Below are positions 1 to 41,407 of a DNA stretch of 41,407 bases, in pieces. Source of the DNA: Clostridiaceae bacterium (lineage in GTDB: Bacteria > Bacillota > Clostridia > DSM-8532). The stretch lies in assembly GCA_012522505.1 (NCBI GenBank), contig JAAYKJ010000034.1:1-41407 (forward strand), read 5' to 3'. Within the stretch, counting starts at the first letter, position 1. The number at the start of each line of letters is the position of its first letter. A program made the position numbers and the translations under genes. The notes under the pieces are model-generated. The model was not told where the DNA came from. It ran no database searches and was given only the letters and a program-made list of their open reading frames with translations.

Positions 1-3000
1 TCCGTGTCTTCCATTGTTTCTAGGTTACTGTCCTCATCCAGCGTATACACCAGTAACCCTTCGTCTCCACTAAAGGATAAGTGGGTGCTGACCACATAGG
101 GCATATCGCTGTCCAGTGCCTGCGCTGTGCTCCAGTCTTCGCCGTCCCAAACCGAATACCAGAGGCTGTCGCTGTTGGCCGTGGCCTTGTATTGATCCAT
201 ATCATCGCCCATTGTGAAGCTTAACCCTTCGGATTTTGTCCACACCAGCAGGGCTTTGTCGCCGCTCGCCGCAATGGCCGGTGAATGATCAAACAGGTCG
301 TCGTTGGTAAGGGTTATCACATCAGCAGTTTCACCCGGCTTTTGCACTTTTTCGGTCACACTGATTTCGGCATTGACAATGACATCACCCAGCTCCGCGT
401 TAGCAGCCATCTCCTGATTGATGTCCTGCCAGGCCATCAGCACACCGTCGCCTGCAGCTGCTACCGCAGGTGTAAAGTCGGCGGTTCCGTCATCATCCAT
501 CTTCTCGGGCTCTATCCACTGTCCGCCCTGGTAAACCGAATACTGTAAGCTGGTGCGGTTCACGGGGTTACGGGCGACATCATCATCGGTCCATATCAGC
601 CACGAGTTATTTTCATTCCTCGCAAGCAAAACATCGGCGTAGGGGTAAACATTTTCCTTGCGAACTTCTATGAAAGGATTTGCCTGGGCTGCAAGCATCA
701 TCGTCCTCGCCGACGCATCGGCCAGGATTGGAAGACCCGCACTGTTCAGCAGAGCATTTTGCCCTTCGTACCATTTTGACGGTGAATTGAGGTAATTCCT
801 TGGCAATTGAGTAAGTCCGGAATTGCCGGTATCCAGGGTAGCCCAGGCAGTATCATCGGCAAAGCCGTATACGGATTGAACCTTTTCTCTGCCGTTGTCC
901 CAATGGGTGCTCAAAGTCTCTTTAAACAGGGTTTTGGAATAGGTGGCAAAGGTACCGGTGATCTTGGCGGTAAGGCTGGGATCAACAGATACATATCCGG
1001 TTGGAATGTGAACCTCTGCCGGAATTCTGCCGTCGACGGTTCCTTCCACACTAACCCATTTCAGCCCCGCAAAGATGCGGCCCATGACATAGGGTTCAAA
1101 ATGCAGAATACCGCTATATTCCCTTTTGGCCCCCGGCCGTTTGTCGATATCCATATAGATGGAGGCATAGGCGCCGATGTACAGTGATCCTTTGACGCCG
1201 ACGTTGATTTTCGGAACCTCAAAGCCCTTTTCATATGTTTTTCTCAGATCACCCCAGAGCAGCAGGGTGCATCGATCCACTTCCCAGCTTTCTCCGCCGT
1301 TATAGAAGACTTTTAGATTACCCTTGAACCCCACATCGATCTGGTAGCCGACCACCACCATCTTGGGCTTTTTCTTGGTTTTCGTGTAGGACCCTTCCGC
1401 ATCGATTTGAAAATCGATGTACCATCTTCCTCCGCCGGTCTTTTTTATTTTCCCCACGAACATATTGTTGGAACCCGTCAAACCAAAGCTTTCAGCGTGG
1501 CTCAACAAAGGCATGTCACTGAGACTGCCGATTTTACCGCCCACGATGTTGGCGAAGTTCATGGGTGTTTTGACCAGATAATTGTCATTCACAAATTCAA
1601 ACTCCAGATCGGTACTCAGTACAGGTGGCGGAGTTGTCTCGATTTTGGCATCCACCCATTCTGATGTTCTGCCGCCATGGGTCACCATCCTGACCATCAG
1701 CTTTTCCTCGGGCAGGAGGGTACCGGGAACGAGATCAAACCAGGGATTCCAGGTTTTCTTCACAACCCCGGTTTTCGTGAGCATATACTCATAATAGCCC
1801 TCGTGCAGGAAATCCCAATCCCCGTCGATCTCGAACCGTATGGGGGGTGTTTCAACGCCTCTGAAGAAAACTGCCGGATAACGGGAATTTGAATCGGACA
1901 AACTGGACCTGATACCTTTGACGACAGGCACCTTGTCTTCGACTAAAAGGATATCAGGATGGTCCGTGCTGACATGGTAAATCGACTTTTTTTCAGAAGA
2001 GTACAAGGTGAATGCATTGTGCTGGAACAGTTTCACCTCATGCACCCCGATGGGGATGTCCTTAAGGACATAATAGTATTCACCCGGATACACTTCCTGA
2101 AGCTCTCCGAAAACCTGCTCGCCGTCCACCAGGAAGTAATAGCCGCCATAGGGAGACTCCACATACTCTCCGGTGTCCTTGTGCAGCAGCCGCAGGTATA
2201 GGGCCTGCTTGCTACGATCATCGGCAATGATGACGGGAACCCGGGTGGTCTTTACAGCTTCGCCGGAGCCATATTCAAAGACGAGTTCATAGGTGCCATA
2301 CAGATCGGGATCCTTATAGTTGAACTGAATCATTGCCAGACCTCTGTCGCTGAAAGTCCTGCCAAGCTCTGGATCGTAATAGCTGGAGTTGCCCTTCCCT
2401 GTAACGGCTGATCCGATGTACTTTACCTGTCTGCCGTTCTTATACAGATAAGCCCTGACAGTCTCATCAGTCATATAAGTATTGTTGTAAATCAGGTAGA
2501 CCTTATACCACTGGTAACCAGGGTTCCATTGGCCGTATGTATCTTCATGCCAGAATTCGATGGTGTAATTGGGAGATACATCTATCCTGACATTTGCTGA
2601 TTCAAAATCCTCAATCATTATTTCCTTTGCAAAGGAATATTCGAACCCATAAACATCGGTGATGGTCAGTGTTGCAGTATATTGTCCTTCACCGATGTAG
2701 GCATGACCACAGGATATCCCTGTACCGATCCTGGCATCTCCAAAGCTCCAGTCATAGGATTGCAGGCTGCGGCCATAGTATTTGAAGGCACGTTCCAGTT
2801 CTGCAGCGGAGAAGGTTACTTCCGCCCCGGTAATCCATGTCGCCGATGGATCTACTGTAAAGGTTTTTACCCCATAGGAAGTAATATCCACCGGGCGGGC
2901 AGTGGTGAAGGAAAACCGCAGCTGATCGCTGACATTTCCGTTCTCATCGCTGAAAGCCCCTGCCTTCACCGTAACCGTATAGGTTTCTGAAGCCCTTAAT

Positions 3001-6000
3001 ATTTCATTGGGTTCAAGGCTCACTGCACCGGAGCTGTATTCTGTGACGTAAGCGACGAAGTTTCCGCTGGAATCGATAATTTCCACGGCCACCTCGTCGT
3101 TGGGAAGAATGTTCTGTGAAAATTGCAGTTCGATGATGCTGTTAATGGGTACTGTGCGGTTCGTTCCCTTATTTCTTGGAGATACGCCTGTGAAGCTTAG
3201 TGCATTTGCCCCGGTGGTAAAGGAGATCACCTGATCCTGGAGCATGGTAAGACCGCCATTGTTTTGAACAGCATTATAGGGAACTGTCAGGATATACCCT
3301 GTATTCGGGCTCAATGGCACAAGAGGTTCTACCGACAGGATGTTTCCGCTGATTTGCAGAATGGCTCCTATATTCCGGCCTGTTTCGTCTGTCAGCCTTA
3401 TCTTGCCCTTGCCTGCCTTCACAGGTTCAGAGAAAGTCACCTGCAGATACTGGCTGATATCAATATCCTTCTGCCCGTCGGCAGGATAGATTCCCGTGAC
3501 CTCTGGCCTGCTGCTGCCGCCTTCTGTCAAAAACAGGATGGTTTTCGCAGGGCTGCGGTTTTGGAATCTGTCTCTGACGACACCCTCGGGTATGGTTAAT
3601 ACGTATGCGGTGCCCGGAAGCAGCGTTCCGGATTCAGGACGAATCGTCAGCGTATCTCCGCTTAACGCGGCGGAGACAGCAACCTTGTTTCCATCACGAA
3701 CCTGGAGGGAAATTGCGTCAAAGCTGCCGCCCTCGAGCAATTGATCCCTGTTAAAAACAGTGGAATTGGCAAAACGGATCACGATGGCGGAATCCACCGG
3801 GAATCCCCGCTCAAGGTCCTCCGGGCTGGATGAAACAATGGAAATGTGGTTTGCAGGCTTGCTTTCCACGGTGAAGGTAAGGGTAAAGTCATCCTGCATT
3901 TTGTTCTTCGACAGGTCGGTTATGACACCTTTCTTAATCTTCACAGTATATTCACCCGGAGCCATATCCTCTGAAAGGCTTATAATCAATTTGTTTTCGC
4001 TGATCCATCCGCTCATCTGCGGGATGGAGGGACCATCGAAGGTAATCCCAAAGCCATTTATCGGATACCGGTATGAGGGTAACAAGTTCGGTTGGGTTAT
4101 ATTTTCATTGAAGGTAAAGGTGATCTCACGGGTGTCCCATGAAACATCCGATTCACCGTTTCCGGGGCTTGTGGCATTAATAACGGGCGGTTTTGTATCG
4201 GGCAGCGCCAGAACAACAAAATCCAGCACGACGGTCTGGGATGCCCCGCCTTTTTGAAGGGTTGCCGTCAGAAGAACCTGCTGGTGCCCCACTTCGTTGG
4301 CAGACCGGGTGACACGCCCTGTATTGGAAATGACATCAGGCTTGTTGGAGGACCATGTAATGGTAGACCCTTCCGCCCCTGCGGTTGGCAGTACCAGATC
4401 GGTTGTTACTGAATATGGCGAATCGTTGATGCCAAGAATGGAATCAAGTAATACCGCCGCATCGGCTGCGACGGCCTCGGCTTCGGTTTGGGGCAGTCTC
4501 GGAACCGTCAAAACCAACACCTTTGTATCGAGTGTCGAATTGTACTGAATCGTCGCAGTAAGCCTGACGGTTTTGGTTCCCTTTGTATAGGACGGACGGG
4601 TAACCGTTCCATCAATGGCCACAACTGCTTCATCAGAGGATGCCCATTGGATGACAGTATTCATGGGGCCCGAATCCGGCAGGCTGAGAGGACCGACAAT
4701 AAAGTCCGCGCTGGTGTTTCCGTTTATTATTTGGCTTAAATCAAGCCAGGCCATATCCAGAGCTACCCGCTCCTCATCGGTGACCGGCAGTTTTTTCACG
4801 GTAACGGTGAAGGTCTTTTCCTCCTGGACATTGCCATAGCGGAGGACTGCGGTCAGCACCACTTCTTTGTCACCCTGTGTATAGGCAGGCCGCGTCACGG
4901 TACCGTCCCCTGCAACAAAGGCGGTGTCAGAGGATGTCCATGTGATTTCCGAGTCGTAGAGCCTTGTGGTGGAGAGCCTGAGATCCCTGGTTACATCTGA
5001 AAGGGATGTGTTATAATCGGCTCCCCCATTTAATATCCATTCTTCGGTCAAAGCGTCTTTGTCCTCTTGCACCCGGTCTTCATCCAATACCTTTACCCAT
5101 ACGGTAAAAGTGATTGAATCCTGGGCAGTGCCTTTTTTGATGACAGCCGTAAGGGTAACCTGCTGGTTCCCCTGGGCCGGGTGAGGGGTATGTACGGTGC
5201 CGTCGGTTTTCACAAAATTTGTGTCGGAGGAGGACCAGATGATGTCACATCCGTTCTGCCCTTTAGCAGGCATAAAGAGGTCTTTGGTTACGGCGACTGC
5301 CGAGCTGTTTTTATCCAGAAAACGCGCTTCGGTCAACCAGGCTTTATCATAAGCGACAGTATCGATGTCGGCAACCGACAGAGCGATCTTCAGAGAAGCA
5401 TACGCTCCCCCCTTTGCCAGAGCCTTTACGGTTGCTTCACCGCTTTGTGTAGCTGACAGGATTGTCGAAACCTTCCCGAAGGAATCGGTGACACCGGTGG
5501 TGGTACTCAATGAGCCGAAGCTGGTGGAAAAATCAACCTCCAGGCCTGGCACCAGATCGTCGCCGCCCTGAACAACTGCAGTAACCGTGCTTGAAGGCTG
5601 ACCTCCCGTCGGGTCGGCCGTCAGCGTGATATCCGATGCATCTAAAAAGATGTATGGGGCAAAATCAACCGGAACCGGATCGTCCTTGTAATACCAGCCC
5701 CAAATTCTTGATTTATCCTGGTCATCGGAATTACTGGCGTTGCTGATATCGGAAGAGCCTGTAAAGCCGACGTAGACCTGGCGAAGCTCCTCCATGCTGA
5801 GACTGTCGTCTCCGTTCCTCAGGATTTCTTCCAGATCAAAATCGTTCAGGCTGATGTCCGCTTGCTTTGGTCTGTCTGCACTTTCGCTTGTGCGTACCTC
5901 AAGCCTTTTTGCAGTACCGTCATATTCCACCCAGACGTTATAGACAGCGCGGGGGTCGGTAATCAAGCCCTCTTCTCTGCCATTCTCATACGTTGCGTCT

Positions 6001-7568
6001 TCATCTTCGTTATATATAACCTTGATTGCTCTGCCGACAGAGAAGCTCGGTGCCTGACCGCCGCCTTGACCCCCTCCTGATACATATTCGCTGTCAATAG
6101 CGATGGTCAGGTTTGGCATGATGTCCGCAAGCTTTGAAGCCTCTTTGTTGGTTCGCTGCAGCGTAAAGGTGAACCGGCTTTTCCCGTTCGAATATTCTTT
6201 AGGATCGATGGCAATGGTGAAGGCTGTGCTGAAGGACAGATCCTCGCCGAGGTTCAGCCTGTTTTTTGTAAATGCGCTGCTTTGCGTCTCAGAAGCATTC
6301 CCGGTAAGCTGCAGCGCTTTGATGTTGTTGTCGTACCGATCCTTCGCATCAATGATGGAGGAGGCACCGTTCAACTGAAGCCTGTCGGCTCCTGATGTGA
6401 AGTCATCATATTTCAGTCCCAAAGGAAAGACTTCCTTTGGAGTAACGATAAAGCTAAAGGTTTTCATCGCCTCAGCATGACCATAGGACAGGTTTGCCGT
6501 AAGGGTTACCAGTACGCTTTCCTGACCTGGTTCGGGACGGTTCACCTTTCCGGACGGCGCCACCACATCAGTGCGTGTACTGCTCCACACTATCGCGATC
6601 CGATGTGTACGATCATCCGGCCTTTCAACTCTCACAAGCTCTTCAGCGGGCAGATTCAGATCCAGTTTCACGTCGTCCGCCTGGTTTCCATCGAGCACAT
6701 ATTCCGGTGTCAGCCTGGCTTTCACGATCCCTACAAGCTCCTCATCATTTGGCTCCATCGCGATGATTGTAAAATAAAATTCCTTTTTCAAGGTTGCCAG
6801 GCCTTTGGTAAAGGTTGCGGTAACAACAACCTCCCTGTCCGGAGAACCAAACGGGGGCCGGATAACAGTACCGTCAGGCTTTACGACCGATTCATCGGAG
6901 GAATGCCATGTGATGGTGCTGCCATTATCTCCGATGGCTGGAAATTCCAAGTCCCTGTAGACGTTGAAAGCATAATCTCCTTTGGTGACATCGGTATCTA
7001 CCAGATCATTATAATCGGCTTCCACATCCAGCTCGTCCGCTGTCGGATCTAATGCTGTCACTGTGATGATAAAAGCTTTTTCGGAACTTGCGCTGCCTTT
7101 CGTAAGCTGTGCCGTCAGGATAGCAGTACCCTCCCAGTTATACTTTTTACCCAGATAGGATGGCCGGGTTACTTCTCCATCATCGGAAACAACAGCCTCA
7201 TCATCGGATTCCCATTGAATTGCGCTCCCATACGGACCGGTTTCTGGCAGGCTAAGGTCTGTTATGATGTTGCTGATATAGATATCACTTCCGAATATAT
7301 CTTCACTTATGTCATCGTTATCACCCTTAAACCTTTCAGCGGTCAGCCACGCTAAGTCCATCTCAACGCACTGCTCATCAGAGTATACGGCTTCAGCGAC
7401 GGAAATGTTCCCCATGCTGAAGGCAGGACCGGTATCCGAAAGCCCGGTTAAGGCTTCTTCGGAGGACGCATCAGGTCTGATCCAAGTGGTAGGTTTGGGT
7501 ATGTACAGATTCGAGAAAAAAATGCAGACAAGGATGAAAGAACTGAGAAATTTTACAAGCCTTTTCAT
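1..7568 (-). CDS. Giant secreted multidomain surface protein, C-terminus beyond window
   Basis: The frame is open from ATG 7568 to the left edge, giving 2522 residues of an incomplete protein. The start has a strong Shine-Dalgarno (GGGGAGG, 7574-7580) and a hydrophobic signal peptide. Visible domains: three atrophied bacterial Ig-like repeats (about residues 50-376; signature I.W.S.D..VV...G.V.RP, then LTA), an L-type-lectin-like segment (about 378-640; VWVEYDGTAK, YVGFTGSSD), a Big_1/invasin-like domain (about 650-735), four more atrophied Ig repeats (about 735-1125), three SbsA/Big_5-type Ig domains (about 1127-1555), a PKD-like domain (YDWSFGDARIG, about 1560-1655), then beta-rich sequence. 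Its last part has repeats such as LWYSVWDGEDW that suggest a beta-propeller. The domains are binding or stalk modules, so adhesion, polysaccharide binding or S-layer function is inferred. No SLH module is visible; one may lie in the missing C-terminus. No catalytic motif was recognised. Confidence 0.85.
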   Translation of the reverse strand, partial: MKRLVKFLSSFILVCIFFSNLYIPKPTTWIRPDASSEEALTGLSDTGPAFSMGNISVAEAVYSDEQCVEMDLAWLTAERFKGDNDDISEDIFGSDIYISNIITDLSLPETGPYGSAIQWESDDEAVVSDDGEVTRPSYLGKKYNWEGTAILTAQLTKGSASSEKAFIITVTALDPTADELDVEADYNDLVDTDVTKGDYAFNVYRDLEFPAIGDNGSTITWHSSDESVVKPDGTVIRPPFGSPDREVVVTATFTKGLATLKKEFYFTIIAMEPNDEELVGIVKARLTPEYVLDGNQADDVKLDLNLPAEELVRVERPDDRTHRIAIVWSSTRTDVVAPSGKVNRPEPGQESVLVTLTANLSYGHAEAMKTFSFIVTPKEVFPLGLKYDDFTSGADRLQLNGASSIIDAKDRYDNNIKALQLTGNASETQSSAFTKNRLNLGEDLSFSTAFTIAIDPKEYSNGKSRFTFTLQRTNKEASKLADIMPNLTIAIDSEYVSGGGQGGGQAPSFSVGRAIKVIYNEDEDATYENGREEGLITDPRAVYNVWVEYDGTAKRLEVRTSESADRPKQADISLNDFDLEEILRNGDDSLSMEELRQVYVGFTGSSDISNASNSDDQDKSRIWGWYYKDDPVPVDFAPYIFLDASDITLTADPTGGQPSSTVTAVVQGGDDLVPGLEVDFSTSFGSLSTTTGVTDSFGKVSTILSATQSGEATVKALAKGGAYASLKIALSVADIDTVAYDKAWLTEARFLDKNSSAVAVTKDLFMPAKGQNGCDIIWSSSDTNFVKTDGTVHTPHPAQGNQQVTLTAVIKKGTAQDSITFTVWVKVLDEDRVQEDKDALTEEWILNGGADYNTSLSDVTRDLRLSTTRLYDSEITWTSSDTAFVAGDGTVTRPAYTQGDKEVVLTAVLRYGNVQEEKTFTVTVKKLPVTDEERVALDMAWLDLSQIINGNTSADFIVGPLSLPDSGPMNTVIQWASSDEAVVAIDGTVTRPSYTKGTKTVRLTATIQYNSTLDTKVLVLTVPRLPQTEAEAVAADAAVLLDSILGINDSPYSVTTDLVLPTAGAEGSTITWSSNKPDVISNTGRVTRSANEVGHQQVLLTATLQKGGASQTVVLDFVVLALPDTKPPVINATSPGNGESDVSWDTREITFTFNENITQPNLLPSYRYPINGFGITFDGPSIPQMSGWISENKLIISLSEDMAPGEYTVKIKKGVITDLSKNKMQDDFTLTFTVESKPANHISIVSSSPEDLERGFPVDSAIVIRFANSTVFNRDQLLEGGSFDAISLQVRDGNKVAVSAALSGDTLTIRPESGTLLPGTAYVLTIPEGVVRDRFQNRSPAKTILFLTEGGSSRPEVTGIYPADGQKDIDISQYLQVTFSEPVKAGKGKIRLTDETGRNIGAILQISGNILSVEPLVPLSPNTGYILTVPYNAVQNNGGLTMLQDQVISFTTGANALSFTGVSPRNKGTNRTVPINSIIELQFSQNILPNDEVAVEIIDSSGNFVAYVTEYSSGAVSLEPNEILRASETYTVTVKAGAFSDENGNVSDQLRFSFTTARPVDITSYGVKTFTVDPSATWITGAEVTFSAAELERAFKYYGRSLQSYDWSFGDARIGTGISCGHAYIGEGQYTATLTITDVYGFEYSFAKEIMIEDFESANVRIDVSPNYTIEFWHEDTYGQWNPGYQWYKVYLIYNNTYMTDETVRAYLYKNGRQVKYIGSAVTGKGNSSYYDPELGRTFSDRGLAMIQFNYKDPDLYGTYELVFEYGSGEAVKTTRVPVIIADDRSKQALYLRLLHKDTGEYVESPYGGYYFLVDGEQVFGELQEVYPGEYYYVLKDIPIGVHEVKLFQHNAFTLYSSEKKSIYHVSTDHPDILLVEDKVPVVKGIRSSLSDSNSRYPAVFFRGVETPPIRFEIDGDWDFLHEGYYEYMLTKTGVVKKTWNPWFDLVPGTLLPEEKLMVRMVTHGGRTSEWVDAKIETTPPPVLSTDLEFEFVNDNYLVKTPMNFANIVGGKIGSLSDMPLLSHAESFGLTGSNNMFVGKIKKTGGGRWYIDFQIDAEGSYTKTKKKPKMVVVGYQIDVGFKGNLKVFYNGGESWEVDRCTLLLWGDLRKTYEKGFEVPKINVGVKGSLYIGAYASIYMDIDKRPGAKREYSGILHFEPYVMGRIFAGLKWVSVEGTVDGRIPAEVHIPTGYVSVDPSLTAKITGTFATYSKTLFKETLSTHWDNGREKVQSVYGFADDTAWATLDTGNSGLTQLPRNYLNSPSKWYEGQNALLNSAGLPILADASARTMMLAAQANPFIEVRKENVYPYADVLLARNENNSWLIWTDDDVARNPVNRTSLQYSVYQGGQWIEPEKMDDDGTADFTPAVAAAGDGVLMAWQDINQEMAANAELGDVIVNAEISVTEKVQKPGETADVITLTNDDLFDHSPAIAASGDKALLVWTKSEGLSFTMGDDMDQYKATANSDSLWYSVWDGEDWSTAQALDSDMPYVVSTHLSFSGDEGLLVYTLDEDSNLETMEDT

Positions 7569-8039
7569 AACAACCTCCCCGGGAGCAAGCATGCCATACA
7601 TGCACTTGCAAGCTAGCATTCAAACACATCGAAAATTGGCTTTTTTATCTGCGCTTCAACGCAGTCCTTCTCATGAAAGCTGCCGCATGCTCCAGGCCTG
7701 TAGCTGCTTCGTATTGTTCTTACAATGTTAACAGAAACCAAATATTCAGCTAAACCCCCTATGAATCACTTCATAAGGAATAACAGAGAGTAAAAAAAGG
7801 CATTCAACGAAAGAAGATATACTGAAGTCTAACCCACGCAAATGCCTTTTCCATAACCCAAAAAATAGTAAATCACATAAAAAATTATACTGCCTGTAGG
7901 CGGTTTTTGTCAATAGATTTGTTTTCTTGTCACATTGCCTTTATGAACAGTTGTTGCAGTTCATAGCTTTTTGCGACGTCTCCCATGGTACCAGCGGTAT
8001 CACGGTTGGAAAGCGCATGTTTTTCTCTCACGATTCACT
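7569..8039. other. Intergenic region, leader of giant gene
   Basis: There is no convincing gene here. Next to the ribosome binding site of the giant minus-strand gene is a small hairpin (arms 7585-7593 and 7599-7609, one 2-nt bulge), which would form in that mRNA's leader. Farther out lies a perfect 10-bp inverted repeat (7795-7850). The short plus-strand frame that starts near 7927 runs into the repeat array at 8093 and has no ribosome binding site, so I do not call it. No clear -35/-10 pair could be assigned. Confidence 0.5.
7795..7850. repeat. Perfect 10-bp inverted repeat
   Basis: AAAAGGCATT (7795-7804) is mirrored by AATGCCTTTT (7841-7850) across a 36-nt loop. On either strand the outer arm ends in a T-run, so it could act as a weak bidirectional terminator between lemA and the giant gene, or be the ends of a tiny inserted element. 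The long loop makes a simple intrinsic terminator doubtful. Confidence 0.4.
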
Positions 8040-8663
8040 TCAAAGGTTCATTCTCCGGGGTTCGGACACAGCACGAGACTGTGTCAAGAACTCCGTCCCC
8101 TTGACACCCGTCCCCTTGACACCGTCCCCTTGACACTTTGACACACTATTTAAATAATCCCTTTTCTGTAAGCCCAATATTCCAGCAATCATGGAAGCAG
8201 GGAAAACTCTGGTTTCCCGGTTCAGTTTGGTCACATTGTTGTTGTATATCAAACAGCAGTTACGCACCATGTTTTCATAGATCTGCACCGCATTCATGGT
8301 TTTGATATACATTGGGCTTGCTTTTATTTCAGGATATTGTTCGGTGACCATGGCAATCATGGCCAATGCTTCAGTAATAATCTCTTCCTGACCCAAAATA
8401 TCATCTGATGTGGATTTAGCTGTAATCACGCTTCTTTTAGAATGAATTGTATCAATCAGCACTTCACATTCGTGCCTGGCGTACTCCTGAGTTAAATTCA
8501 ACAGAGCGGTTAATGCATCAAAACGGTTGGAAAGCTGCACTCCAATCTGGATCAATGCGTTGTTTACATTTTCATCCATACTCACCAGTCTGCGCTGAGC
8601 AGAGATCGCCCACAGAGCAACGATTATAATAATCACAAAGATTACAATTAAGGTTGGCATCAT
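8040..8663 (-). CDS. lemA: LemA family protein with repeat-derived C-terminal tail
   Basis: The protein has 207 residues from ATG 8663, which follows GAGGAG with good spacing; a second ATG follows directly. It has one N-terminal membrane segment (residues about 2-20) and then a mostly helical domain. Family marks are VDENVNNALIQI-like helix 1 (here MDENVNNALIQIG), NRFDALTALL, a YNNNVTKLNRETRVFP segment and an AGILGLQKRDYL end. LemA proteins are membrane-anchored, extracellularly oriented helical proteins of uncertain function. The normal C-terminus appears lost: after RDYL the frame runs into three tandem GTGTCAAGGGGACGG units (8093-8136) and reads VKGTGVKGTEFL plus unrelated sequence, so the last 30 or so residues are not native. 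The gene is second in a two-gene unit, 13 bases after a 45-residue secreted-peptide gene. Confidence 0.85.
   Translation of the reverse strand: MMPTLIVIFVIIIIVALWAISAQRRLVSMDENVNNALIQIGVQLSNRFDALTALLNLTQEYARHECEVLIDTIHSKRSVITAKSTSDDILGQEEIITEALAMIAMVTEQYPEIKASPMYIKTMNAVQIYENMVRNCCLIYNNNVTKLNRETRVFPASMIAGILGLQKRDYLNSVSKCQGDGVKGTGVKGTEFLTQSRAVSEPRRMNL
8093..8136. repeat. Three tandem CCGTCCCCTTGACAC units
   Basis: Units lie at 8093-8107, 8108-8122 and about 8123-8136 (period 15, 15, 14). The flanking GTGTCAAGAA at 8081 and TTTGACACAC at 8137 give inverted GTGTCA/TGACAC ends. Related GGGGACGG cores occur at 9084-9111 and 20655-20675, with weaker traces near 27950, 29410-29480 and 33295. This array overlaps the 3' end of lemA and supplies its odd C-terminal residues. 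It looks like a dispersed REP-like family; the mobilising enzyme is not in this window. Confidence 0.75.
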
Positions 8664-8676
8664 ATATTTCTCCTCA

Positions 8677-8814
8677 TTATGGACAGACAAACAGTCCTCC
8701 GCCGCCAAGATACACAAGCTCCTTCTCCGATGTATTTTCAGCAAATGCTGAAGCGGGTAGCAGACTTATCAACAGAATTGCTACTAAAAGTTGTAGAATT
8801 ATTTTATTATTCAT
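8677..8814 (-). CDS. Small secreted peptide (45 aa) upstream of lemA
   Basis: ATG 8814 follows a strong GAGGGGAG at correct spacing. The product starts MNNKIILQLLVAILLISLLP, has a typical Sec signal peptide with a likely cut after PASAFA (about residue 25), and leaves a mature peptide of about 20 residues that begins ENTSEKELVYLGGGG and ends in VCP. It stops at TAA 8679-8677, and the lemA ribosome binding site begins right after the stop, so the two genes are probably co-transcribed. No family was recognised. It could be a genuine small exported peptide or the stump of a longer exported protein truncated just after the signal peptide. The good translation signals and operon position favour expression. 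Confidence 0.55.
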   Translation of the reverse strand: MNNKIILQLLVAILLISLLPASAFAENTSEKELVYLGGGGLFVCP

Positions 8815-8851
8815 AATATACTCCCCTCGCAAAATAGTATTTCCGGAGCTT

Positions 8852-8897
8852 CTGCTTTACCAAGGTTTTGCAGATCCAGGCATTCTCTTTGCCGGAT
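8852..8897 (-). promoter_or_regulatory. Structured leader (two adjacent hairpins) before small-peptide/lemA unit
   Basis: Read on the minus strand, the leader first forms ATCCGGCA paired with TGCC-T-GGAT (8890-8897 with 8874-8882; 7-nt loop, one bulged base) and then CTGC paired with GCAG (8870-8873 with 8852-8855) enclosing a short ACC/GGT step. The second hairpin ends about 38 bases before the start codon of the small peptide. No known riboswitch class was recognised; a regulatory leader is only inferred. Confidence 0.3.
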
Positions 8898-9058
8898 ACC
8901 TGTCATCCCTTCAACGTTCCCGCGTATAGAACCCTGCTTCATACCATTAAGTTAACAGATAAGCTTCTCCAAAAAACATCTCTCGCATGAAACATGCTTT
9001 TTTCGACATGAAATACTCTTCTTTACTGAAAAACCGCCACAGCGCTTTCTGCGAGCGG

Positions 9059-9510
9059 TATGTTCTAAACTTCTGACAAGGCGGTCACAGGGGACGGTTC
9101 TATGTCCTGACTGAGAGGGTTAGTGTACAATTTCTGAAGGCAAGGAAGATAACGTATGTATAAAGATGTAATATAATAAAGGGAAGAGATAAACTTCTTA
9201 CCCAATCCATTAAAATCATCTAAACTAATAATCGTAACAAAACTAAAATAGGTGATTAACCTGCCTTTTGCAGCGAAATGATTTTATATGAGCCCGCAAC
9301 CATTGAAATACAAAGGTTTTAGGGCTCTTTGGCTTTACAATAAAAATGTTACATATTTTATCAATTTTCTTGTTGCAGAAAAATATTTTGAATGTCAACT
9401 ACAGTTCAGTTTCTGAAGCTTTCAAGAAAAAAAGCTAGCCATAGCGAACATTATATCCGTTACAATGAGTTGTTTTTTACAATAAGCGCTTGTCAGAAGT
9501 TCAGAACATA
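9059..9510. mobile_element. MITE-like element with 22-bp terminal inverted repeats
   Basis: TATGTTCTAAACTTCTGACA begins the left end (9059-9080). Its reverse complement with one mismatch (G for A at position 9 of the repeat) forms the right end (9489-9510). If the outermost TA on each side is taken as a duplicated target, the remaining 20-bp inverted repeats fit a Tc1/mariner/IS630-type non-autonomous element; that reading is inference. The 452-bp interior has no credible gene but carries a GGGGACGG repeat (9084-9111) just inside the left end. It lies between the lemA leader and the following gene. Confidence 0.55.
9084..9111. repeat. Dispersed GGGGACGG repeat unit
   Basis: GTCACAGGGGACGGTTCTAT followed by GTCCTGAC has inverted GTCA...TGAC ends around the GGGGACGG core that also forms the tandem array at 8093-8136 and the unit after the polyamine operon. 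It sits inside the left end of the 452-bp inverted-repeat element. Confidence 0.65.
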
Positions 9511-9519
9511 ATGCATGCC

Positions 9520-10068
9520 TTAACGATATTTATCTATCGTTTCATCACACCATATATGGGCTTCAATGTATCGTTCAGGACCATATTTGCCATCATCATT
9601 CCAATCTTGCGGTAATCCATATTTCTCTATAATGCTTAAAATTTCATCGTAAGTATACAGTTTTTTACGATATTCTTTTCCATCCATTTTATTTGCGCGC
9701 GGGCTAAATACAGGGTGGGAATCGCCATAGGTAAAAGAAATAGTTTTTTTATCAAATTCCTCAATATGTATCTTTACAAAAGAACTGTTTTCAAACCACG
9801 TACTTAGCCACGGACTATGCTCGACTACCATATAATGCGGAGATTTTCTCCTTATTAAACCACCTTTTTTCGCAAACTCTAACATGAGTATTTCTTCATA
9901 ATGCTTTCTATCCTCCATATATTCAGGGTGGCGTTTAGCACTTTGAGCATTAGGTTTAGTTTCTTTGATTGTATTAAGAACAGCTTTTGCTTCATCCATA
10001 GTTATATCTGATAAACTGACAAATGGTCCTATTGTATTATCAAAATAATGATATAGATACATTTTCAT
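9520..10068 (-). CDS. Conserved hypothetical protein (182 aa)
   Basis: The open frame extends to 10131, but ATG 10068 (MKMYLYHYFDNTIGPF) gives the natural-looking N-terminus. A GGTG lies immediately upstream, so ATG 10062 (MYLYHYFD) is also possible. The product is soluble, with no signal peptide or membrane segment, and rich in aromatic residues: HYFDNTIGPF near the N-terminus, SPHYMVVEHSPWLSTWF in the middle, and ISFTYGDSHPVFSP and YTYDEILSIIEKYGLP near the C-terminus, ending with a PERYIEAHIWCDETI segment. It resembles proteins annotated as 'group-specific protein' in Bacillus (recalled, not searched). No catalytic motif or function was recognised. The gene stands alone just outside the 452-bp element. 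Confidence 0.7.
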   Translation of the reverse strand: MKMYLYHYFDNTIGPFVSLSDITMDEAKAVLNTIKETKPNAQSAKRHPEYMEDRKHYEEILMLEFAKKGGLIRRKSPHYMVVEHSPWLSTWFENSSFVKIHIEEFDKKTISFTYGDSHPVFSPRANKMDGKEYRKKLYTYDEILSIIEKYGLPQDWNDDGKYGPERYIEAHIWCDETIDKYR

Positions 10069-10544
10069 CACCACATTTAACCAAAAAATTTGTAGATCCC
10101 ATTTATCTGTAATTGTACATAGTACATACATGGAAGCAAAGAATTAATTACAACTGCGGCAGTCTTTGCGCCCCACTTCCTTATAGCGGTTTGCATTACC
10201 TTTCTTGACTTCCCGCTGCATATTATTCTATGTTCCCAGAACCATTTTACAATTGCCGAAACACCTCATTGATGGTCTGATTCATAAGTTAATCTATCTC
10301 AATTATATCTTTATAAGACTATTGAGTCAATTTTTACATTATTCTCTACAATCTTTTGATCCGCTATCATTACAAGTAAATCATACATATCACATTACAC
10401 GGCTTAGATTTATGAGGGTTTGAGAGGAACCACTCTGCCAAATCATATTTCAGTGAAACATCTGAAATGAATAGAGCCATTTGTTGAAGGCTGTATTTTT
10501 ATGTGTTAAAATAGTGTTGTTTCTTCTTAGGTTACGGAGGTAAA
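10069..10544. other. Intergenic region
   Basis: No gene is called. A 25-codon minus-strand frame (10144-10221) ending in KDCRSCN lacks a ribosome binding site. AT-rich sequence before 10536 probably contains the promoter of the decayed regulator that follows, whose GGAGG ribosome binding site is intact at 10536-10540. Confidence 0.4.
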
Positions 10545-10988
10545 ATGATGCTTAGAATTACGATTTGTGACGATGATATCAGAGACCTTTCCCAAATTAC
10601 AAATCTGATAAACAAGTATCAGAATAAGAAAAAAATTCCCTTAAGTATGAAACCTTTCAAACGTTATAGACCTTTTAGAAAGCATACGCAGATATACCTA
10701 TCTGCTGGATATATCTAAGCCTGGATTGAATGGAATACGGGCAGCCTATGAAATTCGTTCGTTTGATAATGAAATAAAATTATTTTTTTAGCTTTCTATC
10801 CAGAGATTGGAGTAGAAAGCTATGCTGTTGGAGCGTATTACTATCTCATAAAACCGTGTAAAGAAGAGAAGCCTTCCCCTATATTGGATAAATTCTTCAT
10901 TGACGCGCAAAAAACAGGGGAAGCTCTGCATATTAAACCATTTTCCGGAGTTACGCATATTTCGCTTGACAGACTGGAATTTTTATAG
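10545..10988 (+). pseudogene. Decayed AgrA/LytTR-type response regulator
   Basis: ATG 10545 follows a perfect GGAGG. The first frame reads MMLRITICDDDIRDLSQITN, a normal receiver start with acidic residues after beta-1. A frameshift near 10660 is needed to continue with NVIDLLESIRRYTYLLDIS and KPGLNGIRAAYEIRSFDNEI, which holds the phospho-acceptor region. A second frameshift or stop near 10788 precedes PEIGVESYAVGAYYYLIKP, the typical switch and conserved K-P end. Another stop at 10986 cuts it within what should be the DNA-binding domain (HISLDRLEFL). AgrA-type regulators usually pair with a histidine kinase in quorum or peptide sensing; no intact partner is next to it. It is unlikely to be functional. 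Confidence 0.75.
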
Positions 10989-11022
10989 ATTATGAATAAA
11001 TAAATGAAAGCAGGATATTTTA

Positions 11023-11727
11023 ATGGCTCACGAAAAGATACTTATTATTGACGATGAAGTTGAGATATGTGAACTCATTTCTATGTACCTGAAGAAAAAT
11101 GAATTTGTACCCATTACAGCAAACACCGGCAGTGATGCTTTGAATCTAACCAGATTACATAATCCTGATCTAATCATATTGGATATACTCCTTCCTGATA
11201 TAGATGGTCTAGAATTATGTCAGGACCTACGCAAAATTACCAAATGCCATATAATTTTTTTAAGCGCAAAAGGCAGCGATATGGATAAGATACTCGGCCT
11301 CACCGTTGGCGGCGATGATTATATCACCAAACCATTTAGCCCCAGTGTATTGGTTGCCCGTGTAAAAGCTCATCTGCGCAGATTGCGTTTATCGAAACCG
11401 CAAACAGATACTGAAAATACTGTCATAAGTTTTCCGGGTATTAAAATAGATCTATCATCACATAGTACTTACATTGACAACAACCCTGTAGCACTTTCGC
11501 AAAAAGAATTTGATATATTATCGCTTATGGCCCAGAACCCAAACAAAGTATTCAACCTCGGACAATTATACGATTATGTCTGGGGTGCTGATAACATCGG
11601 TGATACAAGAACTGTAATGGTACATATAAGCAATCTGCGAAAAAAGATCGAAAAGGATCCTGCAAACCCAAAAATAATTGTCAATATAAAGGGCGTTGGG
11701 TATAAATTCGATGCTGCAAATTTGTAG
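11023..11727 (+). CDS. OmpR/PhoB-family response regulator
   Basis: The product has 234 residues, the usual length for the family; the start has AGGA upstream. The receiver domain (about 1-120) has acidic pocket D10-D11, phospho-acceptor D54 in LIILDILLPD, the conserved S81 in FLSAK and K103 in YITKPF. The C-terminal winged helix (about 137-234) has LSQKEFDILSLMAQNPNKVF, a VWGADNIGDTRTVMVHISNL recognition region and the terminal VNIKGVGYKFD wing. It is expected to bind direct-repeat DNA as a phosphorylated dimer. The histidine kinase gene follows after 50 bp on the same strand, so the two form a two-component system. A plausible target is the tandem direct repeat at 20441-20462, upstream of the large SLH gene. 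Confidence 0.95.
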   Translation: MAHEKILIIDDEVEICELISMYLKKNEFVPITANTGSDALNLTRLHNPDLIILDILLPDIDGLELCQDLRKITKCHIIFLSAKGSDMDKILGLTVGGDDYITKPFSPSVLVARVKAHLRRLRLSKPQTDTENTVISFPGIKIDLSSHSTYIDNNPVALSQKEFDILSLMAQNPNKVFNLGQLYDYVWGADNIGDTRTVMVHISNLRKKIEKDPANPKIIVNIKGVGYKFDAANL

Positions 11728-11777
11728 CGTTCTTGCTATATCAGTACGGTTAGGAACGAAGAAGTGAGGATAAAGCT

Positions 11778-13892
11778 TTGAGTTTGAGGAACATCTTTAA
11801 GGTAACAGCTATCGTTATCGGTCTTATCGCGTTGTTTTCGGGTTGTGAAACAAGCTTCGCAGAAAACACAATGCCTCCAAAAGCCTTAAGCGGGATATTG
11901 GACTTAAGAAATTGGGATTTTGAAAAGGACGGTACCATAAAGCTCGATGGCGAATGGGACTTTTATTGGAATAAGCTTTTAAATTTTTCTGAATTTGAAT
12001 CCGGATCACCCGTAAAGACTGGAAGCATTATTGTTCCCGGCTCATGGAACAAATATGAAACTGCTGAAATATCTTCAGGGAAAGGATTCGCAACCTATAA
12101 ACTTGTTATACTTGTAAATGAAGCTGAGCAAACTCTGGCATTAAAACTGCCAAGGATTTTCACAGCATATTCAATATGGGCGGACGGCAAACCTTTGACC
12201 ACGGGCGGCAAAGTTGCCACTTCAAAAAGTGATGCGATACCCCAATATTATCCAAAAGTCGTAACCTATATGCCTCAAAATGACCGCATTGAGCTTATCG
12301 TTCAGGTTTCGAACTTTTCGCACAGAAGCGGCGGCATATTGGAAAGCATAAAGCTTGGAACCGAGATGCAAATCATTACATCCCGTGAAAACAGGCTTGC
12401 TTTAGAGCTTTTCTTATTCGGAGCTCTATTCGTAATGGGCATCTACCATGTTTTCCTTTTTATTTTCAGAAAGAAGAATGTTTCCCCACTATATTTCGGT
12501 ATTTTCTGCATACTCATTGCCATACGCACCCTATTCGTGGGAGAAATTTATATTATACAGCTTTTCCCTGATTTCAACTGGGAGATACAGCATAAAATTC
12601 AGACTATGACATATTACATTGGAGTTCCTGTTTTCACTACTTTTGTTAAATCAATTTTTCCTAATGAGTTTCCTATAAAAGCACTTAGATTTTCACAATT
12701 GGCAGGTTGCTTGTTTAGTTTACTTGTACTTGTTACACCTGCAAGAATTTTTACTGTATTTAACCCTCTTTATCAGGTTATAACCGTATTATCTGTGATA
12801 TTTATAATATATACTTTTATACTTGCTTGTATCAGAAAACGTCAGGGTGCTCTTCTCTTTTCGTTAAGCGGTGTTTTTTTTGTTCTGACATCCATTAATG
12901 ACTTATTGTTTTTAAGTGTACCCTTCAATGACTATAATATCCCATTTCTTCGTCATATTATTGTAACAGGTAACCTTTCATCATTTGGGCTTATTGTTCT
13001 TGTTATCTCACAGTCTGTAGTACTTGCCATAAATCTTTCAAAAGCCTTTTCACAGGTAGAGGTTATGACAGATGAGTTAATGATAGCAAATAATCAGAAA
13101 AGCGAGCTCTTATTAACACTTGAAGATAAGGTTAAGGAACGAACGAATGAGCTTGAGAGTTCAAACAAAGAACTCGAAAAAGCATACAAGAGCCTGTCTC
13201 AGCTTGAAAAAGCCAGAAGAAATTTATTTGCAAATATTTCTCATGACCTGAAAACCCCAATGACCCTGATTCAGGGATATACAGAGGCAATTCTTGATGA
13301 TATGATTACAGAAGATGAGCAGAAAAGAAAGTATCTGAAACTAATACATAGCAAAATAGTAAATCTATCAAATCTGACCAATGATGTATTTGAGCTTTCC
13401 CAGCTGGAATCCCGGGATATTAGGCTGGAACCGGAGCCAGTAAACATGAAAAAAATAAAAGAAAAACTGGATAACAAATACAGGCATGATATTGAAAGCG
13501 CCGGTTTGAACTTCTTGATCGAAATATTAAATCAAGACGAGTATATAAGCTTAGATATCAATCGGATAGAAAGAGTTTTCTCTAATCTTATTTATAATGC
13601 TATTAAGCATACCAGCAGAGGGAAAATTACCGTTTCAGGAAGCTTGACGGATGAATACGCACAGTTTTGTGTTTCAGATACCGGTAGCGGTATATCTCCG
13701 GATGATCTACCGCACATTTTTGACCGTTTTTATACCGGGTCAAAGTCAAGAAATTCTGTAAAGGAAGGCCGCGGCCTCGGTCTTGCAATAGCAAAGGAAA
13801 TTGTAGAATACCATGGTGGTACCATATGCGCAAAAAGCAGCATAAATGAAGGTACAAGCTTTATATTCACAATAAAACGGAACCTGCCCTAA
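11778..13892 (+). CDS. 7TMR-DISM sensor histidine kinase
   Basis: The product has 704 residues from a TTG start (11778), chosen because GAGGA sits 7 bases upstream and no ATG start fits. Order: a signal peptide with a weak lipobox-like LFSGC (C23); an extracellular jelly-roll domain of the 7TMR-DISMED2 type (about 35-190; LDGEWDFYW, VPGSWNKY); seven membrane segments of the 7TMR-DISM_7TM family (about 205-425); a coiled coil (about 430-475); HisKA with H489 in NISHDLKTPM; and HATPase_c with NLIYNAIKHT (N box), DTGSGI (G1) and GRGLGLAIAKEIV (G2). It senses an external ligand, perhaps carbohydrate-like given the jelly-roll fold (family inference), and phosphorylates the upstream regulator. It converges on the 2069-residue SLH gene and shares its terminator. 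Confidence 0.93.
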   Translation: MSLRNIFKVTAIVIGLIALFSGCETSFAENTMPPKALSGILDLRNWDFEKDGTIKLDGEWDFYWNKLLNFSEFESGSPVKTGSIIVPGSWNKYETAEISSGKGFATYKLVILVNEAEQTLALKLPRIFTAYSIWADGKPLTTGGKVATSKSDAIPQYYPKVVTYMPQNDRIELIVQVSNFSHRSGGILESIKLGTEMQIITSRENRLALELFLFGALFVMGIYHVFLFIFRKKNVSPLYFGIFCILIAIRTLFVGEIYIIQLFPDFNWEIQHKIQTMTYYIGVPVFTTFVKSIFPNEFPIKALRFSQLAGCLFSLLVLVTPARIFTVFNPLYQVITVLSVIFIIYTFILACIRKRQGALLFSLSGVFFVLTSINDLLFLSVPFNDYNIPFLRHIIVTGNLSSFGLIVLVISQSVVLAINLSKAFSQVEVMTDELMIANNQKSELLLTLEDKVKERTNELESSNKELEKAYKSLSQLEKARRNLFANISHDLKTPMTLIQGYTEAILDDMITEDEQKRKYLKLIHSKIVNLSNLTNDVFELSQLESRDIRLEPEPVNMKKIKEKLDNKYRHDIESAGLNFLIEILNQDEYISLDINRIERVFSNLIYNAIKHTSRGKITVSGSLTDEYAQFCVSDTGSGISPDDLPHIFDRFYTGSKSRNSVKEGRGLGLAIAKEIVEYHGGTICAKSSINEGTSFIFTIKRNLP

Positions 13893-13933
13893 GCTTTTTC
13901 CCGGGAGTGAATATTTTTTACTAGCAAGTAAAG

Positions 13934-13967
13934 CGCTTATCGAGGTTTAACCACTCGATAAGCGTTT
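13934..13967. terminator. Bidirectional intrinsic terminator
   Basis: A perfect 11-bp stem (CGCTTATCGAG 13934-13944; CTCGATAAGCG 13954-13964) with a 9-nt loop is followed by TTT on the plus strand and by a T-rich CTTTACTTG on the minus strand. It lies between the convergent kinase gene and the 2069-residue SLH gene and probably serves both. Confidence 0.75.
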
Positions 13968-14054
13968 ATAACATACATACCTTTACCCCTTATTCAGCTC
14001 TATCAATGTCCAGCATATTTTGCATGTCTTGTTAAGTGCAATTAGTTCTGTTTT

Positions 14055-17000
14055 TTAGGGGGCAATATCTATAAACCTGACATTTCCGTATACAGTGTTT
14101 TCCTGGGAATTGTTGTAAAAACCAAATTTGCCGTCTTTGAAATCGCCATTTGCATTAAAGATCTCATTACTATGAATCCATACTGTTATATTGTTCTTTG
14201 TGTAACGTACCTGAAATTCGTACTCAGTATAATCTTCCCATCCCTTACCAGAACCATGTTTTGTACCAAGTATCTCGCATTTATTGGTTTCAGGCAGATG
14301 GAACCACAGATATTTTGAAAATTCTCCTAAACCTCCATGGTATGATGGTTGTGTTTTAAGTTCAGCAGTTATTCTCAAAAGTGTATAGCCTGCAGCTGCT
14401 TTTTTGTCGATATTCTCATCATACCAGTCATTCCTATCTCTTTGCTCTTTTTGTTTCCAATCAAATACAATAAAATCGTAATACTCAATATCGTCATTAT
14501 TCTCATCTGTTGGCTGCTGATAACCCAATACAAAGCCAAATAAGTCATCATCACTTTCTTGTTCAACCTTCATGGCTCCGGTTATCTCTTTATTAATACA
14601 ATTATCAGGGCTTACAAAAAAGCTTATGTATTTATTATCAGTTATTCTGACAGACTTGGCGCCGTTTTCTAAAGTCCATTTAGCAGTATGGCCATTTACG
14701 TCCCAGTCTTTCAAGTCGGCTACCCAACTTGCATAAAACGTGATGTTGCCGATGGAGCCTTTTGTGATCTTATTTACTTTGTTGCCACCGGTCTCAGAGT
14801 CGACCCATCCATCGAATATATAACCGGTCCTGGTAGCATCTGCCAGTGTAATGGTTTCAGATTCAATTGTGTAACTTGCCGGGTTACTTTCCGGGTTTTC
14901 ACCACCATCCAGATGATAGGTAATACTATAGGTGATCAGATTCCATTCTGCTTTATAGGTTGTATCTGCTGCGGGCATTGTGGGTGGCAATTCCGGCTTC
15001 CAACCACTGAAATTATAACCAATCCTCTCCACGACAGGGGCAGAAATAGCCTTGCCGTATACAACATCCGTCACTGTGTTTTGACCACCATTTTCAGGCA
15101 TGAAGACCAGTTTGTAGCTGTTTCGTGTGTAATAATATTCAATGACAGTACTCCCGTCGGCAGCTATGCTTTTTGTCTGTGTTTGCGGTGCAGTGAAACC
15201 TTCATAATTCTTTACACCTGGTGTAATGCTTGAATCTGTTGCACCAGTGAAATTCTCTGTTAAAACCAGAGTATAGTTGTTATTCAGATCTTCCAAATAA
15301 TGTTTCACGGTATATGGGGTGTTTCCTTCGGCTACCCAAACCGCTGTATAGGTTGTGTCGCCTGCAGGCATTTTTCCTGTAGGTTCAGGAGCCCATTCTT
15401 TAAAATTGTATCCGTCCTTAACCAAGCCGGTAGGCAGGGTTACTTCGTCATCATACTTAACAGTTTTAGTCAGATCCGTAAGGCCATTTTCATGCTTAAT
15501 CGTCAAGGTATAGCTATTACGGGGATAATAGTAATTAACAACAGTACTTCCACTACCATCAATCGTTACAATCTGTTTATTTGGTGAGGTAAAGCCGGCA
15601 TAATTCTTAACTTCCGGTGTTACTTCGATTCCTGCAGTACCTTTCAGTTTGTCGGTGTCAACCAAAACATAGGAACTGGCAGTGCCAAGAGAAACTTTCT
15701 TACCAAAAATTATTACATATTTTTCCTCTTCAAGACTCCTTTGATAATGGTTAACTGTATACGGTGTATCAGGCTTTCCTGCCCACTTGGCATACAAAAT
15801 CTGTGATGATGTAATGTTAACGGTAGTGTCTGCTTTTATTTGAGTTCCGAAGCCAACATTATCCACCTCGCTTGTATACCAACCAAGGAAAGTATAGCCC
15901 TGTCTTTCAGGGGTAGGCAGTGTACCATATTTACTTCCATATGTTACGGGAATGCTTGCCGGGTTAGTGCCTCCATTGGAATCAAAGGAGACCGTATAGG
16001 TATTTTTATTCCATTTTGCTGTATATTCTAAATTATTCCCAGGCATGGTTGTTGCAACTGTTTTGTCCCATCCGGCAAAAGTGTGCCCCGTCTTTGACAG
16101 TGCCGGCGGTTTAATGGTTGACCCGAATTTATAGGTTTGAACTATGCTGTTCCCATCCTTTTCCGACTTGAATGTTACTTCGTAACTGTCACGGTTATAT
16201 TTATATTCGACAACGGCGCTACCGTCCGGGGCAATAGTCACAGTCTTCTTGTCAGGAGAAGTGAAGCCTGTATAAGTCTTTACTGCCGGTGAAACATCAG
16301 TATCAGTGGTACCGGTTAGGTTCTGGGTCTCTTTCAGCGTGTATTTGTTACTGTTGGTGATGTCTTGCTGATAATGCTCCACCCTATATTTTGTGTTTGT
16401 GTTCGGAGTCCATTTCGCATAAAGCTTTATGTCGTTCCATCCCATTGTTGAGAACGTATAAGCTTGTTTCAATGCTGTATCGGAATACCACCCTGCAAAA
16501 GTGTATCCGGCTCTGGTGGGGTTTTTCGGAGCTGTTACTTTTTCATTGTACTTCTTTGTAATGCTATTGACAGTGCTACCACCATTGCTATCAAAAGAGA
16601 TTGTATAACCGTCTTTCAGGTCAGACCAAATTAACTTATATGTGCGCGAAATAGGAACGGACGAAAATGCAAGGGCTCCTTGCTTCCATATTATGGTCAT
16701 TTCCGCTTCAAGATATTTTGTATCTTCTGGAACATTTGCTGTTATTTTGCCATTTTTGAGAGTAAACTTTTTATCTGAGAGCTTAACCTCATAATCTCCG
16801 ATTTTATATGCCTTTGTAGAGTTTTCTCCCTCTCTGAGATCTAAATAAATCATGCTAAAAGCATCATTAGGGATGGCGCATGTCTTATTCTTGCTGCTAA
16901 ATACAATATCCCCGGCATCCTCGTAAGCAAAATCATAAACATAATATCTTGTTCCTGCTGTATGTATAAGCCATTCCTTCCCTATCAAATCTTTGCTGGA

Positions 17001-20000
17001 CTTAAACTTTCCCTTGACTGCCTGAAAAACTAAAGCCATATCGAAATATGAACCCAGCTCATAATAGAGTGCTCCGGATTTGGATGTATTATTGTTATTT
17101 TTATGTAGCTTTTCATAGAAGAAAAACCCGTATGCATTCATGTAAATTCCTGCTTCGGCTTCTAATCCAAGGCTGGCAACATCTTTAATAACGAGACTTA
17201 CTGTTAATTCAGGCTTGATTCCCGCCCGCAACCCAAGTCTTCCCATGACATAAAATTGGAAAGAGTACTCCTTCTTCATAAGATCAACAGAGCTGGCACC
17301 TGATTCTTCATCTAAAAGATAAGCCCAAAAGCTATATCTTGTAGCTTCCTTTGATTCATAATTACAGCCTATCGCAACATTGATATCGCCGGATACAACA
17401 AAGCTTACCACAAATTTTATTTGTATAGCCCCTTTTAGTAAGGTATAAGTTTTTTCAATAATCTCCTTGCTGAATATCTCAATAAAATCACTCTCGTTTT
17501 CCATCATATCGGTATATAATTGATAGAGATCCTGGACACCGGCAGTAATTTCATCTTCGCCTTTTTTATCTTTACCAAGTAAATCCTTGATCTTAGCAAC
17601 GATATCGATTGAGTTGACGTCGCCCTTTGTGTATACTAAAGCTTTAAAGCTGACGGCAGTGTAGCTATGGATGTCTATATCGGCCTTAAAAAAGACATCG
17701 GTCGGGATAACTTTCCACTTCCATTTAATCCAGGCATCATCTTTCATAGAAACCTTTACTTCTTCAATAAAATCTCCGGTTAGTTCAATATTAATAACAC
17801 TATCGTCATCAGTTTTAATTTCAATTGTTACAGAAAGTGAAACAACACATCTTACTCCCTCGTTAAAATTTTTAGGGCTTTTGTTTATTGATGCCTTCAC
17901 CTTGGGGCTTTTAATTTTTACTTTACTACTGCTTGCCATTAAGCGAAAATTACTTGGGCTCATATGGGAGCCATCATCCATAGTAATTCTAAGAGAATCC
18001 ATCCCTCCGTACGCATCTGCAATCTGTTGAAAGTCATCTGATGCAAGCGCCAAAGTAGTTAAATACGTGGCTGCCTTATCAACAAATCCGCTTGACATAA
18101 CCTGCTCTTCTATTTGTAATTCATATTCTTCAATTTTATCGTCATCAATTAGTTGGTCACCGATTAACTCCATTTCCGAATGATAGTTAAAGGAATCATA
18201 CATTTCTTCCAAGGTGATTAATTCAAATTGAACACTTACAGTAGTTCCGCTTTTTGCTGCCTCCGTTACCTTAGCATAGAGAATATCCTCGGTGGGCATG
18301 TCTTCATCAGTCATGTTTTCATTAAATATTTTCTCAAATTGTACAGTACTAAGTAACAGGAAATCACCTTTGTTAATTGTAGTTTCAGCACTAAGCCCGA
18401 TATCATCAAACTCTTTAAAATTGAGACTATATAATGAGGCCGTAAAGGAGCCGGTTTCGGTTTCCTCGTTAATGTCAAAGTTTGTAAGGGAATGTCCATT
18501 CCCAATATAGATTGGAAGTGATTTAGGTATAACAAGGATATCTTCCGCACTGGCACCGATATAGGAAACTGTCCTTCCGTCAATTTCTGTTACAGTTACA
18601 TAAGAGATTTTATCGTTTACAAGAATTTTACTATCTTTGTTTTGAACCTGACCAGGATTAACTCCACTATATATGCAAAGAGTATCCCCAATATCAAAGG
18701 GTAATGGTTCAGAACCGGTATATCTAAAACTGCCGATATCAGAATGGTTCGTTTCATTTCCTTCCTCAGACATTGTTATCAGAGGTACAGACAAATATGT
18801 TATATCGTTATTGTTTTGAACAATATCTTCTATATGACTATCGGGAATGTACACAATATCAGAATTAAACTCAATATTATATACTTCATCCTTTTTTATA
18901 GTAAAGGAACATATGCGAACATAATCCTCCTGATCGGCAAATGTAAGCCTTTCATCATCTAATAAGAGTTTATAGGATGCTCCCTCAATAAATCCATCGG
19001 TACCTTTAAGAGTGAATACCCCATTGCCGCCGGCAATTGTTAATACCGATGAATCTGAGCCGGTATTATCTTCAATACTGATACCGTTTTCCACATCAGT
19101 TACTGTCATGTTTTGATTTGATGCTTCTATGATAATCGTTAGATCCGGGTTCTGATCAATTAGCGCGAAAGAGTTATCCAGCTTTTCTTCGGCTATTTCC
19201 TCAACAATTAAATATTTAGCATATAGAGTTATATTTGAAGTTACAACACTGCCTTTTGTGAACTCATTCTCGTATAAACCCTCATCCTGATACCATCCGA
19301 GGAAGATTGCATTTTCTTTTATAGGGACAGGAAGGCTTGATATGGTATGACCACTTCTAACTCTTATTGGGTCTACTGTTGCCCCACCGTTGGAGTTAAA
19401 TGAAACAGTATAGTATGTATAATTCCTATCTGAATCAGATGGCGGGGTTGATGTAGGCACTGGAGTCTGAGTTGGTGTCGGAGATGGAGATAGTGATGGC
19501 AGTGGAGTAGGTGATGCTGTTGGTGTGAGTGATGGCGTGGGTGTCTGAGAGGAAAGAGCATTGTCTTCATGCCATTTTGTCACACCTTGATGGATTCTTG
19601 TACAAAACGTAGCAGCCGATGCTCTTTCAGCATTATCTTTAGGATTAAAGAATCCATTGTTATCACCCTTAAGAAATCCTGCTTTCCATAATTTCATTAC
19701 CGAATCAAGCGCCCACGGAGCAATATCAGAAATATCTGCAGGAGATTCAAAGTTATTGGAATCAGCACGATAATCTATGTCATAGGCGTCAAAAAAACGA
19801 ACTGCGAATACAGCCATTTGCTCACGGGTAACGATTCCATCCGGATCGAAGCGATTGTTTCCAACACCCGTTGTTACCCCTTTTTCAAGAGCCCATGTAA
19901 TGTAGGGGGCATAATATGCATTCTCATCTACGTCAATAAATGCAGTGCTTGTTGTATAGTCTTTCTGATTGATTCCGGCAATTCGTCCCAGCACGGTTAC

Positions 20001-20264
20001 AAACATGGAACGTGACATGGTTTCGTACGGTGAGAAAGAATCATCTCCCGTTCCGTTAAAAATTCCATTCTCAAATACATAAAGAATGGAATCATAGAAC
20101 CAATCCGATTCAGATATATCTTTAAATGGACTTGCTTTTTGAGATGTAGCTTCTGCGACTGTGGGATGTATTACCATATCCTGTACTTCTGCCAACGCAT
20201 TGACAGGAATCATAGTAATAACCATGCAGATCAAAAGAATTGTACTTAATAATCGCTTCATCAT
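14055..20264 (-). CDS. 2069-aa SLH-anchored surface protein with Flg_new and MucBP-like repeats
   Basis: The start has GGGGGGG upstream. A signal peptide (residues 1-26, cut near NALAE) is followed by three SLH motifs (about 47-88, 108-152, 173-215), which anchor proteins to secondary cell-wall polymer, and a Pro/Thr/Ser linker (241-278). An Flg_new/InlB-type repeat follows (about 285-351; VSFNSNGGATV ... FLGWYQD). A core of about 860 residues (about 352-1215) has no recognised family but is clearly paralogous to the gene at the right edge (shared QFYVMG.LGL, RYSFW and VYDFAYE motifs). Six more Flg_new repeats alternate with three MucBP-like units (about 1219-1847). The last 220 residues (FGFVLGYQ, VFDWKQKEQ, TVYGNVRF) resemble the thrombospondin C-terminal lectin-like domain. 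A role as an adhesin or S-layer-associated protein is inferred. No catalytic motif was seen. Confidence 0.9.
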   Translation of the reverse strand: MMKRLLSTILLICMVITMIPVNALAEVQDMVIHPTVAEATSQKASPFKDISESDWFYDSILYVFENGIFNGTGDDSFSPYETMSRSMFVTVLGRIAGINQKDYTTSTAFIDVDENAYYAPYITWALEKGVTTGVGNNRFDPDGIVTREQMAVFAVRFFDAYDIDYRADSNNFESPADISDIAPWALDSVMKLWKAGFLKGDNNGFFNPKDNAERASAATFCTRIHQGVTKWHEDNALSSQTPTPSLTPTASPTPLPSLSPSPTPTQTPVPTSTPPSDSDRNYTYYTVSFNSNGGATVDPIRVRSGHTISSLPVPIKENAIFLGWYQDEGLYENEFTKGSVVTSNITLYAKYLIVEEIAEEKLDNSFALIDQNPDLTIIIEASNQNMTVTDVENGISIEDNTGSDSSVLTIAGGNGVFTLKGTDGFIEGASYKLLLDDERLTFADQEDYVRICSFTIKKDEVYNIEFNSDIVYIPDSHIEDIVQNNNDITYLSVPLITMSEEGNETNHSDIGSFRYTGSEPLPFDIGDTLCIYSGVNPGQVQNKDSKILVNDKISYVTVTEIDGRTVSYIGASAEDILVIPKSLPIYIGNGHSLTNFDINEETETGSFTASLYSLNFKEFDDIGLSAETTINKGDFLLLSTVQFEKIFNENMTDEDMPTEDILYAKVTEAAKSGTTVSVQFELITLEEMYDSFNYHSEMELIGDQLIDDDKIEEYELQIEEQVMSSGFVDKAATYLTTLALASDDFQQIADAYGGMDSLRITMDDGSHMSPSNFRLMASSSKVKIKSPKVKASINKSPKNFNEGVRCVVSLSVTIEIKTDDDSVINIELTGDFIEEVKVSMKDDAWIKWKWKVIPTDVFFKADIDIHSYTAVSFKALVYTKGDVNSIDIVAKIKDLLGKDKKGEDEITAGVQDLYQLYTDMMENESDFIEIFSKEIIEKTYTLLKGAIQIKFVVSFVVSGDINVAIGCNYESKEATRYSFWAYLLDEESGASSVDLMKKEYSFQFYVMGRLGLRAGIKPELTVSLVIKDVASLGLEAEAGIYMNAYGFFFYEKLHKNNNNTSKSGALYYELGSYFDMALVFQAVKGKFKSSKDLIGKEWLIHTAGTRYYVYDFAYEDAGDIVFSSKNKTCAIPNDAFSMIYLDLREGENSTKAYKIGDYEVKLSDKKFTLKNGKITANVPEDTKYLEAEMTIIWKQGALAFSSVPISRTYKLIWSDLKDGYTISFDSNGGSTVNSITKKYNEKVTAPKNPTRAGYTFAGWYSDTALKQAYTFSTMGWNDIKLYAKWTPNTNTKYRVEHYQQDITNSNKYTLKETQNLTGTTDTDVSPAVKTYTGFTSPDKKTVTIAPDGSAVVEYKYNRDSYEVTFKSEKDGNSIVQTYKFGSTIKPPALSKTGHTFAGWDKTVATTMPGNNLEYTAKWNKNTYTVSFDSNGGTNPASIPVTYGSKYGTLPTPERQGYTFLGWYTSEVDNVGFGTQIKADTTVNITSSQILYAKWAGKPDTPYTVNHYQRSLEEEKYVIIFGKKVSLGTASSYVLVDTDKLKGTAGIEVTPEVKNYAGFTSPNKQIVTIDGSGSTVVNYYYPRNSYTLTIKHENGLTDLTKTVKYDDEVTLPTGLVKDGYNFKEWAPEPTGKMPAGDTTYTAVWVAEGNTPYTVKHYLEDLNNNYTLVLTENFTGATDSSITPGVKNYEGFTAPQTQTKSIAADGSTVIEYYYTRNSYKLVFMPENGGQNTVTDVVYGKAISAPVVERIGYNFSGWKPELPPTMPAADTTYKAEWNLITYSITYHLDGGENPESNPASYTIESETITLADATRTGYIFDGWVDSETGGNKVNKITKGSIGNITFYASWVADLKDWDVNGHTAKWTLENGAKSVRITDNKYISFFVSPDNCINKEITGAMKVEQESDDDLFGFVLGYQQPTDENNDDIEYYDFIVFDWKQKEQRDRNDWYDENIDKKAAAGYTLLRITAELKTQPSYHGGLGEFSKYLWFHLPETNKCEILGTKHGSGKGWEDYTEYEFQVRYTKNNITVWIHSNEIFNANGDFKDGKFGFYNNSQENTVYGNVRFIDIAP

Positions 20265-20520
20265 GACTTACCCCCCCTGATACTTCATGAATCTAAGAAG
20301 TTAGGCTAAAGTTAATTCTCTACAGGATTGTTATATCTTCAATAGTAAACTGAAAAAAATCCTCAGTTTCAGTAATAAAAGAGCGAAAAAAGCTATAACC
20401 TGATATATTTAATTTTACCATGGCGTGTTTTAGAGAATATAAAGCTAATCTAAAGCTAATCTAAATTTCCGTAACTTTTTTACACTTTTGTACTCACGAA
20501 AATTATTACCCGGCCTGGCA
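20265..20520. other. Upstream region of the 2069-aa SLH gene
   Basis: This is a long AT-rich leader or promoter region. It holds a hairpin with ACTGAAA/TTTCAGT arms (20349-20355, 20367-20373) and the tandem direct repeat at 20441-20462. No -35/-10 pair could be placed with confidence on the minus strand. Confidence 0.45.
20441..20462. promoter_or_regulatory. Tandem 11-bp direct repeat, candidate response-regulator site
   Basis: AAAGCTAATCT occurs twice without a gap (20441-20451 and 20452-20462). One helical-turn spacing of direct repeats is how OmpR/PhoB-family dimers usually bind. The site lies about 180 bp upstream of the SLH gene start, and the nearest OmpR-family regulator is the one at 11023-11727. 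The link between them is inference. Confidence 0.45.
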
Positions 20521-20523
20521 TAG

Positions 20524-20652
20524 ATGTGTGTGGCAGATTCCAGATTCAAAAAGTATTATGACGATTTCTCGATGGGCTGTGCAGATTTTTTGCGTGACGG
20601 ATTGGAAATTTACTGCTCCGAACGGAATCGCCTTTTTGCTGACTATGACAAC
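20524..20652 (+). pseudogene. Fragment of TipAS-type MerR regulator effector domain
   Basis: The frame reads VADSRFKKYYDDFS then CADFLRDGLEIYCSERN, which matches from memory the final helices of the TipAS antibiotic-recognition domain of TipA-like MerR regulators (pattern DxRFxxYYD...G.A.FL..A...Y). Neither the helix-turn-helix nor the rest of the effector domain is present; a TAG lies directly before the first ATG and no ribosome binding site is seen. The 3' end runs straight into a GTCCCCTTGTCA repeat. It is a relic and not expected to be translated. Confidence 0.45.
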
Positions 20653-20680
20653 ATCTCCGTCCCCTTGTCACCCTTGTCAT
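20645..20680. repeat. GGGGACGG-type repeat with inverted ends, 3' of polyamine operon
   Basis: Arms ATGACAA (20645-20651) and TTGTCAT (20674-20680) enclose CCGTCCCCTTGTCACCC. It belongs to the same family as 8093-8136 and 9084-9111, and begins two bases after the last stop codon of the operon. It may fold at the mRNA 3' end and act as a processing or weak termination site. No classical T-run terminator was found for this operon. Confidence 0.6.
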
Positions 20681-20681
20681 G

Positions 20682-21812
20682 CTATGAAAGCCTTTCCTTA
20701 AAGTCTTCATACCCAAAGCTTCGTATCACAGATATGCTGCCATCCTGCTTTCGCAGCGCTATGGAGGGTAGACGCATACCATTAAAGGTATTATTTTTCA
20801 CCATGGTATAGATCGCCATATCCTCAAAGATTAACTTATCCCCTTCCTGCAAAGGCCGATCGAAGGAGTAATCCCCTATCACATCGCCAGCAAGGCAGGT
20901 AGCGCCCGCCAACCGGTAGGTATATGGTTTTTCTTTTGGCGCTCCGCTTTGCCACAGGGGCGGACGATAGGGCATTTCAATGACGTCTGGCATGTGGCAG
21001 GCCGCCGAGGCATCCAGCAAGGCTATATCTATACCATTATTCACAATGTCCAGCACCGAGGCCACCAAAAATCCCGCGCGATAGGCAATTGCCTCGCCCG
21101 GCTCCAGATAAACCTCTACCCCGTATTTTTCTTTAAATCGAAGGATGCAGTCAACCAGCGCGCAGCGGTCGTAACCTCTGCTGGTGATAAGATGTCCTCC
21201 GCCAAAATTCACCCACTTCATCTGCGAAATAAACTCGCCAAACTTTTCCTCAACCACCGCGAGTGTTTCGATCAGCGCGTCACTGTTTTGTTCACAAAGC
21301 GTGTGAAAGTGCAGCCCCTCAATGCCTTCGAGCAAATCGGGGCGAAAATTCTCACGGGTTACGCCAAGGCGCGAGCCGTCGGCACATGGGTCATAGATTC
21401 CGTGCGTCTGCGTTGAATGCTGGGGATTTATACGAATACCGCAGCTTTTTTCCGCAGCTATCGCCCTATTTCGATATTTCTCCCATTGAGAAAATGAGTT
21501 AAAAGAAATATGGTCGCAAAGTTTTAATATCTCATCAAACTCCTTTTCTACATACGCCGCAGAATAGATATGGGTTTCACCTCCCATTTCCTCACGGCCG
21601 AGTCTTGCCTCAAAGAGTCCGCTGGCAGTTGTACCTGCCAAATATCGGCCGATGAGCGGGTATACCGAAAACATAGAAAAGGCTTTTTGTGCGAGCAAAA
21701 TCTTGCAGCCAGCTTGCAAGGCAACCTGCTCCAAAATGTCGAGATTCTCCATAATGCGCCGCTCATCCACTACATAGCAGGGTGTTTCCACCGAATATAA
21801 ACTTCTTTCCAT
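20682..21812 (-). CDS. nspC: Carboxynorspermidine/carboxyspermidine decarboxylase
   Basis: This 376-residue protein is a PLP-dependent decarboxylase of the alanine-racemase (type III) fold. The PLP lysine is K43 in LLAQKAFSMF; further family marks are TASGLFEARLG, the HFHTLCEQNSD segment, the glycine-rich WVNFGGGHL phosphate-binding region, YLEPGEAIAY and the C-terminal AGATCLAGDVIGDY followed by FEDMAIYTMVKNNTFNG. It removes the carboxyl group from carboxynorspermidine or carboxyspermidine to yield norspermidine or spermidine; the sequence does not tell which. It is the last gene of the six-gene polyamine operon. Its ATG shares one base with the TGA of the dehydrogenase that makes its substrate, so the two are translationally coupled. 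Confidence 0.93.
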   Translation of the reverse strand: MERSLYSVETPCYVVDERRIMENLDILEQVALQAGCKILLAQKAFSMFSVYPLIGRYLAGTTASGLFEARLGREEMGGETHIYSAAYVEKEFDEILKLCDHISFNSFSQWEKYRNRAIAAEKSCGIRINPQHSTQTHGIYDPCADGSRLGVTRENFRPDLLEGIEGLHFHTLCEQNSDALIETLAVVEEKFGEFISQMKWVNFGGGHLITSRGYDRCALVDCILRFKEKYGVEVYLEPGEAIAYRAGFLVASVLDIVNNGIDIALLDASAACHMPDVIEMPYRPPLWQSGAPKEKPYTYRLAGATCLAGDVIGDYSFDRPLQEGDKLIFEDMAIYTMVKNNTFNGMRLPSIALRKQDGSISVIRSFGYEDFKERLS

Positions 21813-23014
21813 CAGTCCACCAACACGGGATTAAAGTCCTCGTTCCAAGGCAGACCCCATTTATTAAGAGCCTCCATAAAGGGGTCGGGGTCAAATTCTT
21901 CAACATTCCATACGCCAGGCTTGCTCCAAGTGCCGTTCATCACAAGCATCGCCCCAATCATTGCAGGCACGCCTGTAGTGTAGGAAATGGCCTGACTGCC
22001 CACCTCTTTGTAGCACTTTTGATGGTCGCATACATTATAAATGTAGTAAGTCTTTTTCTTGCCGTCCTTCACCCCCTGAAAAATACATCCGATATTTGTT
22101 TTACCGACGGTGCGCGGGCCGAGGCTGGCAGGATCGGGCAACACGGCTTTTAGAAATTGCAGCGGAACGATCTGTTGACCGTTAAATTCAATGGGCTCAA
22201 TGGAGGTCATGCCCACATTTTCCGAACACTTCAGGTGGGTAAGATAGCTTTGGCCAAAGGTCATAAAAAATCGAATTCTCTTGATGCCCTTGATGTTATT
22301 GGCAAGACTTTCAAGCTCTTCATGGTGAAGCAAGTACATATCCCTTTTGCCCACCCCGGCAAAATCATACTCTCGCTTGATTTCCATAGGCTTGGTTTCC
22401 ACCCAACGCCCGTTTTCCCAGTAACTTCCGTTGGCTGTTACCTCACGGATATTGATTTCCGGGTTAAAGTTGGTTGCAAACGGATACCCGTGGTCTCCGC
22501 CGTTGCAGTCGAGGATATCAATGTAGTGAATCTCGTCAAAGTGGTGCTTTTGCGCGTAGGCAGAGAACACGCCCGTTACTCCCGGATCAAAGCCGCTTCC
22601 CAGCAGCGCACAGATACCCGCCTCGCTAAACTTTTCCCGGTAGGCCCATTGCCACTTGTATTCAAACTTTGCGGTATCGGGTGGCTCGTAGTTGGCTGTA
22701 TCAACATAGTGGGTTTTGGTTGCCAGGCAGGCCTCCATTATAGTCAAATCCTGATAGGGCAGCGCCAGATTCAGCACCACATCAGGATTATATTTCTCAA
22801 TGAGCGCAACCATTTCATCAACGTTATCTGCGTCAACCTGTTCAGTGTATATTTGGGTTTTGGTTGTTCCCTCGAGCTTTGACTTGAGGGCATCGCATTT
22901 TGATTTTGTCCGGCTCGCTAGTATAATTTCTTCAAAGACCTCACTGCTTTGACAGCACTTGTGGATTGCCACGCTGGCGACGCCGCCGCAGCCTACAATT
23001 AAACATTTTCCCAT
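21812..23014 (-). CDS. Carboxynorspermidine/carboxyspermidine dehydrogenase (saccharopine dehydrogenase family)
   Basis: The 400-residue product has an N-terminal Rossmann fold starting KCLIVGCGGVASVAIHKC (glycines 8, 10, 11) and typical saccharopine-dehydrogenase-like segments: VLNLALPYQDLTIMEACL, THYVDTANYEPPD, LLGSGFDPGVTGVF and CNGGDHGYPFATNFNPEINI. Family knowledge: it condenses aspartate beta-semialdehyde with 1,3-diaminopropane or putrescine and reduces the imine with NADPH, giving carboxynorspermidine or carboxyspermidine. Putrescine is the likely substrate here because agmatinase is encoded immediately upstream and no diaminopropane-forming gene is visible. It begins 13 bases after the agmatinase gene and overlaps the decarboxylase gene by one base. 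Confidence 0.92.
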   Translation of the reverse strand: MGKCLIVGCGGVASVAIHKCCQSSEVFEEIILASRTKSKCDALKSKLEGTTKTQIYTEQVDADNVDEMVALIEKYNPDVVLNLALPYQDLTIMEACLATKTHYVDTANYEPPDTAKFEYKWQWAYREKFSEAGICALLGSGFDPGVTGVFSAYAQKHHFDEIHYIDILDCNGGDHGYPFATNFNPEINIREVTANGSYWENGRWVETKPMEIKREYDFAGVGKRDMYLLHHEELESLANNIKGIKRIRFFMTFGQSYLTHLKCSENVGMTSIEPIEFNGQQIVPLQFLKAVLPDPASLGPRTVGKTNIGCIFQGVKDGKKKTYYIYNVCDHQKCYKEVGSQAISYTTGVPAMIGAMLVMNGTWSKPGVWNVEEFDPDPFMEALNKWGLPWNEDFNPVLVD

Positions 23015-23027
23015 AGTTCAATCTCCT

Positions 23028-23876
23028 TTACTTTGTTATTTGCAGTAAAATCTCCCGTGTAATTTTACAGGCGACCGCAGTAGAGCCTGCACTTTGGTCA
23101 TAGTGGGGCGAAAGTTCGTTTATATCGCAGCCTATTATATCTAGTTTATGGAGCTCCAAGAGCGCATCCATAAGTTCTTTAAATGTCACTCCGCCAGCCT
23201 CTGGTGTGCCTGTTCCGCAAAAAACAGACGAGTCAAGCACATCCAGATCCAATGTGAAATATACCGGCTTGCCTTTCAGTTGTCCCACCGTTTTTGAAAA
23301 TGTCCCTAAATCAAACTTATGCATAATGGTATGTTCTTCTGCAAACTCAAACTCGTATTTCTCGCCGCTGCGGATACCAAACTGGTGTATTTTGCCATCA
23401 CCGAGCAGCTTCCACGCCTGATAGATAACCGTGGAATGGGAAAGCTCCTCACCGAGATAGTCTGTGCGTAAATCGGCGTGGGCGTCAAAGTGTATAATGT
23501 GCAAATCGCGATAATGCTCGGTTGCTGCCCGAAGGGCTCCCAATGTCACCAGGTGCTCTCCTCCCAGCATCACAAAGCGCTTTTGGTCCCCCAAAAGCTT
23601 GGCGGTATACCTCTTTATCAGTTCCAGCACCTTTTGGGTGTTGCCAAAGGGCAGCTGCAAATCACCGCCGTCAAAGATGCGGCAATCTGTCAAATCTCTG
23701 TCGCAGTAAGGCGAATAAGTTTCAATACCGATTGATTCGCAGCGAATTGCCGACGGGCCGAATCGCGCGCCTGGCCTAAAGGAGGTGGTACCGTCAAAAG
23801 GGGCTCCGAAGAGCACAACATCAGACACTTCATATTCGGCGGTACATGCTAAAAAGGTTTGTGTGTTTTTATCCAT
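23028..23876 (-). CDS. speB: Agmatinase
   Basis: The 282-residue product belongs to the ureohydrolase (arginase/agmatinase) family. The binuclear manganese site is complete: GGEH (105-108), DAHAD (131-135) and DLDVLD (210-215). The substrate loop GTGTPEAGG and the terminal GCDINELSPHYDQSAGSTA also match. It hydrolyses agmatine to putrescine and urea, the step after the arginine decarboxylase encoded in this operon. Its ATG lies inside the end of speE (8-base overlap). Confidence 0.93.
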   Translation of the reverse strand: MDKNTQTFLACTAEYEVSDVVLFGAPFDGTTSFRPGARFGPSAIRCESIGIETYSPYCDRDLTDCRIFDGGDLQLPFGNTQKVLELIKRYTAKLLGDQKRFVMLGGEHLVTLGALRAATEHYRDLHIIHFDAHADLRTDYLGEELSHSTVIYQAWKLLGDGKIHQFGIRSGEKYEFEFAEEHTIMHKFDLGTFSKTVGQLKGKPVYFTLDLDVLDSSVFCGTGTPEAGGVTFKELMDALLELHKLDIIGCDINELSPHYDQSAGSTAVACKITREILLQITK

Positions 23877-24720
23877 TGGAAAGAAGCTCCTTTACATAGT
23901 TTGGCAAATAAAAGGCACCCTGGTGCAGGTCGGTATTGTAATAGCGGGTTGCAACCTTCATGTTGTTCCAGCAGTCCGACTGTAGGTCTTTAATAGGTTC
24001 AAGACCTTTGGAGGCAAACCCAAAAAGCCAGTGCCCTGATGGGTAGGTCGGAATATGCGCCTGATAGACCCTGCTTACCGGGAACACCTGCGCAATACAT
24101 CGGTGGGCATGTTGCATCTCCTTGGCATCATTCTTGTAAAACGGGCTTTCGTGCTGGTTGATTAGGATTCCCTTTTCAGTAAGGGCTCTAATGCAACTCC
24201 CGTAAAACTCTCTTGTGAACAACACCTCGCCAGGGCCGAAGGGATCTGTGGAGTCCACAATAATCAAGTCGTAGGCATTTTCCCTGCGACGGACAAATTT
24301 CAGCCCATCTTCAAAATAAAGCCTAACCCTTGGGTCATCAAAGCCGCAGGCGGTCTGAGGCAAATATTGCTTGCTGATCTCCACCACCCGTCTGTCAATT
24401 TCAACCACTTCAATCTGCTGCGGATAACTGTATCTTGCCAGCTCCCGAAGCACGCCTCCGTCGCCCGCGCCAATGACAAGCACGTTGCGAATCTGCGGAT
24501 TGACAGCAAAAGCAGGGTGGGTGATCATCTCGTGATATATAAATTCATCTTTCTGAGTGAGCATTATGACGCCGTCCAGCGATAAAAAACGCCCGAATTC
24601 CACCGAATCAAACACAGATATGGTCTGATACTCACTTTTTTCGTGGTGGAGCTGGCTGCTTACCTTGATGGAAAACCGCACCGCTGGAGTGTGATATTCG
24701 CTGTACCATAGATCATCCAT
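23869..24720 (-). CDS. speE: Spermidine synthase (polyamine aminopropyltransferase)
   Basis: The 283-residue product is of normal length for SpeE. An N-terminal beta-strand domain carries LSLDGVIMLTQKDEFIYHEM. The Rossmann methyltransferase-like domain has the nucleotide-binding VLVIGAGDGGVLRELARY (GAGDGG 84-89), the acidic VEIDRRVVEISKQYL strand end and the catalytic D156 in YDLIIVDSTDPFGPGEVLF. It transfers the aminopropyl group from decarboxylated S-adenosylmethionine to putrescine. The ATG lies inside the 3' end of speA (8-base overlap) and its own end overlaps speB by 8 bases, so ribosome coupling is likely. Confidence 0.94.
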   Translation of the reverse strand: MDDLWYSEYHTPAVRFSIKVSSQLHHEKSEYQTISVFDSVEFGRFLSLDGVIMLTQKDEFIYHEMITHPAFAVNPQIRNVLVIGAGDGGVLRELARYSYPQQIEVVEIDRRVVEISKQYLPQTACGFDDPRVRLYFEDGLKFVRRRENAYDLIIVDSTDPFGPGEVLFTREFYGSCIRALTEKGILINQHESPFYKNDAKEMQHAHRCIAQVFPVSRVYQAHIPTYPSGHWLFGFASKGLEPIKDLQSDCWNNMKVATRYYNTDLHQGAFYLPNYVKELLSNG

Positions 24721-26170
24721 ACTGTTCTCCTTTCAAAACATTCAGCTTGCTTGCATCCATGCTTTCAGGCCCCGTTATCACACAGCCTTTTTCATTCGCA
24801 TATTGGATGTAGGAAATAATCTCATCGGTAATGCGCTCGCCAGGAGCAAGAACAGGAATTCCTGGTGGATAGCACATGACAAACTCGGCACAGACCTTTC
24901 CTGTACATTCCCTGAGGGGCAGACTGATTTTTTCAGCATAAAAGGCCGTGCTGGGAGACGTCACCACAACAGGGCTTACATAATTGCTTTCCAGCATATC
25001 CTTGTCATCTTTCTTGTAAAGCCTGCGTATCTCGTATAAAGCACTGATAAGACGCTCGATGTTTTTGTTTTTGTCTCCTACTGATATATAGGCCAAAATG
25101 TTGCCCAAATCGCCAAATTCGATTTGAATCCCATACTCATCCCGAAGCAGATCGTATACCTCAATGCCCGCAAGACCCAGGCGAAGGGTATTGACTGAAA
25201 GCTTTGTTGTATCAAAACCAAAGATGCTGTCCCCGTTGATAAGCTCTGCAGAGTACGCGTAGTAGTCGCCTATGGCGTTAATTTCCTCCCTCGCATAGTT
25301 GGCGAAACGCTTAATCTTTTCAAAAATTTCTTCGCCGTTTAAAGCAAGATTCCTTCTGGTAATATCCAAGCTGGAAAGAAGCAGATAAGAGCCGCTGGTA
25401 GTCTGGGTTAGATTGATGATTTGGCGGGTATAATGGACGTTCACCTTTTCCCCGCAGAGCAGAAGCGAACTTTGGGTCAGCGATCCGCCCGATTTATGCA
25501 TGCTGACCGCCGCCATATCCGCGCCTGCCGCCATGGCCGAAATTGGCATGCCCTTTCCAAAGTAAAAGTGTGTGCCGTGGGCCTCGTCCACCAACACAAG
25601 CATCCCTTTCTCATGGGCGATTTGGGTAATTTGCTTAAGGTCAGAGCAAATCCCATAATAGGTGGGGTTGTTCACGAAAATCGCTTTGGCATTAGGATGC
25701 TCATTGACAGTACGTTTGACGTCCTTCATGGACATTCCAAGCGCAATTCCAAGGCGCGGGTCGGTTTGAGGGTTGATATATACTGGGGCAGCACCGCAAA
25801 GTACCAATGCGTTAATCACACTTTGGTGAACATTGCGCGGGAGAATAATCTCGTCGCCGCTTTTGACGCTCGCAAGTATCATGGCCTGTACTGCACTGGT
25901 GGTTCCACCTACCATGAAAAAGGCGTGTGCCGCGCCAAACGCCTCGGCCGCAAGCTCCTCCGCCTCTTTGATAACACCAACTGGGTGGCAAAGGTTATCA
26001 AGCATCTTCATCGAGTTGACGTCTACCGAAAGGCACTGCTCGCCCAAAAAACGGACAAGCTCCAAATTTCCCTTGCCGCGCTTATGCCCGGGGACATCAA
26101 AGGGCACCAGCCTATCGTGTCTTATGCGCTCCAGAGCCTCCATAATGGGGGCTCGCGTTTGATCTTTCAA
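24713..26170 (-). CDS. speA: Arginine decarboxylase (Orn/Lys/Arg decarboxylase, aminotransferase fold)
   Basis: The 485-residue product starts at TTG 26170, preceded by GGGGTGGAG; the TTG overlaps the TGA of speD. It is the short fold-type I group like Bacillus subtilis SpeA, without the N-terminal wing of the large enterobacterial enzymes. Marks: VPGHKRGKG near the N-terminus, [26 protein letters not shown] (D195, H198) and the PLP lysine K226 in [15 protein letters not shown]. The C-terminal domain has the [16 protein letters not shown] motif. Arginine is the likely substrate because agmatinase is in the same operon; ornithine or lysine cannot be excluded from sequence alone. The product agmatine feeds SpeB. 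Confidence 0.92.
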
Positions 26171-26946
26171 GGCTCCACCCCCCCGTAAATATTGCAGCCA
26201 CTAAAGATCTCTATCATCTCATGGCGCAGCGCGTTTGTAATATCCAAACGGATTTTCGGCGGAATTTCATAAACATCAGAGTTAAAGAGATAGTTTTGAA
26301 GTACGGGGTCTTTGATGAGGAGCTTTGTGTGAAAAATATTGGAATGATAAACGTTGACATCTACAGCATCGTACTTTTTCAAAATGTCACTGTTTATATA
26401 GTTTTGAATAGAGGCAACGGGCTGGTCGATAAACAGTTTTTCACCCTTCATATTGCGGGTAAACCCCCGCACGCGATAATCTATGGTAATAATATCCGAA
26501 TCAAAGCTACCGATTAAAAAATCCAGCGTTGACAGAGGTGTGATTTCACCGCAGGTGGCGACGTCAATGTCCACGCGAAAGGTGGCAATAGAGGTTTCGG
26601 GGTGATATTCCGGGTATGTATGCACCGTTACATGGCTTTTATCCAAATGTGCTACAATAGTTTCTCCGCTTCGGTTTTTTACCATGCTTTCTTCTGCAAT
26701 CAAGAAAGTGACGCTGGCACCCTGGGGCTCGTAGTCCTGCTTTGAGATGTTTAGCACAGTCGCTCCAATCATCTCGGTGAGCTTTGTTAAAATAACGGTC
26801 AGACGCTCCGAGTTGTATTGCTCATTGATATATTTGATATAGTCCTGCTGTTCCCGGGCTGTTTTGGCATAGCAAATATCATAGATATTAAAACTAAGTG
26901 ATTTGGTGAGGTTATTAAACCCGTATAACTTCATTTTTTCTTCCAT
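26167..26946 (-). CDS. speD: S-adenosylmethionine decarboxylase proenzyme
   Basis: The 259-residue product matches the longer Escherichia coli-type SpeD rather than the short Thermotoga/Bacillus type. The self-cleavage site is K103-S104 in [14 protein letters not shown]104 would become the pyruvoyl group. Other marks are [20 protein letters not shown] and [14 protein letters not shown]. It makes decarboxylated S-adenosylmethionine for SpeE. The start at 26946 is supported by GGAGGG five bases upstream. It is the first gene of the operon, with a hairpin (26962-26994) and a palindrome (26998-27015) just upstream. Confidence 0.95.
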
Positions 26947-26961
26947 TATAACCCTCCAAAA

Positions 26962-26994
26962 AAAAAATATGTGTCACACAACTACATATTTTTT
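26962..26994 (-). promoter_or_regulatory. AT-rich hairpin in the speD leader
   Basis: Perfect 11-bp arms AAAAAATATGT (26962-26972) and ACATATTTTTT (26984-26994) flank an 11-nt loop. On the minus strand the hairpin is followed by a run of T, then the speD ribosome binding site. This is the shape of a weak attenuator or a leader structure able to mask translation. A polyamine-responsive role is inference only. Confidence 0.5.
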
Positions 26995-26997
26995 GAC

Positions 26998-27015
26998 AAC
27001 AAATTGGAATTTGTT
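26998..27015. promoter_or_regulatory. 18-bp palindrome upstream of speD
   Basis: AACAAATT-GG-AATTTGTT is a perfect dyad with 8-bp arms and a 2-bp centre, 52 bp before the speD start and 28 bp after the stop of the preceding membrane-protein gene. It is a candidate operator for a dimeric repressor; the protein is unknown. Confidence 0.45.
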
Positions 27016-27043
27016 ATGCGCCTATTATGCTCATAATATATGG

Positions 27044-27580
27044 TTACAGTGGTTGCAACTTTTTATTTTCATATATTAAACACAAGCTAAAAATAATCTC
27101 TATAACAATCATTATTATCGCCAATACAAACGGCTGAAAATTTAACCCTACAATTAGTGCAACAATTGGAATGACTACAGATAACACCATATACGTCTTT
27201 GATCTATATAACCAACCATAGGGCATTAAATGCGCCCCAAAAACAATAGCAATAATCATAAGCATTTTTTCCGGGATTGCAGCGTAGATCCACATAGCAA
27301 TTAAAAGATATAGAATTTGATTTACAGAAAACAAAATACCCAAATTAGTCAGAGGATTGTCTTTGTTTTGAAAATCAACCTTAATCATTTTTGAGATGAA
27401 AAAAGCAAGTGGAACTAGCGGCGCCGTGCAGCAAAAAGTAAATAAGTTCTTTGTTAATATAGGTAAATTCAATAAATGCACAGTCAAAATTGCACACCAA
27501 ATTATTACTGAAGCCAATATAAAGTGCAGTCCCTTCTTTTGCTTGACGGCACAGTCAATTCTCAATTCTTGTAAACTCAT
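27044..27580 (-). CDS. Small polytopic membrane protein of unknown function
   Basis: ATG 27580 is chosen because AAAGGAG lies at ideal spacing; the upstream in-frame ATG 27598 lies on that ribosome binding site. The 178-residue product starts MSLQELRIDCAVKQKKGLHF and then has about six hydrophobic segments, including LHFILASVIIWCAILTVHLL, FTFCCTAPLVPLAFFI and MLMIIAIVFGAHLM-PYGWLY, and ends in a short cytoplasmic tail. It resembles small membrane proteins annotated DUF7010 (recalled, not verified). It is on the same strand as speD, 97 bp upstream, but the intervening palindrome and hairpin suggest separate control. A palindrome ATTATCGATAAT (27609-27620) lies 28 bp upstream of the start. Confidence 0.65.
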   Translation of the reverse strand: MSLQELRIDCAVKQKKGLHFILASVIIWCAILTVHLLNLPILTKNLFTFCCTAPLVPLAFFISKMIKVDFQNKDNPLTNLGILFSVNQILYLLIAMWIYAAIPEKMLMIIAIVFGAHLMPYGWLYRSKTYMVLSVVIPIVALIVGLNFQPFVLAIIMIVIEIIFSLCLIYENKKLQPL

Positions 27581-28026
27581 AAAATTTCTCCTTTCCATTG
27601 TATAAATTATTATCGATAATTCATATTTATCAATGTCATATCTGGCGGTCTGGAATCCAACAACCTAACTAAAAAGCAGGACTTGCTATTTGTAATTTAT
27701 TAATCAGATTACCACCTTTTCAAATATTATCGTTTGTTGATTCAAAACATTACTATGATGCAAGTATGTAAGAAAAAATGGAAGCTGAAGTAAATTTCAA
27801 CTCAGTTTCCATAAGCAAAATTTTCGCATGACCATATTAACATTAATTGGGGCTATTTTCAACATGCTACATAAATATCATTAAAATGATTTATGAAAGT
27901 GCTACTGTATACTTGAGATATAGATGTGCATAACGGGAAAGTTGATTGGGACAGTGGACGGTTTCTTATCTTGCTTCATTCTTTATTCATTGCACTAAAT
28001 AATACACTAATCCACAAAAAAATAGT
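27581..28026. other. Divergent intergenic region between membrane-protein gene and padR
   Basis: It carries the 12-bp palindrome ATTATCGATAAT (27609-27620), a candidate operator for the leftward gene, and a weak GGGACAGTGGACGG trace of the dispersed repeat (about 27948-27961). I see no gene in either direction. Confidence 0.45.
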
Positions 28027-28098
28027 ATTACATAATATGTAATTTTACTTGAAAAAAATTCTATATGTGATATCATATATTTTGTAATACATAGTATT
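28027..28098 (+). promoter_or_regulatory. padR promoter with flanking palindromes
   Basis: TTGAAA (28049-28054) and TATCAT (28071-28076) with a 16-bp spacer form a credible promoter for padR. Upstream lies the perfect dyad ATTACAT-AAT-ATGTAAT (28027-28043) and downstream AATAC-ATA-GTATT (28086-28098). PadR repressors typically bind ATGT/ACAT-containing dyads overlapping their own promoter, so autoregulation is likely (inference). Confidence 0.55.
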
Positions 28099-28122
28099 GT
28101 GGATTGCAAAAGAGGTGATCAT

Positions 28123-28461
28123 TTGAATGGCAATATTATTAGACAATTTAAAAAAGGCATACTAGAAATTGTCATTCTCAAACTGATATCAGAAAAAGAG
28201 ATGTATGGTTATGAGTTGGCATCGGAACTGAATCGGCGCAGCGAATCATTCAATATTACGGAGGGTACGCTCTATCCCATACTATACAGGCTAGAGGACG
28301 ACGGTCTGATGGAAACACGATGGGAGCAATCAGCTTCCCGGGGACAGCCAAAAAAATACTATTCGGTTACCGAAAAGGGCAAACAAGTAATGGCCGAATC
28401 ATATTCTCAATGGAAAGCAATTGTCCAGGATATTGCAAAAATCATGGAGGGTTTGGTATGA
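28123..28461 (+). CDS. PadR-family transcriptional regulator
   Basis: TTG 28123 is chosen because GAGGTG lies just upstream and it gives a 112-residue protein starting LNGNIIRQFKKGILEIVILK, the usual PadR start and size; the in-frame GTG at 28099 would precede the ribosome binding site. The winged helix shows EKEMYGYELASELNRR, FNITEGTLYPILYRLEDDGL and an RGQPKKYYSVTEKGK wing, with a short C-terminal dimerisation helix. It probably represses its own two-gene operon. Its TGA overlaps the ATG of the next gene (ATGA), so the two products are coupled. Confidence 0.92.
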   Translation: MNGNIIRQFKKGILEIVILKLISEKEMYGYELASELNRRSESFNITEGTLYPILYRLEDDGLMETRWEQSASRGQPKKYYSVTEKGKQVMAESYSQWKAIVQDIAKIMEGLV

Positions 28462-29360
28462 ATGCGAAACAATACGTTCGGGAAATAGTTCAACGCTCTT
28501 GTCTTCCTGCTAAAGAGCGAAGAAAGTTAAAAATTGATTTGGAAAATGAGATTGATGTTGCGCTTGAGCGTGGGGAAAGCATTGAACTGATTATAGAAAG
28601 AATGGGGGATCCGGATAAATTAGCAGCAGAAATATACGAAAACTATGCCGGAGAACCTTTAAGACCTTTTCGCGAATATAAATCCAGCACTACTCTCTTT
28701 GGGCTTCCCCTTGTTCATATTATACGGATGAATTATGCGGCATTAACACCTAATGTTCGAACTTTCAGTTCAAGGGGAATCAGCATAGGGAGACGGTATA
28801 GCTATCCGGGTCTTTCCGGATTGCCTGCGGCGCATGGAGTATTTGCTCTTGGCCCAAAAGCAAAGGGCATAATATCAGTTGGTAATTTATCGACGGGTCT
28901 TATTTCAATCGGAAATCTTTCCGCTGGCTTAATATCAATAGGAAATGTATCCGGAGGGCTTTTTTCCTTAGGCAACATCTCTCTCGCCTTGTTGGTTGCT
29001 CTTGGCAATTTCGCAGCAGGGGCACTATCTGCCGGAAATTTGGCAGTAGGGTACGGTGTAGCTGGAAATTTGGCATGTGGTGAGTTCGCTGTTGGTAATG
29101 AAGTAATGGGAACACATACATTCTCCGTTTCGAATTTACATGCTCAATTCGAAACCATTAAGATGTTCTTCAGAGGTTTGGACGCCCCTGCTCCAATAAA
29201 AGTATTTTTCGGGTATATAGAAAAACTGCTTGAGGTCTTTCACGACCCAATGTCTGCGACACTGTACATTATAGGATTTTTATTCATTCTTGCCATAATC
29301 ATTCTGATATTGTGCATCGTCCCGAATAGGCTACTAAACCGGAATTACGAACCGAACTAA
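28458..29360 (+). CDS. HAAS-domain protein with decapeptide beta-solenoid and C-terminal membrane anchor
   Basis: ATG 28458 overlaps the padR stop, giving 300 residues. The first 65 or so residues (LPAKERRKLKIDLENEIDVA, IERMGDPDKLAAEIYENY) resemble the HAAS/DUF1700-type helical domain that is often encoded next to padR. Residues about 126-218 consist of about nine units of about 10 residues with the pattern G-N-L-S-x-G-L-I-S-I (for example STGLISIGNLSAGLISIGN), alternating small and hydrophobic residues as in right-handed beta-helix or bactofilin-like solenoids. A single membrane segment (about 270-292) is near the C-terminus. There is no signal peptide, so a cytoplasmic solenoid tethered to the membrane is expected. 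The function is unknown; membrane stress or envelope sensing with PadR is a guess. Confidence 0.8.
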   Translation: MNAKQYVREIVQRSCLPAKERRKLKIDLENEIDVALERGESIELIIERMGDPDKLAAEIYENYAGEPLRPFREYKSSTTLFGLPLVHIIRMNYAALTPNVRTFSSRGISIGRRYSYPGLSGLPAAHGVFALGPKAKGIISVGNLSTGLISIGNLSAGLISIGNVSGGLFSLGNISLALLVALGNFAAGALSAGNLAVGYGVAGNLACGEFAVGNEVMGTHTFSVSNLHAQFETIKMFFRGLDAPAPIKVFFGYIEKLLEVFHDPMSATLYIIGFLFILAIIILILCIVPNRLLNRNYEPN

Positions 29361-29546
29361 GCGTTACTGATAGTATGGCGCGGTGACCTGCTTTCCATTA
29401 AGGCTTCCTATGCAGGTCGCTGCCCTGACAGGGTGCCCCTGACTAAGGCGTGCCCTGACAGGATACGGTGTCCCCGAACTGGTTTTACTGTATAAATCAA
29501 CTGATCCGGACCGCGAAGACTATCCGTTAGACTATGATTCCGTGAC

Positions 29547-29577
29547 CTCTCATACGAAAGTATGAAGAGCTTTTTTT
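29547..29577 (+). terminator. Intrinsic terminator after padR operon
   Basis: CTCTCATAC and GTATGAAGAG pair (one bulged A) around a GAAA tetraloop and are followed by CTTTTTTT. This is a strong rho-independent terminator shape on the plus strand, about 190 bp after the HAAS gene. Confidence 0.8.
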
Positions 29578-29944
29578 GTAAAATCATCCTTTTGGGTGAT
29601 GATTCTGCACATCCTTATTTCTTATTATGGTGAGTAGTAGGGGGTGAGTCTGGTAGTGAAATCCATAAAAATGGATGATTGAGGCATATGTTGTGTTTTC
29701 TGCAATGGGTAATCTCCTGAATGGTTTGACCTGTACACTCCCCCATCTAGATATGTTACACTATTTGCCCAAGTTTGCTTGAGCAGATGTGTCAACGATG
29801 AGTGGATAAGCTATGGGAATCTATATGTTTATGTGATTCTTCCATCAAGCAATTACTTAACCTGACAGTGCTATTCATTTCCATGCATAAAAGAGGGGGC
29901 AATTGTATGAGGCAAAAGCACCGTGGTTCAAACAGCTTGAACGT

Positions 29945-29953
29945 TGGTATAAT
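29945..29953 (+). promoter_or_regulatory. Possible extended -10 promoter for SLH-metallopeptidase gene
   Basis: TGGTATAAT matches the extended -10 consensus TGnTATAAT exactly and lies about 70 bp before the start codon. The matching -35 region is poor (GGTTCA), which extended -10 promoters tolerate. Confidence 0.35.
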
Positions 29954-30020
29954 ATTATGGCAACAGTTAAGGAATTTTGATTTTTACGCTGTTGATTCTC
30001 GTGTTGAAAGGAGCATATTC

Positions 30021-33000
30021 ATGAAAAAAGGGATTTCTATAATTTTAGCAATGTGCTTGATTATGGGTGTTTTTATGCCAGTAACAGGGAAGGCGACGGA
30101 TGACTTAGGCTACTATTCCTGGGAAGGAGAATGGGACAGCGACTGGGGAAATATAGTTATCACCCAGAAGGGGAATCAAATTTCGGGAACATATACACAT
30201 GATAACGGTAGGATCAGTGGTATGGTATCTGGAAATACAATCACCGGAACCTGGGCGGAATATCCTTCCTACTCTGCACCGAATGATGCAGGTGATATTA
30301 TTTTTGAAATGGCTTCTGACGGAAAGAGTTTTTCAGGGAAGTGGCGATTCGGAAACTCCGGTAGCTGGAGCGACTGGGGCGAAAGTGCCAGAAAAACTAC
30401 GGTATTGCCCGTCTCTAATGCTCAAAATGAACCGGACACCGCAGAGAACAGCATCGATGGCAACAACTCCGGTGAAAGCACAACAATCACCGTCACAGCA
30501 AGCAGCAACAGTATCGACACCGGCAATGATGATAGCAGCAGCAATAACGGTGGTGACACTTTCAGCGGAAATATATCCATCACCGTTACCAGTGGAAGCG
30601 ATCAGGACGACACCTCCGGAAGTGACACGGCAGGAGGTAACAATTACATATGCTCCGATTGGGCAAGAGGAGAGGTACAGAGCGCTGGGCTTATGGGCTT
30701 GATCCCCGACAGATTATACGGGGTTGATCTGCGGCAGAATATTACCCGGGCGGAGTTCGCCGCTCTAAGCGTAAGAGTGTATGAGAATATATCTGGCAAC
30801 CCTGCACCCTTTGCAAGCATGAACCCCTTCTACGACACCTCTGACCCGGAGGTGCTAAAGGCAGCGGCTCTGGGCATCACCAACGGCGTAGGCGGCGGCA
30901 GATTCGGATCAGACACACTGCTCACTCGTCAGCAGGCAGCCGTAATGCTCACCCGCAGCTATAAGGCCATCGTCCTGGAAGGCTGGACATTGGACACTGA
31001 CTCAGCCTATACCCTGCCCTATATGCGCCCGGCAACCTTCGCCGACAACGGTAAAATTGCTTCCTGGGCCAGTGACAGTGTTTATTTTATGGCTGCAAAT
31101 TCCATCCTCAACGGCGTGGGCGGAAATATGTTTTCGCCCGATAGCAACGCCACCCGGGAGCAATCCATCGTTATTGCCGTGCGTATGTGCCAAAAATTGA
31201 GCTCTGCTCCTTCTTACGCCGGCGGCATTAATAACGATGGCAGTACACCAACACCAGGTAACGACAACGGCACCTCTGCTAATGTCGGCGAAACCCCTTC
31301 AACTGGCAGGGTCATAGACAACGCTAGCGCCACCGGCACAGTAAACGGCGGCGGGTTAAGCATTTCATTCGACGGTGGTAACGGCGGCACGATGAGCGCT
31401 ACCTCCGAGGTTGGTGAAGAAGGTGCACTTACTAACTCCTATAGCATAGAGATGAGCAGCGTTCCCGTAAAACCTATGACCATCAGCTTGCAGATGACCG
31501 ATACACCCGCCACAGGTTCTAATTTGGAGACCTTTCTTATGCTGGCATTCCCTTATGTGGATGCGTCTGGTGGCAGCGGCTACATTGATGCACCTGTTCG
31601 TGCCACCGGCAACGGCGATACCATTAGCGCCACGATCGACCCGGCCGAGTATGGGGAGTATATGGAGCGGGTGTTTTCTGCCAGTGATTCCACCGGCACC
31701 ATGAAGGATAAGACACCCACCAGTTTTGACTTCCGCATTACCGGCACTCAGCTTGTGTTCTGGTACCAGACGGGTGGTAAATTCAAATGCTATGCTAACA
31801 GAGCATTGGCCGCCTACACTTTTGGCGAGGAAGAAGCCCAGCGTCTTATTACTGATCTTGAGGGACTGTACGCCACCTATGTGCAACTGTATCCCAAGGT
31901 CATCCGTAACGATTGGCCAATGAATGTCTACATCGCCAATATTGGTGACAATAACGGCACCTATGTGCGGGGCACCTGGAGCATTAACGGTGCCGAGATT
32001 CACCTCTCCCAAAAGTTGTTTGATAATGGTTATTCTAAGGAAACAAACACAAAAGTATACACAACCATGGCTCATGAGCTGTTTCATTTCATACAGAACA
32101 ACTACGTCTCAGCTTCTTTTGCCGCCGAATGGTTCGACGAGGCTACGGCCACATATATGGAATACAAGTACGGTAATGCTGGTATACCACTCATTTTCGG
32201 ACAATACTCCGATCGTATTTGGGAAGGCTTGCTGCCTTATTGGACGAATAAATGGTCTGAGGTTGGGCCTAATGGCTACGGGAGATTCATTTTTATAGAC
32301 TACCTCTGCCAGCAGAATCCGGAATTTATTAAGGAGGCCTATGAAATGGGTGGTCGTATAACGGCCTCGGGGTGGAATGATAACATCCGTATTGCCAGTG
32401 GCAAAAAATTTGAGCAGTTGGTGGGGGACTTCTTTGAAAGCTATATCACCACAAAACAGCTTGCCGCACCACTCCCCGCCGCCACCATTTATAAAAACCC
32501 GGCGATGTTTGATTACTGCGCTCAGATTTGGAACATTAACGCAGACACCATCGGCAGAAATTTCAACACATCGGTCAAAATAGGAGGCTATGGAGCCCAC
32601 TGTATTATTATGAAAGCAAATTACCTGCCCGCCGGTACCTCGTTGGAATTTACCGTTCCGTCGGACACCGATCTGCGCTCAATCGTCTTTGACGGTTCTG
32701 ATAAATATAAGGTTACCAAGGCCAAAGGCAGCACTCTGGATGTACCGTTAAAGGGCCATGAGAAACTTATGCTGTTAATTTGCGATACCAGTGGCAGCAG
32801 CGGTGTCCGCGATATCAGCGCTACGATTAAGGCTCCGGAAAGCTCCGGCTACAGCCTGAGTGAACTGTTTGATTCCACCATGGGCGCAGACAGCTATACA
32901 TTCATCTATCCCGGCGGTGACACCAGCCAGGGACCAATCGCTGTTACCAAAACCTACTGCGCCACCCACACCGATACAAAGGGCCAGAACAAAGATGTTA

Positions 33001-33242
33001 AGCTAACCCTTGACATGGCAGCAACCGATAACAATGTTACCATTACCTGCTCCGATCCTTCTTTTAGCATAAGCGGAAGCTATGACGAAACAACAGGTCT
33101 AATTTCGAGTTCCAGGGGTTCGGCACGGTTTGCTCCAACCTGGGGAGGGTTTGGCATAGAAATCAACCTCTATGGCATCTCCGGAGAATTAGAAGGCTCT
33201 GTCAGTATGGCAGGCGGTATGTGGGCACCCATCATGCCATAA
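30021..33242 (+). CDS. SLH-anchored secreted protein with HExxH gluzincin-like metallopeptidase motif
   Basis: ATG 30021 follows AAAGGAG and starts a signal peptide (MKKGISIILAMCLIMGVFMP, cut near residue 27); the product has 1073 residues. Residues about 30-130 form a beta-rich module (WEGEWDSDWGNIVITQKG, GNTITGTWAEYP). A Ser/Asp/Asn-rich linker follows, then three SLH motifs (about 209-391; FADNGKIASWASDSVYFMA, NGVGGNMFSPDSNATREQS). The C-terminal half contains HELFH (H685, E686, H689) and, 18 residues on, E707 in AEWFDEATATYMEY, the pattern of gluzincin zinc peptidases; the catalytic call is family inference. Later residues are beta-rich, without a transmembrane or sortase anchor. It is likely a cell-wall-bound protease acting on extracellular proteins. 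It stands alone with its own promoter. Confidence 0.88.
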   Translation: MKKGISIILAMCLIMGVFMPVTGKATDDLGYYSWEGEWDSDWGNIVITQKGNQISGTYTHDNGRISGMVSGNTITGTWAEYPSYSAPNDAGDIIFEMASDGKSFSGKWRFGNSGSWSDWGESARKTTVLPVSNAQNEPDTAENSIDGNNSGESTTITVTASSNSIDTGNDDSSSNNGGDTFSGNISITVTSGSDQDDTSGSDTAGGNNYICSDWARGEVQSAGLMGLIPDRLYGVDLRQNITRAEFAALSVRVYENISGNPAPFASMNPFYDTSDPEVLKAAALGITNGVGGGRFGSDTLLTRQQAAVMLTRSYKAIVLEGWTLDTDSAYTLPYMRPATFADNGKIASWASDSVYFMAANSILNGVGGNMFSPDSNATREQSIVIAVRMCQKLSSAPSYAGGINNDGSTPTPGNDNGTSANVGETPSTGRVIDNASATGTVNGGGLSISFDGGNGGTMSATSEVGEEGALTNSYSIEMSSVPVKPMTISLQMTDTPATGSNLETFLMLAFPYVDASGGSGYIDAPVRATGNGDTISATIDPAEYGEYMERVFSASDSTGTMKDKTPTSFDFRITGTQLVFWYQTGGKFKCYANRALAAYTFGEEEAQRLITDLEGLYATYVQLYPKVIRNDWPMNVYIANIGDNNGTYVRGTWSINGAEIHLSQKLFDNGYSKETNTKVYTTMAHELFHFIQNNYVSASFAAEWFDEATATYMEYKYGNAGIPLIFGQYSDRIWEGLLPYWTNKWSEVGPNGYGRFIFIDYLCQQNPEFIKEAYEMGGRITASGWNDNIRIASGKKFEQLVGDFFESYITTKQLAAPLPAATIYKNPAMFDYCAQIWNINADTIGRNFNTSVKIGGYGAHCIIMKANYLPAGTSLEFTVPSDTDLRSIVFDGSDKYKVTKAKGSTLDVPLKGHEKLMLLICDTSGSSGVRDISATIKAPESSGYSLSELFDSTMGADSYTFIYPGGDTSQGPIAVTKTYCATHTDTKGQNKDVKLTLDMAATDNNVTITCSDPSFSISGSYDETTGLISSSRGSARFAPTWGGFGIEINLYGISGELEGSVSMAGGMWAPIMP

Positions 33243-33256
33243 TATATCAATAGGAA

Positions 33257-33294
33257 GGGTGTACTGGCACATGTTCAAATGTGCTGGTACACCC
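33257..33294 (+). terminator. Long hairpin after SLH-metallopeptidase gene
   Basis: Arms 33257-33272 and 33279-33294 pair over 16 positions, with a 2-nt internal mismatch, around a GTTCAA loop, 15 bp after the stop codon. No T-run follows; instead CTCCCCTTGACAT, a dispersed-repeat trace, adjoins. It may stabilise the mRNA 3' end or terminate weakly. Confidence 0.5.
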
Positions 33295-33476
33295 CTCCCC
33301 TTGACATCCTTAGAGTCCGCCCTAATCTTATTTTAATATTATAGCATACAGTGTTGAAAGTTTACATAACTGTATTGCGATTTTTTATAAGATCGGCGTA
33401 AATACTGGATGAGCTTTAATTGAGTATATAGTTTACGATTCAATTATACCCGTTACACTCTGTTGTATTGTCTTTT

Positions 33477-33719
33477 TTAAACATGGAGGAGGATACTTAG
33501 ATGAAAAGAACTATTTGTATCTGCACCGACAAAAACAGGTATGCTTTTCGCTCCGGCAAACGCGGGATTGCTTTCCGCAGTCAGATATGTGACTGATTCT
33601 GTTTTGGATGCAGGGTCATAAACTCTGATTTCCGATCCCGATGCAGCGAAATAAAAGCTTGTACCGTCGGTACACATGCAAATATAATGATACGAATTTT
33701 CTATCGTTTGTCCCCGTCA
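33477..33719 (-). pseudogene. Possible beta-propeller gene fragment
   Basis: The minus frame reads ...GQTIENSYHYICMCTDGTSF, then YFAASGSEIRVYDPASKTES and VTYLTAESNPAFAGA. The TDGT..YFA....EIRVYDPAS rhythm resembles one or two blades of a secreted beta-propeller. There is no start with a ribosome binding site and no signal peptide, and the 3' end runs into antisense of the orphan MKRTICI start. It is too short to be a working propeller. Confidence 0.3.
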
Positions 33720-33785
33720 AAAACCCCCGAATTGATAGGATGAAATGAAAAAAGTTTTTTTTTCGTCCGAAGGCAAAATTGATAG

Positions 33786-33992
33786 GTAATCCGTGGTGAC
33801 AACTTTACCGAGGGGAAAAATGATGATAAAAGCACTATCTCTCTTTTTGGCAGGGTTGATCAGCTTGGAAAGAACCACGGCGTTATGCCACACAGAAAAT
33901 GGCGGTTAGAGTTCCGTACAGATTTGTTCCCAGACTATACTGAACTGACATACAGTGCCGAACTTTGCTTTGGAGCTTTCGTTTTTTTGTAA
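33786..33992 (+). pseudogene. Unidentified gene fragment (C-terminal end)
   Basis: This frame, open without a start codon after a TAG, reads VIRGDNFTEGKNDDKSTISL, then FGRVDQLGKNHGVM and PHRKWRLEFRTDLFPDYTEL, ending at TAA. Its balanced, non-repetitive composition looks like real protein, but I do not recognise the family. A short overlapping frame from ATG 33822 with GAGGGG upstream is a less protein-like alternative. Confidence 0.3.
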
Positions 33993-34032
33993 TTGAGTTG
34001 TTTATACTTGAAAAATGGAAATGTAAAAATAG

Positions 34033-34878
34033 TCATGCCTCTAAATATGGGCAATCAAAACGTTTTTCGTATGCATTATTTCCTTTAAGTTGCTTATCCC
34101 AAAAAAAGTTGATTAGTCCGATTATCGGAAATATGTTAAATAAAAATAGGGTCCCTTTGCTAAAACAAATTGGCTTAGCCAATTGTTGAATATGTACTGG
34201 GTTAAATGAACCTTCATTCACCAAGTTTACAATGGTATCTACCATTGGTTTAATCATTTTCTCTTGTGCAATAGTTGGTCTATACTGTAAACTTTCTACA
34301 CCACCCTTAATCGCTGTACCAATATACGCTCTTGTTAACCTAAGGGCCAATTGTTCAAAATACGCCTCAAGATAGTGAGAGTGACTGCTTTCCGGGAACC
34401 CCGATTGAACAAAATAACTGATACTCCCCTGGGAAGGCTTTAGTTTTTCAATAAACTTCATGACGTGGGATGGCATTGCATGAACATAAAGGGGCATAAA
34501 AAACATAACATGCTTATCACTTTCAAAAGCCTCTGTCCACATGTCCCATTTATCTCTTTCCTTCAAATCACGAACCTCAACCCGATTACCAAGTACTTCG
34601 GTAACTTTTTTTAGTATCATTGCTGAATTGCTACCACTCTTTCTAGGAGAGCCATTGTAAATCACTAGTTTATCAATGGGTTCAACTGAAACAGTATCCA
34701 CACTTAACCTTTTCGCTTTCCTGGATTGTAGATGTACTAGTTGCAACCTATCATCAATACGGTATGCCTTCGACTTAAATTGATATGCTACACGATACAA
34801 ATAATCCTCAACGATTTGCTCTTCCTGATTTTTTAAGCCTACCTTATCGAAGCAAAATACCAAGTCTGGATACTTCAT
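34033..34878 (-). CDS. Flavodoxin-family oxidoreductase, C-terminal part (split gene)
   Basis: The 281-residue frame is in the same register as the piece upstream and separated from it by one TGA (34884-34882) plus one codon. It starts MKYPDLVFCFDKVGLKNQEE, which looks internal, and no ribosome binding site precedes the ATG. From about residue 70 it holds a second flavodoxin/NADPH-FMN reductase-like domain with the phosphate-binding loop VIYNGSPRKSGSNSAMILKK and FFMPLYVHAMPSHVMKFIEK; a hydrophobic stretch (FLFNIFPIIGLINFFW) is near the C-terminus. Such proteins bind FMN and reduce unknown substrates. With the upstream part it would form a tandem-flavodoxin protein of about 397 codons. It is functional alone only if translation re-starts. 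Confidence 0.7.
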   Translation of the reverse strand: MKYPDLVFCFDKVGLKNQEEQIVEDYLYRVAYQFKSKAYRIDDRLQLVHLQSRKAKRLSVDTVSVEPIDKLVIYNGSPRKSGSNSAMILKKVTEVLGNRVEVRDLKERDKWDMWTEAFESDKHVMFFMPLYVHAMPSHVMKFIEKLKPSQGSISYFVQSGFPESSHSHYLEAYFEQLALRLTRAYIGTAIKGGVESLQYRPTIAQEKMIKPMVDTIVNLVNEGSFNPVHIQQLAKPICFSKGTLFLFNIFPIIGLINFFWDKQLKGNNAYEKRFDCPYLEA

Positions 34879-34881
34879 ATA

Positions 34882-35226
34882 TCAGGCAACATGGTGGCAT
34901 TCCCCATCAACAATTTCTATATATGGATTGTAGTGCGGAATTGTTCTGTCAAAAAATGCTTTAGCTTTATGACTAATAAACCCTTGTGCTGTATCAATTA
35001 GCAAAATTACTGTATCACTATTTATATAATAGATGTAACTTTCAACCATTTTATCCTTCATTACACATCTGCCAGGGGTTTTGAGCCAGCAATTCCAACA
35101 ACCGATACAAGCATTTATTGGTTGACCACCCAGTTTAATAATCTTTAATGGCTCATCAAAAAGGTTCTGAATAACTTCATACATTTCTTTATCTGTTTTC
35201 TCTCTCAAATCAAACAATGTTTTCAC
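34882..35226 (-). CDS. Flavodoxin-family iron-sulfur flavoprotein, N-terminal part (split by TGA)
   Basis: The start is GTG 35226 with GAGGG six bases upstream. The 114-residue piece has the cysteine cluster ACIGCWNCWLKTPGRCVMKD (CxxCxxC...C), typical of the multimeric iron-sulfur flavoprotein branch, and ends IEIVDGECHHVA before TGA. In relatives I recall, the sequence continues GECHHVA-R-Y-x-x-YPD; here the arginine position is TGA, a single C-to-T change from CGA, and the next codons TAT ATG AAG TAT CCA continue the same frame. So this is most likely one gene with a nonsense mutation, not two genes. Confidence 0.7.
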   Translation of the reverse strand: MKTLFDLREKTDKEMYEVIQNLFDEPLKIIKLGGQPINACIGCWNCWLKTPGRCVMKDKMVESYIYYINSDTVILLIDTAQGFISHKAKAFFDRTIPHYNPYIEIVDGECHHVA

Positions 35227-35768
35227 TTTTTTCCCTCACTTAATAGATAATTTGTATTTTTTCAAACCCACGATCATATAGTATTTTATTCCAATCACAC
35301 CACTTATATTATTGAACGAAAAAGTATTTATTTCAATCAATGATTGCCACCCCTGTCAATAACCATAGCTTTGCCCTTCTATTGTGTATCCAGCCCTTAC
35401 TTTCTCAGTTATTGCTAAATCTTGCCAATAGTATATCAAATATCTAGCTTCCGTACAATCGTTCATCGTTCTTTCCGAATTCTAGCGGTTTTGTAAGATT
35501 TTCTTTTCCATCGGCAAGAAAACTGAGAAAGTGGAACCGCTGCCCAACAAAGATGATACCTTTATATAACCGACCTCTGCCGCAAAAATCTCTTTTGACT
35601 AAAATAGCCCGACGCAAAATTGCCGTCTATGGCTTTGTCCAGTATCTTACTGGTTTTTTCAATTTTTTTTGACTCTTAGCCTATATAGAACAACCACAGC
35701 TGCTATTACCGCAATAATAACAATCCTGATACAGTCATAACTAAATAGTGGGAGTGTGACAATTTTAA
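35227..35768. other. Intergenic region with kinase relic
   Basis: It contains the histidine-kinase relic at 35482-35598. Near 35670-35720 a minus-strand frame ends in IRIVIIAVIAAVVVLYRLRV-KKN, a membrane segment with a basic end, without start or ribosome binding site. I see nothing else. Confidence 0.4.
35482..35598 (-). pseudogene. C-terminal relic of a sensor histidine kinase
   Basis: The frame reads SKEIFAAEVGYIKVSSLL then GSGSTFSVFLPMEKK and stops. That is the last strand and lid end of a HATPase_c domain (pattern EIV..HGGYI.V.S..G.GSTF...LP). A TAG cuts the frame upstream, and no histidine box or N box is found nearby. Confidence 0.65.
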
Positions 35769-35799
35769 AGCGGCATCTATCCGAAAGATAGATGCCGCT
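35769..35799 (-). terminator. Intrinsic terminator of right-edge giant gene
   Basis: A perfect 13-bp stem AGCGGCATCTATC/GATAGATGCCGCT with a 5-nt loop is followed on the minus strand by TTTAAAATT. It lies 9 bp after the stop of the 35809-36270 frame, so transcription of the giant gene appears to include that downstream segment. Confidence 0.75.
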
Positions 35800-35808
35800 G
35801 TCTTGATT

Positions 35809-36270
35809 TTAGTCATCAATTGTTACTGTAATGGTTTCGGTCCAGGTGTTATACCATTTACCCAAATACGGATCCTCTCCCGTGCTGGCTGAACGCTCAG
35901 GGAATGATAATGTTACTGTCAGTGTTATTTCCGTATCACCTTTTGCCTTCATTGCTGCATACAGGGCTTCTTTGTCAATTGAAAAGCTATTTACAGTGTA
36001 GTCCAGGCAATCACTGTATGCTTCATCTTCAGCGGTAATGCTCAGTGTCGGTGCATCTTCCCAGTCGTAGGCATTGTATGGACTAGTTACGAAATTCCCT
36101 GTAGTCCTATCAAAAATATTTGCATACTGGTCGATGACTAAGCCATCATAAGTAAATGTGTATTTTTCGGTTTCACCGCTGCTTAAAATTAAGTCATCAA
36201 TGATGTCCCCGAAGTTTCCTACATCCGTGATCCTACGCTCCATAGCAGCTGCGTTACCCTTCCAAACCAC
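35809..36270 (-). CDS. C-terminal segment of right-edge giant protein, separated by in-frame TAA
   Basis: The 153-residue frame begins at the GTG directly after the TAA of the giant gene, in the same register. No ribosome binding site precedes the GTG; an internal ATG (36242, MERRITDVGNFGDI) has a GGAAGGG at a long 13-base spacing. The product has no signal peptide and is beta-rich (GETEKYTFTYDGLVIDQYAN, APTLSITAEDEAY, DTEITLTVTLSFPE, ETITVTIDD), like the Ig-like ends of such surface proteins. It therefore looks like the true C-terminus of the giant protein, cut off by a nonsense codon; an independent gene is the less likely reading. Confidence 0.6.
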   Translation of the reverse strand: MVWKGNAAAMERRITDVGNFGDIIDDLILSSGETEKYTFTYDGLVIDQYANIFDRTTGNFVTSPYNAYDWEDAPTLSITAEDEAYSDCLDYTVNSFSIDKEALYAAMKAKGDTEITLTVTLSFPERSASTGEDPYLGKWYNTWTETITVTIDD

Positions 36271-39200
36271 TTATTTGTCTTCGAACCATCGTTCGACGGG
36301 AATTTCGTCACCGCCGACATAAAGTTTTTTAAACTGCAAGTTGTATAAAGCACTCAATACTGCAAAAGGCATAACATTGTCACAATGCCATCCAGCAGCA
36401 ATACCGGATTTTTCATAAACAAGTTCCACTGCCTGAATCATCCATGGAGCACGATAAATTGGTCCATCAAATCCATAAAAACCCCAGCTGCCTCTCTCAA
36501 AATCATCTCCAGAATTATCGAAATGCGTAAGCGCAGAAGCTGTACCGTCCAGGAAATGTAGTCTGCCGCTGATTTTGGAATTTGTTCCGGCATTATTAAT
36601 ATCACTGGTTTCTATGTATAACTCATAATTATAACCAAGCGTTTCTCTTTCAGGCAGACCCTCAACCTTTACTGTGCTGGTACTTCTGACAGCATTGCTT
36701 GTTTCAAAATAGTTTTCACCCTCCGAAACCCTGGCAAAGATGTAGTAGTCTCCGGCTTTCAGATTCATAAACACACGGGAATCCTGCCAACCGGATGTTG
36801 GAACAGTTTCACTTGTAGAAACCGCATACATCACAGTTCCGTCTCCGGGATAAGAATCCTTATGCAATTTGCCTGCCAGCAGATTTGCTTTGTAGGAACT
36901 TCCTGCAAGGCCGGCTTTAGCATCATCTATGGTACGGTTAATCTTGTTTATTGTCATCACATTTTCATAGAGCTTTTCAAAATAATCATAGTTTTCATCT
37001 TCTGCTTTTGTGATTTTTACATCATATACGCCTGCATTAACAGCGGTATCCAGCCACTCGTTGTCCAGAACCTGCCGTTTGTATTGTATAGTGAAGCTAA
37101 TTATATCAAAGCCGCTTCCATATACCGCCTGATATACTGCCTCATATACTGCCGGTTGATGCTGACCGTTGTAATCATATTTCAGGTCCTGGTTAAATTC
37201 TATCATCTCCTCATTGATCGATGGTTTTCCGCCCCACTGTGCATACAGAATGTGAGCGTTGGAAATTACAACCACCGTATCCCTGGTTATTTGTTGCCCT
37301 TCTGTCCGTTCTGTGAACCACCCTTTGAAATAGTAACCTGTCCGGGAAGGCGTCGGCAAATCGCCGTATTTCTGACCAAAGATGACAGTTTGGGTTTCCT
37401 CACCTTCCGGCAGGATTCCTTCATTTGCATCAAAGGTCACGGTATATTCCTTTCCTCTCCATTTTGCATGCAGGGTAATGTCCGCGTCCGGCATGAGAAT
37501 GGTAAAATCAAACGGTTGTGTCAATTCCGAATCACTATACCAACCTTCAAAGTAATATCCCGGTTTTACAGGATCCGCAGGTTTGCCAATCGCAGATCCT
37601 ACAGGGTATGAAACCTGAGAAATTTCACTGCCGCCGTTCGTGTTATAGGTTATGATACGGTTGACCAAAGGAGCTTCCTGCTCTTCACAAACTACTATAT
37701 ATGTAGTTGGACCTGATATAGGGGCGAATACAGGATAAATGCTCTTAACGATGGCATTCATTGCGTTTAATTCTTCATAGAAGAACTCGCTTGACGCAAC
37801 ATCACCTTTTCTCATTTTTACTTCAATAGGTTCAAGGTCAATACCTTCGAATTTGAATGTAACGGTGGCCGAATGATCCACATAGGCTGCGGTAAAGGTT
37901 GCTCCGTCTAAAATATCCATGGCAAAGGCCCTGCCGATTGGCTCATTAACATCTCTGAGGATTTCTTTGTCACCACTGTCTTTGGCAACAACCTTCAGGA
38001 AGGCGGTGTAGTTTTTCTTCTCGTCATCAATGGTTCCGGTCTCTGCAAGTGAGCTAAGATCAAAGGCTTCTCCGAATTTTGCGGTAAATTGTCTGTTTCC
38101 CTTGGTGCCGTCGGGTTTTTCTACATCCTTCACCGTTAAGCTATAGGTTCTTGGTGTTATGTCAAAATAATAGGCAGTATCGCGCAAAATGGTTAAGCCT
38201 TCTGTCTGTTGATCCTCATATCCGTTGATTGCACTGTATTTCAGGTTGCCATATGCGCTTTCATAGCTGTCCACGCCTAAGATGGCTTTGATCTCATCTT
38301 CTGCTGGCAAGTCAAACTGCGAATTCTTTATTACACGCTGGCTCCATATCGTGGAGTATCCGTCCTTTACGTTTCCAGCACGAACGCTGGCTGTAAATCG
38401 TTCCTTTAATTCCTCTGTTGACAGGTTTGTCCAGACAAGAGGGATCGTAACCTTAATGTCATAATGACTGAAGGCAAGCTTGTCCGATTTCCATGTAAGC
38501 GTTAAATCGCCTTTTATGTATTGAACTCCCTCTGGAATGGTTACCGATATTTCGCCGGTATCCTTATTAAATGCAAAATTACTGTTTGACAGGGTGTAAT
38601 TAAACTTGTTCAGATCATAGATTGTCTGCTCAATATCGCCCTCGCAAAGATCAATATATTCCATTTGCCGGTAAACTTCAGGCAAAATCATAGTTATACC
38701 ATTTGCGCTGTTATTGTCATGATCCCTTACAAGAAGAACTTCATTTTCGGCTATTTCATAAGCAAAATCATATACATTGTTTCTTTCGCCTGCTGTAAGC
38801 AATGGCCACTTCTTATCCAGAAGCGTTGGCTCGTATTTGAACAAATCATTGAATGCCTGAGCCTTAAAGGTCATTTCCAGATACATTCCAAATTCCAGGT
38901 AGAGTGCACCCATTATCCTCTCATCGTAATTCCAGGTGGTGGTGTTTGCTGGCCTTAACCTCGTGTACTCATAGATAAAGTAACCCCATGTCTCAACGTA
39001 TGGACCAAACTCTGCTGTGAGACCAATACTGCCTATCTTTGTCGATATAACACCTACCGCAATTTCAGCCTCAACGCCCATCTTCAGTCCAAGTTGCCCC
39101 ATGACGTAGAATTGGAAGGCAAATTTTTCGTCAAGAAGATCCATTTCGGAGCTGCCGCTGTTTTTTGATATGATATCAAACCAGAAGGAATAGCGTTTGC

Positions 39201-41407
39201 CAATAACATATTCCATATTGGCGCCCATTACGATGTTTACATTGGCCTTAATAACAAAGTCTGCACTGATGCGGATTGCGAAAACACTGATGTAGAAGTT
39301 TGTTTTGAATATTTCTTTATTCAGAATTTCTATCCAGTCGCTTTCATTTTCCAGCATCTCTGAATAGCGTTCCATCAGATTGCGAACTCCTGCGTCAAGT
39401 TCAGTCTCGCTGGTGAGATCCAAAAGCTCCATCAGCTCCTGAGTCGCGTTCAGTTCTCCCAATGTGTCAAGCAATCCTTCGTATTCGTTCTTATTCGTGA
39501 CATCGGAAGGGATAGCTGCCCAAAGGTTCTCCAAGTCTTCTTTATAACCCCGAATCTTTTCGGCAGTTTCTTTGGCTTCGGTAATTTTGTCTTTTATTTC
39601 TTCAATTTGCTCAATCGTTTCCTTATATTTACCGTTCTTGATTCCCTTTAATTTTTTCCACAGCGAATCTTCTTCCTTCTCTACTGTATACATTTTAACG
39701 TCTACAGAAATAGCCGAATAGTTTTTGATATCTATCGAAGTTCGGAAAGTCAACTCATTAAATTTGGGAACGATAATAATCCATGTAACATCAGCATGAG
39801 CTCTTGCAGTAATATCAATTGATATCTCTTCTGCAAAGACAGCGGACAGAACAATCTTCAGTTCACCTTCATCGCCGATATCAACGGTGAATTCTGCTTC
39901 GATGCCAACTGCAAGTCGAATACCCTTGTCGAAATATTTTGAACTTCTGTCAAGCTCAACTTTAACTTCTACATCATCGGATAATTCAATGCTTTTGCCG
40001 ATTCCCATAAGCTGTAGTTTTTCGGAAGAAAGAGGAGCACCGTTCTCGTCTGTCACAGAGAAATCAGTTAACCCCGAAAGGGTTTTAAATCCATCTGTTT
40101 GAGTTGACATATGAGCAAGGTATATGGCTGCTTCCTCAGCGAACCCACTATCTCGAACCTGTCGCTCAATTTTTTCTATGAGAGCTTGTGTATCCACCTC
40201 TTCCAGAAGCTGATCACCTTCCGGTGTCTGCTGCAGGAAAGTGTCCATGGTTTGTTCAATCTCTTCTTTTGTCGTCCTGTTATAGTAAATAGTGTCCCCT
40301 TCAACTTTTGTCACAACACCATAGTAAACCTCGGATTCCTTGGTAAGGTTTGCGAATTCACCCGTATAGAATACCAGGAAATCGCCTTTTTCCACTTCCG
40401 GGTCTTCATTGAGATTCATCGCAACCCGTGCTTCATTATCAACATCTGTTGCCTGAACCGTACCTGCTTCGCCGTTTGGTAATTCTGCCACTTTAAACGG
40501 AATCGTATCCGGCATAAAAATTATTTTTTCTGCGTCGGATTCATCAAGACTTCTGAAGGTTACAGCATTCCCTTCTACTTTAACAACTTCGACATATGCT
40601 TCCGCATCACCGGTATAATTGTTGTTTACATAGTCGCGTTCGTAGGGAGGAGTATTTTCATAAATGCAGAGAATATCATTTGCATTAAGTGAACCGGCAC
40701 TATCATAGTCAAATGTTCCGGTTATTTTCTCGGAGGTTTCACTATTCAGCAGTTCGGGCCTAAGCACGTCAACCGGATCATTACTGCCAATTTTATATGA
40801 GATTTCGTCCGTATCCTGAATATAGATGATGTCATCGTTCAATACGAGATTGTACACTTCATCTTTTTCAATATTGAAGTTTGCTGTACGAACCGATTCA
40901 GCCTTACCGTCAAATATGTATCCTTCGCCAAGGGTGAGTCTATAACTGGAACCCTCACGGAAACCGCCTTTTGCCTTCACAGTAAAGGTAGCGTTTCCAT
41001 TGTCCGTAATATCGAGCTCTACCGGATCTGTTCCATCCATAACGGTCAGTACTGTGCTTTCATAAACGTCTCCTGCATTATCACTTATTTTCTGAATCTC
41101 AAAACTAAGGTTTGGAGATTGGTCTAACAATGAGAAAGAAGTGATACTCAGCTCTTCTTTTACTATCTCCTCATATTTCGCATAAACAGTCAAATCCGAA
41201 GTCACAGGATCATCTGCATAAAACGGTTTTGTGTATTCCATGTCGGAAAACCATCCGGTGAATATATAACCGTCTTTTGAAGTTTTACTGTCAGGAGGCG
41301 TCTTTGATAAAGGTTCTCCTGCTTTTACAGTATAGCTCTGAACCCGCCTGTCTCTGTCCATAAATACTACTCTATATGTGACTGTGTCACTGTCCGGATC
41401 GTCATCA
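36271..41407 (-). CDS. Giant surface protein, paralogue of the 2069-aa SLH protein; N-terminus beyond window
   Basis: The frame is open to the right edge; ATG 41361 lies inside an Flg_new repeat (TYRVVFMDRDRRVQSY before YIFTGWFSD), so the true start is outside. Order: the Flg_new repeat; a core of about 1000 residues paralogous to the 14055-20264 protein (shared LLDQSPNLS/LIDQNPDLT, NESDWIEI, RYSFWFDI, FQFYVMGQLGLKMGVE, VYDFAYE), with a coiled-coil insertion (about 39690-39540) absent from the paralogue; two further Flg_new repeats (about 37640-37240); an MBG/YDG-like domain (about 37200-36980); and a PLAT/LH2-like domain (YELYIETSDINNAGTNSKIS, FERGSWGFYGF, GWHCDNV). It stops at TAA 36273-36271, but the frame continues coherently afterwards. 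Export and SLH anchoring are expected by analogy only. Confidence 0.88.
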   Translation of the reverse strand, partial: DDDPDSDTVTYRVVFMDRDRRVQSYTVKAGEPLSKTPPDSKTSKDGYIFTGWFSDMEYTKPFYADDPVTSDLTVYAKYEEIVKEELSITSFSLLDQSPNLSFEIQKISDNAGDVYESTVLTVMDGTDPVELDITDNGNATFTVKAKGGFREGSSYRLTLGEGYIFDGKAESVRTANFNIEKDEVYNLVLNDDIIYIQDTDEISYKIGSNDPVDVLRPELLNSETSEKITGTFDYDSAGSLNANDILCIYENTPPYERDYVNNNYTGDAEAYVEVVKVEGNAVTFRSLDESDAEKIIFMPDTIPFKVAELPNGEAGTVQATDVDNEARVAMNLNEDPEVEKGDFLVFYTGEFANLTKESEVYYGVVTKVEGDTIYYNRTTKEEIEQTMDTFLQQTPEGDQLLEEVDTQALIEKIERQVRDSGFAEEAAIYLAHMSTQTDGFKTLSGLTDFSVTDENGAPLSSEKLQLMGIGKSIELSDDVEVKVELDRSSKYFDKGIRLAVGIEAEFTVDIGDEGELKIVLSAVFAEEISIDITARAHADVTWIIIVPKFNELTFRTSIDIKNYSAISVDVKMYTVEKEEDSLWKKLKGIKNGKYKETIEQIEEIKDKITEAKETAEKIRGYKEDLENLWAAIPSDVTNKNEYEGLLDTLGELNATQELMELLDLTSETELDAGVRNLMERYSEMLENESDWIEILNKEIFKTNFYISVFAIRISADFVIKANVNIVMGANMEYVIGKRYSFWFDIISKNSGSSEMDLLDEKFAFQFYVMGQLGLKMGVEAEIAVGVISTKIGSIGLTAEFGPYVETWGYFIYEYTRLRPANTTTWNYDERIMGALYLEFGMYLEMTFKAQAFNDLFKYEPTLLDKKWPLLTAGERNNVYDFAYEIAENEVLLVRDHDNNSANGITMILPEVYRQMEYIDLCEGDIEQTIYDLNKFNYTLSNSNFAFNKDTGEISVTIPEGVQYIKGDLTLTWKSDKLAFSHYDIKVTIPLVWTNLSTEELKERFTASVRAGNVKDGYSTIWSQRVIKNSQFDLPAEDEIKAILGVDSYESAYGNLKYSAINGYEDQQTEGLTILRDTAYYFDITPRTYSLTVKDVEKPDGTKGNRQFTAKFGEAFDLSSLAETGTIDDEKKNYTAFLKVVAKDSGDKEILRDVNEPIGRAFAMDILDGATFTAAYVDHSATVTFKFEGIDLEPIEVKMRKGDVASSEFFYEELNAMNAIVKSIYPVFAPISGPTTYIVVCEEQEAPLVNRIITYNTNGGSEISQVSYPVGSAIGKPADPVKPGYYFEGWYSDSELTQPFDFTILMPDADITLHAKWRGKEYTVTFDANEGILPEGEETQTVIFGQKYGDLPTPSRTGYYFKGWFTERTEGQQITRDTVVVISNAHILYAQWGGKPSINEEMIEFNQDLKYDYNGQHQPAVYEAVYQAVYGSGFDIISFTIQYKRQVLDNEWLDTAVNAGVYDVKITKAEDENYDYFEKLYENVMTINKINRTIDDAKAGLAGSSYKANLLAGKLHKDSYPGDGTVMYAVSTSETVPTSGWQDSRVFMNLKAGDYYIFARVSEGENYFETSNAVRSTSTVKVEGLPERETLGYNYELYIETSDINNAGTNSKISGRLHFLDGTASALTHFDNSGDDFERGSWGFYGFDGPIYRAPWMIQAVELVYEKSGIAAGWHCDNVMPFAVLSALYNLQFKKLYVGGDEIPVERWFEDK

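Follow-up and report, generated by a model that had tools for sequence, protein, structure and literature searches.

We found that two giant surface proteins encoded in the window (the whole 41,407-nucleotide stretch of DNA analysed here) share a core that, judged from its sequence, makes up a new extracellular protein family with no earlier description; the core is composite, spans about 870-920 residues and is carried by giant secreted proteins of Clostridia that are anchored to the wall. Sequence, gene order and structural models suggest that core proteins may act as signal-controlled, wall-anchored platforms for surface display or adhesion, trimmed by a dedicated protease, a predicted function that we rate at a probability of about one half.

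A core shared by giant surface proteins

The two proteins and their core segments are as follows.

14055..20264, minus strand: giant SLH protein P0001, 2069 aa (open reading frame)
36271..41406, minus strand: right-edge protein P0002, reading frame open at its 5' end (contig end)
16614-19211, minus strand: core proper of P0001, residues 352-1217 (pairwise alignment and homologues)
38419..41172, minus strand: core proper of P0002, residues 79-996 (pairwise alignment)

A common core in P0001 and the right-edge protein had been proposed in a first-pass annotation, and it is real: BLASTP aligned residues 277-1216 of P0001 with residues 3-995 of P0002 at 29% identity (382 bits, E = 1e-111), the match between the P0001 core and the right-edge translation being significant over nearly its whole length and the motifs quoted in the annotation lying co-linear in both proteins. 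The aligned stretch takes in the N-terminal Flg_new repeat besides the core. A third full copy is present on another contig of the same genome (C209), in a protein of 2742 aa with the order SLH, repeat, core, repeats, which matches that of P0001. Across 32 core homologues, with a background identity of 26-34%, 22 columns are invariant, among them the YVMG of FYVMG.

No family in Pfam-A 2025, NCBIfam 20 or PHROGs 4 covers the core, with only isolated, chance-level matches in one or two members, and a profile search of PDB chains gave no convincing match (best E = 0.017, ATP synthase delta subunit); the PDB matches were at chance level and mostly helical, with a weak cadherin-like one at the C-terminal end. 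Nothing in an anti-phage defence library matched the core, and neither the core nor its gene set is described in the open-licence papers searched. The annotation's statement that the core matches no known family therefore holds across the Pfam, NCBIfam, PHROGs and PDB sequence searches, none of which placed it in one.

The annotation had also seen a faint echo of the FYVMG region in the left-edge giant protein P0003, but this did not withstand comparison. Specifically, P0003 gave no significant BLASTP match to the core, its profile (four relatives) aligned with the core profile at a probability of <1% in both local and global modes, and its FEPYVMG motif is not conserved among its own relatives. 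Having neither significant sequence or profile similarity nor a motif conserved in both families, P0003 does not group with the core family by sequence.

Flanking domains of P0001 and P0002

P0001 consists of a signal peptide, three SLH domains, a Pro/Thr linker, one Flg_new repeat, the core, six Flg_new repeats and a TSP_C-like domain, in that order.

19572..20132, minus strand: SLH anchor of P0001, residues 45-231 (SLH, PF00395, 90.3 bits)
14076..14687, minus strand: TSP_C-like C-terminal domain of P0001, residues 1860-2063 (PF05735, 42 bits, cut-off 25.6)

The SLH match exceeds the curated score and identifies P0001 as an SLH surface protein (PF00395). Flg_new (PF09479) also scored above its curated value, with 280 bits in P0001 and 156 bits in P0002, in the flanks and not in the core, in agreement with the annotation. 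Its assignment of C-terminal heads stood in part: the TSP_C domain of P0001 was recovered; PLAT in P0002 reached 17.4 bits, under the curated cut-off of 23, although it passes (30.2 bits) in L031, the closest relative of the P0002 core; and no MBG model was reported for P0002 in the domain search. The same search found no cohesin in P0001 or P0002, which rules out both as cellulosomal scaffoldins. The missing 5' SLH part of P0002 is probably the segment C76:2950-3740 of the same genome, because its SLH sequence is nearest, among those compared, to that of L031.

Predicted structure of the core

AlphaFold models of the core of two paralogues (31% identity) gave a pLDDT of 77 and a pTM of 0.60-0.66, values of moderate confidence that rest on 32 sequences and an alignment common to both models. 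In these models, small beta domains, one of them tandem-duplicated, are followed by a module whose strands are long (mostly 25-37 residues each) and for the most part amphipathic, with helices inserted between them.

18162..18749, minus strand: two tandem copies of a small beta module, P0001 residues 506-591 and 623-701 (hhalign)
16917..17924, minus strand: long-strand module, P0001 residues 781-1116 (AlphaFold and alternation test)

The tandem copies, with the pattern 'GD.L.IY ... V.V..ID', matched each other with an hhalign probability of 95.5% (E = 1.5e-8). In P0001 the long-strand module, with strands mostly of 25-36 residues, holds both FYVMG and VYDFAYE. The large beta structure at which the annotation had hinted is thus what AlphaFold predicts. 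That the core might be a string of ordinary Ig-like domains undetected at the sequence level is very improbable: its first approximately 100 residues look Ig-like (P0002 has a weak Big_5 match) and its last approximately 100 weakly cadherin-like, but both models predict a continuous module with strands mostly of 25-37 residues in place of repeated sandwiches of approximately 90 residues, the inserted helices, and the duplicated small beta module as a separate unit, rather than disconnected Ig domains only.

The alternation test showed that five of the long strands have a strong two-residue alternation family-wide, with a hydrophobic face along the whole strand. Together the strands may make a gutter or half-open tube along which a lipid or another hydrophobic molecule crosses the thick wall, with the remainder of the protein holding this conduit in position. 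Their length, which exceeds that of a plain membrane barrel and would fit an elongated groove, is consistent with such a device, but the strands could simply pack face to face as a long sandwich, and no lipid-related genes were seen among the core neighbours; we consider this explanation unlikely. Less probable still is a fuller version, in which the module would adopt a new fold, a long amphipathic gutter or tube of beta strands at the surface of single-membrane bacteria, which moves or holds a hydrophobic ligand across the wall and comes with a quorum-type switch and a maturation protease of its own.

Distribution, anchors and C-terminal modules

A scan of the collection yielded 34 core loci, from Clostridia and one Paenibacillaceae MAG, in 30 of which the core runs nearly end to end in one frame. 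The carriers belong to several families of Clostridia from gut, rumen, soil and digester sources, and the core is present in 17 of 391 genomes of the class. Named carriers, which make the core system experimentally accessible, include Ruminiclostridium papyrosolvens, Acetivibrio mesophilus and A. straminisolvens (frame broken in its draft).

We found that the anchors vary, a point beyond the annotation: SLH domains occur in most complete members and are lacking in several, and some lineages have a sortase-like tail. The C-terminal modules also vary above a constant core and include TSP_C, PLAT, cohesin (a match after the core in 4 of 30 members), GLUG and repeats. Flg_new was found in 29 of 30 C-terminal parts, and in several loci it makes up this part alone, with no recognisable head. 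The annotation's picture of a common platform with exchangeable heads is supported by this tabulation insofar as the modules differ over the same core. Core proteins resemble SLH-anchored modular proteins with Flg_new or InlB B-type repeats (PF00395, PF09479) in being large and secreted, with SLH domains, linker and repeats, but differ in having a core outside Pfam, NCBIfam and PHROGs and anchors that alternate with sortase-like tails. With cellulosome anchoring scaffoldins (SLH plus cohesins) they share a wall-anchored display architecture and, in a few members, a cohesin match; in L041, in addition, a cohesin-domain gene adjoins the core gene. However, most members lack cohesin, none was seen with the cohesin array of a scaffoldin, and the core is unrelated by sequence.

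Wall proteins typically have an SLH anchor, repeats and much beta structure, as seen here, and some members end in repeats only; a plain S-layer-type or stalk protein would also show these features, the core then being just a spacer or lattice part with no exposed binding role. We regard this as improbable, since patchy presence and a frequent regulator of its own do not fit a constitutive S-layer, and the invariant columns, set against the low background identity, suggest more than a spacer.

Genes accompanying the core gene

A second point beyond the annotation is that the core gene is often part of a cassette: a GHKL kinase and a LytTR regulator are encoded divergently, a LemA-like membrane protein has its gene there too, and an S8 subtilase gene lies downstream. 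A GHKL kinase gene was present in 14 of the 23 loci with >3 kb upstream, in 12 of these as a divergent kinase/LytTR pair, and an S8 gene lay directly downstream in 11 of the 23 loci with enough downstream sequence. Three more genomes, the single-contig chromosomes G162, G244 and G534, also show the association, and in five core-bearing genomes, with 3-6 S8 genes and 7-23 GHKL matches each, one of each was beside the core gene. The cassette is not obligatory: among loci with enough flanking sequence, more than one third have no kinase gene and half have no S8 gene, and along the core tree the cassette label switches 8 times. All 14 S8 proteins retain intact Asp/His/Ser motifs; in many loci the protease itself is SLH-anchored or has a lipobox, and in others it is free. 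It matched subtilase-containing models of the defence library merely as a protease.

The cassette is accompanied by a tandem box of the LytTR type, with a period of 21-22 bp, whose sequence is similar to a LytTR site known from experiment, that of YpdB, a repeated GGCATTTCAT (PMC4847170). A scan of 603 kb gave 13 matches, compared with 0 in the reversed control, and 7 of the 13 fall in loci outside the set that defined the box. In approximately ten loci the LytTR regulator gene and the tandem repeat clearly share a common promoter region, and kinase, regulator and box occupy one intergenic region with the target operon; in L029, L031, L039, L041 and L046 the box is weak or ambiguous.

Based on this gene order, an extracellular cue, possibly a peptide, would be sensed by the AgrC-like GHKL kinase, whose LytTR partner would bind the tandem box and switch on the divergent operon, in the putative order LemA-like or lipoprotein gene, giant protein, S8 subtilase. 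Once exported, the giant protein would be held on the wall by SLH domains or, in some lineages, by a sortase-type tail; its stiff, long-strand beta core would stand clear of the wall and present the variable modules (lectin-like TSP_C, PLAT, cohesin, GLUG or InlB-type repeats) to substrates, neighbours or the host; and the subtilase, whether SLH-anchored, lipoprotein or free, would trim or shed it. Kinase, regulator and a 21-22 bp tandem box are also found in GHKL/LytTR systems (agr-, virRS- and YpdAB-like) controlling surface or secreted proteins; in the cassette no agrB/agrD-type genes were noticed, and a LemA-like protein, an S8 protease and the giant core protein come in addition. A secreted S8 enzyme with intact catalytic motifs, encoded beside a giant surface gene, is likewise a feature of surface proteins that a neighbouring subtilase processes, but here processing is predicted, and the protease often carries its own SLH domains or lipobox. 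The core, often with a sensor, regulator and protease of its own, represents a surface system that is unstudied in bacteria of the gut, rumen and digesters, and the box offers a direct handle on the cue to which it responds.

Cassette remnants in the window's genome

The following features of the window bear on the cassette.

3..7619, minus strand: left-edge giant protein P0003, not a core homologue by sequence
8043..8744, minus strand: LemA-family protein upstream of P0003 (Pfam LemA, E = 1.2e-24; clustering)
8985..9013, minus strand: tandem LytTR-type box TTTCATGTCGAAAAAAGCATGTTTCATGC, upstream of LemA and P0003 (0 expected in shuffles)
10539..11003, plus strand: decayed LytTR response regulator of the cassette type (7 in-frame stops)
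11023..13892, plus strand: response regulator and 7TMR-DISM histidine kinase, convergent with P0001 (neighbour comparison)

The genome contains four box sites (reversed control, 0), of which three precede giant surface genes. P0003, though not a core homologue by sequence, lies behind a box of the cassette type and a LemA gene that clustering places in the same family as the cassette LemA genes, both retained beside a dead regulator. The only intact kinase-regulator-LemA set is that of the C209 copy; contig C221 has a close regulator paralogue with no cassette around it, and an S8 gene was not found in the genome.

These data also bear on a feedback loop in which the S8 protease would cut the giant protein when it meets its target, the released fragment activating the GHKL kinase. 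The genes for the secreted S8 protease, the giant protein, the kinase and the regulator adjoin one another, and the last two share one intergenic region, box included, with the target operon; however, no conserved peptide or cleavage site was identified, S8 is absent at half of the loci, and the window's genome keeps kinase and regulator at C209 with no S8 gene found, so that such a loop seems distinctly improbable.

P0001 has no such box, even with up to 3 mismatches allowed, and adjoins a different two-component system, the pair at 11023..13892, relatives of which adjoin the core genes of L022 and L055.

Distribution and predicted structure of the core family

Two genes in the window encode the unnamed core of about 870-920 residues:

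14055-20264, minus strand, P0001, SLH protein of 2069 residues (core at residues 352-1217)
36271-41406, minus strand, P0002, right-edge protein, 5' end missing (core at residues 79-996)

Direct alignment of the two proteins, from the N-terminal repeat through the whole core, gave 29% identity (382 bits, E value 1e-111), and the co-linear motifs listed in the first-pass annotation were found in both, in the same order. A third full copy is present on contig C209 of the same genome, encoding a protein of 2742 aa with the order SLH, repeat, core and repeats. At the end of contig C76, an SLH domain is followed by a Lys/Pro/Glu-rich linker; among the SLH regions compared, its region was nearest to that of locus L031, the core of which is the nearest to that of P0002 (65%), and we infer that C76 probably carries the absent 5' part of P0002.

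A single scan of 84,980 species genomes with a three-row alignment retrieved at least 34 loci, a minimum given that the scan relied on two short peptide patterns, and 30 of the 34 contained more than 700 residues of the core in one frame. The carriers include Lachnospiraceae, Oscillospiraceae, Acetivibrio, Ruminiclostridium, many other Clostridia and one Paenibacillaceae MAG. Occurrence was patchy, with the core present in 17 of 391 genomes of the class in a second collection, in 4 of 398 from a phylum-wide draw (among them the genome studied here and two single-contig chromosomes) and in 3 of 32 from its own taxonomic family. Alignment of 32 cores revealed 22 invariant columns. Isolated chance hits aside, member sets matched no family in Pfam, NCBIfam or PHROGs; no convincing match was found among PDB sequences, and a search of part of the literature revealed no paper describing the core or the gene set.

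AlphaFold models of the P0001 core (mean pLDDT 76.9, pTM 0.66) and the P0002 core (76.8 and 0.60) agreed with each other, being not independent in that they shared alignment rows. The predicted order is an Ig-like start, two small beta modules, helices (partly of low confidence), a long-strand module and a C-terminal beta domain of about 100 residues. The two small modules are duplicates of each other, arranged in tandem (probability 95.5% and E value 1.5e-8 in a profile-profile comparison). In the long-strand module, strands are mostly 25-37 residues long, one of them containing FYVMG, and five strands of more than 20 residues showed strong hydrophobic/polar alternation throughout the family (permutation p <=0.005). 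The long strands may form a tube, a gutter or a closed sandwich. In a more novel and less likely reading, this putative long amphipathic sheet would hold or conduct a hydrophobic ligand.

Variable ends

The 30 C-terminal parts contained Flg_new repeats (29), GLUG (6), cohesin (4), PLAT (2) and TSP_C (1) modules, so that the earlier picture of exchangeable ends on a constant core was right as anatomy; beyond that picture, the anchors are exchangeable as well. Most members possess SLH domains, which are replaced by sortase-like tails in L034 and L035; L039 has a similar tail, and in L024 an overlapping frame with an LPETG tail follows the giant gene. Just upstream of SLH-less core genes are cohesin-like secreted proteins (L032 2-946, L041 8091-9422 and L047 8096-9409), that of L041 being supported by Pfam (61 bits) and the other two called by eye; these are perhaps anchoring or partner proteins of the core proteins.

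Conserved gene neighbourhood

The conserved neighbours of the core gene, not visible to the first-pass annotation from the sequence alone, were found by clustering all ORFs in the loci. Among the 23 loci whose upstream sequence exceeds 3 kb, 14 had a GHKL histidine kinase gene, and in 12 of these the kinase formed a divergent pair with a LytTR regulator immediately upstream of the core operon. The count of 14 regulators includes those of L033 and L055, which share the strand of the giant gene and could be of a different type. Often, a LemA-family protein, a short membrane protein or a lipoprotein intervenes between the pair and the giant gene. Of 23 loci with sufficient sequence, 11 have an S8 subtilase gene downstream of the giant gene; in L040 it lies upstream. 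All 14 S8 proteins found retain the Asp, His and Ser motifs, some with SLH domains and others with a lipobox.

Among further genomes, G162 and G244 combine the divergent pair with an S8 gene downstream; in G534, from outside the class, the pair lies upstream but in the orientation of the giant gene, with S8 downstream; G184 has the pair downstream; and G361 and G377 have neither. L107, on the same contig as L043, was left out of this set. As a yardstick, five core-bearing genomes each contain 3-6 S8 genes and 7-23 GHKL matches, and in all five, one of each adjoins the core gene; G139 and G263 of this comparison seem to be the genomes from which L026 and L037 come. No S8 gene was found in the genome studied here. 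Since the cassette label changes eight times on the tree, the association is either repeatedly lost or gained, or masked by contig ends. In L009, a putative IS30-type transposase, recognised by eye (13521-14198, minus strand), overlaps the end of the C209 giant gene, and the cassette there may have lost its downstream part through it. L056 carries a tyrosyl-tRNA synthetase in two overlapping frames (926-2193, plus strand), reflecting a frameshift or assembly error.

Tandem boxes

In the shared intergenic regions, direct repeats occur in tandem every 21 or 22 bp. Resampling showed them to be significant in L009, L037, L038, L042, L043, L051, L110 and the region of C76; in L029, L031, L039, L041 and L046 they were weak or unclear. 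The boxes of L026 and L027, defined by the pattern, also escaped this blind test. With up to 5 mismatches allowed, the commonest form, WTTCATGYNRAAAAAANNATGWTTCATGC, had 13 matches in the 603 kb of loci (reversed pattern, 0), 7 of them in loci that had no part in defining the pattern. With a limit of 3 mismatches, the whole genome studied here has four sites (reversed control, 0):

C76, upstream of the SLH gene
window 8985-9013, upstream of LemA and P0003, the left-edge giant protein
C209, upstream of the third core copy
C268 (L101 4420-5659, plus strand), before a frame-broken secreted-protein gene

The open part of this last gene resembles a secreted CAP-type protein. LytTR sites generally consist of two 9-11 nt repeats 11-13 nt apart, and the LytTR regulator YpdB binds a direct repeat of GGCATTTCAT (PMC4847170). 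The boxes described here are putative binding sites of the neighbouring regulator. With homology, architecture, long-strand prediction, cassette association and box established, the best-supported reading is that the core protein is a wall-anchored display and adhesion platform: responding to a presumed input signal and binding the box, the GHKL/LytTR pair would switch on the giant protein, which would serve in display and, putatively, adhesion, and which its own subtilase would trim by proteolysis.

P0003 and P0001

P0003 was rejected as a core homologue by sequence; the faint echo of the FYVMG region previously noted there, FEPYVMG, is not conserved among the relatives of P0003 itself (L104-L106). 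Since P0003 follows the same box type and a LemA gene and lies beside a decayed LytTR regulator, P0003, the C209 protein and the C76/P0002 protein appear to form a single small regulon. The regulator remnant, with no kinase left beside it, is:

10539-11003, plus strand, 7 in-frame stops, 28% identity to the intact C209 regulator

P0001 has no such box and adjoins another response regulator and a 7TMR-DISM kinase (11023-13892, plus strand, convergent). Relatives of this pair also adjoin the core genes of L022 (core 72% identical) and L055, suggesting a possibly different sensor for the P0001-like branch. A polyamine gene cluster (20682-26946, minus strand) lies immediately upstream of P0001 in the same orientation, comprising decarboxylase-type, saccharopine-dehydrogenase-like (carboxynorspermidine-type), arginase-family, Orn/Lys/Arg decarboxylase and AdoMet decarboxylase genes. 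Between box and LemA, a short ORF (about 8680-8815, minus strand) reads as a signal peptide followed by some 20 residues that end in GGGGLFVCP; it may be either a remnant or a gene for a peptide. P0003 itself is a member of a distinct family of very large proteins (L103-L106; window 810-1667, minus strand), which have a PKD-like domain and, ahead of a repeat region, an amphipathic beta region; in three relatives the open frames are about 3,500 aa long.

Follow-up and report, generated by a model that had tools for sequence, protein, structure and literature searches.

A nonsense codon interrupts a giant SLH-type surface-protein gene ahead of a conserved C-terminal segment in the assembly of a Clostridiaceae bacterium

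The window analysed here is the whole 41,407-nucleotide contig JAAYKJ010000034.1 from the Clostridiaceae bacterium assembly GCA_012522505.1. At its right edge, the minus strand carries a 1711-codon reading frame that runs from 41406 to 36274, is open at the contig edge and has the C-terminus ...VERWFEDK. An in-frame TAA follows directly, after which the same register stays open for 153 residues up to a second stop; the arrangement described originally, for which no strand was named, is confirmed and lies on the minus strand. The features at the locus are:

36274..41406, minus strand: upstream part of the giant surface-protein gene, 1711 codons, with its 5′ end beyond the contig edge
37462..37653, minus strand: Flg_new (Listeria-Bacteroides repeat, PF09479), the best of three stretches, E 3.1e-46 for the protein
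36373..36627, minus strand: PLAT/LH2-like domain (PF01477), ending shortly ahead of the stop, Pfam E 0.0077, 17.4 bits
36273-36271, minus strand: in-frame TAA interrupting the gene; none of the 7 other units combining a PLAT part with the tail has it
36270-35812, minus strand: 153-codon C-terminal segment (the tail), in the register of the giant frame and the conserved partner of the PLAT-like domain
35811-35809, minus strand: TAA that truly ends the gene, in the position where the orthologues L010 and G079 also end
35799-35769, minus strand: perfect 13-bp stem after the true end, starting 9 nt past the TAA, MFE −23.4 kcal/mol, z −6.8

The 153-codon continuation is not a product of chance, because 14 of 18 comparable minus-strand open stretches (at least 110 codons) stay open in frame for only 2–49 codons past their stops. 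The remaining four continue for 75, 153 (this gene), 247 and 282 codons. The 247-codon case (stop at 32109) and a plus-strand case of 242 codons (21755-22153) each face a long ORF on the opposite strand, and the 282-codon case is the adjoining split flavodoxin-like gene. The tail piece has no start signals of its own, with no close Shine–Dalgarno sequence and, by eye, no signal sequence in its translation. The claim that no ribosome binding site serves the tail is nearly right: a GGAAGGG does exist, but it stands 13 nt ahead of an in-frame ATG (36243-36241), a spacing too long for a normal site, and the corresponding methionine is an internal residue in L010 and G079. Similarly, of the perfect terminator predicted within 10 bp of the second stop, the perfect stem stands, but the T tract on the coding strand is weak (TTAAAATT), and a terminator scan calls the stem for the plus strand only.

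Homologues decide between one gene and two. A profile whose rows include L010 and G001 was searched against 391 genomes of the class and matched in 12 of them, at 15 places. Six places span the junction, namely the window with its one TAA and G079, G024, G040, G078 and G058 without a stop; the other nine are weaker, cover the PLAT part only and are uninformative on the junction. G001, from the same genus as the window, contributes a further continuous, distant unit. In a joint alignment, all seven other PLAT-plus-tail units (L010, G001, G079, G024, G040, G078 and G058) are continuous at the junction, the intact 2090-residue orthologue G079 among them, and no homologue ending at FEDK with a separate gene downstream was seen among these seven. 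Since these relatives run through the junction without a stop, and L010 and G079 end at the second stop of the window, our sequence comparison reveals a single gene that a nonsense codon divides into two pieces and that truly ends at 35809; a separate downstream gene is ruled out. The continuous homologues also support the original ranking, which put a nonsense mutation or sequencing error ahead of readthrough and phase variation.

The closest orthologue is L010 (DUMS01000015.1, a Tissierellia bacterium MAG), one relative confirmed by genome-contig scan. Its junction is free of stops, the stretch from WF to VVW enclosing nine residues as against three plus the stop in the window, and its gene end coincides with the second stop of the window and is followed at the same place by the same stem core. 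L010 carries a TAA of its own, at L010:1290-1292, inside a Listeria-Bacteroides-type repeat (G079 residue ~1573). The orthologue G079 is complete, with 2090 codons and no stop, and contains three SLH domains, Flg_new repeats, a PLAT domain near the C-terminus and the tail. A tblastn comparison of the window with G079 gives 58.7% identity over 1866 alignment positions in one HSP that runs through the stop, which falls at G079 residue 1948. A subtilase gene follows the G079 orthologue; the subtilase frame downstream of L010 has 137 codons, versus 333 in G079.

The window protein lacks its first ~250 residues owing to the contig end. A 263-codon open N-terminus at C76:2950-3738 shares 56% identity with residues 1-241 of G079, its SLH region, and reaches the edge of this 3740-base contig in a proline/glutamate/lysine-rich repeat. 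From these sequences we infer that the C76 SLH start is probably the missing 5′ end of the interrupted gene, with C76 joined to C171. The window also encodes a paralogue at 14055-20264, 32% identical, with SLH and Flg_new domains.

The PLAT part and the tail are both conserved. The tail is 61% identical to that of L010, 56% to that of G079 and 21–35% to those of the five other units, and it is at least as conserved as the preceding PLAT part, for which the corresponding values are 51% (L010) and 42% (G079). The PLAT match of the window lies under the Pfam cut-off of 23 bits, whereas L010 (29.7 bits) and G079 (29.2 bits) score over it and the G001 unit (21.9 bits) falls about 1 bit short; the PLAT membership of the window copy rests on homology to its orthologues. 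In the tail, Pfam finds nothing up to an E of 1, and no Pfam enzyme domain reaches its cut-off in the window, L010 or G079 proteins. An AlphaFold model of the L010 PLAT-plus-tail unit is too poor (mean pLDDT 42.6) to bear out the beta-rich character suggested for the tail. Searched as a single sequence, the tail finds no match in the 31 other genomes of the window's family; searched as a profile, it matches one of 32 other genomes of the order, which is the G001 unit. No tail relatives were found in plasmids, phages or viral contigs, and our literature search found nothing on this gene or on any pairing among PLAT domains, S-layer homology and InlB B-repeats. The PLAT-plus-tail unit is C-terminal in the three orthologues, unlike in five distant units (L070, L071, L072, L073 and L074), all of which place it directly behind the signal-like N-terminus of other giant ORFs.

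The state of the tail bears on the age of the stop. Among the 71 tail sites at which L010 and G079 agree, the window alone differs at 8; this is not higher than the 25 of 251 upstream of the stop of L010, and it is lower than the 44 of 188 just before the stop of the window (p = 0.036). Because the tail is conserved with so few window-only residues, the stop is recent relative to the orthologue splits, and these alignments place no change in evolution at the stop itself. Window-only base changes are spread over the three codon positions as 9:9:11 in the tail, 42:42:49 in the preceding 358 aligned codons and 17:18:64 further upstream, a comparison that is weak as evidence since third positions are probably near saturation. 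The tail does not differ in this spread from the preceding 358 codons (p = 1) and does differ from the upstream part (p = 0.017), and the 358 codons before the stop are flatter than the upstream part (Fisher p 3.6e-5); L010 and G079 have no such shift (p 0.54 to 1). The whole C-terminal quarter may therefore be evolving loosely in the lineage of the window, as far as such base counts can tell.

Taken together, we consider it more likely than not that the TAA arose by a genuine, recent mutation in a surface gene that is dispensable or decaying. The intact product would be a giant surface protein of the SLH type that combines Listeria-Bacteroides repeats with a PLAT/LH2 domain and closes with the conserved C-terminal segment. 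In the gene as sequenced, the nonsense codon would end translation just past the PLAT-like domain, leaving a product 153 residues shorter of ~2,100. The shortened protein would keep its presumed SLH anchor, the repeats and the PLAT-like part and lose the tail; such a protein would presumably still fold and stay anchored.

The strongest competing explanation, which we regard as a possible but less probable one, is that the TAA stems from faulty assembly or base calling, or from a minority allele that entered the consensus, and that the gene is uninterrupted in living cells. The assembly, which is probably a MAG, is fragmented into 276 contigs, and Cooley and Wright 2024 (PMC11017572) show that assembly artefacts account for many pseudogenes with internal stops. 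Furthermore, other frames are broken in the same genome. An internal TAG lies in an otherwise normal-looking ABC transporter ATPase (L089, G000:C164:17836-18309), and a second one, at L088:1674-1676 on C149, follows a GGAGG site within what looks like the signal peptide of a different SLH gene. On C76 (L085), the frame at 926-2193, immediately ahead of the SLH N-terminus, is broken by a frameshift; by eye from its translation, we take it to be tyrosyl-tRNA synthetase.

The gene next to the interrupted one is broken as well. An in-frame TGA at 34884-34882 divides a flavodoxin/FMN-reductase-like gene (35226-34033, minus strand) whose Pfam matches are weak and below the cut-off; this TGA counts towards an error-prone assembly and towards real decay alike. 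Its N-terminal half has matches in 125 of the 391 class genomes, its own genome included. Among the matches listed, the best 13 from elsewhere end at query residue 112–113 of 114 and sit in frames of 167–404 codons, indicating that the flavodoxin-like relatives continue past the split. Between the stem and this gene, 35300-35800 on the minus strand holds no long ORF and by eye resembles the end of a histidine kinase; the HATPase_c profile has no match there.

Against an error, internal stops are rare in conserved families of this genome: one of the 75 matches to ABC_tran (9,808 codons) holds a stop and none of the 48 to HATPase_c (4,976 codons) does, or one in 123 overall. The L010 genome has none in 64 ABC_tran matches (9,310 codons). 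At such background rates, the chance of a random stop is ~12–17% for the window gene and 5–10% for the L010 gene, figures that belong to a post hoc argument, that draw on ABC genes under stronger selection and that leave out the C149 TAG, whose inclusion would raise the rate. In addition, no base run longer than three lies at the TAA codon, and L010, a separate MAG, also has a TAA in the same gene. Because both the window and the L010 orthologues carry stops despite the rare background, gene-specific decay is favoured over random error, and we prefer, by a modest margin, a real mutation to a consensus error.

A real stop might also be functional, the shorter protein being favoured or tolerated as a stable variant, for instance with altered binding or with escape from phages or predators. 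Consistent with this, the stop stands just past the PLAT-like domain, of the three orthologues found, two contain a single TAA, each in its own position, and the flat codon-position spread in the 358 codons before the stop is a sign that selection on the C-terminal quarter is relaxed or diversifying. However, the stop of L010, unlike that of the window, would remove the PLAT domain too, so that the two truncations disagree; the tail itself has not decayed, and the known orthologues number only three. We therefore regard functional truncation as unlikely. Still less probable is its extension across lineages, in which repeated independent truncation would be adaptive and shedding of the PLAT-plus-tail module would create a heritable variant of the cell surface, in contrast to simple death of the gene.

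Programmed or leaky readthrough of the stop, yielding a minor full-length form, is highly improbable. Conservation of the tail would fit such a form, and the G that follows the TAA lowers termination accuracy in the E. coli measurements reported in PMC11126739; the TAA itself, however, is the most accurate stop in those same measurements, with reporter means of 0.01–0.05% of wild-type fluorescence. A readthrough mechanism could also draw on RNA structure, since the 120 nt of RNA after the TAA (36151-36270, minus strand) fold better than their shuffles (z −2.7, 200 shuffles, to −3.2), a level that none of 92 tiled windows of the gene reaches at z −2.7. By comparison, L010 lacks a similar RNA structure both at the equivalent place (z +0.65) and after its own TAA (z +0.15), and no homologue keeps a stop at this junction. 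We treat the structured RNA after the stop as an oddity. Rfam has no match in the window at gathering scores. No stop-reading anticodon occurs among 41 tRNA matches (40 of them called by ARAGORN, the exception being C115:31-103), a set that lacks some isotypes such as Lys and Ile. A recoded stop or suppressor tRNA was likewise rejected on this incomplete tRNA set. Recoding of TAG was also discarded: of three TAG-flagged SLH matches, those on C74 and C200 are natural gene ends and that on C149 is internal, and the internal TAGs of the genome are two (the C149 SLH gene and the C164 ABC ATPase). A phase-variable switch that toggles the tail by inversion or slippage is the least credible reading of all, since the 14-nt inverted repeat flanking the stop (36086-36099 / 36298-36311, 93%) is at chance level in the gene (one found; shuffle mean 0.71; 34 of 100 shuffles reach it), the flipped segment would carry three stops in the gene frame and no repeat unit lies at the TAA codon. 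The TAA in this surface-protein gene looks like a nonsense codon of the ordinary sort, or like an error, rather than a case of special decoding.

Annotations should treat the two ORFs as a single interrupted gene instead of listing a giant protein and a small hypothetical gene. Our comparison further reveals a conserved pair, a PLAT domain and a segment of ~150 residues that matches no Pfam model, and this pair turns up repeatedly among giant surface proteins of the class. Should the repeated nonsense codons prove real, the gene would be a candidate for losing a surface module often.

Among known systems, the closest are SLH-type giant surface proteins with Flg_new (PF09479) repeats. The intact G079 orthologue has the same domains in the same order, and the window copy differs from such proteins by the nonsense codon 153 codons before its natural end. 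With PLAT/LH2 proteins (PF01477), the likeness lies in the domain itself: among the matches listed, the profile matches PLAT regions of PDB chains such as those of lipoxygenases and clostridial phospholipase C. The difference is that the proteins described here have no enzyme domain above the Pfam cut-off and carry instead the conserved Pfam-less segment after PLAT. As in the nonsense-interrupted genes of draft assemblies that Cooley and Wright 2024 (PMC11017572) describe, a single internal stop breaks a frame that is otherwise open and conserved, and the only additional feature here is the second, independent stop in an orthologue.
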